From the IMG/VR virus record IMGVR_UViG_3300007609_000025, positions 1 to 53,444 of that record: a DNA stretch of 53,444 bases; one strand, 5' to 3'. Made by a program: the position numbers and the translations under genes. The stretch's first letter is position 1, and each line of letters begins with the position of its first letter. Below are positions 1 to 53,444 of this stretch, in pieces. A model generated the notes under the pieces. The model saw only the letters and a list, made by a program, of their open reading frames with translations. It searched no databases and was not told the DNA's origin. This stretch comes from a virus.

Positions 1-1
1 A

Positions 2-223
2 CCTGCTCTTCATGGCCATTTTATTGGCGGAGGTAACTACTGGTATGATGGAGACCAAACAATATACCATAACTTAAGTACTGAGCCTACTATAACTTGG
101 CCTACTAGCTGGGCATGGAAGAATAGTACTTTACCTTCTGTACCTATTGGCAACACAGAAGTATTTAAATTTTCTACTATAAATGGAGGTGCAAGCTTTA
201 ATGCTTGGCCAGCTACTCAATAA
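2..223 (+). CDS. C-terminal end of a phage structural (probable tail fibre) protein, partial
   Basis: An open frame enters from the left edge and ends at TAA 221-223, giving 73 visible residues. They are rich in Gly, Trp, Tyr and Asn and carry no motif I recognise. A tail-fibre tip is inferred from composition and from the neighbour, since fibre assembly chaperones usually follow the fibre gene they serve. The start and most of the protein lie outside the window. The reading frame is clear; the function is a guess. Confidence 0.55.
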   Translation, partial: PALHGHFIGGGNYWYDGDQTIYHNLSTEPTITWPTSWAWKNSTLPSVPIGNTEVFKFSTINGGASFNAWPATQ

Positions 224-233
224 AGGAATTATT

Positions 234-650
234 ATGTTACTAGCAAAAATTAAAAACAACGTTATTAGCGTAGCAGACCATCAACAGTTTGCTCCGCATA
301 CCTCTTTCCCCCGTAGCGGCCCTAGTGTGACGTGGGTAAGCAATAACAACCTTTACTACGTATATGATACAAAAACACATGATGCCGACACTCAACGTCT
401 TGAAAGCTGTGGCCCATATCTAGAAAATGGAGTAGTATACACAGTTAGTGTAGTTGATAAAAGCGATGAGAGTCTTGCTGCGCAGTATAGAGCACGTAGA
501 GATGAGTTGTTAGCTGCAACTGATTGGCGCTTTCGTTCTGATCTAACCCCTTCTCAAGCGTGGATCGACTATTGTGCCACTCTCCGCGATGTTCCTCAGC
601 AAGATGGCTTTCCGCATAGCATAGTTTGGCCGGAGAAGCCTAATGACTAA
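234..650 (+). CDS. Phage tail fibre assembly chaperone-like protein
   Basis: This is a 138-residue protein. The C-terminal half has the pattern RRDELLAATDW ... AWIDYCATLRDVPQQ ... WPEKP, which matches the phage tail assembly chaperone family (Phage_tail_APC type). Members help fold or assemble tail fibres and are normally encoded directly after the fibre they serve. I chose ATG 234 because an AAAGGA ribosome site lies just upstream; the longer frame from 183 would overlap the preceding gene by 41 bases. The gene overlaps the next one by 8 bases. The N-terminal half is unassigned. Family assignment is by motif only. Confidence 0.7.
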   Translation: MLLAKIKNNVISVADHQQFAPHTSFPRSGPSVTWVSNNNLYYVYDTKTHDADTQRLESCGPYLENGVVYTVSVVDKSDESLAAQYRARRDELLAATDWRFRSDLTPSQAWIDYCATLRDVPQQDGFPHSIVWPEKPND

Positions 651-1842
651 CAATCGTAATATTGCTAATCTAGCAAATATACTTGATGAAGGAAGCGAGG
701 GGCAGGTTCTATCTTTTGGAGCTGAAGGATCTGTATCTGTATCAGATCCTGGAGGGGGCGGAGACTCGCTTGGTACAGTTACTGGTAACGATCTGGACCT
801 TTCTACAGGTAACTTGTTTGAAGTCACTGCAGCAGATCAAACGTTGGCGTTTAGTAATGCGCCTGATGTCCACCAGTTTAAAGTAAAGTTAACAGGTGAT
901 GGTACTGTTTCTGGATATCTTTTGAGCCAGGGGTCCTATGACAGTGTTAGTATTCCTAGTCCGGAAAACGCTCCGAATGCGCTAGCCTTTAACAATGACG
1001 GGACTAAGCTATTCATAGCAGGAACTGGAGAAGATGGGGTCAGAGAACTTACATTGAGTTCTCCATTTGATGTGAGCACTGCTTCTTATGACGGTATTAC
1101 TTTTAGTGCCGCCGCTCAAGAGCTCGGTATACACGGAATGGCATTCAACAATGATGGTACTAAAATGTATTTTGTTGGACAAAGTAATGATTCCGTTTTT
1201 CAGTACTCCCTGTCTACGGCATTTGATGTAAGTACTGCGAGCTACGATAACGTGAGTTTAAATGTAAGTTCTCAAGACGGTGCCCCAAGTGGTTTAGCAT
1301 TTAATAATAATGGTACTAAAATGTACATGGTAGGGGTTTCAAGTGACTCCGTACACCAATACACACTATCAACAGCTTTTGATGTAAATACTGCGAGCTA
1401 TGACAATGTTAGTTTTAGCGCTTCTGGGCAAGATGCCAATCCAGAGGATTTATTTTTTAACAGCGATGGCACTAAGATGTTTATAATTGGGAAAACTAGC
1501 ATGGCGGTTTTTCAGTATAGTCTGTCAACGGCTTTCGACATCAGCACAACTTCATATGACTCAATCAGTTTGGATATCTCCGCGCAAGAAACCTTTCCTG
1601 AAGGGGTAACTTTTAGCAGCGACGGTGGTAAAATGTACATAGTCGGAATTTCCGACATAGTGTACCAGTATACGACCTCTGCGACCACTACAGCGACCAT
1701 CACATATCCGAACACAGTCAAGTTCCCGGGATCCACTCCCCCACCCGTGCCTGAAATCGGAGAGGAAGACATACTTGAATTTGTAACATTTGACGGCGGA
1801 ACAAGCTACAACGCTACTCTATTAGGAAATAACTACTCATGA
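643..1842 (+). CDS. Virion-associated protein with five ~52-residue beta-propeller-like repeats
   Basis: This is a 399-residue protein. Residues ~98-347 are about five repeats of ~52 residues. Each repeat carries FNNDGTKMY, then D-x-V-x-QY, then LSTAFDVSTASYD. Repeats of this kind resemble the blades of NHL/YVTN-type beta-propellers, here probably a ligand-binding part of a fibre or appendage. The N-terminus (NIANLANILDEGSEGQVL) resembles the attachment end of other phage fibre proteins, and a Pro-rich segment precedes the C-terminal tail. It overlaps the upstream gene by 8 bases and the downstream gene by ATGA. A role in host binding is inferred. Five blades would be few for a closed ring, so the final fold is uncertain. 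Confidence 0.6.
   Translation: MTNNRNIANLANILDEGSEGQVLSFGAEGSVSVSDPGGGGDSLGTVTGNDLDLSTGNLFEVTAADQTLAFSNAPDVHQFKVKLTGDGTVSGYLLSQGSYDSVSIPSPENAPNALAFNNDGTKLFIAGTGEDGVRELTLSSPFDVSTASYDGITFSAAAQELGIHGMAFNNDGTKMYFVGQSNDSVFQYSLSTAFDVSTASYDNVSLNVSSQDGAPSGLAFNNNGTKMYMVGVSSDSVHQYTLSTAFDVNTASYDNVSFSASGQDANPEDLFFNSDGTKMFIIGKTSMAVFQYSLSTAFDISTTSYDSISLDISAQETFPEGVTFSSDGGKMYIVGISDIVYQYTTSATTTATITYPNTVKFPGSTPPPVPEIGEEDILEFVTFDGGTSYNATLLGNNYS
934..1683 (+). repeat. Five degenerate ~156-bp coding repeats (52-residue units)
   Basis: These are direct in-frame repeats within the propeller-like protein. Each unit contains a DGTKMY-like motif and a STAFDVSTASYD-like motif. DNA identity between units is moderate, so they are old duplications. 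Confidence 0.6.
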
Positions 1843-3647
1843 CTATAAGCCGCATACCGCTATCACTCATTTCCAATGTTAATGCAAGCGAAGGCGATGT
1901 ATTAGCATACAGCGCTGCAAACTATAAACCTGAATATCGTACAATAACAAAAGGAACACTTACTAAGTCTTTTATAAGCGGAGAGACTTATAACATTGAT
2001 TTAAACTACAGCGCAGATCCTTCTCCCACCGTCTCAGTTACTAAAGAAGTGCCTCAGATAGGCGCCTCAAGTAAAGGATTTTGGGACGTAAACACAGCTG
2101 GTACTAATTATGTACGTTATGATACTTCCTATAATACAACTCTAACACCTTCTACTGCTTCTGCTAACGGTACCTTTACTCTAGGAACCGGCACTTTTAG
2201 TAATAATGATGTAGGAAAACAGATTGAAGGTAATGGAGGTAAAGCGGTACTAACGCTCACTGATGGTAGCTACTATCTAGTAACAGCATTTAATGATGCT
2301 AATACCATTTCTGCAAACGATTGGAGTATGTTTGGCACAACTTTTGATGAAAATAACGGTCTACAGCTAGCCTCTGGGCTAGTGGCTCCAAATCATGATA
2401 TTTTTGGAGATGGATCAGCTGTTGCTGTTTATTTTCTTGAAGGCAATGGTAATGATGAATTAGGTAGTCACAATCTAAGTGTTAATTCCCCCAACTACGT
2501 AACAGGTAAATATGGACAAGGATACCAAGTAACTACTACAAGCCACTATCTAACGTATTTTGGATATCCAGCACACTCTTCTAATGAAGTAACTATTTCT
2601 TGCTGGGTTAAATCTCTAGACACCACATGGTCTGGCGCAGCAGTAGTGTGGACTTGGAGTGCTGGTACTGACGAGCACCATGGTCTTCAATTTACTGTTG
2701 GTGATGGTATTCTTAGGATGTGGGACGGGTCTAGTAGTACGGCAAGCCCTGCGGGCACTGTACCTACTCAAGAATGGGTTCATATCGCTGTATCTTGCAC
2801 AGCAACAGCACAAGATATCTATATGAATGGAGTCTACCAAGGCTCAACAACTGGGTCTTACTCCGCACATCCTATTTCTGGAGGTCCTTGGGATATCATA
2901 TTTGGTCAAGAACCTGACTCATATACTGCTGGCTCTGCTTTTGGAAGTTTTAGTGGTTCTCAGGATCTAAATGGAAGTATTGACTCAATTAGAATTTTTA
3001 ATCGAACTATCACTGCACAAGAGGCGCTCACTTTAGCAGAGATAGATGAGCCCACAACTTCTACTTTATTGCCTACAAATCAATATCATATTGCTACTAC
3101 CAATGAGATAGGGCAAATTGACAGCACTTATTGGCTAGATATAAACTCTATGACAGCAGATCAATTTACTGGAGATGGAGAAATATACTATGCTGTCTCT
3201 ACTGATAATCATGTAACATGGAAAGTAATAGATGATACTGAGGGAGATCGTACTATTGTACGTTTAAACTCAGGGTCTTGGGAGTATAATAGTAACACTA
3301 CTTATAACGCTAACACATGGACAGTTTCTACAAGTAATAGTGAGCTTGGTGCGTTAACTGAAGCGCTTAGTACTCCTCAAAATCGCATGAATAAATCTCA
3401 GCTTGAAGCTGTTACAGACCCTAATCACTACACATTAGAAGATAGTTTAGACTTAATGATAGCTCTTTACTCCGCTAATAATACAGCAAATATAGCTTAT
3501 TCAGACGGAGTATCAATTAACTATGATGCTGAGACATTAAATAAAGGGGCTATCCTAGGTACTGACTATGATTATGATTTTCCTGACAGCACAACTGTAA
3601 GATTAACCTCTAATGCGTCTCAAAACTTAAAAATAAAGATTACATAA
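1839..3647 (+). CDS. LamG/concanavalin-fold tail appendage protein
   Basis: This is a 602-residue protein. Residues ~190-400 have the layout of a LamG (concanavalin A-like) jelly-roll: a FLEGNGND start, KYGQGYQV, SNEVTISCWVK, EWVHIAVSCTATAQDIYMNGV, and a closing GSIDSIRIFNRTITAQEA. Such domains bind glycans, so this may contact host surface sugars. The N-terminal ~100 residues and the C-terminal ~190 residues (Asn/Ser/Thr-rich, ending in TTVRLTSNASQNLKIKIT) are probably structural. It starts at an ATGA overlap with the previous gene. A related LamG domain is inserted in the neck protein at 19544-20806. Domain call is good; exact location in the particle is unknown. Confidence 0.65.
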   Translation: MTISRIPLSLISNVNASEGDVLAYSAANYKPEYRTITKGTLTKSFISGETYNIDLNYSADPSPTVSVTKEVPQIGASSKGFWDVNTAGTNYVRYDTSYNTTLTPSTASANGTFTLGTGTFSNNDVGKQIEGNGGKAVLTLTDGSYYLVTAFNDANTISANDWSMFGTTFDENNGLQLASGLVAPNHDIFGDGSAVAVYFLEGNGNDELGSHNLSVNSPNYVTGKYGQGYQVTTTSHYLTYFGYPAHSSNEVTISCWVKSLDTTWSGAAVVWTWSAGTDEHHGLQFTVGDGILRMWDGSSSTASPAGTVPTQEWVHIAVSCTATAQDIYMNGVYQGSTTGSYSAHPISGGPWDIIFGQEPDSYTAGSAFGSFSGSQDLNGSIDSIRIFNRTITAQEALTLAEIDEPTTSTLLPTNQYHIATTNEIGQIDSTYWLDINSMTADQFTGDGEIYYAVSTDNHVTWKVIDDTEGDRTIVRLNSGSWEYNSNTTYNANTWTVSTSNSELGALTEALSTPQNRMNKSQLEAVTDPNHYTLEDSLDLMIALYSANNTANIAYSDGVSINYDAETLNKGAILGTDYDYDFPDSTTVRLTSNASQNLKIKIT

Positions 3648-3649
3648 CA

Positions 3650-4375
3650 ATGAATATTTATGAAAAGATGCTAGGTATAAAGCGTTATACTGATAGCGTA
3701 GGTACAATATATGGTACAGAAGATTTTTCTATCTACCTTTACTCGCTCATAAAAATGAGCAAACCTAAAAAAATAGTAGAGCTAGGTACCGGTCTAGGCT
3801 GTGTTATGCTATGGAGCGCACTAGCTTTAGAAGAAAATAAAGAAGGAGTAGTTTATACAGTAGATAATGGTAGCGACTGGAGTCACTTAAAGCAAGCAAA
3901 AGGCAGCATGGGTAGCATGTTTCATGAGCAATACTCAGAATATGTTAACAATTTAATTGACAATTTTAACCTCACGAGTTATATTAAATTTATAAATAGT
4001 GATATTGCTATAAGCGATTTACCTAACGATATAGATATTTTATTTTCAGATTTTAGTCACGGACCTTTACAGGTTTTATCGCTTATTAATCAGATATTGC
4101 CTAAGTTATCAGACAGCTCAATTTTAATGTTCGACTCAGCTTCTACTTATTACCCCTCTTATTTAGCGCTAAAAGATGCAGTTAATATGCTAAATAATAA
4201 ACAAATTCCTTATAGCTTTCAAAACTCTGAAGCATTAATGAAAAAGGTTAATACCTGTAGCTTTGAACTAAGACATATTATAGAAAATAAATGTAGAGAT
4301 CAAAATAGTACAGCGTGTATACATATACAGCCTAGAGATATTTTTCCCTGTCCTTTAAATCACATGAGGTGTTAA
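3650..4375 (+). CDS. Class I SAM-dependent methyltransferase
   Basis: This is a 241-residue protein with a Rossmann-type SAM site. Motif I is VELGTGLGC at residues 43-51, followed by a strand ending VYTVDNGSD (acidic position for the ribose) and later IDILFSDFSHG and SSILMFDSA strands. It resembles small-molecule or glycan methyltransferases of the Methyltransf_24 type more than DNA methylases, because no NPPY/DPPY motif is visible. The substrate is unknown. It sits between a LamG protein and a 2OG oxygenase, so modification of a fibre or of a surface sugar is possible but inferred. No clear ribosome site is visible before ATG 3650, so reinitiation from the gene ending at 3647 is likely. Confidence 0.65.
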   Translation: MNIYEKMLGIKRYTDSVGTIYGTEDFSIYLYSLIKMSKPKKIVELGTGLGCVMLWSALALEENKEGVVYTVDNGSDWSHLKQAKGSMGSMFHEQYSEYVNNLIDNFNLTSYIKFINSDIAISDLPNDIDILFSDFSHGPLQVLSLINQILPKLSDSSILMFDSASTYYPSYLALKDAVNMLNNKQIPYSFQNSEALMKKVNTCSFELRHIIENKCRDQNSTACIHIQPRDIFPCPLNHMRC

Positions 4376-4933
4376 GTGTTAAAAGTAATTGATAATTTTA
4401 TTAGTGATCGTTATTCTAGATATATATTTGATAAGTGTGTTTCCTTAAAATGGACTTTTTCTCCTGACATATCGTTACCTGATCCTAGTAAAAGAAGTGT
4501 TCCAGGGTTTTCATATAACTTTTACTTACACAAAGATTTTAACAATAACGAGCCTACAACTATAGAAACTGCAGAGTATAATTTTATAACTCCTATGTTA
4601 CTTGAAGCTATGGATAAGTTTGGACTGCCTGAAGAGTCTTTTGATAGCCTATTTCGTAGTAGAGCTAGACTAACGTTAGCAAATGATAGACTTAGCGAAG
4701 AAGAGCGCATAGATAGTCCGCATATAGACTATAAAACTCCTCACTTAGTTCTTCTATACTATGTAAATTCAACTGATGGGGACACCGTTATGATTGAAAA
4801 TGGGGCAGTAGCAGATAGAATTTCTCCTAAGCGCGGTAGATGCGTACTCTTTGATGGGTCAGTTCTTCATGCTTCTTCAACTCCCTCTGCTCAGCATAGG
4901 CTAGTTATAAACAATAATTTATTAAAGGAATAA
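4376..4933 (+). CDS. 2-oxoglutarate/Fe(II)-dependent oxygenase (GTG start)
   Basis: This is a 185-residue protein with the iron triad H116-x-D118 and H165 and a candidate 2OG-binding Arg175, in the pattern PHIDY ... GDTVMIENG ... PKRGRCVLFDGSVLHAS ... HRLVINN. These are hallmarks of the double-stranded beta-helix 2OG oxygenases frequent in marine phages, where the substrate (protein residue or small molecule) is generally unknown. The start is GTG at 4376, directly after the methyltransferase stop, with a GAGGTG ribosome site 5 bases upstream. It is one of three such enzymes in this fibre region. Confidence 0.75.
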   Translation: MLKVIDNFISDRYSRYIFDKCVSLKWTFSPDISLPDPSKRSVPGFSYNFYLHKDFNNNEPTTIETAEYNFITPMLLEAMDKFGLPEESFDSLFRSRARLTLANDRLSEEERIDSPHIDYKTPHLVLLYYVNSTDGDTVMIENGAVADRISPKRGRCVLFDGSVLHASSTPSAQHRLVINNNLLKE

Positions 4934-4937
4934 GATT

Positions 4938-5267
4938 ATGGCAGTAGTAGAATATATGTTCAATATAGATGATAAAGGTAAGCGTTTTATTCCTGGCTTT
5001 ATAGCAAATAGAGGCCATTGGTATGATCCTACAACAGAAACCTATATTGGCTGGATTGAGGATAGTAGAGATTTTTTTGTACCAGACTCTATACTAGTGT
5101 TTGACAAAGAAGAGCTAGTCCAACGACAGTTAGCTATACACGCTACTAACCCTATGTTTAAAGAAAATGAAGAAGATCCTAATGCAGACCGCATAGAGCT
5201 AACCAATGATGAAGTTAGGCTGCTAGTTGAAGTTTGGTACGACGATTTTGTAGCGGAGAACTCTTAA
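4938..5267 (+). CDS. Conserved-looking phage protein of unknown function
   Basis: This is a 109-residue acidic protein with GHWYDPTTETYIGWIEDSRDFFVPDSI near the N-terminus and a C-terminal segment TNDEVRLLVEVWYDDFVAENS. I recall similar short proteins near fibre genes of marine myoviruses and siphoviruses, but I cannot name a family. AAGGAATAAG provides a ribosome site, and the stop overlaps the next small gene (TAATG). No signal peptide, membrane segment or catalytic motif is visible. Confidence 0.55.
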   Translation: MAVVEYMFNIDDKGKRFIPGFIANRGHWYDPTTETYIGWIEDSRDFFVPDSILVFDKEELVQRQLAIHATNPMFKENEEDPNADRIELTNDEVRLLVEVWYDDFVAENS

Positions 5268-5398
5268 TGGAGCTTATTCTCGCTGAAAAAATAGAAGAAC
5301 TATCTAAAAATGAGCTTACTGAACTATTAACTCAGTTACGTATGCAAGATTCAGAGGCTTTTGATAGCCTACAAGAGTTAGTAGAAGATATATTATAA
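5267..5398 (+). CDS. Small acidic helical protein (43 aa)
   Basis: This short open frame starts at ATG 5267, within the TAATG junction of the preceding gene, and ends with TAA at 5398. It encodes 43 residues, very rich in Glu and Leu (KIEELSKNELTELLTQL, then DSLQELVEDIL), so it is probably helical and possibly a small adaptor. Its support is the coupled start, the tight packing between neighbours and the lack of another explanation for the gap. Function unknown. Confidence 0.5.
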   Translation: MELILAEKIEELSKNELTELLTQLRMQDSEAFDSLQELVEDIL

Positions 5399-5407
5399 AG
5401 GTTTTTT

Positions 5408-6328
5408 ATGACAGAGAAAGAACAAAGTACAAATTTAACTATTTTTGACGAGTTAAAACGAGATTTAGTAGTAAAAGATGGATCAGAGTTTACTGTCCCC
5501 TTATCTACCATCTTAGGTAAGGGAACAGTAGCAAAAACAGAGTCTTTTGGCGGCCTAAGTTTAGCTGAAAATGCAGCAAAAACAGATTTAGCTATTGCAA
5601 ATACTAAAGACTTACAAAATATTTGGAACCGTAGTCACACACAATGGATGTGGAAGCATTTAAATCTTTCTTATTTAGATCCTCACAAAAATATGCGTCA
5701 AATTGCAGCAGAAGTTGCAAAAAAGAGACAAGCTCTTAATGAGGCTAAGTGGCGACAAATAAAAACTGAGGTTAAAATTAAAAAAATAGAAGAAAAACTG
5801 GTAGATCCTAGCACCTTAGACTATTGGACCGAAATTGATTTAAATGTAAAGCTTGCAGAGTATAAAGAACAACTAGCTGAAGGAATGAGCTATGTTGAAG
5901 GGGCTATGAAAGATATTTTAGCTCTAAATGAGCTGTATGAGCAGCTAAAAAATAAAACAAGCACTTTTAATGAGCTAGATATTGAAAAAGAAGAATCTAA
6001 GGTGCATATCAAACGTAGTATTGTTCAGTGTATCAGAGATGTACGTCAGTCTGGTTACATTTCTAAAGGCGAACAAGAATATTTAGAGCAGATTGGGGTT
6101 AACCCCTCTAAAATGCTAATTAAAATTAAAGAATATGTTCAAGAAGAGATTAAACAAGAGTCTTGGGGCGTAGCTATTTTGCATGAATTTGTAGAAAAAG
6201 CAGCTACTGAACTTATTGATAACTATCAGGTAGATAAAATTAGGCTATCTTTAATGGGTTTTGATTCTGACCCAGTAGAGTCTATTACCTATACAAAAGA
6301 CTTTACTCCTAGTAAAGATAGTTTTTAA
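5408..6328 (+). CDS. Alpha-helical phage protein of unknown function
   Basis: This is a 306-residue Lys/Glu-rich protein. Residues ~95-215 look like long helices or coiled coil (EVAKKRQALNEAKWRQIKTEV, then KIKKIEEKLV). The N-terminus contains DGSEFTVPLSTIL, and the C-terminal third is also helical. No enzyme motif, signal peptide or membrane segment was found. It lies among fibre and virion-like genes, so a structural or assembly role (including scaffolding or fibre chaperone) is possible but not shown. AAAGGTTTTTT before ATG 5408 supplies a modest ribosome site. Confidence 0.5.
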   Translation: MTEKEQSTNLTIFDELKRDLVVKDGSEFTVPLSTILGKGTVAKTESFGGLSLAENAAKTDLAIANTKDLQNIWNRSHTQWMWKHLNLSYLDPHKNMRQIAAEVAKKRQALNEAKWRQIKTEVKIKKIEEKLVDPSTLDYWTEIDLNVKLAEYKEQLAEGMSYVEGAMKDILALNELYEQLKNKTSTFNELDIEKEESKVHIKRSIVQCIRDVRQSGYISKGEQEYLEQIGVNPSKMLIKIKEYVQEEIKQESWGVAILHEFVEKAATELIDNYQVDKIRLSLMGFDSDPVESITYTKDFTPSKDSF

Positions 6329-6341
6329 GTGAGAAAACTTT

Positions 6342-6662
6342 ATGGCAACAAATAATTTTAAGCTTATATCTTCATCAAGTATAAGCGCTACTGTAGATTC
6401 CCTAGTTAATACTGCTGCAACAGCTACTACGTTAGTTATCCATTCTATGTATATAACTAACGTAGGCCCTAATTCTTCGTACGCTAATGTAAAGGTAGAA
6501 GATTCTAGTGCATCAGTTACTACGCATATAACCTATAAATCTGAAGTACCTTCGGGAGATACTCTTATACTAGATAAGCCTATAAACTTAGAAGCAGGAG
6601 ACAAGATTTATGCGCGAGGCAGTAATTTAGAAGTCACTGTTAGCGCATTGGAGATAAGTTAA
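6342..6662 (+). CDS. Small beta-sandwich virion-like protein
   Basis: This is a 106-residue protein with alternating beta pattern: TTLVIHSMYITNVG, then YANVKVEDSS, then SEVPSGDTLILDKPINLEAGDKIYARGS and VTVSALEIS. Many marine phages encode proteins of this layout next to fibre genes; they are usually annotated as structural or left unnamed. The GDTLIL...LEAGDKI pattern is typical of that group. The stop overlaps the next start (TAATG at 6660-6664), implying coupled translation with the fibre that follows. A role as a fibre-collar or decoration protein is inferred. Confidence 0.55.
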   Translation: MATNNFKLISSSSISATVDSLVNTAATATTLVIHSMYITNVGPNSSYANVKVEDSSASVTTHITYKSEVPSGDTLILDKPINLEAGDKIYARGSNLEVTVSALEIS

Positions 6663-8026
6663 TGTATATTAACCGCCTAGTAAATAGTGTAACTATAATT
6701 CCTGAAATAGACGAATTATCAGATAATGTAAATCGTTTATATAATATAGGCGGTACTTTATACTTTAATGGGCAGACTATTGGTAGTGGGACCGGTACTG
6801 GTACTGGAGATGCCGATAATGTTCAAGCTAACTTAACTAGTGCTATTAGTGATTTAAATGCTAATGACTATAACACCTATACAAGCCTACAAAGCGAACT
6901 TGCAGCTAATGACTATAACACTCTACTAAGTGCGCAGTCTAACGACTATAGCACATATACAACGCTACAAAGCGAACTTGCCGCTAATGACTATAACACC
7001 TATACAAGTTTACAGGCGGATATAAATAGCGTACAAGATAACGTTACTGTAGCATCAGGCGGTTTTGAAGCTAATGACTATAACACGTATACAACGTTAC
7101 AAAACGAACTTGCGGCTAATGACTATAACACCTATACAAGCTTACACAGCGATATAAACACGGTACAGGCTAACTTAACTTCTATAATTTCCGCAGCCCC
7201 TAGCACTTTAGATACTTTAGGGGAAATAGCTGCCGCACTAGAAAATGATGCTAATATAGCAGTAAGTCTTACTACAGCTATAGGAGATGTTCAATCTAAT
7301 TTAAGCGCTCTGCCTGACTCAGCGGCTAACGACTATAGCACATACACAACGCTACAAGGCGAACTTGCAGCTAATGACTATAACACTCTACTAAGCGCTC
7401 AGTCTAATGACTATAACACGTATACAAGTCTACAAAGCGAACTCGCGGCTAACGACTATAATACCTATACAACCCTATATAGTAATATTGACACAGTACA
7501 GGCTAATCTAACCGCACTACCAGATTCAGCAGCCAACGACTATAGCACATATACAACGCTACAAGCTAGTATTAACAGTGTACAGTCTAATTTAGATTTA
7601 GGAGGGGGAGCTTGGAGTTCTTCAGGAGATAATATATACTACTCTTCAGGTAGAGTATCTATCAGTCCTACAGTACAAGACCCTGCCTCTAACTTATATG
7701 TAACAGGTAATACCTATGTAAGTGGCAATGTTGAGGTAGGAGACACTCTTATTGAGCACTCCTCTATTAGAGTAAAACAAAATATTACAGCACTAGAGGA
7801 TCAGCTAGCAAAAATATTATTGCTACGTCCAGTAGAGTATGATAAGATTATTTCAGGGTCTCATGAGTATGGTCTTATTTCAGAAGAGGTAGCAAAAATA
7901 GCCCCTTCTGTAGTAGGCCTAAATAATTCTGCTGTTCAATATACTAGAATAGTGCCAATGCTTATTCAAGCAGTTCAAGAGTTATACTTAGAAGTTGAGC
8001 ATCTTAAAGGTAGATTAAATGGCTGA
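6662..8026 (+). CDS. Tail fibre with C-terminal S74-type intramolecular chaperone
   Basis: This is a 454-residue protein. The N-terminus (residues 1-60) is a probable attachment part. The middle (~65-300) is a run of ANDYNTYTSLQ-type repeats, probably a trimeric shaft. Residues ~365-454 match the peptidase S74/endosialidase chaperone: S367-S-I-R-V-K372 (the Ser-Lys pair used for self-cleavage), QLAKILLLRPVEYD, HEYGLISEEVAKI and a final helix QAVQELYLEVEHLKGRL. In this family the domain trimerises the fibre and then cuts itself off. The usual SD at the start of the motif is SS here, but the spacing to Lys is kept. It overlaps the next gene by 8 bases. Confidence 0.8.
   Translation: MYINRLVNSVTIIPEIDELSDNVNRLYNIGGTLYFNGQTIGSGTGTGTGDADNVQANLTSAISDLNANDYNTYTSLQSELAANDYNTLLSAQSNDYSTYTTLQSELAANDYNTYTSLQADINSVQDNVTVASGGFEANDYNTYTTLQNELAANDYNTYTSLHSDINTVQANLTSIISAAPSTLDTLGEIAAALENDANIAVSLTTAIGDVQSNLSALPDSAANDYSTYTTLQGELAANDYNTLLSAQSNDYNTYTSLQSELAANDYNTYTTLYSNIDTVQANLTALPDSAANDYSTYTTLQASINSVQSNLDLGGGAWSSSGDNIYYSSGRVSISPTVQDPASNLYVTGNTYVSGNVEVGDTLIEHSSIRVKQNITALEDQLAKILLLRPVEYDKIISGSHEYGLISEEVAKIAPSVVGLNNSAVQYTRIVPMLIQAVQELYLEVEHLKGRLNG
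6857..7564 (+). repeat. Degenerate ANDYNTYTSLQ coding repeats in fibre shaft
   Basis: Multiple in-frame direct repeats centre on aatgactataacac or aacgactatagcac and encode NDYNTY/NDYSTY followed by TLQ/SLQ. Units of about 11, 13 and longer steps alternate, interrupted by unrelated linkers. The array fits a repetitive fibre shaft and is a likely site of slippage or recombination. Confidence 0.7.
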
Positions 8027-9065
8027 GCTTAAAGGTGGTAGTCTTGCGGGGGCAAATACTATACTTACTAGCTTGCGCGCTAACGCTATAGCAGTAGGTA
8101 GTCCTTTTAGCTTTGAGTCAGGAGCAGCTATAATAAAAGATGCCTCTAATGCATATTACTTTGCTAAACTAACTGATTATAATACTGCTCCTCCACCTAC
8201 GCCTGCTGCGTATGGCATCGTAAGCGGTTACACCTCTGGTGGGTGGATCCCTATAAACTATAATACAATAGATAAGTTTCCTTTTTCTTCAGACTCCAGT
8301 GCGACTGACGTGGGAGATTTAACCCAAGCAATTCGGGGGCAAGCAGGGCAGTCGAGTGAAACTAGCGGGTATAGCTCTGGAGGTAATGCTCCTCCAGGAG
8401 TTGTCACCATTGACAAGTTTCCTTTTAGTACTGATACAAATGCAACTAGCGTAGGCGATTTAACACAAGCTAGGCATGGAGCATCAGGGCAATCAAGTAC
8501 AACTTCGGGATACACCTCTGGAGGGTTTGGTCCTCTATACTCTAACACTATAGATAAATTCCCTTTTAGTTCAGATGGTAATGCGAGCGACGTAGGCGAT
8601 TTAACTCAGGGAAGACAGAGTGTAGCAGGGCAATCAAGCCCTATATCAGGTTACTCCTCCGGGGGTTCAGATTCTGCAAGAGTTAACACTATAGATAAAT
8701 TTCCCTTGTCAACAGATTCTAATGCAAGTGATGTAGGCGACCTCTCACAAATAAGAAGTGGTGTTGCAGGCCAATCTAGTGAGAGTTCTGGATACACCTC
8801 TGGAGGTTTTGCTCCTCCCACTGTTAACACTATAGATAAATTCCCTTTTAGTTCAGATGGTAATGCAAGCGATGTAGGCAATTTAACCGCAGCAAGACCT
8901 GCTGCAGCAGGCCAATCAAGTGATAGTTCTGGATACTCCTCTGGGGGCCCTAGTGCTTCTGGTGACAATATTATAGATAAGTTTCCCTTTGCATCAGACT
9001 CCAATGCGACTGACGTAGGCGATCTTACACAAGCACGACAGAGCGCAGCAGGACAACAATATTAA
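8019..9065 (+). CDS. Tail fibre/adhesin 1 with six GYxSGG-IDKFPF propeller-like repeats
   Basis: This is a 348-residue protein. The N-terminal ~65 residues are unique and probably anchor it. From residue ~69 to the end there are six ~47-residue repeats with consensus SGY(T/S)SGG-x7-TIDKFPF-xxDxNA-xDVGDLTQAR-x4-AGQSS. The layout resembles kelch-type beta-propeller blades, and the protein ends AGQQY, as if to close the ring. It is one of three proteins here with the same C-terminal module (see 9065 and 11502), so these are probably interchangeable receptor-binding parts. ATG 8019 overlaps the stop of the S74 fibre by 8 bases. Fold and adhesin role are inferred. Confidence 0.6.
   Translation: MAELKGGSLAGANTILTSLRANAIAVGSPFSFESGAAIIKDASNAYYFAKLTDYNTAPPPTPAAYGIVSGYTSGGWIPINYNTIDKFPFSSDSSATDVGDLTQAIRGQAGQSSETSGYSSGGNAPPGVVTIDKFPFSTDTNATSVGDLTQARHGASGQSSTTSGYTSGGFGPLYSNTIDKFPFSSDGNASDVGDLTQGRQSVAGQSSPISGYSSGGSDSARVNTIDKFPLSTDSNASDVGDLSQIRSGVAGQSSESSGYTSGGFAPPTVNTIDKFPFSSDGNASDVGNLTAARPAAAGQSSDSSGYSSGGPSASGDNIIDKFPFASDSNATDVGDLTQARQSAAGQQY
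8223..9062 (+). repeat. Six ~141-bp coding repeats, array 1
   Basis: These in-frame direct repeats encode the GYxSGG...IDKFPF...DVGDLTQAR unit. Several stretches are nearly identical to arrays 2 and 3, for example the block around 8794-8845 compared with 10009-10062 and 13057-13110. Confidence 0.75.
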
Positions 9066-10141
9066 TGGCCATAATCAAACCAGACTCTAAAATAGGCGCT
9101 AATAATGTCATATACCCTGGCAGCGATGCCCCTTTAGATATCGTTAGCGGGTCTACTAATGCTGTTTCTAGGTATTTAACTCGTACATCTAATGGTCAGC
9201 TACAATGGCAAGACATAGACAGTAACTATACTTTTGAGCTGTATACTATACCTCCTACTGCATATGGCAGCGTAAGCGGTTACGCCTCTGGAGGAGAATC
9301 GCCTTCACCAAGCCCCGCATTTAAGGATATAATAGATAAGTTTCCTTTTGCATCGGACACCAATGCGAGTGATGTAGGCAATTTGACAATAGCAAGATCT
9401 GATGTTACTGGACAATCTAGCTCAGTTAGCGGTTACACCTCTGGGTACCACCAAGCCTTAGCAGGAACAATCGATAAGTTTCCTTTTGCAGCAGATACAA
9501 ATGCAAGCGATGTAGGCGATCTCTCACAAGCAAGAGGTAATCTAGCAGGGCAATCTAGTCCTACATCAGGTTATAGTTCAGGAGGTGTTGATTCGCCATC
9601 CACGGACACTATAGACAAGTTTCCTTTTTCTTCTGATAGCAATGCAACTGATGTAGGAGATTTAACTGCAGCAAGACACTTTGTAGCAGGGCAGTCTAGT
9701 GACAGTTTTGGATATTCTTCTGGGGGTTTTGGAGCGCCTGAAGGGGATATTATAGATAAATTTCCTTTTAGTTCAGATTCAAATGCAACTGATGTAGGAG
9801 ATTTAACAATTCCTAATTTACTCGTAACGTCTACTCAGTCTAGCTCCGAAAGTGGCTATGTTTCAGGAGGTAGAAGATCTGGGACGCCTGTAGCAATATA
9901 CAGTACAGTACAAAAGTTTCCTTTTGCTACAGATACAAATGCAAGCTATGTAGGCTCTTTAACACAAGCTAGATATTCAGCAACAGGCCAGTCTAGTATA
10001 GAGAATGGATACACCTCTGGAGGCTTCGCTCCTCCATATACTAACACAATTGATAAGTTCTCCTTTGATTCTGACGCTAATGCAACTGACGTAGGAAACC
10101 TTACAAATGCAAGAATCTACTCAGCAGGACAACAAACTTAA
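9065..10141 (+). CDS. Tail fibre/adhesin 2 with six GYxSGG-IDKFPF propeller-like repeats
   Basis: This 358-residue paralogue of the protein at 8019 has a different N-terminus (~70 residues; GANNVIYPGSDAPLDIVSG, a pattern seen at the start of other marine phage fibres). Six repeats follow from residue ~71 and end AGQQT. Repeats 2 and 4 depart from consensus (SGYTSGYHQ in place of SGG; TIPNLLVTSTQSS), and repeat 5 is longer. Start at the TAATG junction 9063-9067. A receptor-binding role is inferred from the repeat fold, gene position and the three-way paralogy. Confidence 0.6.
   Translation: MAIIKPDSKIGANNVIYPGSDAPLDIVSGSTNAVSRYLTRTSNGQLQWQDIDSNYTFELYTIPPTAYGSVSGYASGGESPSPSPAFKDIIDKFPFASDTNASDVGNLTIARSDVTGQSSSVSGYTSGYHQALAGTIDKFPFAADTNASDVGDLSQARGNLAGQSSPTSGYSSGGVDSPSTDTIDKFPFSSDSNATDVGDLTAARHFVAGQSSDSFGYSSGGFGAPEGDIIDKFPFSSDSNATDVGDLTIPNLLVTSTQSSSESGYVSGGRRSGTPVAIYSTVQKFPFATDTNASYVGSLTQARYSATGQSSIENGYTSGGFAPPYTNTIDKFSFDSDANATDVGNLTNARIYSAGQQT
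9275..10138 (+). repeat. Six ~141-bp coding repeats, array 2
   Basis: This is the second array of the same unit, more diverged than arrays 1 and 3. It has one long repeat (~9851-10000) and one shortened repeat (~9428-9560). Confidence 0.7.
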
Positions 10142-10154
10142 AGAAAGTATAAAT

Positions 10155-10889
10155 ATGACACCACAACAAGTTTTTGAAAAACAAAGATATGCACTATTTA
10201 ACAATGTTTTATCACATGAAACTTGCAAATTTTTAAGCAACTATATGTTTTTAAAGAGAGATGCAGGGTATTTAGAGCCTCCAGTAGAGCTTGGAGGTAG
10301 CGATAATCAATGCCCTCGCAGCTGGAGTATATATGGAGATCCTGCTTTTGACACTTTACTCTCCCAACTTGCTCCCTCTCTTTCTACTATGTTGGGCATT
10401 GATCTACTCCCTGCGTACACGTACGCTAGAATATATCAACCAGGTGAAGTGTTAGAGTGGCACGTAGATCGTCCTAGTTGTGAGATATCAGGCACAATGA
10501 CTATAGGTAAAAGTGATGGCGCAAATTGGCCTATATATGTAGGCACTCCGGGAAGTACTGAACGAGTAGGAAAGCCTATAGATATTGATACGGGTGAGCT
10601 ACTTATGTACTCAGGCTGTGAAGTGCCTCATTGGCGAGACGAGTTTGACGGAGAATGGCAAGTTCAAGTATTTTTTCATTATGTACGTAAAGATGGTCCT
10701 TATGCTAAAGAGCATATTCGAGACGGAAGAGCTAGTTTAGGGATATTAGGATCTAGTGATGCTCATTATAAGCAAGTTGATAGAATTGTGAAATATGCAG
10801 TAGAAGGCCCTCCTACCCCTTCTGTAAAACCCCCTACCACTAAAGCTACTAATACTAGTTCTTTACAACCCTTTAAATTCGAGGCTTAA
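10155..10889 (+). CDS. 2-oxoglutarate/Fe(II)-dependent oxygenase-like protein
   Basis: This is a 244-residue protein with the motif EWHVDRPSCEISGT (H103, D105) and GELLMYSGCEVPHWRDEF (H159), in the spacing of the 2OG/Fe(II) oxygenase jelly-roll, with YARIYQPGEVLEW just before. No arginine follows H159 at the usual 2OG-contact distance (the strand reads WQVQVFFHYVRK), so cosubstrate binding may differ. I used ATG 10155 (AAAGAAAG upstream); a longer frame from 10107 would overlap adhesin 2. A Pro/Thr-rich tail follows residue ~215. It lies between adhesins 2 and 3, so hydroxylation of a fibre is a reasonable but unproven idea. Confidence 0.65.
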   Translation: MTPQQVFEKQRYALFNNVLSHETCKFLSNYMFLKRDAGYLEPPVELGGSDNQCPRSWSIYGDPAFDTLLSQLAPSLSTMLGIDLLPAYTYARIYQPGEVLEWHVDRPSCEISGTMTIGKSDGANWPIYVGTPGSTERVGKPIDIDTGELLMYSGCEVPHWRDEFDGEWQVQVFFHYVRKDGPYAKEHIRDGRASLGILGSSDAHYKQVDRIVKYAVEGPPTPSVKPPTTKATNTSSLQPFKFEA

Positions 10890-10890
10890 A

Positions 10891-11502
10891 ATGTTACTAC
10901 TAGAACGTAAACTACCATCAACTCCTTCCTTAGTTGCCCACAACGAAGATACGTGTGATGACCCTAAACTATATTTCTCTCCAGAAGAATGTAACTGGAT
11001 TAGATCTTGGGCAGAGTCTAAAACACCTCAGTTTGCCTCAGTAGGTACTGGAGATCAGCACGAGGTTAGGCGTAGTACTCGAGATGTATATTTATACGGT
11101 ATGCCTCGTAATGAACAAACTGATGGCCTATTTAAAAAGATTTTACATCAGGTAGATTATGCTAATACCCGTGCTTTTGATTTTGAGCTTAACGGTATTA
11201 TGCACGATCTACAGATTTTAAAATACACGCATGAGACAAAACAACACTACGACTGGCACATAGATATTAGCGGTGGAGACGCTTATGGCCGTAAAATATC
11301 TTATATAATACAACTAAGTGATGAAAGTGAGTATGAGGGAGGTAATTTAGAAATATTCGATGGCAACTCCCATACAGCGCCTAAAAAACAAGGAAGTGTT
11401 GTAATGTTTCCTAGTTATGTATGTCATAGAGTTTCTCCAGTGACAGCTGGGACTCGCTGGAGCTTAGTAATATGGATACAAGGAACGCAGCATTTTAGAT
11501 AA
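10891..11502 (+). CDS. 2-oxoglutarate/Fe(II)-dependent prolyl-hydroxylase-like oxygenase
   Basis: This is a 203-residue protein with a complete catalytic set: H123-x-D125 (YDWHIDIS), H179 (YVCHRV) and R189 (GTRWSLVIW), plus SYIIQLSDESEYEGGNLEIF, the typical PKHD/P4H-type core. In this family the enzyme hydroxylates a protein or small-molecule carbon using 2OG and oxygen. GAGG lies 6 bases before ATG 10891, and the stop overlaps the start of the Gly-rich adhesin (TAATG). That adhesin contains Pro and many Gly residues, which makes it a candidate substrate, but there is no direct evidence. Confidence 0.8.
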   Translation: MLLLERKLPSTPSLVAHNEDTCDDPKLYFSPEECNWIRSWAESKTPQFASVGTGDQHEVRRSTRDVYLYGMPRNEQTDGLFKKILHQVDYANTRAFDFELNGIMHDLQILKYTHETKQHYDWHIDISGGDAYGRKISYIIQLSDESEYEGGNLEIFDGNSHTAPKKQGSVVMFPSYVCHRVSPVTAGTRWSLVIWIQGTQHFR

Positions 11503-13772
11503 TGGCAATATTTAAATCACCTACTACTATAAACGATAAAGAGGCATTAGTCGCCCCAGCTTTGGGCGTTAATACCTCTTTTTCTTTTGCTAACACAGTG
11601 TCTAACGCTACTGCTATTGTTGTAGCAGGCAATAATGAAGTTTCTTACGCTTTTTCTGAAATTGAAGTAGGTGCGATATCTCCTGATGCTGAATTTTTAA
11701 ATTTATACTCTATAAGTTCCACAACCTCTAATGTTAATGAAAACGTTTCTATTTCTTTTACTGTATCTTCTATCGCAGAGCCTAACAGCACGCTATACTG
11801 GTCAGTGAGTGGTGCAGGAATAACAGATACAGACTTCTCCTCCCCTACCTCTGCAGTAAGTGCTGGAGGCACAGTTACACTAGTTGAAGGCGAAGGTAGT
11901 TTTACGCTAACTGCTAACGCAGACTTAACTACTGAAGGAGAAGAGAGCTTTGATGTAAATATCAGTGCAGAGGATCCTAGTATAAGTACTCCAGCTGTAG
12001 GGCAACAACAATTTACTGCTACGGGCACACAAACTTGGACAGTGCCCTCAGGAGTGACTAGTATATCAGTAGTAACCGTAGGCGGAGGCGGAGGTGCTTC
12101 AGCATGCCCAGGTAGTAGTAATAACTCAGGAGGCGGCGGAGGCGGAGGAGGACTTTCTTACGTTAATAATATACCTGTTACTCCCGGAGAAACACTTTCT
12201 ATTTCTGTAGGTGCTGGAGGCTCTGGAGGGGCCTCTGGTACTTCTTCAGGGGCTTCAGGAGGGACTACTAGTGTGCTCAGAGGAGCCACTGTTTTAGTTA
12301 GGGCAACAGGCGGGGCAGGAGGATCTAATTCTGGTACTACTGCTTCAGGAGGCTCATCTGTAGTAGGCTCCGGAGGCTCGGGAGGCTCGGGAGGAGCCGC
12401 TCAAAATAACAACGGAGGCGGCGGAGGGGGAGGCGCTGCTGGCTACTCTGGTAATGGAGGCAACGCAGGTACAGGTAATACCGGAACAGGAGCCAACGGT
12501 AGCGGAGGCGGCGGTGGAGGCGGCGGAGGCCAATCTGCCGGAGGTACTCAAGATAATGGCGGCGGGGGGGTAGGACTACTCGGTCAAGGCGCTAATGGTC
12601 TAGGAGGTTCTACAGATTCCCCTGGAACTGGAGGCTCTGGCGGCGTAACTGGGCAAAGTGGAGGTAATGGAGGAGCTTACGGTGGAGGCGGGGGTGGTAA
12701 AGAAGATGATACTCCAGGCCGTGGCGGTAATGGTGCTCAAGGAGCTGTTCGTATTATTTGGGGGGATGGTAGAGCTTTCCCTTCTACAGACACTCAAGAT
12801 TTAACCCCTCAAGAAGGATCGTCAGGAACTCCTATTATAGCTTCCACAAATCCTTCTATTGTTATAAATGATACTTCTTTATCTATCCCTACCCAGGCAC
12901 AAGGCAGTGTGAGCGGTTACACCTCTGGAGGTTTTGCTCCTGGGGAGGTAAACACTATAGACAAATTTCCATTCGCAGCAGATACAAATGCAACAGATGT
13001 GGGAGATCTAACACAGGCAAGATCTCGGGTAGCAGGTCAGTCTAGTGATACTAGCGGTTACACCTCTGGAGGATTTGCTCCTCCATATACTAACACTATA
13101 GACAAGTTCCCCTTTAGCTCAGATACAAATGCAACTGACGTAGGTAACCTCATACAAGCAAGAGATCGTGCAGCAGGACAGTCGAGTGAGACTAGCGGTT
13201 ACTCCTCTGGGGGGCAAACAAACCCCACAAAAGTTAACACTATAGATAAGTTTCCCTTCAGCTCAGATACAAGTGCAAGCAACGTGGGGGATTTAACCAC
13301 AATAAGAGCAAGTTCAGCAGGACAGTCAAGTGAGACTAGTGGTTACTCCTCTGGAGGCATCATGGGCTCCACGACCCCAAGTGCACTTAATGTAATAGAG
13401 AAATTCCCCTTCGCTACAGATACAAATGCATCAGATGTGGGCAATTTAATTCAGCCTAGGTATCTGACAGCAGGTCAGTCAAGTCAGTCAAGTGGTTACA
13501 CCTCTGGGGGTACCCAGCCTCCACTTATCATCACTATAGAGAAATTCCCCTTCAGCTCAGATACAAATTCAACTGCCGTAGGCGATTTAACACAAGCTAG
13601 ATGGTTAGGTGCAAGCCAGTCAAGTGAGACTAGTGGTTACTCCTCTGGAGGATTATATTCCTCTCCTAATAGTGATATAATAGACAAGTTCCCTTTTAGT
13701 TCAGATAGCAATGCAACTGACGTAGGTGATTTAACACAAGCAAGACGGAGCTCAGCAGGACAGCAAATTTAA
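11502..13772 (+). CDS. Large adhesin: Calx-beta-like domain, polyglycine region and six propeller-like repeats
   Basis: This is a 756-residue protein in three parts. Residues ~65-165 (NVNENVSISFTVSS ... DFSSP ... EGEGSFTLTANADLTTEGEESFDVNI) look like a Calx-beta-type domain. Residues ~170-425 start with FTATGTQTWTVPSGVTSISVVTVGGGGG and are extremely Gly-rich, as in the glycine-rich phage receptor-binding proteins that form polyglycine-II helices (the S16 gp38 type). Residues 471-756 are six GYxSGG/IDKFPF repeats ending AGQQI, shared with the two upstream adhesins. This combination suggests a multi-domain receptor-binding protein. Domain calls are by pattern; function is inferred. Confidence 0.65.
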   Translation: MAIFKSPTTINDKEALVAPALGVNTSFSFANTVSNATAIVVAGNNEVSYAFSEIEVGAISPDAEFLNLYSISSTTSNVNENVSISFTVSSIAEPNSTLYWSVSGAGITDTDFSSPTSAVSAGGTVTLVEGEGSFTLTANADLTTEGEESFDVNISAEDPSISTPAVGQQQFTATGTQTWTVPSGVTSISVVTVGGGGGASACPGSSNNSGGGGGGGGLSYVNNIPVTPGETLSISVGAGGSGGASGTSSGASGGTTSVLRGATVLVRATGGAGGSNSGTTASGGSSVVGSGGSGGSGGAAQNNNGGGGGGGAAGYSGNGGNAGTGNTGTGANGSGGGGGGGGGQSAGGTQDNGGGGVGLLGQGANGLGGSTDSPGTGGSGGVTGQSGGNGGAYGGGGGGKEDDTPGRGGNGAQGAVRIIWGDGRAFPSTDTQDLTPQEGSSGTPIIASTNPSIVINDTSLSIPTQAQGSVSGYTSGGFAPGEVNTIDKFPFAADTNATDVGDLTQARSRVAGQSSDTSGYTSGGFAPPYTNTIDKFPFSSDTNATDVGNLIQARDRAAGQSSETSGYSSGGQTNPTKVNTIDKFPFSSDTSASNVGDLTTIRASSAGQSSETSGYSSGGIMGSTTPSALNVIEKFPFATDTNASDVGNLIQPRYLTAGQSSQSSGYTSGGTQPPLIITIEKFPFSSDTNSTAVGDLTQARWLGASQSSETSGYSSGGLYSSPNSDIIDKFPFSSDSNATDVGDLTQARRSSAGQQI
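12077..12745 (+). repeat. Polyglycine-coding low-complexity tract
   Basis: This GGA/GGC/GGT-rich stretch encodes blocks of 4-9 consecutive Gly separated by short Ser/Asn/Ala/Thr linkers. Its base composition is markedly richer in G than the rest of the AT-rich window. Confidence 0.8.
12912..13769 (+). repeat. Six ~141-bp coding repeats, array 3
   Basis: This is the third array of the GYxSGG...IDKFPF unit. It shares near-identical blocks with arrays 1 and 2 and, like them, contains exactly six units and ends with AGQQ plus one residue. Confidence 0.75.
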
Positions 13773-13783
13773 AAGATATTAAT

Positions 13784-15052
13784 ATGAATGATAACTATTT
13801 TAAAATACCCGTAGATAGGCTAGTAAGTAAATTACCAGCTAAATTCGGGTTTAATCAATTTAACCCTAGCCAAGCAGCAATGCTTGAAGGGTTAGAAGAG
13901 CACCGATTTTGGACTCATATATCTGCTAGACGTACGGGTAAGTCTAGTGCTGCTGCTGTTTTAGCTTTAGCTAAGCTGTTAGAGCCTAACCAGCAGGTGC
14001 TTGTAGTAGCCCCTGACTATAATCTTTCTTCTATTATATGGGACTATACTACTGAGCTTATAGAGGCGCTAGGGATTGAAACTAAGAGACTAAACCTAAA
14101 AGATAGAGTTGTTAGACTTGTTAACGATAGTACTTTTAGGCTTCTATCTGCTAATAACCGTAGTTCTCTAGTAGGTAGAGCAGCTCACTTACTAATTGTT
14201 GACGAAGCTGCAATTATACAAGATGATGAATATTTTACTAGAGACCTAAGACCCGCACTATCAACCTATGAAGGTTCTAGAGCTCTATTCATATCTACTC
14301 CTAGAGGAGAAGGAAACTATCTTTATAAGTATTTTTGCAGAGGCGCAGATGAAAACTATCCAGAATGGGGTAGCGGTCTATTTCCTTGGCATGTTAATCC
14401 AGCACTAAAAGAAGCAGATATTTCTGAGGCTAAACGAACACTTCCTCCTTCTATATTTAGGCAAGAGTACTATTGTGATTGGGTTAGCTTTGAAGGGCAA
14501 ATATACCCTGTTAAAGATGATCTACATGTACGAGACTTAAAGTCCCATATAGAACCACATGACGATAGATATATGTTTATAGCAGGACTAGATATGGGCT
14601 ATAGAGATGATACTGCTTTTGTAGTATTAGCTACTGATGGTTCTTCATATTACATAATGGATGAGTATGTAGCGTCTGAAGGTACTACTTCTTCTCATGC
14701 AGAAGTAATATCTAAGATGATTGAGGATTGGGGTATTGAAAATATATATATTGACTCTGCCAACCAACAAACTAAAGCTGATTTAGCTTATGACTATGAT
14801 ATTTTTTGTGAAAGCGCAATAAAATCTGTTAATGATGGTATAGGCTATTTACAAGTATTAGTAGAGAATGAACAGTTACTATTCGATATTGAAGGATCTT
14901 CTAGAACTTACTCTAGTTTTAAAGACTATAGATGGAATACTAAAGGTGAAAAATCTAAACCATTACATAGTTGGAGTTCTCACTGTTGTGACGCGGTACG
15001 CTATGCAATATATACCCATGCTAAAAATGCTTCAGTTAGTATATACGCCTAG
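13784..15052 (+). CDS. terL: Terminase large subunit
   Basis: This is a 422-residue DNA-packaging motor and nuclease. The ATPase half has a Walker A-like ARRTGKSS (48-55), Walker B LLIVDEAA (136-143) and a coupling motif FISTPRG (~169-175). The nuclease half has the three acidic positions D270 (GLDMGYRDD), D324 (IYIDSANQ) and D403 (HCCDAVRYA). It docks on the portal and cuts and translocates DNA into the prohead. Length is typical for a compact TerL. No small terminase subunit is visible next to it. The ribosome site before ATG 13784 is weak (AAAAGATATTAAT). Confidence 0.93.
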   Translation: MNDNYFKIPVDRLVSKLPAKFGFNQFNPSQAAMLEGLEEHRFWTHISARRTGKSSAAAVLALAKLLEPNQQVLVVAPDYNLSSIIWDYTTELIEALGIETKRLNLKDRVVRLVNDSTFRLLSANNRSSLVGRAAHLLIVDEAAIIQDDEYFTRDLRPALSTYEGSRALFISTPRGEGNYLYKYFCRGADENYPEWGSGLFPWHVNPALKEADISEAKRTLPPSIFRQEYYCDWVSFEGQIYPVKDDLHVRDLKSHIEPHDDRYMFIAGLDMGYRDDTAFVVLATDGSSYYIMDEYVASEGTTSSHAEVISKMIEDWGIENIYIDSANQQTKADLAYDYDIFCESAIKSVNDGIGYLQVLVENEQLLFDIEGSSRTYSSFKDYRWNTKGEKSKPLHSWSSHCCDAVRYAIYTHAKNASVSIYA

Positions 15053-15127
15053 CATTATTAGTATAAAAAGTAAAAGATCCAAAATAAATTTTTGACTTAA
15101 CACACTATAAGAATTATAATTTAATAA
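15053..15127 (+). other. 75-bp intergenic region with promoter
   Basis: This is a very AT-rich gap between terminase and HNH genes. It holds the sigma70-like promoter at 15092-15120 and no convincing terminator hairpin or small gene. Confidence 0.6.
15092..15120 (+). promoter_or_regulatory. Sigma70-like promoter, near-consensus
   Basis: A -35 TTGACT (15092-15097), a 17-bp spacer and a perfect -10 TATAAT (15115-15120) are present. The predicted transcription start is about 15127, directly at the HNH start codon (ATG 15128), so the message would have essentially no leader. Confidence 0.75.
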
Positions 15128-15529
15128 ATGACAGAATTAAAAAGATTACCTGTAAAATACGTAAGAGACTTTATAAAAAAAGACTATAAATACGATGACT
15201 CCTGCTTTATATGTGGTAGCACAGAAAAACTAGAGCTACATCATATTTATAGTATATCTGAACTATGGAATAATTGGTTAGATAAAAATAAGTATAAAGA
15301 TCTTGACCTAGAAGATATAATGAATCTTCGTGTAATATTTTACAATGAACATAAAGAGCAGCTAGATCAGCATAATCTATATACCTTATGTAAAAGTCAC
15401 CACCAAAGACTGCATAACATATACGGGTCTAGGTATTCTAATTGGCGATCTGAGAAAGTAAAAGCTTGGATTATAGCTCAAAAACAAAAACTTGGAGAGA
15501 AAAATGGCTGGGCCGATACAGTGGATTAG
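15128..15529 (+). CDS. HNH endonuclease next to terminase
   Basis: This is a 133-residue HNH nuclease with a zinc-binding frame: C26-x2-C29, H38-H39 (LELHHI), C88-x2-HH (91-92), and a following RLH. HNH proteins beside terminase genes, such as HK97 gp74, are known to assist terminase-dependent DNA cleavage during packaging, so this is more likely a packaging partner than a homing enzyme. No ribosome site is present and the promoter's predicted start lies at the ATG; there is no later in-frame Met before the first zinc ligand. It overlaps the portal gene by 26 bases. Confidence 0.85.
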   Translation: MTELKRLPVKYVRDFIKKDYKYDDSCFICGSTEKLELHHIYSISELWNNWLDKNKYKDLDLEDIMNLRVIFYNEHKEQLDQHNLYTLCKSHHQRLHNIYGSRYSNWRSEKVKAWIIAQKQKLGEKNGWADTVD

Positions 15530-16784
15530 AGAAAAATTAAACCCAATTCAGCCTTATCTACAAAGCCAAGAACCGTTAATACACCCTGATAGCAATGTCG
15601 ACTATAGAGCGGCTTATGATCAAGTAGAGCTAATTCATAGGTGTATAGAAATGATAATAAATTCAGTAGTAGGTATTCCTTTTGCAATAGGTGCTGATAC
15701 ACAAGGTGGTCCGGTAAAAAAAGTAAATAAATTACTAAACGAAAGACCTAACCCTTTTGAAGACAGAACTAGGTTTTTTAGACGTGCTGTTATGGACTTA
15801 TTGTTAGATGGTAATGTATTCTTCTACTATGACGGTAAAGACATTTACATATTACCAGCAAATGATATAGAAATACAAACAGACGCTAAACGTTTTGTTA
15901 AAAGTTATACTTACTTATTAAGTAGTTCTGGTACTAGTTATGATTCAGGCTTTGAGCCTTTTGCAGGTAGTTCTTCTAGAAACCCTCCTAGAGACACTCA
16001 AGAGACTACTAAAATAGAGTTTGACGCTTCCGAAGTTATACATATACGAGACGACAATGACGATAGTATATTTAGAGGTAAGAGCAGACTTAGAAGCTTA
16101 ACAGACCTAATAAATCTATACTATGCATTATTAAAGTTCCAGAAACAGTTTTTCAAAAATAACGCTATACCAGGCGTTGTACTTACAACAGATAACGTAT
16201 TAAACACAAAGATTAAAGAGCGACTGTTACAAAGCTGGAGAAATAGTTATACTACTATATTTAATGGGGCTAGAAATCCTGCTATTTTAGACGGCGGCTT
16301 AAAAATAGATAAGTTCAGTGAAGTTAACTTTCAAAGCCTGGATTTTGAGAGTAGTGTAGAAAGACTACAGCAAGATATGGCTAAAGCTCTAGGTGTACCT
16401 TATGTGCTTCTAAAAAGTGGTAATAATGCTAATATAGCTACAAACCAAGTACTATTTTATGAGCATACTATAATACCCATAGTTCAGCAATTTGCTAGCG
16501 CCTTTGAGCATTATTTTAATAGCGTTAAGATAAGGCCTGAACTTATACATATACCTGCGTTGCAGCCAGATTTAAAGTCTCAAGCGCAGTATTACTCATC
16601 TTTAGTGAATGCAGGAATAATAACAGCAGATGAAGCTAGATTAAAATTACATTTTCCTGCTATTAATGATGATACTACCAATAAAATTCGTATACCTCAA
16701 AACATAGCAGGAAGTGCAACCTCCCCCGAATTAGGAGGTAGGCCGGATAATACGGATATTGAGAACACATTAGAATCGGAGTGA
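15504..16784 (+). CDS. Portal protein (HK97-like)
   Basis: This is a 426-residue protein. The dodecameric portal forms the DNA channel at the capsid vertex and the dock for terminase and neck. Family features are DQVELIHRCIEMIINSVVGIPF near the N-terminus, LLNERPNPFEDRTRFFRRAVMDLLLDGNVFFYY, a stem region around LINLYYALLKFQKQFFKNNAIPGVVLTTD, and DMAKALGVPYVLL ... ATNQVLFYEHTIIPIVQQF near the C-terminus. ATG 15504 has GGAGAG 4 bases upstream; the in-frame TTG at 15492 is less likely. Length is normal for HK97-type portals. Confidence 0.9.
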   Translation: MAGPIQWIREKLNPIQPYLQSQEPLIHPDSNVDYRAAYDQVELIHRCIEMIINSVVGIPFAIGADTQGGPVKKVNKLLNERPNPFEDRTRFFRRAVMDLLLDGNVFFYYDGKDIYILPANDIEIQTDAKRFVKSYTYLLSSSGTSYDSGFEPFAGSSSRNPPRDTQETTKIEFDASEVIHIRDDNDDSIFRGKSRLRSLTDLINLYYALLKFQKQFFKNNAIPGVVLTTDNVLNTKIKERLLQSWRNSYTTIFNGARNPAILDGGLKIDKFSEVNFQSLDFESSVERLQQDMAKALGVPYVLLKSGNNANIATNQVLFYEHTIIPIVQQFASAFEHYFNSVKIRPELIHIPALQPDLKSQAQYYSSLVNAGIITADEARLKLHFPAINDDTTNKIRIPQNIAGSATSPELGGRPDNTDIENTLESE

Positions 16785-16788
16785 ACAA

Positions 16789-19467
16789 ATGAGCGATAAA
16801 AAGTTTTTTATTCATAGCAGTGATTTAGAGATAAAATCTGCTGCTACTAAAGAAAATGATAATATAAAAATTGCGGGGTATGCTAATACGTCGCTAAAAG
16901 ACAGAACAGGAGATGTAGTTTTACCAGAAGCCTGGGCTAAAGGTATTGAAAACTATAGAAAAAATCCTGTATTACTTTACCAACATGATCATGGCAGACC
17001 TATCGGTAAATCAGACATAGTAAGAGTAGACAAAAAAGGTATTTTTGTAGAAGCGTCTATATCAAGCGCAGCAGAAAAGTTACATGGAGTTCACTCTTTA
17101 ATTAAAGACGGAGCTTTAAAAAGCTTTAGTGTCGGCTTTAGAGTAAAAGATGCTGACTATGACCGTAGCTCAGATACTTTCCTAATCAAAGACTTAGAAT
17201 TACTAGAGATCAGTGTTGTCAGTGTTCCTTGCAACCAGGACTCTTTATTTAGCATCAGAAAAAGTTTTGAAGATGACAGCAGTTATGAGGAGTTTAAAAA
17301 ACAATTTATAGCCGAAGAAGAAAATAAAGTAGAGCCAGTTCAAGAAGTAGATAACACTGAAAAGGCTGTAGAAGAAAAAGAAGCTGTAGAAGAAGTAAAA
17401 GACACTTCTGAAGAGCTTTCTGCTGCTAGTGTAGAGACTCCAGAAGACGATCCGCACAAGCCCATCCCTTTTTATAATCTTTTAAGTGCTGAGACGTCTA
17501 GCTTAGCTGCTGGAGACTTTATTCGTATGGAGGGCAAACGCTATAATATTTCAAAAATTGCTACGGCGGAAAGCCCATATTTCATATTTAAAGAAGTTGA
17601 CATTAAGGGAGTTTCTAGCGATAATACTATTAAAGTTTATGCAGAGAACTTATCTGTAGCTAATACTTGGGATATTAGCACTAAGTTTGACTTAGTACTA
17701 GTAAATCACTCTTCTGATAAACAATTAACTACTTCAGAGAGAAATAAAATTAAAGATGAATTTGATGAGTTAGTAAAAGCTTCCGAGTTAGATTTATTTA
17801 ATCTTAAAAATAATGATAAAGTAAAGTCTAATAATAATAATCAAATAACTTTAAATAACTTAATTAATCTAAAAAGTATGGATGAAAGCTCTTGGAGCGA
17901 TACTCACTACATACTAGCAAAAAGATTTGTTAATACAGTTAAAACACTTATCACACTTCCAGAAGAAGATGATAGGAATTTTACATTACAATTAAACGGT
18001 TATAAGACCGAAAATAAGGAGAATAAACAGATGGCAACTCAAGATATTGGTGATCCCATCACTGTTGAGACAAAAAGCACTCAGGTAGATGTAGTTGAGG
18101 AGAAAACAGTTTCTAATCACGTTTCAGAGCCTCGTGTGGCTGAACTAGTCGAAAAAACAGGTGAAAAAATAATTGCTCAATCAGATGAGAAGATTAAGCA
18201 TAATAACGAAGAACATGAGAACTCTAGACTGTCAGAAGAGTTAGCGGAACTAAAAGGCCAGATGAAAGCCTATCGTGACCAAATTCAGTCTTATACCGAA
18301 AGCAAAATGGTATATCAAGAGAATACGCGCAAGCATTCTCAGTTCTCGCAGAAAGATTTATCTAACGCATACTTCCTATCTAAGGCTCTAAGAAAGAACC
18401 CTTTAGATACTAGCTATGGTGTTCGTATGAAAGATGTAGTACAAGGTGGCTCAGTTTCCGCATTTGAGAACGCTTTCTCTACTAACGTTTACGAAGAAAT
18501 GAGACAGCAACTAGTTGTTGCTCCACTATTTAACCGTATTGAAGTAAATGCTAGACAGTTTTCTGTGCCAGTAGCAAGTGAAGATGTAGATGATGATATC
18601 GCACAATTTGAGTCAGGAACTTATACAACAGACACAGACTCTAATGTGCCTACTACTAATCAGCACATAATTAAGAGTGTTGAGCTTACACCACACAAGT
18701 TTATGGTGAAAACGCATATTGCAAAAGATGAGGAAGAAGATACCCTTCTGCCTCTAGTAGACTTCCTTCGTTCCGCTGCTACACGCAGAATGGCGCGTTT
18801 CGCAGATAAAGTGCTACTAAGAGGTACAGGTACTCTAACAGGCTTTGATGCTACTGAATCAATGGTAGCTGGGTCTTCTAACGTATCTATTGGCATTGGA
18901 GGCGTGGCTTCTCCTATTAAAGGTATAGTTAACTTAGCAGGTGCTGTTAACGCTCTAAATGTGTACAGAGGTGAAGGCCTAACGGGTACTGCTGCTAATA
19001 CTGCAAAGGCTAATGCTGCCACAGTAGCAAGCACTCGTGCTGCAATGGGTAAGTATGGTCTAGCTCTTGGCGAGAACCTAGTGCTACTAACAACAGTAGA
19101 AGGCTATAATAACTTTGTTACTGAAGACGACTTCCAGACTGTAGATAAGTTTGGTTCTCAGGCAACATACCTAACAGGCTCACTAGGTGCTATCTATGGA
19201 ATTCCTCTATATATAACTGAGTTCCTAGACTCCGCTTCTGGTACTGCCAGCAATAGAGTTCTAGCTACAATGCTTTATAAGCCAGGATTCTTAATTGGTG
19301 AGCGTCGTGCTATGGAAGTAGAAAGCGAATATCTTCCAGAGCGTCAAGTAACAGCTATGTATATGTCTACTAGATTCGACATGAAAGCTCTTACAACTGA
19401 AAGCAGTGCAGCACTAAGCTCAAGTTACGCATATGCTGCTAACATTCTAAGCGGTGCTTCAGCTTAA
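16789..19467 (+). CDS. Prohead protease fused to HK97-fold major capsid protein
   Basis: This is an 892-residue polyprotein. Residues ~1-160 are an S78-type prohead protease: GYANTSLKDRTGDVVLPEAW, YQHDHGRPIGKS (H66 or H68), LKSFSVGF (S114) and LLEISVVSVPCN. Residues ~165-222 are Glu-rich. Residues ~223-310 are an unrecognised beta-rich insert. Residues ~415-540 form a coiled-coil delta/scaffold region. Residues ~560-892 are the capsid protein (AFENAFSTNVYEEMRQQLVVAPLF ... ARQFSVPV ... RRMARFADKVLLRGTGT ... MLYKPGFLIGERRAMEVE). Protease and capsid are usually separate genes. ATG 18031 with a strong ribosome site could yield the capsid part alone. A terminator follows at 19493. Confidence 0.88.
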   Translation: MSDKKFFIHSSDLEIKSAATKENDNIKIAGYANTSLKDRTGDVVLPEAWAKGIENYRKNPVLLYQHDHGRPIGKSDIVRVDKKGIFVEASISSAAEKLHGVHSLIKDGALKSFSVGFRVKDADYDRSSDTFLIKDLELLEISVVSVPCNQDSLFSIRKSFEDDSSYEEFKKQFIAEEENKVEPVQEVDNTEKAVEEKEAVEEVKDTSEELSAASVETPEDDPHKPIPFYNLLSAETSSLAAGDFIRMEGKRYNISKIATAESPYFIFKEVDIKGVSSDNTIKVYAENLSVANTWDISTKFDLVLVNHSSDKQLTTSERNKIKDEFDELVKASELDLFNLKNNDKVKSNNNNQITLNNLINLKSMDESSWSDTHYILAKRFVNTVKTLITLPEEDDRNFTLQLNGYKTENKENKQMATQDIGDPITVETKSTQVDVVEEKTVSNHVSEPRVAELVEKTGEKIIAQSDEKIKHNNEEHENSRLSEELAELKGQMKAYRDQIQSYTESKMVYQENTRKHSQFSQKDLSNAYFLSKALRKNPLDTSYGVRMKDVVQGGSVSAFENAFSTNVYEEMRQQLVVAPLFNRIEVNARQFSVPVASEDVDDDIAQFESGTYTTDTDSNVPTTNQHIIKSVELTPHKFMVKTHIAKDEEEDTLLPLVDFLRSAATRRMARFADKVLLRGTGTLTGFDATESMVAGSSNVSIGIGGVASPIKGIVNLAGAVNALNVYRGEGLTGTAANTAKANAATVASTRAAMGKYGLALGENLVLLTTVEGYNNFVTEDDFQTVDKFGSQATYLTGSLGAIYGIPLYITEFLDSASGTASNRVLATMLYKPGFLIGERRAMEVESEYLPERQVTAMYMSTRFDMKALTTESSAALSSSYAYAANILSGASA
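18015..18033 (+). promoter_or_regulatory. Internal ribosome binding site and start codon for major capsid protein
   Basis: TAAGGAG (18015-18021) lies 9 bases before an in-frame ATG at 18031 inside the protease-capsid polyprotein. Starting there gives a 478-residue product (18031-19467) containing the coiled-coil delta region and the full capsid domain, as in a normal HK97-type capsid gene. Confidence 0.7.
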
Positions 19468-19492
19468 TATCGCTTTTTAGTGATAGAACTAG

Positions 19493-19525
19493 GGGATGTG
19501 GGCATACAGCCCCCATCCCTTTTTT
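19493..19525 (+). terminator. Rho-independent terminator after the capsid gene
   Basis: The stem GGGATG-T-GGGC pairs with GCCC-C-CATCCC around loop ATACA (10 pairs, one T/C mismatch) and is followed by six T (19520-19525). It is a textbook intrinsic terminator that should cut expression of the neck genes relative to capsid. Confidence 0.88.
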
Positions 19526-19543
19526 AGTATTTGGAGAGATCGA

Positions 19544-20806
19544 TTGTCTACAATAGTAACGCTTAATGATATAAAAAACTATTTAAAAATTAAATTAGAT
19601 AATGATGCAGAAGATGATAGGCTTAAGTCTATAAGTCTATATGTGTCTTCATTTATTGAGTCTTACTGCGGTAGGAAGCTTTTAGCCAACACGTACACTG
19701 AATATTTTGATGGCGGAGTAGCCTCTGTCTTTATAGATAATCCTCCGATAATTGCAGTACATGAAGTATCTCATTTTTTAGGTGATAAATACTCAGCGTT
19801 AGGAGGGCCAGGAGCAAAAGGGCAACAGATAGAAACAGAAGGCTCTAGTCATAGAATACTAGCTGTAGGGTCTGCTAAAACTACATCTCGCGTTAAAAAA
19901 TTTGGAGTATCCTCGTTACAGTTAGATGGTCAGTCTTCTTATTTAGTAGTACCTTACTCAGATGATTTTGACTTTGGCGGGGAGCCTTTTACTATAGAAA
20001 CCTACGTAAGACCTAAAAGTTTATCTAACTCTAGTATAATATCCAAAACTCAAGATAGTGAGAACTACTGGGACTTAGGCTATTCTGAGGCTTCTGGCTT
20101 ATATTTTGAGGCTAAAAGCGCTAATACTACTACTATAGCAGTCGAAGCAGGTAGCTTATCTGCAAATACTTTTAGCCATGTGGCTTTAGTTAGGGATGAT
20201 GACACTTATTCGTTATATATTAACGGTACTTTGTCGGGCAATGCGTATACTACTAGTAACGTAGTACCATCTCTAGGAGTAGATATGTTTATAGGATCAG
20301 GCCCTAATGGGGATTTAAATGGTTATATAGACGAGACGCGTATCTCTTGGATAGATAGATATACTAGTAACTTTACTGTATCTGATATACCTTTATCCTC
20401 TGATGAAGACACTAAGCTGCTTCTACATTTTAATGAGGGACGTAATAAAACAGATATAGTAGACTTTTCTAGGAGAGTTAATGAATTTATATGGTATGCT
20501 GACTCAGGTGAAGTAACTTTTGATACTTCAAAAGGTAGCGGTCGCCCCGAGCTAGGATTTTTCAATCCTAGAGTATTTCAAAACTATACTGGAGGAGTTC
20601 GTGTTACATATACCGGAGGTTACTCCTCAATGCCTAATGATTTAAAAATGGCAGCACTAGATATGATTAAGATAATCTATAAAGGTAAAGAAGGCGTTAA
20701 AAGTATGAGACTTCAAGGTGACGATTCTATATCTCATGATTTATCGTCTGACGGCTTGCCTCCTCAAGTGCGAAGAACTCTAAACTTATATAGACTCCCA
20801 GTATGA
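19544..20806 (+). CDS. Head-tail adaptor (HK97 gp6-like) with an inserted LamG domain
   Basis: This is a 420-residue protein. Residues 1-~117 begin TIVTLNDIKNYLKIKLDNDAEDD ... YVSSFIESYCGRKL, the standard opening of gp6-like connector proteins that form the ring below the portal. The matching end, GGVRVTYTGGYSSMPNDLKMAALDMIKIIYKG, comes only after residue ~350. Between them, residues ~119-296 form a LamG/concanavalin jelly-roll (KFGVSSLQLDGQSSYLVVPYSDDFDF ... PFTIETYVRP ... HVALVRDDDTYSLYINGT ... GYIDETRISW). Typical family members are ~100-200 residues. The start is TTG 19544 with GGAGAG 5 bases upstream; earlier in-frame positions lie inside the terminator hairpin. Confidence 0.78.
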   Translation: MSTIVTLNDIKNYLKIKLDNDAEDDRLKSISLYVSSFIESYCGRKLLANTYTEYFDGGVASVFIDNPPIIAVHEVSHFLGDKYSALGGPGAKGQQIETEGSSHRILAVGSAKTTSRVKKFGVSSLQLDGQSSYLVVPYSDDFDFGGEPFTIETYVRPKSLSNSSIISKTQDSENYWDLGYSEASGLYFEAKSANTTTIAVEAGSLSANTFSHVALVRDDDTYSLYINGTLSGNAYTTSNVVPSLGVDMFIGSGPNGDLNGYIDETRISWIDRYTSNFTVSDIPLSSDEDTKLLLHFNEGRNKTDIVDFSRRVNEFIWYADSGEVTFDTSKGSGRPELGFFNPRVFQNYTGGVRVTYTGGYSSMPNDLKMAALDMIKIIYKGKEGVKSMRLQGDDSISHDLSSDGLPPQVRRTLNLYRLPV

Positions 20807-22245
20807 TAACTATAGTAACACTAATAGATAATAAAACATACACAAAAGCTTTAGCGCAAGCTCGTACCTCAAGCGCTACTAAAAGTGAAGCTCTAGGTAA
20901 GGTGGGAGAAGCTGTAACTCAAGGGATATTCTCTACAAAAACAACAGCTACTACCGCTAGTGGTAAAGCTGATATTGTAGGTGTAAAAGCTGACAAAGTA
21001 ATTAGTGCTATAGAAAGATCGTATGGGGTTGATAACCCAGTAACAGCTTCTTTAGTAGCTCAAGTAAAAACAAATATGGGAGTAGACTCTATAGATATTG
21101 AATCTAAGGCTACAGAAAAGTCTTTAGGATCACAGACTATAAAAGCTACCCAGGCTACTGCTAACGTGGCAAAAAAAGATATAGATTATATAAAACGTAG
21201 TAAAGCTTTGGTAAGTGAACTTGTCAGGCTTTCTTTACAAAACGGCAATAGAAAGTCTAAGAAAATAGTTGATCTCTTTGATAAATTAATAGAAGACTTA
21301 CAAAATAATAGTGATGCAGTCCCTTTATCAGACTTCAGAGAGCAAATATATAGCGTAATAGGGGGCTCCCAAGGAAAAGCCCTTTTAGATGAAGCATTTA
21401 ACAAAGTAATGAAGAATCCTACACAGTTTAGAAAATTTATGAGAGGCCCTTTTGGCGCTATAATAAAAGATAAAGTTTCTAATTTAACAGTACAAGTAAA
21501 CGCTGAAGTAGATAATAAAAGCCTTATATTTTTTACTACTTTTTTAGGGTTAAAGTATAAAGATTCAGATATTATAGCCACAAAAGATAAACAAGGTACT
21601 TATAGGTTTTCTCTTAGCTCTTCGTTTGAGAAAAAATTATTAGCACAAACTAGAAGCGCACTATTAAAAAACTCTTTAGGAGTAATAACTGCGGATACAA
21701 ATGATGCTTTATCTTTTAATCTAACTAAAGGCAATACCTTAGGTGCTCTACTAGGAACAGAAAAGACCTTAAGAACCTTAGTAAAAAATTTATCGTTTAC
21801 CTCTTTAAATATAAAGGTGCCTACTGGCGGGTCTATACCTTTAGACATAAAAATTGATGCTAGTAAAATGTTTGTAGATGTGACTGACAGAATACCTAGA
21901 ATACTGACAGCTAACTTAGCGTCATTAGGTAATGTACAAAAGGGCAGATTTATCTCTAGAGAAAGAATGACTTCTTTATTGCAAATTTTAGTACTCGATA
22001 AAATGAAAAAACAAGGGCTAGCTGAGCCTCCTATATTAACTAATAGAACAGGCAGATTTGTAGATAGTCTACAGGTAGCACAAATAAACTATAAAAGTAA
22101 AATAGTATCCTATTATGCTAATCCTTTATACTTTTCAAACGAGCAATATGGGTATGAAGTATCTGAATTAGTAGAGGGGAGTATTCAAGATATTACTAGT
22201 AGTTTATATTCTCGTAGATTCGGATTGGTACGCGGTCAACTTTAA
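20803..22245 (+). CDS. Neck / head-closure protein (gp10-like C-terminus)
   Basis: This is a 480-residue protein starting at an ATGA overlap with the adaptor. The first ~350 residues are Lys/Ser/Thr-rich, partly helical, and not recognised. The last ~110 residues (LLQILVLDKMKKQGLAEPPILTNRTGRFVDSLQVAQINY ... ISYY-type strands ... YSRRFGLVRG) resemble the neck or tail-completion proteins that follow gp6-like adaptors. Position between adaptor and tail terminator supports a head-tail joining role. It is longer than typical neck proteins, so the N-terminal part may be an added domain. Confidence 0.55.
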   Translation: MITIVTLIDNKTYTKALAQARTSSATKSEALGKVGEAVTQGIFSTKTTATTASGKADIVGVKADKVISAIERSYGVDNPVTASLVAQVKTNMGVDSIDIESKATEKSLGSQTIKATQATANVAKKDIDYIKRSKALVSELVRLSLQNGNRKSKKIVDLFDKLIEDLQNNSDAVPLSDFREQIYSVIGGSQGKALLDEAFNKVMKNPTQFRKFMRGPFGAIIKDKVSNLTVQVNAEVDNKSLIFFTTFLGLKYKDSDIIATKDKQGTYRFSLSSSFEKKLLAQTRSALLKNSLGVITADTNDALSFNLTKGNTLGALLGTEKTLRTLVKNLSFTSLNIKVPTGGSIPLDIKIDASKMFVDVTDRIPRILTANLASLGNVQKGRFISRERMTSLLQILVLDKMKKQGLAEPPILTNRTGRFVDSLQVAQINYKSKIVSYYANPLYFSNEQYGYEVSELVEGSIQDITSSLYSRRFGLVRGQL

Positions 22246-22255
22246 AAAATTATAA

Positions 22256-22284
22256 TTGCCGTAGTTAATATGCTGTGCTATACT
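22256..22284 (+). promoter_or_regulatory. Sigma70-like promoter with extended -10
   Basis: A -35 TTGCCG (22256-22261), a 17-bp spacer and a -10 TATACT (22279-22284) preceded by TGC (extended -10) are present. The predicted start is ~22291, giving a 14-base leader with TAAGG before ATG 22305. It would drive the tail terminator, major tail protein and later genes. Confidence 0.6.
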
Positions 22285-22304
22285 CTACTAAAGTAAGGTT
22301 AAAA

Positions 22305-22760
22305 ATGTCTCAAAGACGAAAAATTGTAAATTACATTATTGATAATTTAAAGCTGATAGACGGTTCAATATCTTCTCTAAACAGCACTTATAGATTTAAA
22401 ACTGACCTACATACTAATGTTTATAGAGGGTTTAAAGGCATTGATGAGATAAATGACTTCCCTTCTATATATGTAGTAGCAGGAAACGAAACTAGAAATT
22501 ACAATACAAAAAATATAACTTTATCAAACCTACCTATTATTATTCGTGTGTATACGTACTTTGAAGAAGAAGAGCTAGTAAATACTTATAATGGTAACAT
22601 AATTCAAGATATTGAACATGTTATATATAATCTTCCTAGTAACTTTGACTTAGAAATTCAAGACATACAAATACAAACTATAAATTCAGATGAAGGACTA
22701 TTAGCACCTTATGGCATTGTAGAAGTACAACTGCAGGCAAGCTATGAAGTCCGATTATAA
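22305..22760 (+). CDS. Tail terminator protein
   Basis: This is a 151-residue protein whose order (after the neck genes, directly before the major tail protein) and pattern, IPS-type FPSIYVVAGNETRNY ... LSNLPIIIRVYTYFEEE ... NIIQDIEHVIYNL ... YGIVEVQLQASYEV, fit the gpU-like tail terminators that cap the finished tube and bind the neck. I chose ATG 22305 with TAAGG upstream, because the longer frame from GTG 22275 runs through the promoter. Length is typical. Confidence 0.7.
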   Translation: MSQRRKIVNYIIDNLKLIDGSISSLNSTYRFKTDLHTNVYRGFKGIDEINDFPSIYVVAGNETRNYNTKNITLSNLPIIIRVYTYFEEEELVNTYNGNIIQDIEHVIYNLPSNFDLEIQDIQIQTINSDEGLLAPYGIVEVQLQASYEVRL

Positions 22761-22771
22761 GGAGACAATAA

Positions 22772-24061
22772 ATGGCTAATTGCGGTCCTAATACCCAGGT
22801 AAATCTTCAAAGAAATACAGAAGTTTTCTGGTCCACTATCGATCTAAATGGAGGGGGCGATGGTGCCTCAATGACTCCACAAAATACTTGGAGAGTTGAA
22901 GTACTAGCAGGGTATGCGTTTACTCAAAGTGCTACTAACCAAGATATTACTACTCTAGAATCTGGTAATACGCCAGATAGATCTACTCAAAGATTTAATA
23001 CTGCTGTTAACCCTGTAGAATGGAACTTCAGCACCTATATAAGACCTACAGGTATGATAACTACTGATGGCGCTGACTCAGCTACTGGTAACTCAAAACC
23101 TGTAGCTGACTGGTTCTTATGGCAGTCTATGATGTCTAACGCCCGTGTAGCTGCTAACGGAGCAGAAAATAGTGCCTGGGAAAACAACGGCATATTCAAT
23201 CTGAAGCATCGTGGCTTCTCTGATAACGCAGATATCGGTGCAGCCTCTAATGCTAACGTTTCCGCTCACTCATCTAACTTCCCACAAATGGAAGAGTATA
23301 GCTTATACTTCAAAGTAGATAACGTTGTATACCAAGTTGGTAAAGCAGCTATTAACGAAGCCTCTGTAGATGCGGCTATTGATTCTATAGCCCTAACAGC
23401 CTGGAGCGGTTTTGGTACTCAGTTATTTGAACTAACAGATACAGCTAGAGATGCAGCTATCTCTGTATTCGGCGGTACTGATAATAGTGGCTCAAGTGTG
23501 GCGGCTAATACTACTATTGATGTAGCAGGTAACGCTGATCATCACTATCATGCCTATGGTACAGCTAACGTAGCTGGATCAAGTGCTACTTCAGCGTTTA
23601 TAAAGAACCGTCTAAGTTCTATTGATGTTATATCAGCAGCTAGTGGAGCAGAAAAGTCTTATACTTTCCCAGTTACTGGTCTATCTTGGACTTATAATAA
23701 CAACGCTACCTATTTGACTCCTGAAGAGCTAGCTTCCCTAAACTCACCTATTGGTCAGTTTACCGGTTCTAGAACTATTACTGGAAACTTCACTGCTTAT
23801 CTACGTGCAGGAGCTAACCAGTCTGCTGAGTTTATGAGAGATATTGTTACTAATACTGCGACTCAGACTACAGGAGCAAGCGCTAACCTACAAATCGGAG
23901 GTACTACTACTCCATACTTAGCATACAGTATGCCAAGAGTGCAGTTTGACTTCCCATCACACTCTATCGATGATGTTGTAGGCATAACAGTGGACTTCTT
24001 AGCACAAGAGCTAGAAGAAACATGCGGAGATGAAGTAACTATCTTTGTAAGCGATATTTAA
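22772..24061 (+). CDS. Major tail (tube) protein
   Basis: This is a 429-residue protein placed between tail terminator and tail chaperones, the standard position of the tube protein. Beta-rich content (WNFSTYIRP, TYNNNATYLTPEE, RTITGNFTAYLRAG, MPRVQFDFPSHSIDDVVGITVDFLAQELEETCGDEVTIFV) fits a tube fold; the C-terminal strands are typical of marine siphophage tail proteins. It has a strong AAGGAG ribosome site, as expected for the most abundant tail protein. Codons in this gene and the capsid gene look more selected (more GCT, GGT, CGT) than elsewhere. Length is long for a simple tube protein, so an extra surface domain is likely. Confidence 0.8.
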   Translation: MANCGPNTQVNLQRNTEVFWSTIDLNGGGDGASMTPQNTWRVEVLAGYAFTQSATNQDITTLESGNTPDRSTQRFNTAVNPVEWNFSTYIRPTGMITTDGADSATGNSKPVADWFLWQSMMSNARVAANGAENSAWENNGIFNLKHRGFSDNADIGAASNANVSAHSSNFPQMEEYSLYFKVDNVVYQVGKAAINEASVDAAIDSIALTAWSGFGTQLFELTDTARDAAISVFGGTDNSGSSVAANTTIDVAGNADHHYHAYGTANVAGSSATSAFIKNRLSSIDVISAASGAEKSYTFPVTGLSWTYNNNATYLTPEELASLNSPIGQFTGSRTITGNFTAYLRAGANQSAEFMRDIVTNTATQTTGASANLQIGGTTTPYLAYSMPRVQFDFPSHSIDDVVGITVDFLAQELEETCGDEVTIFVSDI

Positions 24062-24203
24062 TTTGTGGCAGAGGGGGCCATAAATTAAGATTTCAATAGA
24101 AGGCGATTATTTTAACAAGCAGTAGTACCCCCTCACTAGCTGTACGTTAGAGCAAATAATCGCCTTCACTTTATATATAAAAACCAAATGAGGGGAATAC
24201 CTA
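24062..24203 (+). ncRNA. Structured leader between major tail protein and tail chaperones (candidate cis-regulatory RNA)
   Basis: This gap has no gene. A perfect 14-bp inverted repeat (24099-24112 with 24154-24167) encloses a 41-base loop. The loop contains CCCCCTC (24128-24134) and a small hairpin CTAGC-TGTAC-GTTAG (24136-24150). CCCCCTC can pair with GAGGGGG at 24071-24077 upstream. CCCCTCA (24129-24135) can pair with TGAGGGG (24189-24195), the ribosome site of the next gene. The two pairings exclude each other, which is the logic of a translational switch. No U-run follows the stem, so a terminator is unlikely. The structure is read from sequence; the function is inferred. Confidence 0.55.
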
Positions 24204-24635
24204 ATGAGTTTAATTAAAAACATGATGATAAACGAAAAAGTAGTGGAAGTAGAGTTTCCAGACTCAGACAACTTCTACGTAAGTTTATCATACTTAAGCC
24301 GTGAAAAGCTTTTAAAAATACGCAATCGAGCAATGGTAATCAAGTTTAATAAGCGTAGCCGTCAAAGAGAAGAAGAAATTGATAATGATAAATTTCTTGA
24401 AGAGTACTCTAGAGAAGTTATAAAAGGATGGCGCGGTCTTACCTTACGCGAATTATCTCGTATACTTCCGGTAGAAACGGCAGGACAGGATCTTGAAAAA
24501 GAAATACCTTATTCAGAAGAAGACGCTTTAGAGCTTCTTAGAAATTCTACAATATTTGATCAGTTTGTTACTGACTCTATGAATGACTTTGAAGCTTGGG
24601 AAAATGATCGAGTAGACTCCCAGCAAAAAAACTAA
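24204..24635 (+). CDS. Tail assembly chaperone, short form (gpG-like)
   Basis: This is a 143-residue acidic, helical protein in the place of lambda gpG, between major tail protein and tape measure. Such proteins coat the tape measure before tube assembly. Its last codons contain the frameshift heptamer A AAA AAC (24626-24632) just before TAA. The ribosome site is GAGGGG (24190-24195), which may be masked by the upstream RNA structure. The N-terminus KMMINEKVVEVEFPDSDNFYVSLSYLSREKLLKIRNRAM resembles other siphophage chaperones that bind tape measure. Confidence 0.8.
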   Translation: MSLIKNMMINEKVVEVEFPDSDNFYVSLSYLSREKLLKIRNRAMVIKFNKRSRQREEEIDNDKFLEEYSREVIKGWRGLTLRELSRILPVETAGQDLEKEIPYSEEDALELLRNSTIFDQFVTDSMNDFEAWENDRVDSQQKN

Positions 24636-24991
24636 AAAGGTTCATACAAGAAAAGCTCCAGACTAGGGGTATAACTAAAGAGCATTACTTTCTTATGTGT
24701 GAACAAATGGGTATAGAGCCTGATCCTAATGAGATACCCCTAGATCTTAATGATCTTTCCTACGAAGCCCAACTAGCTATTAAGATATTTAATTCATTAC
24801 CTGATAAAGTAGAAGGAATGAGCGGGTCTTGGTTAGGTAAAGATTATGCAGGATTAGGCATACTATTTGATATTTATGAAGTAGAAAATCGCCAAGAAGT
24901 ATTTGAACTAATGGCGCTTTTAACACATGAAACTGACACTCACTACAGGCAACAACAAAAGCAGAAAAGTAAGTCAAAAGGTAGAAAATGA
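24204..24991 (+). CDS. Tail assembly chaperone, frameshifted long form (gpGT-like)
   Basis: Joining 24204-24632 to 24632-24991 by a -1 slip gives about 262 residues: the 143-residue G-like part, 21 linker residues (LKRFIQEKLQTRGITKEHYFL) read only after the slip, and the 98-residue T-like part (MCEQMGIEPDPNEIPLDLND ... KSKSKGRK). In lambda the T domain recruits the tube protein, while G coats the tape measure; a low-level fusion is required. The T segment has an in-frame ATG at 24695, but no ribosome site precedes it. The C-terminus is Lys/Gln-rich. Confidence 0.85.
24626..24632 (+). promoter_or_regulatory. Programmed -1 ribosomal frameshift site A AAA AAC
   Basis: The slippery heptamer is read as CAA AAA AAC TAA in the zero frame. 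After a -1 slip the next codon is CTA at 24632, and that frame is open through 24991, exactly in register with the downstream chaperone segment (ATG 24695 is in the same frame). This matches the conserved G/GT frameshift of siphophage tail chaperones. Confidence 0.88.
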
Positions 24992-27900
24992 TTGGCCAAT
25001 GCTAACTCAAATATTAACATTAATGTTAAAGCTAAAGGGGCTCAACGCTCCGCTAAAGACGTAAATGCAGTTGCAGACGCTCTTGGTAAACTAGGTGTTA
25101 GATCTGATAAAGCTTCTACTTCTACTGACGGCTTAAGTCGTTCTCAAACAAGACTAGGGCAGGCATCTGCAGCTAGTGGAAGACAGTTTAGCTCACAAGC
25201 AGCAGGACTTGGTGGTCTCGTTGGCGCTTATGCAGGCGCCGCGGCCACCATTTTTGCGTTACAGCAAGCATTTTCTGCCTTAAACAAAGCAGCCCAAGTA
25301 GAAAATATTGTTAGAGGTACACAGACTCTAGCTGCTGAGGTAGGTGAGAGCGGCAATAAGATAATAAAAAGCATACAAGAGATAACTGATAGCCAACTTA
25401 CTTTAGGAGAGGCAGCAGAAAAAGCAAACTTAGCCTTATCTACGGGATTTAGTACTAAGCAAATTGAAGGTCTAGCTTTTGTAGCGAATCAAGCTTCTAG
25501 AGCTCTTGGAAGAAACTTGTCTGACGCTTTTGAGCGTGTTGTTAGAGGTAGTGCTAAATTAGAACCAGAACTACTTGACGAATTAGGCATATTTACTAGA
25601 CTAGACCCAGCAGTACGTAAGTACGCTAAAGAAATTAATAAATCTGTAAATGAGCTTACAGAGTTTGAAAGACGTCAGGCGTTCGTTAATGAGGTTATCG
25701 AAGAAGGTACTCGTAAATTTAGTGCTATCGATACCTCAGCACCTTCTGCACAAAAAAGCCTAGAGAAGCTCAGCACAGCTTTAATAAATATAGGTACTCA
25801 AGTAGGAGGCTTATTAGCTAATACTTTAGCGCCTTTAGCTGATTTCTTTTCTAAAGATATAACAGGTGCTCTATCTATTTTTGGCATAGTAGCTGCTCAA
25901 GTTAGTAGAGTAGGATTTAGAGAGCTAAGCGGGGCTGCGCAGGGTGTTAATACTAGGCTCAGCTCTTTTAGAGCAAACTTATTAGAAAGCGGCTCACAAA
26001 GTGACGCCGCTCGATTTACTTTATCTGCTTTAAATAAAACTTTAATGGATCAAGAGTCTATAATAGCTAAAGGAACTAAAAAGCAAAAAGAAGTAGCTGC
26101 TTCTATATTTGCTATAGGCAAACAAGGCAAGTTATCTGCTTCAGATCTAGAAGATTTTAGTAGAGTAACTAAAGAACAAATAAAGCTACAGAAAGAGAGT
26201 CAAGCATTTGCAGCTAACGAAATAAAAGCACTGCAAGCCAAAGGTGTTACTACTACTGCTGCAAAAAATAAACTAGCAGACTATAAGGATGCTATAGTTG
26301 CATCAACAGCTGCCCAAGCTAAATTAAATAGGTCTTTAGCCTTATCTGAAACTGCTCTAGCTACCGTATCCTCTAGCGCTAGAAGAACTTCTGCTTCAAT
26401 AACTATATTAACAGGGGCAGTTAAAACTGCAACTGCTGTTATTAACGTATTCTCTAGAGTTATAAGTGGTGTATTTATATTTACAGCGCTACTACCTGTA
26501 ATAGAGAGTTTAATTGGGGTATTCCCTAAACTAGAAGCTCAAATTACTAACATTAAAAATGCTTTTTTAGATGCTAGAGACGCACAAAAAAGTTATGAAA
26601 CAGGTATTAGGAGCTTATCTAATACAGCGGGCATAAGCGGTATTTCTAAAGAATATGAGACACTAGGAAGAAGTGCTAGAGAGGCCGCTGCTACGCAAGA
26701 AGAGGTACTAACCTTTTTAACAAAGATTGGCAAAGTAGAACTTCCGGCTATAAGCTCTGTTATAGCAGGTATTAAAGGTGTTTCAGTTCAGGCAGTAGAC
26801 GCTAATAATGCGGTAGCTAATCTACAAGGGGGTTTAAGTTTATTAGCTATAGCTGGTGTTGGTGTCGCTGCTGTCGCACTTAAAACCTTTGCAGTGCCTA
26901 TGGGAGCTGTTATAGCAGGTGTAGCAGGTCTAGCACTAGGAGTAGAAGCTCTTATAGCTAAATTTACTAGCTACACTCCTGTAGTTGCTGGGTTTTTTGA
27001 GAAAGTACTATCTTTTGTAGGAGTAGGCGCTACAGCTCTAACTACTACAGAGGCTCAGATAGCCTCTGTAGAAGGCAAAATAGAAGAGTTAAAAAGTAGT
27101 CTTGCTGATGCTAAAACTTTAGATGAATATTTAGGTATACGTCAATTTATAGACTCTTTAGAATCTGCACTGCCTCTTATTGCAGACGGTAGTATCGCTA
27201 TAAGACAGTTTGCCGCTGAACTTTCTAAATCTACTGGACTTAATATAGAAGATATTTCCCGTAATTTAGTAGAAAGCAGTGATGGCGTACTGACTATCAA
27301 TAATATAGCCGTAGGCCTAAGAAATGCACAAGGGCAAATACAAAAGACAACAGGGGCTGCAAAAGATTTATTAGAAACCTCTATCGGTTTTAGTACTGTA
27401 TTTTTAAATGCTAGCTCTGAGCTTACTAATTTTAATGTTAGCTCTAGAGAGCTTATACAAACTGTAGAATCTTTAGCAAGTGCTGAGGTTAATCTTAGAG
27501 ATAAACTAAAAGGAGTTAGCTCAGAGTTAGCAGTTATTGCTAGAGAAGAGGAAGAAGCTGTAAGAGCTAGAGACGCGCTAATTAAGAGTATAGAAGGAAC
27601 TGACTATAGCTCAGTAGAGGCGCAAAGACTTATTAACCTAGATGATAGAACAAAAGAACTGAATCTTCAAAGAAGGCAGCTAGAAGCTACTAGAAGAGAG
27701 GTAGAGGCTCAGCTAAAAGTTGACGAAGATAGACTGGCTATATTAAAAAATATAGGCGATGAGCTTAACAAACAAGAAAAAACATATGAAAAAATACTTC
27801 AGTCTATATCAGCTGAAATAAAAGCCTTTGAAGATGTTAATCTTCAAGGTGTATTCGATATGGAGTCTTTAACTAGCGCAGAAACTTCTTTTGGTGTTGC

Positions 27901-30900
27901 AGCTAATAAAATAAAAAATCTTAGCTCTACTCTAAGTAAAGATTTAAATAACATAACCCAAGACTTTGAAAGAGTATTCGGTCCTGACTCTATATTTAAC
28001 TTGGAAGAGCCTTTTGATAAGGCTAATGAAAGTATAACTGAGTTTCTTGCTAGAATGCAGGGATCTATAAATATCACCCCTGAACTATCTGCTGAGTTAA
28101 GAAAAGCTGAAAATGCAAGCAATCAGCTGGATTCTAGTGCTAAAGGCGTGCTAGGTACTTTTATACTACAAATTAAAGCTTTAGAAGCTCTAAAGAAAGA
28201 AGTTGCTAGGACTGTACGTGACATAAACCTAGACGAATTAAGAACAGCTATAAATGCTGAGATCTCCATAATACAACAAGCACGTAGTAATAGGCAAACT
28301 ACAGCTTCTTTAGCTAAAGAGGAGAGAGACCTATCCTTACAAATATTAGACGCCAACTTACGTACTACAGAAGAAAAAACTAATCAACTAATTAATACTC
28401 TAAATACTAATAGAGAGCTACTAAACATACAAGAGAGTATGTTAGGCTCTCAATTAGAAATATCTAAAGCAAAAATAGAAGCATCAAAAATAGAGCTAGA
28501 TAATGCTAAAAGCCTGCTAGAGTTAGGTAATAGAGGCATACAAAACTCTAAGATAAATAAAGACTTAAAAGAGTTATTTGATATTGTTAATGACGTTGTA
28601 GGGGCTGGAATAGACGTTGCTACTGCAGAAAAAGAGTCAGAACAAGTAGCTATTGAGATAGCTAACTTAGATAAGTTAGCTGCTCTAGATAAGCAAAGAT
28701 TTGCGATAGAGCGAGAAGTAATCGCAGAACGTTCAGCACAGGCTGATCTTCAAAATAAAATGGAGCTCGCGCGTATAAAGATAGATTCCGATAGTAGAGT
28801 TAAAGCACTAGAAGAGCGTAAAAATCAAATAGCTGAAGATCGTCGTATTCTAGAGCTAAGAGATGAACTACAAAAAGAAGAAAGAAAAGCTGCTGATGAG
28901 GATAAAAAACTTCAATTAGAAACATTAAATAAACGAGTAGAAGAAGCTAATAGACTTATAAGTGGTATGAAAAATTTTGTTAGTGAGTATGGTATTGAGA
29001 ATGATGATTTTCTTAGTAGGTACTCTGCAGAGCTTAGAAACTTTATAACGCAGTTAGCAGGCCTTATAAATAGTATTGGCACCATAGGTAACTTAGGGTC
29101 GGGTCAAGCAGTGGTTGCTTCTCAAGGAGCTAGACCAGTAGGCCCAGATGACGGATTTAGAGGCTCAAACGGCTCAGTAACTAACAATTTTGAAAATGTT
29201 AGTATTGAAGGGCTAAGCCCCTCAGATAGTAGCAGCATAGTAGACGGAATATTAAAAACCATAAGACAAAGAGAGTCTAGTAATAGGTACAATGTTACTA
29301 ATTACGCATGGGGGGAAGGCTCTACTGCTAGTGGCGCGTATCAGTTTACTAGAGGCACATGGGCAAGAGAAGCTGCAAAAGCTGGAGTAGGTACTGAGTA
29401 TAGAGACGCTATGAGCGCCCCTGCATCTGTTCAAGATGCAGTGGCAGAATCATATGTTAGAGATATCTTAACAAGAGGAGGCGGACGACTTGAGTCTGTA
29501 CCTACTGAGTGGTATACAGGAAATCTTCAAGGAAACATGAGCGCTGAGGCGCTGAGAGTTAATAGAGGTTTAACTTCTGAACAATACAATACCGGCTGGA
29601 TGAGAGACTTTGAAAAGATTAACGGTAGTCTTACAGCTACAACAGCTAATCTCCAAGATGCTTCAGATTCTTTAAAACGAAACGCTCAAATACAACAAAA
29701 TACTCAAACGGCTTTAAGTAGCTTAGAAAATGATAGATTAAACGCTGCTGAATCTTCTTTGGATAGACAAATAGCTTTAGAAAAGCAACGAGGTAATGCT
29801 GCCGCATCGGCCTCCGAAGCTGCAGCCGCAGGACAAAGTGCTCAAATACAAAATGAGTCCCGACTACTAGACAAACGCGAAGAAGCTAACTCTGCGCAAA
29901 GACAAGCAGAGGAAGCTAACAATAAAAATCGTGAAAGAGCGGTACAGCTAGAAGAAAAACTGGCTAGAGTACGGTTAGCACAAGCTACTTTTGAAGGGCT
30001 TAGCAGGTTTGGTAATCTACTGCAGCGAGTAACAGCTGGAGTAGCGGAAGAGCGTCAAGCCCGTGCCCAAGAGTCTTATAATGAGTCTTTAGAGGCGCAT
30101 GAAGAAAAACTGGAAAGAGTTAAAGAAGCTCGTGATCGAGAGTCTGAGGCAGTTACTGCTTCTATGGATATATTACGTGATAGACGAGAAATAGAACGTA
30201 GCATGTTAGACTCAATAGCTGCAGGGATTGATGGGTACTCAGACTACTTTAAACTTCAAAAAGAATATCTAGATAATATAGATGAAACATCTAATAGTAC
30301 AGAGTCTCTAAAGTTAATTCAGCAAGACAGACTACTTGCTGAGCAAGAAGGGTATTTAGCACAAGTAAGATTAGAGTTTTCTGCTAATGCTCTAGCAGAG
30401 GCTAATTCAAAACTAGAGCGAGCACAAAATAGCGTTGTAAATGAACTAGGGTCTATGATAAGTAGTCTAGGAGATGCGGGACAAAAACTAGTTAGTTTTA
30501 CTACCTTTGTACAAGGCTTAGCTGCAGCTGCGTCTCAAGGAGTAAGTGGAGGCGGAATATTAGGTACTATAGGTCAGTTATTTGGTTTTGACTTTTCAAA
30601 TATATTTAAAAGTATTTTAGCTCCTTTAGACTTACTAACTAGTACTCTTACCGGTAGTTTTAAATCTTCTGCAGCCGCAGTGAGTAGTGTGGCTGAGGGA
30701 GCTGTTAAAGCTCAAGGTGCATTAAGTGGGGTAAGTAAGGTACTATCTGGGTTAGGTTCTATTGTAAGTACTGCTTTTGCAGGCGCTTCACTAGGTGCTA
30801 TGACAGGAGGTTCTACTGTAGAGGCCCAAATAGGAGGTGCTCTTGGTTCAGTAGTAGGCGCTAGTATAGCTGCTGCGGTATCGGGTACTGCTTTTGGCTC

Positions 30901-33900
30901 TGCTCTAGGTAGTTTTCTTGGGCCTATAGGCACAGTTCTTGGAGGGCTTTTAGGAGGCTGGATAGGCGGTTTGCTAGGTGGGGGTTCCAGTAAGTATACT
31001 ACTGCTGAATTTAACATAGCTACTGATAGGGTAAGCGCTGGAGGGGCTCAAGGAAATGCTTTAGAGCCTATTGCTCAATATGCTAAAAGTTTAAACACCT
31101 TATTAGAAGATATTATTGGAGTGAGTAATAGAGCTCGATCTTTCGATGTACTTTTACGTACTAGAGAAGGTGACATAAGGCAACAAGAATTATCGACTAC
31201 AATAAATGGGAGCCAAATTAGAAGGGGCGTTAACTTCAATGATGCTGAGAGCGTATCCAAAACAACCTTTGAGCTGTTATTAAAAGGATTTACTACTGCT
31301 GCCTTTGATGTTAGACAAGCTATTGGAAGACTTGATTTTTCTGATGATATTGAAAAGAACTTAGAAAAAATATCTTTTGCCGCCTCTTTTAGAGAAATTA
31401 TAAACAATATACAAGATCAAATAACATCAAGCTACATAACCCTAGATCAAGAGGTAGACAAAATTGCTGCTACTACAGCAGCTAATATAAATCAAGTAAC
31501 AAATGGATTAGTTGCTGATTTTCAAGATTTAATTACTAGAACAATAGATGTTTTTGGTGAGAACTCTTACCGAGTAGGTCAGTTAGAAAGTTACGGCTCT
31601 AGTCTTTTACTTAGTTATGCAGGATTAGCTGTTAGCGCTGGAGGTGCGGTATCTATAATAGAGCGTGAAGCTGAAGATATGAATAATCTTGCACTAGTAT
31701 TTGCAAGCATTGAGGGAGAGACTAGAGGGTTTAGAGACTCGCTAATACAGTTAGGTACTTCTGCTTCTGAAGCTGATCGTATACTAGAAACAGGTATAGC
31801 CTTAAAAATACAGAAAGTAGCTAAGGACTTTGAAGAGGCTATTGATAAAGCTGTTAACTTATCTAAAAATATAAATAATGAAGTATACGATAGTCTTGAG
31901 GAAATTTTTAAAGCTCAAAGTTTATTAGTTCAAGATGCTCGTTTAGTTCAGTCTACTGTGTCTGGCACTTTTGGTATTATAAGTAAGACAGAAAATTTAA
32001 TTTATAGACAACGCATGAGGTTGATAGCTGAATCTTCTGATGAGCAGCTAATAGCTATTAGAGCTCTTACTGCTGTAACTGCTGAATACTCTGATGCCGT
32101 CACCCAAGCCACAGCACAAGCAGAAATAGCTTCTAGAACCCTATTAGGATTATTTAATACCTCAGAGATACAAAAGTCAGCTAGACGTTCTGAGTCTAGA
32201 CTATCTTTCAACTTTGCTTCTGTAGGCTTAGCTTCAGGAGGCGTAGTGCCTGGAACTAATGCTCAGCAAAATAAAGATTCTGTTCCTGCAATGTTAATGC
32301 CAGGAGAGTTTGTTATAAACAAAAAATCTTCTGAAAAAATAGGATACGACACTCTATACTCTTTAAACTCTGGTAATTTTAATCAAATGGCTGCAGGAGG
32401 TAGGGTAGAAACAGGGCTAAGCGGCGGTGCGTTAACTACAACTGCTACTCCTTCAAACACAAGATCTAGTTTTGCTGCATATGAGTTTGACGGCACAGCA
32501 GCATTTATTTCTTTTGCAGAAGCTGCTAATATATTAACAGACGCTAATGAGGAGTTATATGACCAGTACTTAAATATCTTTAGATCTATAAACTCTAATC
32601 TAGTTCCTGCTCTAGAGTTTACTCAAGATAAACTAACTGAAGGTAATATACTATTAGCGCGTGCAGCTTTTGAGTACTCTACTGGGGTTAGAGATGCAGT
32701 AAGTGTTACTGACTCTCTTAATAAAATTATAGCAGAGACTAGAACTCAAGAAGTACTTCGTCAAGCAGGCCTTGTAGCCTCTATTGATGAGATAGGCAAC
32801 TTTGTAGACGCCTCAGACTCTTTCTTTTTATCTTTGCAATCTCCTAAAGACTCTTTGGTTGAGCAATCTGGCTTATATAAAGAACTGTACACAGCTACTA
32901 ATGAGCTAAATAAGCTATTAGCTCAAGGATCAATAACAACGGATCAGTACAATAGCTCTATTGACGCTTTAAATACTGCTTATACAGCTTCTATAGAGTT
33001 AGTTCGTGAATATAATGAGTTTTTTATAGATCTTAATGACAGTCTAGATGATACAGGAGCTTTAAGCAATGTAAGAGCATTAGTAGCTACCTATGTAAAT
33101 AGCATAGATAGAGTAAGCTATGCTGTACAAGACGGTATTATTGCTACTGAGGACGCATATAAAAAAGAAATTCAAGTAAATACGCTATACAATCAAAGAA
33201 GACTGGCTTTAGTACAAGACTCGACTGAGGAGCAGCTAAAAGTGCTTAGAGATGCTGCTACAACTGCAGAAGACTATGGCGGTGGAATAGGTACTATAGT
33301 AGACTTTACATACTCAGTAGGGGCGGCCACAGAGTTACTTACTAGACAGTTACAAGCTGCGAGTGAGAGTTTTGCTAGTTTTGAAACCTCTTTAGTTGAC
33401 TTTTACAACTCTACACTACAAGCATCTACAGGTTTTGGATCACGCCTAACAAGATCTGTAGAATCTATATTTTTAGAGGCAGGAATTATTTTTGAAGAGT
33501 CATTAAGCGAATTTTTTGGCTCTGTAGGCAACTTTGCTGTTAAAGCACAGCAAGGCTTAATAGGTTTGAATGACTTAGAAACAGCTTTAGGGCAGTTAAA
33601 CTATCAATTAACAGTTAGTGAGTCTATAAATATTGAAACATACAAAACAGGAGTTAGTATACTTCAAACTTCCTTTATTGACTTTGTTAGTACTTTCCAA
33701 GATATGAGAGAAGAGCTTGATAGTGCTAAAGACTCTATGGAATCTTTTAGGTCTAGCCTGTATGACTCGTTTAATTCAGTGGTTAGAGATATTACTAGAC
33801 TACTTGAAGGTATGGTGTCTACGTATAGAACTAACTTTGAAAACTTAAAAGGACTATTTAATTCAGCAGTATCAGATCAAGCCAGTGCTGAGGAAGAACT

Positions 33901-36900
33901 ATATAATACGCTATTTGATGCGCAGAAAGCTTTTGCCGCAGCAGGAGGCAACTTAAGCCAGCATGTAGATAGAATAAATGATATTGTACAAGGACTTGAC
34001 CCTCAATATACTGGATATGCAGGTTTAGACCAGTACTTAACTGACTTAAAATTAGATATAGAATCTGGTACAGCTGCTATAGGCAGTATAGACACTACTA
34101 CGCCTATATCTGAACTAAGAAACAGCCTAGAAGATCAACTACAAAGGCTTTCAGAACTGCAAGCACTACCTGACTCTGCTGATAAGTTTGTTAAGATAAG
34201 CAGAGCTCTTTCTACTATAACAGATTTAGAGTCACAAATTAGCGGTACTACAAATACTACAGATAGCTTAAAAGAAGCGGCATTGGCACTAGTTGGAGTA
34301 GAAAAAGAACTTAACTTAAACAACACTACTGAGGGTCTTAGAAATGTAGACCTTACTTTAACAGAGATACAAGAAGATCTACTAAAGCGTGCAGTGGATG
34401 CTCGTGATGCTTATAATGATGCAAACTCTGTATTAGACGGGTATAATGCTGCTTTAGCAGATAATACTGTTTATATTGACGGACTGGCTGATGCTACTTT
34501 AAATGTCAATCAAAAAATAGAGCTATTTACAGATAAACTAGCTAGTGTTAGTGATGAGTTTGCTAATGTACAAGCAGCCATAGATAGTGTTACTACTGCA
34601 AACTTATCTGACGCGCTAAGTAACATTGTATTTAGTCAAGATGCGTATAATATAGCAGTTGAGCCTTTTTCTAACTCTGCTGAAGTATTAGAGCAGCTAA
34701 CTGCTTCTATCGCTGAGTACCAAAACATAGTAGACGCTAAAACTGCTTATGAAGAGTTGTATGGTGCTATTGATATTGCTAGTAACACTCTACCTTTAGA
34801 AGAGTTTCAAGAGTTAAATACAGAGCTTCAATTCTTAGAGAATAACTTGACGTCAATATTACAGGCTATGGATCCAACTGCTATGGGCCTAGATAGCCTT
34901 GAGACAGTATTTAAAACTTTCGTAACTGATGCAATAGCGCTACTAGAAACGCCTATACAACTAGACATAGTTGAGCCTAGTTTAAACACTGATTTACAGC
35001 AATATACTCTAAACACTACTAGTACAGAAAGTAACCAAGTTGCGTTCGGCACTAGTGCCACTAATAGCCTGTTGCAGTCTATTCTTACCGATGGACTAGG
35101 TGTGCGCTCCCCAGGTTACTTATATTATAACAATCTTTACTTAGAAGATATTAGAAAAATACTGTCAGAGCTGTTAGTAGTATCAGGAGGAGTTGTTCCT
35201 GCACTAAATGATATTGCAGCGCCTGTAGCAGGAGAGTCGTCTGTCTCTTCTGGTACCTCTACTGTGTATGCAGGGCCAAATGTTTCTAATTTAAGCGGGC
35301 TAACAGGTCAGTTGTTTTCTGTGACCGAGCCTATTGCTAAGCCTGCTGACTATTTTTATATAGTAGTACCTCAGATTATTAGATTTGACCAGCTTATTGA
35401 TATAGTTAAGGCTGAGTTAGACATATATGATTTTGCAACTATAGTTAAAGTATCACATACTATAGATACTTGGATTGATATAGTAAAAAGAACTACTAAC
35501 TTTGATGAGTGGTTAGATGTAGTTAAACGTAATACTACCTTTAACGAATGGCTAAACATAGTAAAGATAGACACAAAATTTACTGATTGGGTAACTATTG
35601 TAAAACAGGACCATGACTATAGAACTTGGTTTAATCAGCCGACACCATTAGATACTAACTACTTAAAATGGTTTATACCTAAGCCAGAAAATACTAGCTG
35701 GGGTATGTGGTTCTCTGCGCCTACTTTAACTGAAACTGGTTTTGCAGACTGGTTTACATGGCCTCCTACTACTAAGTGGGAAACTAGCGGGTATGATTGG
35801 TTTGATATCTCAAGAAGAGAGATTAGGTATATAGACTTTTTTGATGTTAGAGAAAAGATAGATATAAATACTTTTGTAGCTTCTATACCAGTAACTGCTG
35901 AGACATTCTTTAATATTAGCACTATGACTACCACTTTTGACGATTGGTTTTATATATCACCTAAGGCGGGTATTGGTTTTTATGACTTCTTTACAGGCCT
36001 AGTAACAGTAGACACCAAAGCTTCTGATTGGTTTGTACTAGACTCTCCTATAGACTTGGTACCTTCTGATCTGTACACTGTAAGCTCTCCTGTTGAGTTA
36101 TCAGCTTATTCACTGTTTAAGCCTAAAGTAGAAAATATTGAAGCATCTGCTCTTTACTCAATACAAAGCCCATTATTACTGAACCCTAACGAAGTACTAG
36201 CTATAAATGAGCTGGCTAAGCTACCTCTTAGTTATGTTGATATATTTGAGCTAGGAACTACTAGACTAGAAATTACAGATATGTTTGAAAACTACTCTGT
36301 TAACGGCGGTTTTGACTTTGTTAGAGCTAGAATAGACAGTAGCGATATATTTGATATAGAAGCGTTTAGACAGAGCGGTTTTGAAAGTAAGCTAAAAATA
36401 GATCCTTCAGATTTATTTACTGAAGTCGATAACAATTGGTGGGTACCTGAAAAAACTGTTGGTATAACTCCAGATACCTTTTTTAGCCCTTTAACAGGGG
36501 TAGCTCCTTACGACTTTTTCTTTGTAGAACCTACCTTATTAGCTACTAATTTTTATGACTGGTTTGATGCTGCTGATAAAATAGATATTTCTAATGTATT
36601 TGAGCTATTTCAGCCAATACCTTTAGATTTACGAAATGCTTTTGACCTTTCTAATACTAGAGAGCCATTAGCTCCTAGCCAAGTATTTACTTTATCTCCT
36701 AATCCTACCGTTGTTCAAGCATCTCAAGTATTCAGTATAGGGGCCAAATATAGACTACAAGGTAATGAGATACTTGAATTTATACCTTATGAAATATTAG
36801 CTAGTGAATTTATAGATTTTTCTTATTTAAGAAGCAATCCTTATCAAGTCACTGCTATAGATTTATTTACTTTACTAGGTACTGTTCCTGTAAATCTGTT

Positions 36901-39895
36901 TAATTACTTAGAAGTAATAGGTAGAGCTACTTTTGCTGCTAAAGATGTTATAAATGTTGCAAAGAGCACTTTTTATGGGCAAGACTTAATATCTATTCAA
37001 CCAGTAAACCTAACTTCTGATAGCTTATTTACTGTTAATACTCCTACAGCGCTACCAGGAGCCTCTTTCTTTTCTATAAGTGCGCCTACTGCTCTGCCTG
37101 CTGCAGCATATATAGGGGTTGATGAGAATGAAAAACTTGAGTACAGGTTCGATCAAATACTTAACATTATTGGAGATCCTGTACCTATAGCACTAAATGA
37201 TGTTTTTTCAAACTTTAGTTATAGAGAGGGATTTGCTTGGACTAAGTACGCATTAGCAGTAGAAGACGTTGTAGATTTAACTGTATTAACTACTAGCGGA
37301 TTAGTAGATAAACCAATTCTTTCTGTTAGCGATCTTATCGGTAACTATGCTTTTGGTGAATTAAAGTTAGAAGATAAAATAGATATTGACTATGATAGTC
37401 TATTTAACCCTATAGTGCAAAAAAATTCTGACTTCTACACATGGTTTATCAAAGATAAGTTATCCACTACGTTTGCAGATTGGTTCTATATGAATGAAGC
37501 TACTAAACTTGATCTAGGGGACTTGGTTAATAATACTGTACCTTTAGATTATAGAGAAGTATTTGATTGGAACAATACAACTAAGATTAAACCTGCTGAG
37601 TGGGAGCAAGTATTCTCCTTTGACGCTACTAGAAAAATAACTGTAAGAGTATATGATATAATGGTTATCGAACCTGCAAGTTATGATGCAGATACCCTTA
37701 TAAACCTTAATAAAAGTACTGTTGATGTGTCTCAATTAATTACTATAGGCCGTAAAATGAACCGCACTGCAGGTTCACTTATTGACATAACACAGCCTCT
37801 TAGAGTAAGTGCAAGTAACTTATTAGAAATAGTCTCTCCGCTACTAGTTGACCTAAATGAAGGAGTAACATTTGAAAAAGCTGTAGTAGACGGTTCTGAG
37901 ATATTTACTCCTGTAGCCTCTGAGCTGTCTGGTATTAACTTTTTTAACCCAACTCAGTTTTCTATTACAGGAGCTGCGTTCTTTACCCCTATAGCAACTG
38001 CTATAGACGCTAACGATTTGTTTAATATAAGTAAAAAAGTACCTATAGATGTTACGGCTACATTTGAATCTGATTTTATGAAGATGGTAGATGCTATAAA
38101 TGTCTTTAAAACCGAAGCAATACCTTACTTAAAAACAATAAATGATAGTTTAAATGATCAACCAAACGACAATGCTTTAGCATTATATGACCAAATTTGG
38201 GATTACTATCAGAACACATTTTTAAAGAGCTACTATGACCAATGGACTCCTAAAATAGCTAAGCTTGCTGATATAGCCAAATCAGTATCTTCCAGTGTGG
38301 ACCTTCAAAAAGAAATTAGGACCACTCTAAATGCTATATGGAATTGGCTTCAGGTATTTTTAGAGCCTAAAATAAAAAGTATAGACAGTTCTTTAGATAG
38401 TATTGACAATAAGTTAACTGACACAAATAACTTTTTAGAAAGTATTGACAATAAGGTAACTGACCTAAATAACTTTTTAGAAAGTATTGACAATAAGTTA
38501 ACTGATACAAATAACTTTTTAGAGACTATAGACAGTTCTTTAGATAGTATGGACGATAAGTTAACTGACACAAATAACTTTTTAGAGACCATAGACAGTT
38601 CTTTAGACAGTATGGACGATAAGTTAACTGACACAAATGGCTTTTTAGATACCATAGACAGTTCTTTAGATAGTATGGACGATAAGTTAACTGACGCAAA
38701 TGGCTTTTTAGATAATATAAAAGGGGTACTAGATTCTATAGAGCTTCATATGTTTAACATCGAAGGTAATACTGCTTGGTTAGACGATATTGAAAAAGTA
38801 TTACGTGAGTCCATATTCTTAAAAGCTCTTGGCGACTTACAAGATATAAATAAAGTTAGGTATACTTATCCAGGAGCTACTACTACTTATGTGCCTGGAT
38901 ACAAGACAGGAGGCATGGTAGACGGCCCCGGTACTGGAACTAGTGACTCTATACCTGCTAGACTTTCAAAAGGCGAATTTGTATTAACTGCTAATACTGT
39001 TTCTAAGCTTGGACCAGAATTTTTAAATACATTAAATACTACTGGAAGGCTAGACTCTGCCCTATCCACTTTCGGGATACGCGGAGATACGCAGATGGCC
39101 CATATTAATGATACAGAAGCTAATTTACTAAAAAGTATTGGAGGCTCAGGCACGACTAATTCTGCTACAGGACTAAAACAGTACTTTTTTGATGGATATA
39201 GAAATATCTTAGGAGAAACAGCTGCTTCTGCTTATTCTTCAGGGTTTAATGCTATTGCTAACACTAATATAGGGTTTGAAGCTTACAGACCAGAAAGAGT
39301 AAGTTCTAACTCTAACTGGGATACAGCGAACTATGCACCTAATAGTTTTGCTAAACAGGCTATTGTTTATGCAGCACAATATATTGCAGCTTCTAGAAAC
39401 GGAAAAAACTGGGGCGTTGGAGATGCAGCCTCAGCAGTAGGAGATCTATGGTTTGAGTATGACAGACCTAATAGAGTTCAGTTTAATAGGGGTAATAGAT
39501 TTAATAACTCATCTCCTTCTACTAGTAATTGGGACTCTATAATAAATAGGGTAAAAGGCCTATATCCTGCTTTTGCTAACGGAGGTATTGTTTCAGGACC
39601 TGGAAATGGTACTAGCGACTCTATTTTGGCTATGCTATCTGACGGAGAGTATATTGTTAGAAATTCTTCTGTTGACAATGTGGGGGTAGATACGTTAGAC
39701 TATATTAATAATAATGGGGCTCTACCTACAGGCGACACTAACATTGAAGTCAACATAATAAACAAAGGTCAGCCAGTAGAAACTGAGACGCAACCTGAAG
39801 TTAAAATAGTAAACGGCAAAATGGTGGTAGATGTAGTACTTAAAGACTTAAGAACTAATGGCCCTATAAAACGTAGCATAAAGAAGATTAAATAA
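24992..39895 (+). CDS. Giant tape measure protein (4967 aa)
   Basis: The protein sets tail length and passes through the envelope at injection. It starts at TTG 24992, one base after the chaperone stop, with AAAGG upstream. Parts in order: helical N-terminus; hydrophobic segments ~72-95, ~473-505 and ~613-656; coiled coils ~840-1350; lysozyme/transglycosylase-like domain ~1414-1545 (RQRESSNRY, likely E1428, and ASGAYQFTRGTW); coiled coil ~1560-1760; Gly/Ala hydrophobic stretch ~1889-2003; GG-V-DSVPAML-PGEF motif ~2412-2460; helical region with a duplicated module; ~60 degenerate 14-residue aromatic repeats ~3465-4358; coiled-coil repeats ~4464-4576; two more GG...DSI...GE[FY] motifs ~4637 and ~4861. 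By the lambda rule (~0.15 nm per residue) the tail would exceed 700 nm. Confidence 0.92.
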   Translation: MANANSNININVKAKGAQRSAKDVNAVADALGKLGVRSDKASTSTDGLSRSQTRLGQASAASGRQFSSQAAGLGGLVGAYAGAAATIFALQQAFSALNKAAQVENIVRGTQTLAAEVGESGNKIIKSIQEITDSQLTLGEAAEKANLALSTGFSTKQIEGLAFVANQASRALGRNLSDAFERVVRGSAKLEPELLDELGIFTRLDPAVRKYAKEINKSVNELTEFERRQAFVNEVIEEGTRKFSAIDTSAPSAQKSLEKLSTALINIGTQVGGLLANTLAPLADFFSKDITGALSIFGIVAAQVSRVGFRELSGAAQGVNTRLSSFRANLLESGSQSDAARFTLSALNKTLMDQESIIAKGTKKQKEVAASIFAIGKQGKLSASDLEDFSRVTKEQIKLQKESQAFAANEIKALQAKGVTTTAAKNKLADYKDAIVASTAAQAKLNRSLALSETALATVSSSARRTSASITILTGAVKTATAVINVFSRVISGVFIFTALLPVIESLIGVFPKLEAQITNIKNAFLDARDAQKSYETGIRSLSNTAGISGISKEYETLGRSAREAAATQEEVLTFLTKIGKVELPAISSVIAGIKGVSVQAVDANNAVANLQGGLSLLAIAGVGVAAVALKTFAVPMGAVIAGVAGLALGVEALIAKFTSYTPVVAGFFEKVLSFVGVGATALTTTEAQIASVEGKIEELKSSLADAKTLDEYLGIRQFIDSLESALPLIADGSIAIRQFAAELSKSTGLNIEDISRNLVESSDGVLTINNIAVGLRNAQGQIQKTTGAAKDLLETSIGFSTVFLNASSELTNFNVSSRELIQTVESLASAEVNLRDKLKGVSSELAVIAREEEEAVRARDALIKSIEGTDYSSVEAQRLINLDDRTKELNLQRRQLEATRREVEAQLKVDEDRLAILKNIGDELNKQEKTYEKILQSISAEIKAFEDVNLQGVFDMESLTSAETSFGVAANKIKNLSSTLSKDLNNITQDFERVFGPDSIFNLEEPFDKANESITEFLARMQGSINITPELSAELRKAENASNQLDSSAKGVLGTFILQIKALEALKKEVARTVRDINLDELRTAINAEISIIQQARSNRQTTASLAKEERDLSLQILDANLRTTEEKTNQLINTLNTNRELLNIQESMLGSQLEISKAKIEASKIELDNAKSLLELGNRGIQNSKINKDLKELFDIVNDVVGAGIDVATAEKESEQVAIEIANLDKLAALDKQRFAIEREVIAERSAQADLQNKMELARIKIDSDSRVKALEERKNQIAEDRRILELRDELQKEERKAADEDKKLQLETLNKRVEEANRLISGMKNFVSEYGIENDDFLSRYSAELRNFITQLAGLINSIGTIGNLGSGQAVVASQGARPVGPDDGFRGSNGSVTNNFENVSIEGLSPSDSSSIVDGILKTIRQRESSNRYNVTNYAWGEGSTASGAYQFTRGTWAREAAKAGVGTEYRDAMSAPASVQDAVAESYVRDILTRGGGRLESVPTEWYTGNLQGNMSAEALRVNRGLTSEQYNTGWMRDFEKINGSLTATTANLQDASDSLKRNAQIQQNTQTALSSLENDRLNAAESSLDRQIALEKQRGNAAASASEAAAAGQSAQIQNESRLLDKREEANSAQRQAEEANNKNRERAVQLEEKLARVRLAQATFEGLSRFGNLLQRVTAGVAEERQARAQESYNESLEAHEEKLERVKEARDRESEAVTASMDILRDRREIERSMLDSIAAGIDGYSDYFKLQKEYLDNIDETSNSTESLKLIQQDRLLAEQEGYLAQVRLEFSANALAEANSKLERAQNSVVNELGSMISSLGDAGQKLVSFTTFVQGLAAAASQGVSGGGILGTIGQLFGFDFSNIFKSILAPLDLLTSTLTGSFKSSAAAVSSVAEGAVKAQGALSGVSKVLSGLGSIVSTAFAGASLGAMTGGSTVEAQIGGALGSVVGASIAAAVSGTAFGSALGSFLGPIGTVLGGLLGGWIGGLLGGGSSKYTTAEFNIATDRVSAGGAQGNALEPIAQYAKSLNTLLEDIIGVSNRARSFDVLLRTREGDIRQQELSTTINGSQIRRGVNFNDAESVSKTTFELLLKGFTTAAFDVRQAIGRLDFSDDIEKNLEKISFAASFREIINNIQDQITSSYITLDQEVDKIAATTAANINQVTNGLVADFQDLITRTIDVFGENSYRVGQLESYGSSLLLSYAGLAVSAGGAVSIIEREAEDMNNLALVFASIEGETRGFRDSLIQLGTSASEADRILETGIALKIQKVAKDFEEAIDKAVNLSKNINNEVYDSLEEIFKAQSLLVQDARLVQSTVSGTFGIISKTENLIYRQRMRLIAESSDEQLIAIRALTAVTAEYSDAVTQATAQAEIASRTLLGLFNTSEIQKSARRSESRLSFNFASVGLASGGVVPGTNAQQNKDSVPAMLMPGEFVINKKSSEKIGYDTLYSLNSGNFNQMAAGGRVETGLSGGALTTTATPSNTRSSFAAYEFDGTAAFISFAEAANILTDANEELYDQYLNIFRSINSNLVPALEFTQDKLTEGNILLARAAFEYSTGVRDAVSVTDSLNKIIAETRTQEVLRQAGLVASIDEIGNFVDASDSFFLSLQSPKDSLVEQSGLYKELYTATNELNKLLAQGSITTDQYNSSIDALNTAYTASIELVREYNEFFIDLNDSLDDTGALSNVRALVATYVNSIDRVSYAVQDGIIATEDAYKKEIQVNTLYNQRRLALVQDSTEEQLKVLRDAATTAEDYGGGIGTIVDFTYSVGAATELLTRQLQAASESFASFETSLVDFYNSTLQASTGFGSRLTRSVESIFLEAGIIFEESLSEFFGSVGNFAVKAQQGLIGLNDLETALGQLNYQLTVSESINIETYKTGVSILQTSFIDFVSTFQDMREELDSAKDSMESFRSSLYDSFNSVVRDITRLLEGMVSTYRTNFENLKGLFNSAVSDQASAEEELYNTLFDAQKAFAAAGGNLSQHVDRINDIVQGLDPQYTGYAGLDQYLTDLKLDIESGTAAIGSIDTTTPISELRNSLEDQLQRLSELQALPDSADKFVKISRALSTITDLESQISGTTNTTDSLKEAALALVGVEKELNLNNTTEGLRNVDLTLTEIQEDLLKRAVDARDAYNDANSVLDGYNAALADNTVYIDGLADATLNVNQKIELFTDKLASVSDEFANVQAAIDSVTTANLSDALSNIVFSQDAYNIAVEPFSNSAEVLEQLTASIAEYQNIVDAKTAYEELYGAIDIASNTLPLEEFQELNTELQFLENNLTSILQAMDPTAMGLDSLETVFKTFVTDAIALLETPIQLDIVEPSLNTDLQQYTLNTTSTESNQVAFGTSATNSLLQSILTDGLGVRSPGYLYYNNLYLEDIRKILSELLVVSGGVVPALNDIAAPVAGESSVSSGTSTVYAGPNVSNLSGLTGQLFSVTEPIAKPADYFYIVVPQIIRFDQLIDIVKAELDIYDFATIVKVSHTIDTWIDIVKRTTNFDEWLDVVKRNTTFNEWLNIVKIDTKFTDWVTIVKQDHDYRTWFNQPTPLDTNYLKWFIPKPENTSWGMWFSAPTLTETGFADWFTWPPTTKWETSGYDWFDISRREIRYIDFFDVREKIDINTFVASIPVTAETFFNISTMTTTFDDWFYISPKAGIGFYDFFTGLVTVDTKASDWFVLDSPIDLVPSDLYTVSSPVELSAYSLFKPKVENIEASALYSIQSPLLLNPNEVLAINELAKLPLSYVDIFELGTTRLEITDMFENYSVNGGFDFVRARIDSSDIFDIEAFRQSGFESKLKIDPSDLFTEVDNNWWVPEKTVGITPDTFFSPLTGVAPYDFFFVEPTLLATNFYDWFDAADKIDISNVFELFQPIPLDLRNAFDLSNTREPLAPSQVFTLSPNPTVVQASQVFSIGAKYRLQGNEILEFIPYEILASEFIDFSYLRSNPYQVTAIDLFTLLGTVPVNLFNYLEVIGRATFAAKDVINVAKSTFYGQDLISIQPVNLTSDSLFTVNTPTALPGASFFSISAPTALPAAAYIGVDENEKLEYRFDQILNIIGDPVPIALNDVFSNFSYREGFAWTKYALAVEDVVDLTVLTTSGLVDKPILSVSDLIGNYAFGELKLEDKIDIDYDSLFNPIVQKNSDFYTWFIKDKLSTTFADWFYMNEATKLDLGDLVNNTVPLDYREVFDWNNTTKIKPAEWEQVFSFDATRKITVRVYDIMVIEPASYDADTLINLNKSTVDVSQLITIGRKMNRTAGSLIDITQPLRVSASNLLEIVSPLLVDLNEGVTFEKAVVDGSEIFTPVASELSGINFFNPTQFSITGAAFFTPIATAIDANDLFNISKKVPIDVTATFESDFMKMVDAINVFKTEAIPYLKTINDSLNDQPNDNALALYDQIWDYYQNTFLKSYYDQWTPKIAKLADIAKSVSSSVDLQKEIRTTLNAIWNWLQVFLEPKIKSIDSSLDSIDNKLTDTNNFLESIDNKVTDLNNFLESIDNKLTDTNNFLETIDSSLDSMDDKLTDTNNFLETIDSSLDSMDDKLTDTNGFLDTIDSSLDSMDDKLTDANGFLDNIKGVLDSIELHMFNIEGNTAWLDDIEKVLRESIFLKALGDLQDINKVRYTYPGATTTYVPGYKTGGMVDGPGTGTSDSIPARLSKGEFVLTANTVSKLGPEFLNTLNTTGRLDSALSTFGIRGDTQMAHINDTEANLLKSIGGSGTTNSATGLKQYFFDGYRNILGETAASAYSSGFNAIANTNIGFEAYRPERVSSNSNWDTANYAPNSFAKQAIVYAAQYIAASRNGKNWGVGDAASAVGDLWFEYDRPNRVQFNRGNRFNNSSPSTSNWDSIINRVKGLYPAFANGGIVSGPGNGTSDSILAMLSDGEYIVRNSSVDNVGVDTLDYINNNGALPTGDTNIEVNIINKGQPVETETQPEVKIVNGKMVVDVVLKDLRTNGPIKRSIKKIK
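29232..29625 (+). other. Peptidoglycan-cleaving domain inside the tape measure
   Basis: Residues ~1414-1545 of the tape measure read ILKTIRQRESSNRY ... STASGAYQFTRGTW ... AVAESYVRDIL ... VPTEWYTGN, the pattern of lysozyme/transglycosylase-like domains with E1428 as likely catalytic acid. Such domains open a local hole in the cell wall during DNA injection. Confidence 0.72.
35384..38065 (+). repeat. About 60 degenerate 14-residue repeats in the tape measure
   Basis: The protein segment can be cut into about 60 units of mostly 13-15 residues, each starting with [DENS]-[WLFV]-[FIL], for example DWFYISPKAGIGFY, DFFTGLVTVDTKAS, DWFVLDSPIDLVPS, DLYTVSSPVELSAY. A Pro or charged turn often follows, then a hydrophobic residue before the next unit. 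DNA identity between units is low, so the array is old. The first five or so units are W-I-V-K-rich (EWLDVVKRNTTFN, EWLNIVKIDTKFT). Confidence 0.75.
38381..38716 (+). repeat. Near-identical coiled-coil repeats (42- and 63-bp units)
   Basis: Tandem DNA repeats encode MDDKLTDTNNFLET-type 14-residue units, four of them preceded by IDSSLDS to make 21-residue units. Both lengths are whole heptads (two or three), so copy changes keep the coiled-coil register. High DNA identity means the copies are recent. Confidence 0.9.
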
Positions 39896-40266
39896 TGGCA
39901 ATATACCCCACAGACGCTGCAATGAGTGATAGACAACCCGATAGGGGCTACTCTATAAGTAAAAGAACTAATAGTACTAGATTTAGTACTACTTTAGGGT
40001 ACGAAAAAACTAAATTACTAACTAGAAGGCAGCTTAGGACTTTTACTTTTACTTATAGTAATATAGATGATACTGCAAAAGATAATATAGAAAATTTTTA
40101 CGCTGCTAGAGGTGGAGATTTTGAATCATTTGTTTTAGAGCTGTCTCACTTCAATCTTAGCGGCACTACTCTCGTTAGGTTTGGGGGAGATTTAGTAATA
40201 GATCATGTAATATCAGGTAATGATATAAACTACTATACCATAACATTAACGTTGGTGGAGGCATAA
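39895..40266 (+). CDS. Minor tail protein M-like (tail tip)
   Basis: This is a 123-residue protein directly after the tape measure (TAATG overlap). The pattern RRQLRTFTFTYSNIDDTAKDNIENFYAARGGDFESFVLEL ... LVRF ... ITLTLVEA matches the lambda gpM-like family that begins the distal tail tip. In lambda, M joins the tape-measure end to L and J. Length is typical. Confidence 0.72.
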   Translation: MAIYPTDAAMSDRQPDRGYSISKRTNSTRFSTTLGYEKTKLLTRRQLRTFTFTYSNIDDTAKDNIENFYAARGGDFESFVLELSHFNLSGTTLVRFGGDLVIDHVISGNDINYYTITLTLVEA

Positions 40267-42063
40267 ATGTCTTCTAGACTGTACGATTTTACTTTAACAC
40301 TTGCTAATACTTCTTCTCTAGAGGCAGGTATGTCTATATATGGAACCTCTTCTAATGCTTTAGGAGAAGTAATCTCAGTTACTGGTAGTAATGCAAAAGT
40401 AAAAGTTAGTAATGTTTCTCATTACTTTCAAGTTGGAGAGACTATACTATCTAATAGCAGTAGCGTAGATATCACCTATGAATCTCAAAGATATACAAGT
40501 ACCCCCGTAGTAATATTTTCTAATACCTACTCTATAGACGGCACTACAAACACTTTTTCATTGCCAGTATCAGCGGACTATAAGTCTGAAATTCAAATAT
40601 ATGCTGATAATATATTAGTGCCTCAAAGTTTATATGAGTTTCCTAGTACTGCTTTAGACAATCTAGGTGTAGACTTTAACTTAGCTCAGATTGCTACTTT
40701 TCCTGCAGCTAATGACACTGCAGTAATAACTGAGGCACTATTTCCTGATACTTCTATAACCTCTTTAGACTTAGTAGTTGCTAGAGGACTATCGAATGTT
40801 AACTCTTTTATAGCTTCTGCTACGCCAAAAGAGCAAACTAATATATTAACAACAACTGTATCTGATATTACCCCCTCAAACTATATTGCAGTAAATAACA
40901 GTTTTGAGCAAGAGCCTATAGTTAGACTGTACTCTATATATTATCCTGGCAATTGGTACCCTCCTACTGCTAATGGCAATCCTAATGACTCTTCTTTAGG
41001 TAGCGCGTGGCCTTACCCTTTTCCTTTACGTTATGCTCAGATTTTTGGAGAAGATTTTAACATACCTAACTATAGTATTACTTTCGCCAATAATAGTTAT
41101 AGAGCATTTCCTATAAACTACCCTGGTATTAGTATATCTTCTGATGGCAGTGTAGGAGAGCTAAGTTTAGAGCTTAGTAGTATTGATTTTACTATTGTGT
41201 CTTTAATAGAGAATCCTAACCTAATAGGTTATAATAATACTTCTTCTGTTTCTGCATATGTAAACGGGGACTTAGTTACTAATATTGATCCTCGAACAGT
41301 GCCTGGAAATGCCTTATTTGATTCTAGTATTGTAGATCTTAGAGGTGGTCAGAATATTGCTTTTGATTATGATACTACTATTTCTTTAGGAGAAGAGTGG
41401 GTAAGTACTCTAAAAGATTCTAGAGACCTACTAGGCGCTGTAGTAGAAATAAAAACTATATTTGCGTCTATGTTACAATTTTGGCCTGAGTACTCTAGGA
41501 TTGTTTCTATATCTGATAATATAATTACTTTAGATAGTAGTGCTGTATATAGAGTAGGAGATGTTGTTAAAGCAAATAGTACTAGCGATGAAAAAACAAT
41601 AGCCGCAGTATACCAAGACAATAGAATTAAGTTACAAGAAAGTGACTACTCTAGCGCTACCATAGGCGACTCTTTATTTATAGTTAATCAAAATGCAGAT
41701 GAAAATGCCTATGTTGAGAATAAATTCATTATTACTAAGATGAACAGCTATGATGATAATACAGTAAATTTCAACTTGTCAAATAGAACTACTAACCTTC
41801 TTGACACGCTACCTAAGCGTAAATTTTATAGAGGAACTTGTCCTTGGCAATATAAAGGCACTGAATGTAAATACCCTGCTTCTGGTTCTGGTACTATACC
41901 TAGCACCTTTCCTGAAAAAACTGCTAATGGGTACTTTACAGCTAATAATGCAGAAACACAAGATCCTAAGCTAGATGTCTGCTCTAAAAGTCTAAGTGCG
42001 TGTAGACTAAGAAATAACAGCCAAAACTTTGGTGGATTTATAGGTGTTAGTGATGAGATTTGA
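40267..42063 (+). CDS. Minor tail protein L-like with four-cysteine C-terminus
   Basis: This is a 598-residue protein. The C-terminal ~230 residues follow the gpL-like pattern and contain C525 (GTCPWQYKGTEC), C534, C572 and C579 (LDVCSKSLSACRLRNN). Four such cysteines bind an iron-sulfur cluster in lambda gpL, so the same is likely here. The N-terminal ~370 residues are an additional beta-rich region not present in short L proteins (lambda L is ~230 residues), with YYPGNWYPPTANGNPND and other Pro/Asn-rich strands. It is coupled to M upstream and overlaps the K-like gene by 11 bases. Confidence 0.75.
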   Translation: MSSRLYDFTLTLANTSSLEAGMSIYGTSSNALGEVISVTGSNAKVKVSNVSHYFQVGETILSNSSSVDITYESQRYTSTPVVIFSNTYSIDGTTNTFSLPVSADYKSEIQIYADNILVPQSLYEFPSTALDNLGVDFNLAQIATFPAANDTAVITEALFPDTSITSLDLVVARGLSNVNSFIASATPKEQTNILTTTVSDITPSNYIAVNNSFEQEPIVRLYSIYYPGNWYPPTANGNPNDSSLGSAWPYPFPLRYAQIFGEDFNIPNYSITFANNSYRAFPINYPGISISSDGSVGELSLELSSIDFTIVSLIENPNLIGYNNTSSVSAYVNGDLVTNIDPRTVPGNALFDSSIVDLRGGQNIAFDYDTTISLGEEWVSTLKDSRDLLGAVVEIKTIFASMLQFWPEYSRIVSISDNIITLDSSAVYRVGDVVKANSTSDEKTIAAVYQDNRIKLQESDYSSATIGDSLFIVNQNADENAYVENKFIITKMNSYDDNTVNFNLSNRTTNLLDTLPKRKFYRGTCPWQYKGTECKYPASGSGTIPSTFPEKTANGYFTANNAETQDPKLDVCSKSLSACRLRNNSQNFGGFIGVSDEI

Positions 42064-42424
42064 AGAATTAAAAGACACTATGGGTAAATATTCTCAAAGC
42101 CAATACCCTTATGAAGCTTGTGGTATCATAACTAAGTCATTTAACTTTGTGCCGTCTAAGAACATAAGTAAGAGGCCTAAACATAGCTTTATGTTAGATC
42201 CTATACTCATGCTAGATTATGATAAAGATATATGGGGCATATTTCACTCTCACACAGACGATAGGTTTGTAGAGCCTAGCTCTGAAGATTTAAAAATGTG
42301 CGTCTATACAAACTTAAAATTTATACTTGGAATTAATAATAAATTTTATATATACTGGTACGATATAGATAAGGATATAAAAAGATATGAATACTTCAAA
42401 GAAAGTCACTGTAAAAATCTCTGA
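42053..42424 (+). CDS. Tail tip JAMM/Mov34-type metalloprotease (gpK-like)
   Basis: This is a 123-residue protein with a full JAMM zinc site: E21 (YPYEACGI), H65-x-H67 (FHSHTDD), S76 and D79 (SSED). Lambda gpK carries this domain plus an NlpC peptidase; here only the JAMM part is present. The substrate is unknown; tail-tip maturation or cell-wall action is suggested for the family. I used ATG 42053 with AGGTG upstream. It overlaps L by 11 bases and the I-like gene by 38. Confidence 0.82.
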   Translation: MRFEELKDTMGKYSQSQYPYEACGIITKSFNFVPSKNISKRPKHSFMLDPILMLDYDKDIWGIFHSHTDDRFVEPSSEDLKMCVYTNLKFILGINNKFYIYWYDIDKDIKRYEYFKESHCKNL

Positions 42425-43007
42425 GCCTTTGCTTCAGTTTTTTGAGGTAGAGGAAATAGTGATATTTGCTAGTGACTATAGTGACATAATATCTTGCCTA
42501 CTAAACCAATTTCCTTATTTTTATAAATTTTATACTTCTATAGACTCTAAGAGTAAATTCCAGGACATATGCCTAATAGAAGACAGACGCCCTATTAACA
42601 GCTCCTTATACTCTAAAAAGTTAACCAAAGATACTGAGGTATTTTTAGCTCCCTTAATATTCGGTAATCAAATGTCTTACTCAGAATACTACTCTGAGTT
42701 ATCTTCTAGTTTTATATACCCCTTATTTGGGTTATCTACTGCAAGCTATGAAACTTCAGACTTTGAAGGGCTAAATAAAAGAATAATTGACTCTTCTTTA
42801 TTCGGTAATGCCGAGCAAATATATGATGTAAATATACGAACGCAAAACGACTCTTTTGGTGCTTTACGAATAAATAATAATGCTAACTTGCCTGTACCTA
42901 TAATATACGGTATGACAAGAGCTTCAGGCACTATAATAAATACCTATATTAAAAGTTATAGAGCGGACCCAGATATATTTAGCGTTAAAGACGTAATGGT
43001 AAAATGA
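42387..43007 (+). CDS. Tail tip assembly protein I-like
   Basis: This is a 206-residue protein between K-like and J-like genes, the place of lambda gpI. The first ~90 residues (VTVKISEPLLQFFEVEEIVIFASDYSDIISCLLNQFP ... TKDTEVFLAPLIFG) suggest the ubiquitin-like fold of gpI N-termini. The last part, NLPVPIIYGMTRASGTIINTYI, is the typical passage that precedes J. It overlaps the upstream gene by 38 bases and the next by ATGA, so translation is tightly coupled. Confidence 0.68.
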   Translation: MNTSKKVTVKISEPLLQFFEVEEIVIFASDYSDIISCLLNQFPYFYKFYTSIDSKSKFQDICLIEDRRPINSSLYSKKLTKDTEVFLAPLIFGNQMSYSEYYSELSSSFIYPLFGLSTASYETSDFEGLNKRIIDSSLFGNAEQIYDVNIRTQNDSFGALRINNNANLPVPIIYGMTRASGTIINTYIKSYRADPDIFSVKDVMVK

Positions 43008-45481
43008 CAGATATTAATCCTGCTACTTATGTAGATTTAAGTTTTGGACAAGACAAGGCTTACTCAAAAAACTTAACTAAGTTAAATACAGAAGTTCTAT
43101 TTACTCATGTAGGCTTAGCAGAAGGGCCTGTATACAGAATTAACCCTAATGGTCCTCAAGATATAAGAGTAGAAAACAAGTTTATAGACGATTTAATAAA
43201 TGAGTTTGATGAGCCTGATCCTTATGTATTTCAATACGTAAGCTCAACTGGCTCAGTTGAACAGCCTGTACTACAACCTTTTGGGTCTGAAGTAATTAAC
43301 AGCGTACGGTTTTCCTCTCCCACAGTATTAAAATCAGGACAAACAGGCGGCGTAGAGACAGGAGTTCCTCAAGCTAACTTACAGTTTTTTCCTACTTCTG
43401 CTGAAATAAATGATACTTTTATTGATACTATAGTAGTAAAATTCTCTGTGGACGAACTATATAGAGAAGTTACTGAGAACTCAAACTCCCAAGATTATCA
43501 AGAACAAAGACTTGATATACGTATATTAGTACATCCTTTCTCAGAAACATCAAACATAGATAATTATGTTGCTGCTGTACAAAAGTCTTTTAGCGCTGTA
43601 ATAACTTTTCCTACTATCTTAGATATACCAATAACTATACCTAAAACTAACTTAAGTACTAATGGTTATAGATTAAGTGTTCTAAAAGCGTCTGATGACT
43701 CTTCAGACTCTAGCATATCTTCAGAAGTCTCTTTATTAGGTTTTGATGAGATAGCGCATGACAGTTTTTCTTACCCTAAAACAGCTACTATAGGCTATGC
43801 TTTAAAGGCTACTAATTTTAGAAATCAGATACCTGACTTTACCTCTATGGTAAAAGGCAGTATCGTAAAAGTACCTTCTAATTTAGATCAGCCTATATTA
43901 GATAATGGAGAGGTAGATTGGAGAGAGTTAGAGGTTAGCTCTCCTAGTGTTACAGGTTACAAACTACAATCAGATCCAGATACGGTACTATACGAAGATA
44001 ATCCTGTCATATTCAAAGGTATTTGGGACGGCTCTTTTAAGCTAGACTGGACTCAAGATGCAGTATGGCAAATATACGACCTACTAACAGACAAATTAGG
44101 TATTAGTGAGTCTGAAATTAATAAATTTAACTTTTACTCAGTATCACAGCTTACTCATGGGGTAGACCCTAATACCGGTAAATTTTTTGGAGTACCCGCG
44201 TATGCTGATGGGACATTCAGACATAAGCCTAGAGGCCAGTTTACTAGTATTCTTGAGAATCAGGTAGGGGAGTCATCTAGTACTCAAATAAATGAAAGAA
44301 GATTTATATCAGATATATACATATCTAACCAAATAGATGTATTTGAACTTATAAGCAAGCTTGCTTCCTCTATTAGATGCGTATTAAGTATTTCAGGTAA
44401 TAAAATAGAGCTTATACCTGACGCACCAGGAGCAATCCCAGAACAAATGTTTAACGACGCAGATACCACTAGCGTATCTTTTAGTGGTATTAGACGGGAT
44501 GAAAGAGTGACTGCTGTTGAAGTGGTCTTTACTAATGGGGCTAAGAATTTTAGTAGAGATGTAGTTAGAATAGAGAACCCTGACGCAGTAAATGTTCAAG
44601 ATAGAATTATTACTATAGAACTGCTAAATTGTTCAAGAAGAAGTCAAGCAGCTAGATTTGCTCAATATATTTTAGCCTCTAATAGGTATATAAAAAGAAA
44701 AGTTAGCTTTAGTACTGCTACAGGTTGTGAACATTTATACCCAGGATCTATAATATCTTTAGCTACCCAAACTGCTACAAATATACTAGGTTATAACGGT
44801 ATTGTGCAGGAAGATAGTAATAATTCTAACACAAGGATCAAGCTTCAACACATAGCATTTCCTAGACTGTCTAATAATGTTTTTAACTCTAATACTGCTC
44901 CTTTAGTTTTAAGACACTTTAGTAACCGTAGCTCAAAATCAGAACTATATTTATTAAGTAACACATCCTATACTCTTGCTGCAACAGGCAATACATATAA
45001 CTCTATTGATAATTTTGATTATGTAGAGGTCCAGCCTATTGCTAAATGGAATTATGATATAAAAGAGTTTGAAAACTTTAGCACATTTGACCCTATTAGC
45101 ATTCCTGAATCTAAAGATTTATGGGCTTTAGGAGAAATTACCCCCTCAGACTACTATACCTCAGATGCTGGTAAGTTATATAGAGTAGATAGTATTAACT
45201 TGAGAGAAGAAGGCACCACTGAGCTTACTGCTAGCGAGTACATAAGTAATGTGTATATAGACAGTGAAACTTTAATAAACTATGATCCTCTAGCTATAAG
45301 AACTATAAGTAACCCCTTTGCTACCCCTCCTCCCCCTTTAGTAGGACTATCTACTCAATTCGTAACTACTTCTGGAGGTAATGTAATACCCAACCTTTAC
45401 GTAAATATAACTGGTTCTACAGGCCTTTATTCTACTCAAGTTGCCTTTGTACCTTTAACCAGTTTTGTACCCTTGCTTTAG
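43004..45481 (+). CDS. Tail tip J-like host-contact protein, N-terminal part
   Basis: This is an 825-residue protein. The pattern AEGPVYRINPNGPQDIRVENKFIDD, SVDELYR, SPSVTGYKLQ and WQIYDLLTDKLGISESEIN, then the INERRFISDIYISNQIDVFELISKLASSIRCVLSISGNKIELIPD block, matches the core of lambda gpJ-type tail tip proteins, which form the trimeric hub and central spike. It ends with a short fibronectin-like stretch (IRTISNPFATPPPPLVGLSTQF). The rest of a typical J protein seems to be in the next gene. A Pro-rich hinge lies near residue ~770. Confidence 0.78.
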   Translation: MTDINPATYVDLSFGQDKAYSKNLTKLNTEVLFTHVGLAEGPVYRINPNGPQDIRVENKFIDDLINEFDEPDPYVFQYVSSTGSVEQPVLQPFGSEVINSVRFSSPTVLKSGQTGGVETGVPQANLQFFPTSAEINDTFIDTIVVKFSVDELYREVTENSNSQDYQEQRLDIRILVHPFSETSNIDNYVAAVQKSFSAVITFPTILDIPITIPKTNLSTNGYRLSVLKASDDSSDSSISSEVSLLGFDEIAHDSFSYPKTATIGYALKATNFRNQIPDFTSMVKGSIVKVPSNLDQPILDNGEVDWRELEVSSPSVTGYKLQSDPDTVLYEDNPVIFKGIWDGSFKLDWTQDAVWQIYDLLTDKLGISESEINKFNFYSVSQLTHGVDPNTGKFFGVPAYADGTFRHKPRGQFTSILENQVGESSSTQINERRFISDIYISNQIDVFELISKLASSIRCVLSISGNKIELIPDAPGAIPEQMFNDADTTSVSFSGIRRDERVTAVEVVFTNGAKNFSRDVVRIENPDAVNVQDRIITIELLNCSRRSQAARFAQYILASNRYIKRKVSFSTATGCEHLYPGSIISLATQTATNILGYNGIVQEDSNNSNTRIKLQHIAFPRLSNNVFNSNTAPLVLRHFSNRSSKSELYLLSNTSYTLAATGNTYNSIDNFDYVEVQPIAKWNYDIKEFENFSTFDPISIPESKDLWALGEITPSDYYTSDAGKLYRVDSINLREEGTTELTASEYISNVYIDSETLINYDPLAIRTISNPFATPPPPLVGLSTQFVTTSGGNVIPNLYVNITGSTGLYSTQVAFVPLTSFVPLL

Positions 45482-45495
45482 GAGCATAGAAACTA

Positions 45496-48400
45496 TTGGC
45501 CAATAAAACATTTAACATAGCTAACACAGCTCCTTTTATAAATGAGCAGAGTATAGCTCTACTAGGAAAAAACGGTTTTGTAAGCACTTTAGGAATTATA
45601 AAGCCTTTAGTGACTAACTACTCTGTATCAAATAGTAATCTAGTATTAACAGTGAGTAATCTTCATTTAATGGACGATGATAACTTTAACTGCCATATAC
45701 TAGAAGCTAGACAGAATAGTGAGTTTATATCAACTACAAACTACGTGCCAGATAACTTAGTTAATTTTACTATAAATATAAAAAGCTCTAGTAGTACTTC
45801 AGGAGCTGCCGAAGGTCTAGTAGGGCATGAAAGTACCTTATCCCAGGCTACTGCAAATATAACATCTTTCGATATATCTGCTAATACAATTAGTATAGAT
45901 TTCGGAACAACTGAGGCGGCTACTACTGTAGAATCTTTATTACTGCCTCAACCTTTTTATATAAATTTATATCAGTTAATAGACAAGAGATTTTCTTCTA
46001 GTAATACCTTTTATCTATCAGGAGGTCTTAGGGTAGTAAATAATACTCATAATGTAGTAGGGCAGACCGGTACCGCGACTTTACCTATAAATACTACAGT
46101 ACCTAATAAAGGTTTAATTGACGTTTACATAAATGGGTCTACTAATAAAGAAAATTTAGACAGCTTTAACTATACTCCTGGTAGTAACTTTATTGAGCTG
46201 CCTTTAGCTTCTACGTATAGACAGGTTAGGACTCGTATTAGAGACTACACTGTGCCTGTGATAGAGCCTCAAGATAATATTTTTATACATGATAATCAGC
46301 AATCAGTATCTGTTAATAGTGTTAGTTATATAGCAGGTACTACAAACTACAATCAGGATTTGTACACCTCTGACTTTTTTAAAATTGAGCTTTCAGACAA
46401 CTTAGCCTCTAATGTTAGTGCTAGCTCTATAACTAATGTAACCCCCGATTTAATTGCTGATATAGCTGGTACAAATACAGAGGCTAGTACTTTAACTGTA
46501 ACCTATGATGATGTTGTGTACCCGTATACTTACAGTATGAACTCTGAGTTTGTATATAACATGATACCTCTTAGTTATTCAGCTTTTAAAGATGTAACAT
46601 TAGATGATGGTATATTTAGAGTACCTTCTGCAGAAGAAGGCACATACATATTTAAAGTTGTGGCTTTAAATGAGCTTAATAGAGCCAGTCCTCCTGTAAC
46701 TTCCTCTGTTACTTTTGATGCGCTTCCTTTAGGCCAAGTAGATAATGCATCTTTAGAAGAGGTACTTTTTAAAGACAGAACTAAGGGTATTATGTCCAGA
46801 GTGTTAGGTAGCTTTGATCATATACTTAACAGGAACGTAACAGACTATGAAATTTCTTATAAAATAAATCAAATATCAGGCAGTGAACCTCATCCTAGTG
46901 GCCTGGTTAACTATAACTCTTTTAAAGTAGACGCTTCAGGAGTAGATGATAATAATAAAATAAACTTTGTTATAAACAATCTTGATTTAGGTAACTTTGG
47001 TAATACCTACGAGTTAGAAGCTAAAATAGTTCCCTTAAATGGCATATCTAAAGGTGTAGAGAATATTCAAACTATACTACTACAAGGTAAAGCTGAAAAC
47101 CCCCAAGGAGTACGGAACTTTGAAGTGTACCAAAGTGACTCTTCAGTAGTATTTGAGATTGAATATCCTATAGATGATCAAAATAACTTAAGTGAATTAG
47201 ATATACTACATACAGAAATTAGAGTAAAAGCTCCTCTAGACTCTATTAACACTAATGAACAGAGACTAGCAGCATTTAATAATAGTGATATACTATTACT
47301 AATACCTCACCCTCTTACTAGGGCAGAAATATCGATAGATAGAGTAGGGGCAGGTAATTTTACATTTACAACGCGTACTGTAGATACTAGTGGTAATAAA
47401 TCAACTGAAGTTGCCGCAAGAAATACTAATATACAACTATCTTCTACTGTGGAGCCCATAGCTGCTTGGAGCGAGTCAGATCCTTCTTCTAATGTGATAG
47501 AAAACATACTTAATGCTAACTATACTGAAAATAATTTTGTATCCGTAACTTCCTCAGATAATGGAGGATTTGTGTATGATATTGACCCTATAACTAGTGC
47601 TATACTAGGTAACAATGTACCTTCTACTCTAGCAGAAGACGCAAATGCTTCCGCTTCAGGGTTTACTTGGGACCCTGACTCAGAGTTAGGCACAAATGAT
47701 ACTGACTTAATTATAACTAATAGTTCAGCTACTTATATAAGTCCAGTAAGAGATTTAGGTGAAGTGGTTCGTGGATCCTTAGTAATATCATCAATAGTAT
47801 CTAGTGCTCTTAGCCGTAACTTTTTACAAGTATCTGATAGTCTTATAACTGGGGTGGCCGAGGATAGTGGCCCTAACTCAAATGTGCTATACGATGCTGA
47901 TTTTGAGATAGGTAATATAGTAGGATTTAATAATACTGACTTTTCTTTCTCTTTCAGTAATACTAGAGGAACTATTACAGCAACTTCTCCAGATACTAAA
48001 ATATATGCTATATACAACCCAGGACAAGAAGTTATTGGAGAAGTAGACCCTGAAGATGATACTTCCAACGCATTTACTTATGCATTAGTAGCAGGGGCTA
48101 TAAATGCTCATGCTATAGAACTTTCTAATATTTTTTATTCTAATGGCAACCCTGTACCAAATGGAAATACTAGTTCAAGCTCTATATTATCTAATCTAAC
48201 TCAAAGTGGAAGTACTTATAAACTAGTAGATCTATACCAATTTACCGATACTTTTGGAGATAGCACTTTTGCTCCTCAACTTGATGTATCTAAAAATGTT
48301 TTTGTTAGGTTTTCTAGCGCTAATGTATTTGAGACTGCTAACAGTGGATCTTCAAAGCCTCATGGTAATGTAAATCCTGACTTATTCGATTCTACTGACT

Positions 48401-48789
48401 TAGAAGGTAACTGGACTAAGCAGTATAATGGTCTGCGTAACTTCAGATATTTTCAAGTTAAACTAGATATTGATATACCTGAGTATGGAGAAACAGCAAA
48501 TACATATCTAGATAACTATTCCTATGAAGTGGTAGCCCCTAGAAAGAACTTCACTACTACAGCAACAACTACAGGCACTATTAATGGTAATATAATAATT
48601 GACTATAGTAGCGCTGAGTTTTATAAAACTCCTGCAGTATTCTGTCAGGTTTTGAGCATAGGATCTTATTCTGCTCAACCTATAAATTTGACAAATAAAT
48701 CAGTAACTGTTAATATATATGATAGCCAAAATGGTAACTTAATAACTGACCCAGGTATTGAAGTACTAGTATCTGCTATAGGAGCATAG
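45496..48789 (+). CDS. Central tail fibre / J-like C-terminal protein (TTG start)
   Basis: This is a 1097-residue protein starting at TTG 45496, with AGGAG 11 bases upstream. It is beta-rich throughout, with fibronectin III-like blocks (GTYIFKVVALNELNRASPPVTSSVTF, AGNFTFTTRTVDTSGNKSTEVAARN) that are common in the distal part of J-like proteins. The segment DYEISYKINQISG ... FGNTYELEAKIVPLNG is J-like. A jelly-roll-like C-terminal part follows, with FRYFQVKLDIDIPEYGETANTYLDNYSYEVVAPRK. It lies 14 bases after the J-like gene, so one ancestral J may have been split. Confidence 0.62.
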   Translation: MANKTFNIANTAPFINEQSIALLGKNGFVSTLGIIKPLVTNYSVSNSNLVLTVSNLHLMDDDNFNCHILEARQNSEFISTTNYVPDNLVNFTINIKSSSSTSGAAEGLVGHESTLSQATANITSFDISANTISIDFGTTEAATTVESLLLPQPFYINLYQLIDKRFSSSNTFYLSGGLRVVNNTHNVVGQTGTATLPINTTVPNKGLIDVYINGSTNKENLDSFNYTPGSNFIELPLASTYRQVRTRIRDYTVPVIEPQDNIFIHDNQQSVSVNSVSYIAGTTNYNQDLYTSDFFKIELSDNLASNVSASSITNVTPDLIADIAGTNTEASTLTVTYDDVVYPYTYSMNSEFVYNMIPLSYSAFKDVTLDDGIFRVPSAEEGTYIFKVVALNELNRASPPVTSSVTFDALPLGQVDNASLEEVLFKDRTKGIMSRVLGSFDHILNRNVTDYEISYKINQISGSEPHPSGLVNYNSFKVDASGVDDNNKINFVINNLDLGNFGNTYELEAKIVPLNGISKGVENIQTILLQGKAENPQGVRNFEVYQSDSSVVFEIEYPIDDQNNLSELDILHTEIRVKAPLDSINTNEQRLAAFNNSDILLLIPHPLTRAEISIDRVGAGNFTFTTRTVDTSGNKSTEVAARNTNIQLSSTVEPIAAWSESDPSSNVIENILNANYTENNFVSVTSSDNGGFVYDIDPITSAILGNNVPSTLAEDANASASGFTWDPDSELGTNDTDLIITNSSATYISPVRDLGEVVRGSLVISSIVSSALSRNFLQVSDSLITGVAEDSGPNSNVLYDADFEIGNIVGFNNTDFSFSFSNTRGTITATSPDTKIYAIYNPGQEVIGEVDPEDDTSNAFTYALVAGAINAHAIELSNIFYSNGNPVPNGNTSSSSILSNLTQSGSTYKLVDLYQFTDTFGDSTFAPQLDVSKNVFVRFSSANVFETANSGSSKPHGNVNPDLFDSTDLEGNWTKQYNGLRNFRYFQVKLDIDIPEYGETANTYLDNYSYEVVAPRKNFTTTATTTGTINGNIIIDYSSAEFYKTPAVFCQVLSIGSYSAQPINLTNKSVTVNIYDSQNGNLITDPGIEVLVSAIGA

Positions 48790-48790
48790 A

Positions 48791-49414
48791 ATGTCATTAT
48801 CAACTTCAAACACTTTTCACACTGCTGCAACTACAGACTCTATATCCGCAGCTAGAGGATATTGGAATAGCTCATTCAAAGCTTTACTGCAGAATTTTGC
48901 CAGTGCAAACACTACTCCAGGCATACCTAATATAAACTACGAAGGAAGTGAAATAACTCCTCCTCAAGGTATGTTACACTATAATAGTACTACAGGGGCT
49001 GTATACCTAAATACTAATAAGTACGGGGCTGGCCCTTATGGTAGTTTTAGGAGGCTAGGATTAGGTACGAGAGCTTACTCAAACTTATCTGCTGCATCTT
49101 CTGATTCAGGATCTTTAGACCCTGGAGAGCTTATAGTTGTTATAAATGATACTGGGGGATCTCCTGCTAATAACAGAGTATACTTAGTGTCTGATAGCAA
49201 TAAGACCTTAGTTGATGTATCTAGACAAGCCGATAGATCTATATCTAACGTGTCTATAAAAGCAGAATCAATAACAGGTTTTGAAATAGCTACAGGAACT
49301 ATAAATAACACTCATATAGCTGATGGAACAGTTATAGCAGCTGATGTAGAGGATAATTCTATAACAGATGAAAAATTAAACTCAACACTAGTTTTACTAG
49401 GGATGGTGTTATAA
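48791..49414 (+). CDS. Distal tail fibre protein
   Basis: This is a 207-residue protein. The N-terminus has ARGYWNSSFKALLQNFASANTTPG and PPQGMLHYNSTTGAVYLNT, a pattern common in phage fibre heads. The C-terminus has TGFEIATGTINNTHIADGTVIAADVEDNSITDEKLNSTLVLLG, a fibre repeat seen in many marine phages. It follows the J-like gene and overlaps the spanin gene (TAATG). A role at the tail tip is inferred from position and repeat. Confidence 0.6.
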   Translation: MSLSTSNTFHTAATTDSISAARGYWNSSFKALLQNFASANTTPGIPNINYEGSEITPPQGMLHYNSTTGAVYLNTNKYGAGPYGSFRRLGLGTRAYSNLSAASSDSGSLDPGELIVVINDTGGSPANNRVYLVSDSNKTLVDVSRQADRSISNVSIKAESITGFEIATGTINNTHIADGTVIAADVEDNSITDEKLNSTLVLLGMVL

Positions 49415-49767
49415 TGATAAGTAAAGTTTTATTTGGAATTTCTTTGGCAGCATCTATAGCTTCACTATTTTTATTTATTTCAAACATGCGTCTACAAGAG
49501 AACTTAGCGGAAGTTAATGCGGCTTATTCCGCTCAAAAAACGACCCTTTCTGATATAAAATCTAAAATTTCAAAATCAATAGAAGAAAATTCTGAATTAC
49601 AATTTAGGTTACAAGACGCTCAAACAGAAATAAGCGAGCTACGAAATGTTTTAGTAAATCATAATCTTACCAAGCTTGCTAAAGAAAAACCAGGACTTAT
49701 AGAAACGAGAATTAATAATGCTACTAAAAAGCTTTTTAATGATATCGAGCGTATTACTGCTGAGTAG
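49414..49767 (+). CDS. Inner-membrane spanin (Rz-like)
   Basis: This is a 117-residue protein with one N-terminal membrane segment (VLFGISLAASIASLFLFI, residues ~5-23) followed by a periplasmic coiled coil (QENLAEVNAAYSAQKTTLSDIKSK ... SELQFRLQDAQTEISELRN). The end, EKPGLIETRINNATKKLFNDIERITAE, is like other marine i-spanins. Such proteins pair with a lipoprotein partner to fuse inner and outer membranes at lysis. The partner gene starts inside this one (49718), the usual Rz/Rz1 layout. It implies a Gram-negative host. Confidence 0.75.
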   Translation: MISKVLFGISLAASIASLFLFISNMRLQENLAEVNAAYSAQKTTLSDIKSKISKSIEENSELQFRLQDAQTEISELRNVLVNHNLTKLAKEKPGLIETRINNATKKLFNDIERITAE

Positions 49768-50065
49768 TTGCTCTGAAGAGGTAGTATATACGCCAGAAGA
49801 ATCTTCACCAGTAATACTACAGGGCAAACCTTTACCTGTCACTACTTACGAGGTACAATTTAGAGTAGTTACACAAGATAACTTAGACGATTTTCTAGAA
49901 GAAATAACTAATTTAGAAGGAGATTTAGTGTTTATAGCCCTATCTGTTGAAGATTATGAACGACTATCTCTTAATACTCAAGACTTAGTAAGATACGTAA
50001 AACAGCAAAAAGAAATAATAGTATACTACGAAAGAATACTAACTGATGACGACTCTGTACTGTAA
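49718..50065 (+). CDS. Outer-membrane lipoprotein spanin (Rz1-like)
   Basis: This is a 115-residue protein. The N-terminus MLLKSFLMISSVLLLSSC is a lipoprotein signal with lipobox LSSC (Cys18), and the mature part is rich in Pro, Glu and Val. It overlaps the i-spanin by 50 bases in another frame, as Rz1 does with Rz. The C-terminal half (QVRVVTQ-like strands, DLVRYVKQQKEIIVYYERIL) is larger than in lambda Rz1. It overlaps the sulfotransferase start by 20 bases. Confidence 0.72.
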   Translation: MLLKSFLMISSVLLLSSCSEEVVYTPEESSPVILQGKPLPVTTYEVQFRVVTQDNLDDFLEEITNLEGDLVFIALSVEDYERLSLNTQDLVRYVKQQKEIIVYYERILTDDDSVL

Positions 50066-50654
50066 CGGAATGTATAGAAGCGGCTCAACTTTTACCTTTA
50101 ATCTTTGTAACCGTCTTCATAAAGAGTATAAAGACCAAGTACCTAAGCCTCATAAAATACATGAGAAATGGAGTGTGCGATCTAAACCAGATGACTTGCT
50201 TATATACTCATATAGAGACATTAGGGTGTCTGCTGCATCTCTGATGAGAAAAAAGAATTTAGATATAAACAGTTTTGCTCAATTTTATAAAGGCGGCCTG
50301 ATTAGTTGGTTAGAGATGCTAGTTGACTATGATAATGCCGTAAAAAATAGTCATAACAAAAAATTAATATTAAGGTATGAGCAAGATATAGTAACATTAA
50401 AAAATGCTATAACTAAAACGTCTAAGTTTTTTAATATAAATCTAAGTAATTCTAAGCTTAAAGACTTAGCTACAGTATTTAGTTTGCAAAATACAAAAAT
50501 TTTTGTAGACGCCCTAAACAAACACGACGTTCATACTCAGTACCATCCAAATCATATAAGCGTAGATAAGACTGATTACAGAGACTACTTTGATAGTTCT
50601 ATATATAGTAACAACGATAAAATAAAAGACTGGTTAGTTAAAAATAACTATTAA
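50046..50654 (+). CDS. Sulfotransferase-like P-loop protein
   Basis: This is a 202-residue protein. TLYCNGMYRSGSTFTFNL (residues 3-20) matches the 5'-phosphosulfate loop of PAPS sulfotransferases, and YSYRDIRVSAASLM (54-67, R57 and S62) matches the 3'-phosphate site. A C-terminal HISVDKTDYRDYF fits the RKG-like region loosely. The enzyme would transfer sulfate from PAPS to a sugar, lipid or protein. It lies between the o-spanin and holin genes, an odd place for such an enzyme. The substrate is unknown; altered host surface or fibre glycans are possible. Catalytic His/Glu are not certain. Confidence 0.65.
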   Translation: MTTLYCNGMYRSGSTFTFNLCNRLHKEYKDQVPKPHKIHEKWSVRSKPDDLLIYSYRDIRVSAASLMRKKNLDINSFAQFYKGGLISWLEMLVDYDNAVKNSHNKKLILRYEQDIVTLKNAITKTSKFFNINLSNSKLKDLATVFSLQNTKIFVDALNKHDVHTQYHPNHISVDKTDYRDYFDSSIYSNNDKIKDWLVKNNY

Positions 50655-50672
50655 TGGGTCTAGGAGCATAAA

Positions 50673-50993
50673 ATGGGTAATGATCTACATGATTCAGAAA
50701 ATAACGTAAAAAAGATAAAACTAGATTTAGAGATAGATACCTCTGTAACTAATAAAGGTAAAAACCCTTATACTAATTTAATATATTTATCTGAGGTTAT
50801 AGATAGCTGGAGAATATGGCCTAGGCTATTTTTAACTGTATACGTAATATTACTTTATAGGGTCGTTGATTGGTTTATGAAGTTAGACGTTCCTACAATG
50901 GAGCAAAGTGGTTTAGTGTCAGTAGTAGTAGGGGCAGGTGCTGCGTGGTTTGGTTTATATATAGGCACTAACAAGAAGCAGAAAGACGACTAA
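50673..50993 (+). CDS. Holin-like membrane protein
   Basis: This is a 106-residue protein with an N-terminal charged ~45 residues, two membrane segments (RLFLTVYVILLYRVVDWFM ~52-70; GLVSVVVGAGAAWFGLYIGT ~80-99) and a short basic tail (NKKQKDD). This layout, with a GAAWFGLYIG second segment, is seen in small class II-type holins of marine phages. Its position by the spanins supports a lysis role. The ribosome site is TAGGAG. No endolysin gene accompanies it in the window. Confidence 0.6.
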   Translation: MGNDLHDSENNVKKIKLDLEIDTSVTNKGKNPYTNLIYLSEVIDSWRIWPRLFLTVYVILLYRVVDWFMKLDVPTMEQSGLVSVVVGAGAAWFGLYIGTNKKQKDD

Positions 50994-51012
50994 AAATTAA
51001 AAAAAATAAATA

Positions 51013-51041
51013 TTGTCAATATAATCATTTTGACATATAAT
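51013..51041 (+). promoter_or_regulatory. Sigma70-like promoter for two small genes
   Basis: A -35 TTGTCA (51013-51018), a 17-bp spacer and a -10 TATAAT (51036-51041) are present. The predicted start is ~51048, 16 bases before ATG 51064, with GGAG (51052-51055) between. Confidence 0.72.
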
Positions 51042-51063
51042 AATAAAAAATGGAGAGTGAGCG

Positions 51064-51264
51064 ATGGCTAAAATCGACGCAAATAGAAATATTAAACCAT
51101 TACCTAATGAGTTTAGGAACGTAGATACATTATCTGACTTAGAAAGAGAGAAAGTTTATTTACATAAATCTAGTGCTGATAACCCAGAAATTAATATAAC
51201 TCAGGCACAAACTAGAGGCTCTGCTACAGGCATGGTACCAATTAGAAACAAAAATAATAGATAG
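51064..51264 (+). CDS. Small hypothetical protein (66 aa)
   Basis: This is a 66-residue, charged, likely disordered protein (LSDLEREKVYLHKSSADNPEIN ... GSATGMVPIRNKNNR). It has a good ribosome site (GGAGAG) and its own promoter at 51013. Together with the next gene it forms a two-gene unit ending in a strong terminator. No family is recognised. The separate promoter suggests expression at a time or level different from the tail genes. Confidence 0.55.
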   Translation: MAKIDANRNIKPLPNEFRNVDTLSDLEREKVYLHKSSADNPEINITQAQTRGSATGMVPIRNKNNR

Positions 51265-51275
51265 GAGATTATAAT

Positions 51276-51575
51276 ATGAGACGAGAAGTTCGTGGCAAAA
51301 CAACAGACTTAATGTCTAGCGTAAGAGGTGATGATAATAACTTTATTGAGTCCCCAGACGGAAGACCTACAGGCAGACGCAATGTAATGAAGTCCCCTGT
51401 AGATGGAGACGGGGGCACTCCTGCAATGCGCGGAGTACGAACCGGGCCCGTAAATGCAGATAAATCAAAAGTTGGTGGGAACTCTATTGAGAACCATGTA
51501 TCAGCTAAGCCGTTAAAAGGCGGAAGCGCATCTAGGACTCTTAAACCAGGGCATTCGACTAATAAGTTTAAATAA
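51276..51575 (+). CDS. Small basic disordered protein (99 aa)
   Basis: This is a 99-residue protein rich in Gly, Arg, Lys, Ser and Pro (RRNVMKSPVDGDGG, KPLKGGSASRTLKPGHSTNKFK), strongly basic and with no predicted fold. AGGAG lies upstream. The composition fits nucleic-acid binding or a packaged internal protein, but this is a guess from charge alone. It is followed by the terminator at 51581. Confidence 0.55.
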   Translation: MRREVRGKTTDLMSSVRGDDNNFIESPDGRPTGRRNVMKSPVDGDGGTPAMRGVRTGPVNADKSKVGGNSIENHVSAKPLKGGSASRTLKPGHSTNKFK

Positions 51576-51580
51576 AATAA

Positions 51581-51609
51581 AAAATGGCGGGAAAATATCC
51601 CGCCATTTT
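51581..51609. terminator. Bidirectional terminator between convergent genes
   Basis: A 12-bp perfect stem AAAATGGCGGGA / TCCCGCCATTTT with a 5-base loop (AAATA) is flanked by A-rich sequence on the left and TTTTC on the right. It therefore works as a hairpin plus U-run for both strands. It ends the plus-strand late region and the minus-strand glutaredoxin-like gene. Confidence 0.9.
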
Positions 51610-51610
51610 C

Positions 51611-51970
51611 TTAACTAATAGCCTGCCGCATGGTAGAGAAGAAATTTCTTTTATAGTAATTTTCTAGCTCTCCTAGACTACCAAATAATTTACCATTCTG
51701 AAAAATACAAGGAGAAAAGTTTCTGCCTTTATTTATCGCTTCTTGAGCAGTAAGTTCTGAATAAACAATAAATTGAACATTATCTTCTTTATGCTCTTTA
51801 AAAATACTAGCTACTTTGGGAGTATAGGTGCAGTCGGGCACATGGTATACTATCCAGGTACTAGTTTTAACATTATCTTTAAGCCAGTACTCTTTAGTAA
51901 CTGGCTTTTGTTCTTTAATCACCGTATTTTTTACGGTTGATGTATTAGTTTTTACGTTTGCTTGTTTCAT
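51611..51970 (-). CDS. Glutaredoxin-like protein with single-Cys CTYT site
   Basis: This is a 119-residue protein. Residues ~38-115 have a thioredoxin-like layout: TWIVYHVPDCTYTPKVASIF (C47-T-Y-T50 in place of CxxC), a second strand NVQFIVYSEL, and FSPCIFQNGKLFGSLGEL, with the cis-Pro region (P87) and the glutathione-binding-like Gly turn. With one active-site Cys it may act by a monothiol mechanism or serve another role; phage glutaredoxins normally feed electrons to ribonucleotide reductase. It has an N-terminal ~35-residue Thr/Lys-rich extension. It lies by thymidylate synthase, in keeping with nucleotide metabolism. Confidence 0.65.
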   Translation of the reverse strand: MKQANVKTNTSTVKNTVIKEQKPVTKEYWLKDNVKTSTWIVYHVPDCTYTPKVASIFKEHKEDNVQFIVYSELTAQEAINKGRNFSPCIFQNGKLFGSLGELENYYKRNFFSTMRQAIS

Positions 51971-52014
51971 TTTTTATCTTTCTTTTAGCTGTATAAGTTA
52001 GTATTTGCTACTTA

Positions 52015-52365
52015 TTATACATGCTCTCCGTTTGCCGCACGACCATTATATTTAAAATTTGTTTTAGTTAAAGCTTGAGGGCTTGTATTTGCAGTACGAA
52101 ATGTGATAGCAGTAATTGTAATACCGCTAATAAAAAGAATATGGGCTACAACACTTATACCAAAAGCAAAAATGCTACCTAAAATTGCAGCAAAAAGTCC
52201 GCTCCAAATAAAAGCAAGAACTTGAAACATCATATGTGCGGTAATTGGGTCTAGATTTCTAAGGGGCGAGCTTTGAATTGTCATAACGCTATCGTAAGCA
52301 TTTTTTGGAATAGCAACTATAGTTTTAATAGTTGTCGCCCAACCAGGAGTTGTAGAGTAAATCAT
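52015..52365 (-). CDS. Small membrane protein of unknown function
   Basis: This is a 116-residue protein with two hydrophobic segments (MMFQVLAFIWSGLFAAILGSIFAF, ~45-68; ISVVAHILFISGITITAITF, ~70-89) flanked by polar ends. AGGA lies before the start. I do not recognise the family. Membrane proteins of this size occur in phages as holins, superinfection-exclusion factors or lysis regulators, but its position in the nucleotide-metabolism run, away from the spanins, gives no clear pointer. Confidence 0.5.
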   Translation of the reverse strand: MIYSTTPGWATTIKTIVAIPKNAYDSVMTIQSSPLRNLDPITAHMMFQVLAFIWSGLFAAILGSIFAFGISVVAHILFISGITITAITFRTANTSPQALTKTNFKYNGRAANGEHV

Positions 52366-52404
52366 ACTTTAGTCCTTTTTTACTATATATTGATTTATTT
52401 GTGA

Positions 52405-53292
52405 TTACACAGCCATATCCATTTTTATTGCGGGATGATGTGTATAATTTTTGAGGGTAAACATACTAACAGTGTTTATGTCAAACTCACTTTTTAAACC
52501 TTCAGATAAGTTAAAGTCATTTGATATTTCTATAGTTGGTAGAGGGTATTCAGTTCTTGTTAACTGCTCTTTAACTTGTGGTATATGGTTTAAATAAATG
52601 TGAGCATCTCCAATAGTGTGTACAAGGTCTCCCACATCAAGACTGCACTCGCGAGCAATAATATGAGTAAGCAGTGCGTATGAAGCAATGTTAAATGGAA
52701 CCCCAAGAGCTGCATCAGCAGATCTTTGATACATCTGACAACTCAGGCGTCCATTGTATACGCGAAACTGGGAGAATACGTGACAGGGGGGTAGCGCCAT
52801 AGCATTGTTCTGGTTAGGATTCCAGGCGGATAGTATGAGTCGTCGTGAGTTAGGGTTAGTTTGGATTTCATTAAGCAACCATTCGATCTGGTCAGTTCCT
52901 CTGTGGGGATTGAAACCGTCGAAGTTGCGCCATTGATAGCCGTAAACTGGTCCAAGTCCTTTATAGAAGTCGTGGTGTTCATAGCCGAGATCTTTACCTT
53001 GGGCATTTGCATTAGCAGTCCAGATAGTCTTTTTTTCAACAAGCTCTGTTCGGTCTTTGGCATATGTAAGTTCAGCCAGTCTTCGTTCATCTGTGCTTCC
53101 CTCAAGAAACCAGATAAGTTCTCCAACAACTGCTCTCCATGCGAGTTTTTTTGTGGTAACTGCAGGAAATCCATCTTGTAGTTTGAATTGCATTTGGTAT
53201 CCGAATATGGATTTTGTTCCCACCCCAGTTCTGTCTTTTGTTTCTTCGCCATGCGCTAAAATATCCTTTAACAGTTTATGATATTGCTTCAT
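52405..53292 (-). CDS. thyA: Thymidylate synthase
   Basis: This is a 295-residue ThyA that methylates dUMP to dTMP with methylene-tetrahydrofolate. Motifs are DRTGVGTKSIFG (folate/phosphate loop), ELIWFLEGSTD, GPVYGYQWRNF, LPPCHVFSQF with catalytic C170, QRSADAALGVPFNIASYALLTHI (phosphate-binding Arg190 and Asn201) and GDAHIYLNH. Length and motifs are complete, so it should be active. The start is ATG at 53290-53292, two bases after the stop of the upstream DHFR-like gene, with AGGAAA as ribosome site. It supports DNA synthesis during infection. Confidence 0.95.
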   Translation of the reverse strand: MKQYHKLLKDILAHGEETKDRTGVGTKSIFGYQMQFKLQDGFPAVTTKKLAWRAVVGELIWFLEGSTDERRLAELTYAKDRTELVEKKTIWTANANAQGKDLGYEHHDFYKGLGPVYGYQWRNFDGFNPHRGTDQIEWLLNEIQTNPNSRRLILSAWNPNQNNAMALPPCHVFSQFRVYNGRLSCQMYQRSADAALGVPFNIASYALLTHIIARECSLDVGDLVHTIGDAHIYLNHIPQVKEQLTRTEYPLPTIEISNDFNLSEGLKSEFDINTVSMFTLKNYTHHPAIKMDMAV

Positions 53293-53294
53293 AT

Positions 53295-53444
53295 TTACTT
53301 TTTCCTGTACTTCTCAATTAAAAGACCCCCAAACGTTTCAGAAGTGCTTAAGTAAAAATGCTGTGTATCAATTTCAATAAATGTATCACAGTCAAATGCC
53401 CCTTGAATACGGCTTACCCAAACTTCTTCGATTATAGGTAAGCA
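53295..53444 (-). CDS. Probable dihydrofolate reductase, C-terminal part (partial)
   Basis: A minus-strand frame enters from the right edge and stops at 53295-53297, with 49 residues visible. EEVWVSRIQGAFDCDTFIEID and GGLLIEKYRKK resemble the last beta-strands of dihydrofolate reductases (the usual ...I...F..DTFFP pattern). It is adjacent to thyA, the usual partner, because thymidylate synthase turns tetrahydrofolate into dihydrofolate. The active site lies outside the window, so the call is moderate. Confidence 0.6.
   Translation of the reverse strand, partial: CLPIIEEVWVSRIQGAFDCDTFIEIDTQHFYLSTSETFGGLLIEKYRKK

Follow-up and report, generated by a model that had tools for sequence, protein, structure and literature searches.

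A tandem array of 62 aromatic units in the giant tape measure protein of an uncultured virus with a T5-type tail tube

How tape measure proteins count the rings of the tail tube is a long-standing question, since most tapes are coiled coils without distinguishing features. The IMG/VR record of 53,444 bases analyzed here in full (hereafter, the window), which comes from an uncultured bacterial virus, raises this question in a concrete form: the tape of this virus carries a long row of short, aromatic-marked units, and we ask whether these units could be marks that correspond to the rings.

Upstream of the tape gene, the window encodes a terminase, a T5-like portal, head proteins, a tail terminator, a T5-type tube protein and a tail chaperone and, downstream, minor tail L-like and J-like hub proteins; as in T5-like phages, the tube protein comes first, then the chaperone, the tape and the distal tail proteins. 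The major tail protein (22772-24061, plus strand) is homologous to pb6, with two fused tube domains, and is accordingly assigned to the T5-type, trimeric ring formers; it shows 30% identity over 96-98% to its counterparts in T5-like phages, and its profile matches the T5 pb6 and DT57C structures in the PDB, although it lacks the C-terminal Ig-like domain. It is followed by a tail assembly chaperone-like protein (24204-24635, plus strand; phrog_313), and the central fibre or hub protein is lambda J-like (43004-45481, plus strand; phrog_31). No sheath gene was found in the window, so that the virus appears to be a siphovirus whose tube is T5-type and whose tip is lambda-type. Matches to the tube protein and the tape N-terminus, at 26-40% identity, occur in about 900 phage records, most of them of T5-like phages. 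The region 15492-45481, which combines T5-type tube genes with a lambda J-type hub, is a mosaic, and no close relative of the hub was detected among the named phages of the collection searched. Near the tail fibre genes, three ORFs within 8019-10141 and 11502-13772 are paralogs that match phrog_19111, a family of unknown function.

The gene between the chaperone and the distal tail genes is an open frame of 4967 codons with a TTG start (24992-39895, plus strand, as are all its segments given below). Its identification as a tape measure protein in the earlier note is borne out by matches to PHROG tape families at both the N and the C ends (phrog_3779 at 2.3e-40, and others), by tblastn matches in 905 phage records, and by its position after the tube and chaperone genes. 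The tapes of the five T5-like matching phages that we examined are about 1000-1230 aa long. Inside the window tape, there is a weak similarity to a transglycosylase-like domain (29255-29455; PF06737, below the Pfam cut-off, with E = 0.012 for the whole protein and 4.8e-4 for the segment alone), whereas the equivalent site in the tape of an array-bearing relative, G1 (L127; IMG/VR 3300035670_000578), is occupied by a different muralytic domain, Phage_lysozyme (PF00959, 6e-18). Tape residues 301-2000 (25892-30991) are only about 22-40% identical between these two viruses, with many indels, yet the tapes are nearly equal in length (4967 and 4985 aa in the window and G1, respectively). A motif that normally closes tape proteins is present in three copies, DSVPAMLMPGEFV (32276-32314), DSIPARLSKGEFV (38945-38983) and DSILAMLSDGEYI (39617-39655), as if several tapes were fused; the tape of another relative, L009, contains a single copy.

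Residues 3452-4355 of the tape (35345-38056) could be cut by hand into 62 units, with zero residues left over. The median unit is 13-14 aa long: 22 units consist of 14 residues and 20 of 13 (42/62 altogether), the remainder spanning 11-22 residues. The consensus is D-[LW]-F-[TD]-I-x(4-6)-[LI]-D-[AF]-S, where position 1 is D in 27 of the 62 units, position 2 is L, W, V or F in 49, position 3 is F in 33 and F, I, L, V or Y in 57, position 5 is mostly I, V, L, P or F, and the fourth-last residue is L, I, T or V in 51. The regularity is interrupted by two triads of consecutive 21-22-residue units, namely, units 24-26 (22, 22 and 21 aa; 36278-36472), which align with the single triad of shorter arrays in relatives, and units 44-46 (22 aa each; 37199-37396).

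The array is statistically certain. Autocorrelation of the aromatic residues (F, W, Y) gives z = 8.8 at lag 13, 5.9 at lag 14, and 4.2 and 5.5 at lags 26 and 27, compared to 1.7 at lag 11 and -1.6 at lag 18, and the 13/14-lag pattern is absent from the other stretches of the tape tested by the same approach. A circular profile built from the window array alone counts 64-65 units in the window; relatives kept out of its training score 81-266 bits, and shuffled sequences 10.1 bits or less. Conversely, when the profile is built from a relative that is 24% identical, the window reaches 47.7 bits, against 3.6 ± 1.3 for shuffles. Comparing the array with itself by blastp yielded nothing off the diagonal. 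The composition stands out as well, with 5.5% proline (1.1% upstream), 2.4% tryptophan (0.15%), and 14% F/W/Y (6% in the rest of the tape). The earlier note had described about 60 degenerate aromatic units at 35384-38065 (residues 3465-4358), without a heptad pattern and without a recognizable family. Both the repeat and the approximate count hold, and the limits, correctly placed within the tape, have been refined; hydropathy at lag 7 is significant in other parts of the tape but not in the array, and no homolog of the array was found in phages, Pfam, PHROGs or the PDB. The proposed unit start, [DENS]-[WLFV]-[FIL], is enriched, with 33 matches compared to 16.4 ± 3.6 in shuffles, but is too strict because, taken literally, it finds only these 33 starts, which is why the circular profile was used.

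Five further viruses in IMG/VR carry the array, one with 62 units and four with 42-44, in addition to a near-identical contig (IMGVR_UViG_3300026097_000040) in which the array is 100% identical; an assembly artefact is thereby ruled out. In G1, the 62 units are in register with those of the window at 51% identity. The arrays of L132, L133 and L134 consist of 599-600 aa and that of L221 of 606 aa; L133 (tape of 4420 aa) has 42 units by hand division, L132 and L133 have 42-44 depending on the profile, and L134 (tape of 4585 aa) has 36-44, the lower counts reflecting partial matches. One more contig, L225, contains part of an array. Thus, copy number varies among relatives, from 62-66 units by profile in arrays of the window type to 42-44 in the shorter ones. 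The tail modules of these viruses are colinear with that of the window and 45-85% identical, and the tube protein is far better conserved (77-85% identity) than the array (24-51%). The first 190 residues of the minor tail L-like protein (40267-42063) can be aligned with every array-bearing relative but not with L009. This virus, the nearest tube-protein relative in the scan concerned (55% identity), has a tape of 1491 aa that lacks the array, although its N and C ends match the window tape. Among 36 stretches retrieved by a DNA-pattern scan for DWF, only those in L094 and L120 contained the array; scans of genome contigs yielded no relative of it, nor did a tblastn search of about 50,700 phage records, in which no named phage matched. 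The array thus appears to be confined to a defined clade of uncultured viruses.

Neighbouring units are the most alike (z of 6.1-7.4 in four arrays, 5.4 and 2.9 in others), with little excess at lag 2, as expected from single-unit duplication. The difference between 62 and 42-44 units amounts to one block of about 21, and there are two triads of long units in the window, 20 units apart, and one in L133. When the C-terminal half of the L133 array is compared with the window, units 42-62 score 284 (111 ± 18 with shuffled unit order) and units 22-43 score 193 (103 ± 18; best shuffle, 203). Within the window, units 23-43 match units 43-62 with a score of only 161 (109 ± 19; maximum, 174), so that the case for duplication depends on the L133 scores. 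The simplest reading of these sequences is a single duplication of a block of about 21 units that would have preceded the split between the window virus and G1, the alternative, loss of a block in the shorter arrays, being less simple. No DNA-level repeat was found within the array, which therefore appears to be old. Between the window and G1, there are only small indels over 904 aa at 51% identity, and the signature positions are 53-73% identical compared to 29-48% for the other positions. L132 and L133 show no indel in 599 aa at dS of 0.38, with dN/dS of 0.06, a figure that covers the array, the comparison of the stretch upstream having been discarded as out of register. Unit number thus seems to have been frozen after the growth of the array. 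Directly 3' of this apparently frozen array lies a recent, true variable-number repeat, namely, a heptad tract with DNA-level tandem periods of 42/63 nt (14/21 aa; 38392-38712), the equivalent of which in G1 has three 7-aa deletions.

The scan for J-type hubs revealed sibling viruses whose tapes lack the 13-14-residue array. In six of them (L238, L240, L245, L247, L250 and L263), the tape contains instead an ungapped repeat of exactly 27 residues, with z up to 31, about 11-33 units and almost no slips; G006 (tape of 3946 aa) has about 21 such units and G011 (4685 aa) about 43. Ungapped 27-residue tandem repeats are present in the giant sibling tapes L308 (14560-16245), L309, L313 and L314. The 27-residue arrays precede the same C-terminal tape domain as the 13-14-residue array and share with it the J-type hub and, where the contig reaches that far, the T5-type tube: a tube protein of this type is encoded on the same contig in G006 and G011 but was not found on the other contigs with 27-residue arrays, which are fragments. 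The units themselves differ from those of the window in their fixed length and near absence of proline and tryptophan, and there is no detectable sequence similarity between the two kinds.

Judging from its proline, its many beta-branched residues and a hydrophobic moment that peaks near 110-130 degrees rather than at 160-180 degrees, the array looks non-helical. The abundance of beta-branched and aromatic residues, along with the scarcity of helix formers, would suit a beta-solenoid or a stack of amphipathic hairpins, as suggested in the earlier note. We nevertheless consider such folds very unlikely. The units, at 11-22 residues, depart from the near-constant coil length of a beta-solenoid, the peak of the moment does not fit, and there is no relative in the PDB. 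AlphaFold models of the array, with pLDDT of 26-28 and pTM of 0.13-0.18, are not usable, which is a weak test because the alignments were shallow (6 and 4 sequences); they lend no support to a solenoid, even though AlphaFold is reported to over-predict solenoids for repeats (PMC11795689).

The lengths of the units suggest a different role. The ring height in T5 is 40.6 Å (PMC5717097), and in DT57C, 40 trimeric rings with a rise of 41.8 Å surround a trimeric tape (PMC10713586). The short units average 13.67 residues in the window and 13.39 in L133, and the sums of two units peak at 26-28. By arithmetic, 13.5 residues extended at 3.0-3.1 Å per residue span about 41 Å, and 27 residues of alpha helix span 40.5 Å; given that both equal one ring, one unit per ring appears to be the best mechanism. 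We infer that, within a T5-type trimeric tube, the array would be extended and non-helical and that each 13-14-residue unit (D-aromatic-F-x-I ... L-D-x-S) would span approximately one ring. One unit of each copy of the tape, which by analogy with DT57C may be trimeric, would face one ring, such that the number of units would set how many rings assemble along the array part of the tail. In the sibling viruses, the 27-residue units would match one ring if helical; these units give a mixed helix and strand signal, so that 27 x 1.5 Å is an idealization. Growth of the array, and hence of the row of marks, would have proceeded by tandem duplication of single units and one copying of the block of about 21 units.

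We tentatively prefer this reading, that is, an extended stretch with one unit per ring and the units setting ring number, and regard it as quite possible albeit short of an even chance. As raised in the earlier note, the correspondence between unit and ring is in keeping with the T5-type rise and gains strength from the 27-residue siblings and from the lack of odd/even alternation among the units, which would follow if each unit met an identical ring, but it is not demonstrated. The agreement of both 13.5 x 3.0-3.1 Å and 27 x 1.5 Å with the ring leaves two helical window units per ring compatible in length, an arrangement that the missing alternation speaks against; unit length variation and the triads break a strict ruler; and no contact between the tape and the tube wall was seen in DT57C (PMC10713586). 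The broader proposition that phages with T5-type tubes evolved at least two unrelated tape repeats, one of extended 13.5-residue aromatic units and one of 27-residue units, both tuned to one ring of about 41 Å, such that the tape would be a literal ruler lengthened by copying its marks singly or in blocks, seems to us rather unlikely as it stands.

The array could, alternatively, be a flexible non-helical spacer, its periodicity a relic of tandem duplication without any registration with the rings. The similarity of adjacent units and their variable length would be natural for a spacer, and the aromatic repeat of TP901-1 can be replaced by alanines (PMC5099701), which also speaks against the ring reading. 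What makes a spacer unlikely, in our view, is the conservation of the signature positions while the rest of the unit drifts, the lack of indels between L132 and L133 and their small size between the window and G1, and the exact 27-residue period that sibling arrays keep, with little slippage, over as many as 33 units. The units might instead be short linear motifs to which the tail assembly chaperone binds; the chaperone would coat the tape and keep it soluble until displaced by the tube, and would set the spacing of the units. Aromatic tape repeats have been proposed as chaperone-binding sites in phage p2 (cited in PMC3271669 and PMC5099701), and a chaperone-like gene adjoins the window tape gene; however, L009, with its array-less tape, has a chaperone gene too (52% identical), and no feature of the chaperone has been shown to match the unit, so that we regard this role, too, as unlikely. 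The chances appear slimmest for a function after ejection, whereby aromatic segments of the distal tape would become inserted in the host envelope and contribute to the channel for the DNA. The array belongs to the last third of the tape, which should point to the tip; membrane insertion and muralytic activity have been attributed to the tapes of the T5 family (PMC5717097), and the window tape contains the weak muralytic-like domain, but the net charge of the array, -40 to -61, is unusual for membrane insertion.

If one unit indeed corresponds to one ring, tail length could be read from the sequence in whole rings. With 62 units of 41.8 Å each, the tail of the window virus would measure about 813 nm and that of L133 about 695 nm, compared to about 677 and 602 nm, respectively, if the tape spanned 1.36 Å per residue, the DT57C value. 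With two sibling lineages that share a tube type and have countable repeats of 13.5 and 27 residues, rings per unit can be predicted directly, and the idea of a ruler with marks becomes testable given that relatives carry shorter or differently spaced rows. Even should the match to the ring be coincidental, the array represents a well-defined family of aromatic tape repeats that is in none of the libraries used here. The 13-14-residue unit, its signature, the T5-tube context, the copy-number difference of a whole block and the 27-residue sibling arrays appear to be new, in that we did not find them in the open-licence literature.

Among known systems, the giant tape of phages P23-45 and P74-26 (5002 aa) is similar in size and accompanies a trimeric two-domain tube protein in a tail of nearly 1 µm; unlike the window tape, it contains RNA polymerase and metallopeptidase domains, and the parts of the sources available mention no such array (PMC10034513, PMC10770324). 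The pb2 tape of T5 and DT57C has the same place in the gene order and the same tube type, and its N-terminal stretch is 36% identical to the window tape, but the DT57C tape, a coiled coil of 1227 aa without the array, is four times shorter. The idea of marks on the tape stems from the literature on aromatic tape repeats with 11 or 11-11-18 spacing (PMC3271669, PMC5099701), namely, the Trp/Phe repeats of Clostridium prophages, Staphylococcus phages, lactococcal p2 and TP901-1. Like the window array, these consist of tandem units marked by W or F at fixed positions, vary in copy number between relatives, and have a spacing proposed to provide the marks; no sequence relationship between the two was found. 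The window array differs from them in its period of 13-14 residues, not 11 or 18, in its D-aromatic-F-x-I signature in place of a single W or F, in its proline-rich, not helix-like composition, and in its setting, a 4967-aa tape with a T5-type trimeric tube.
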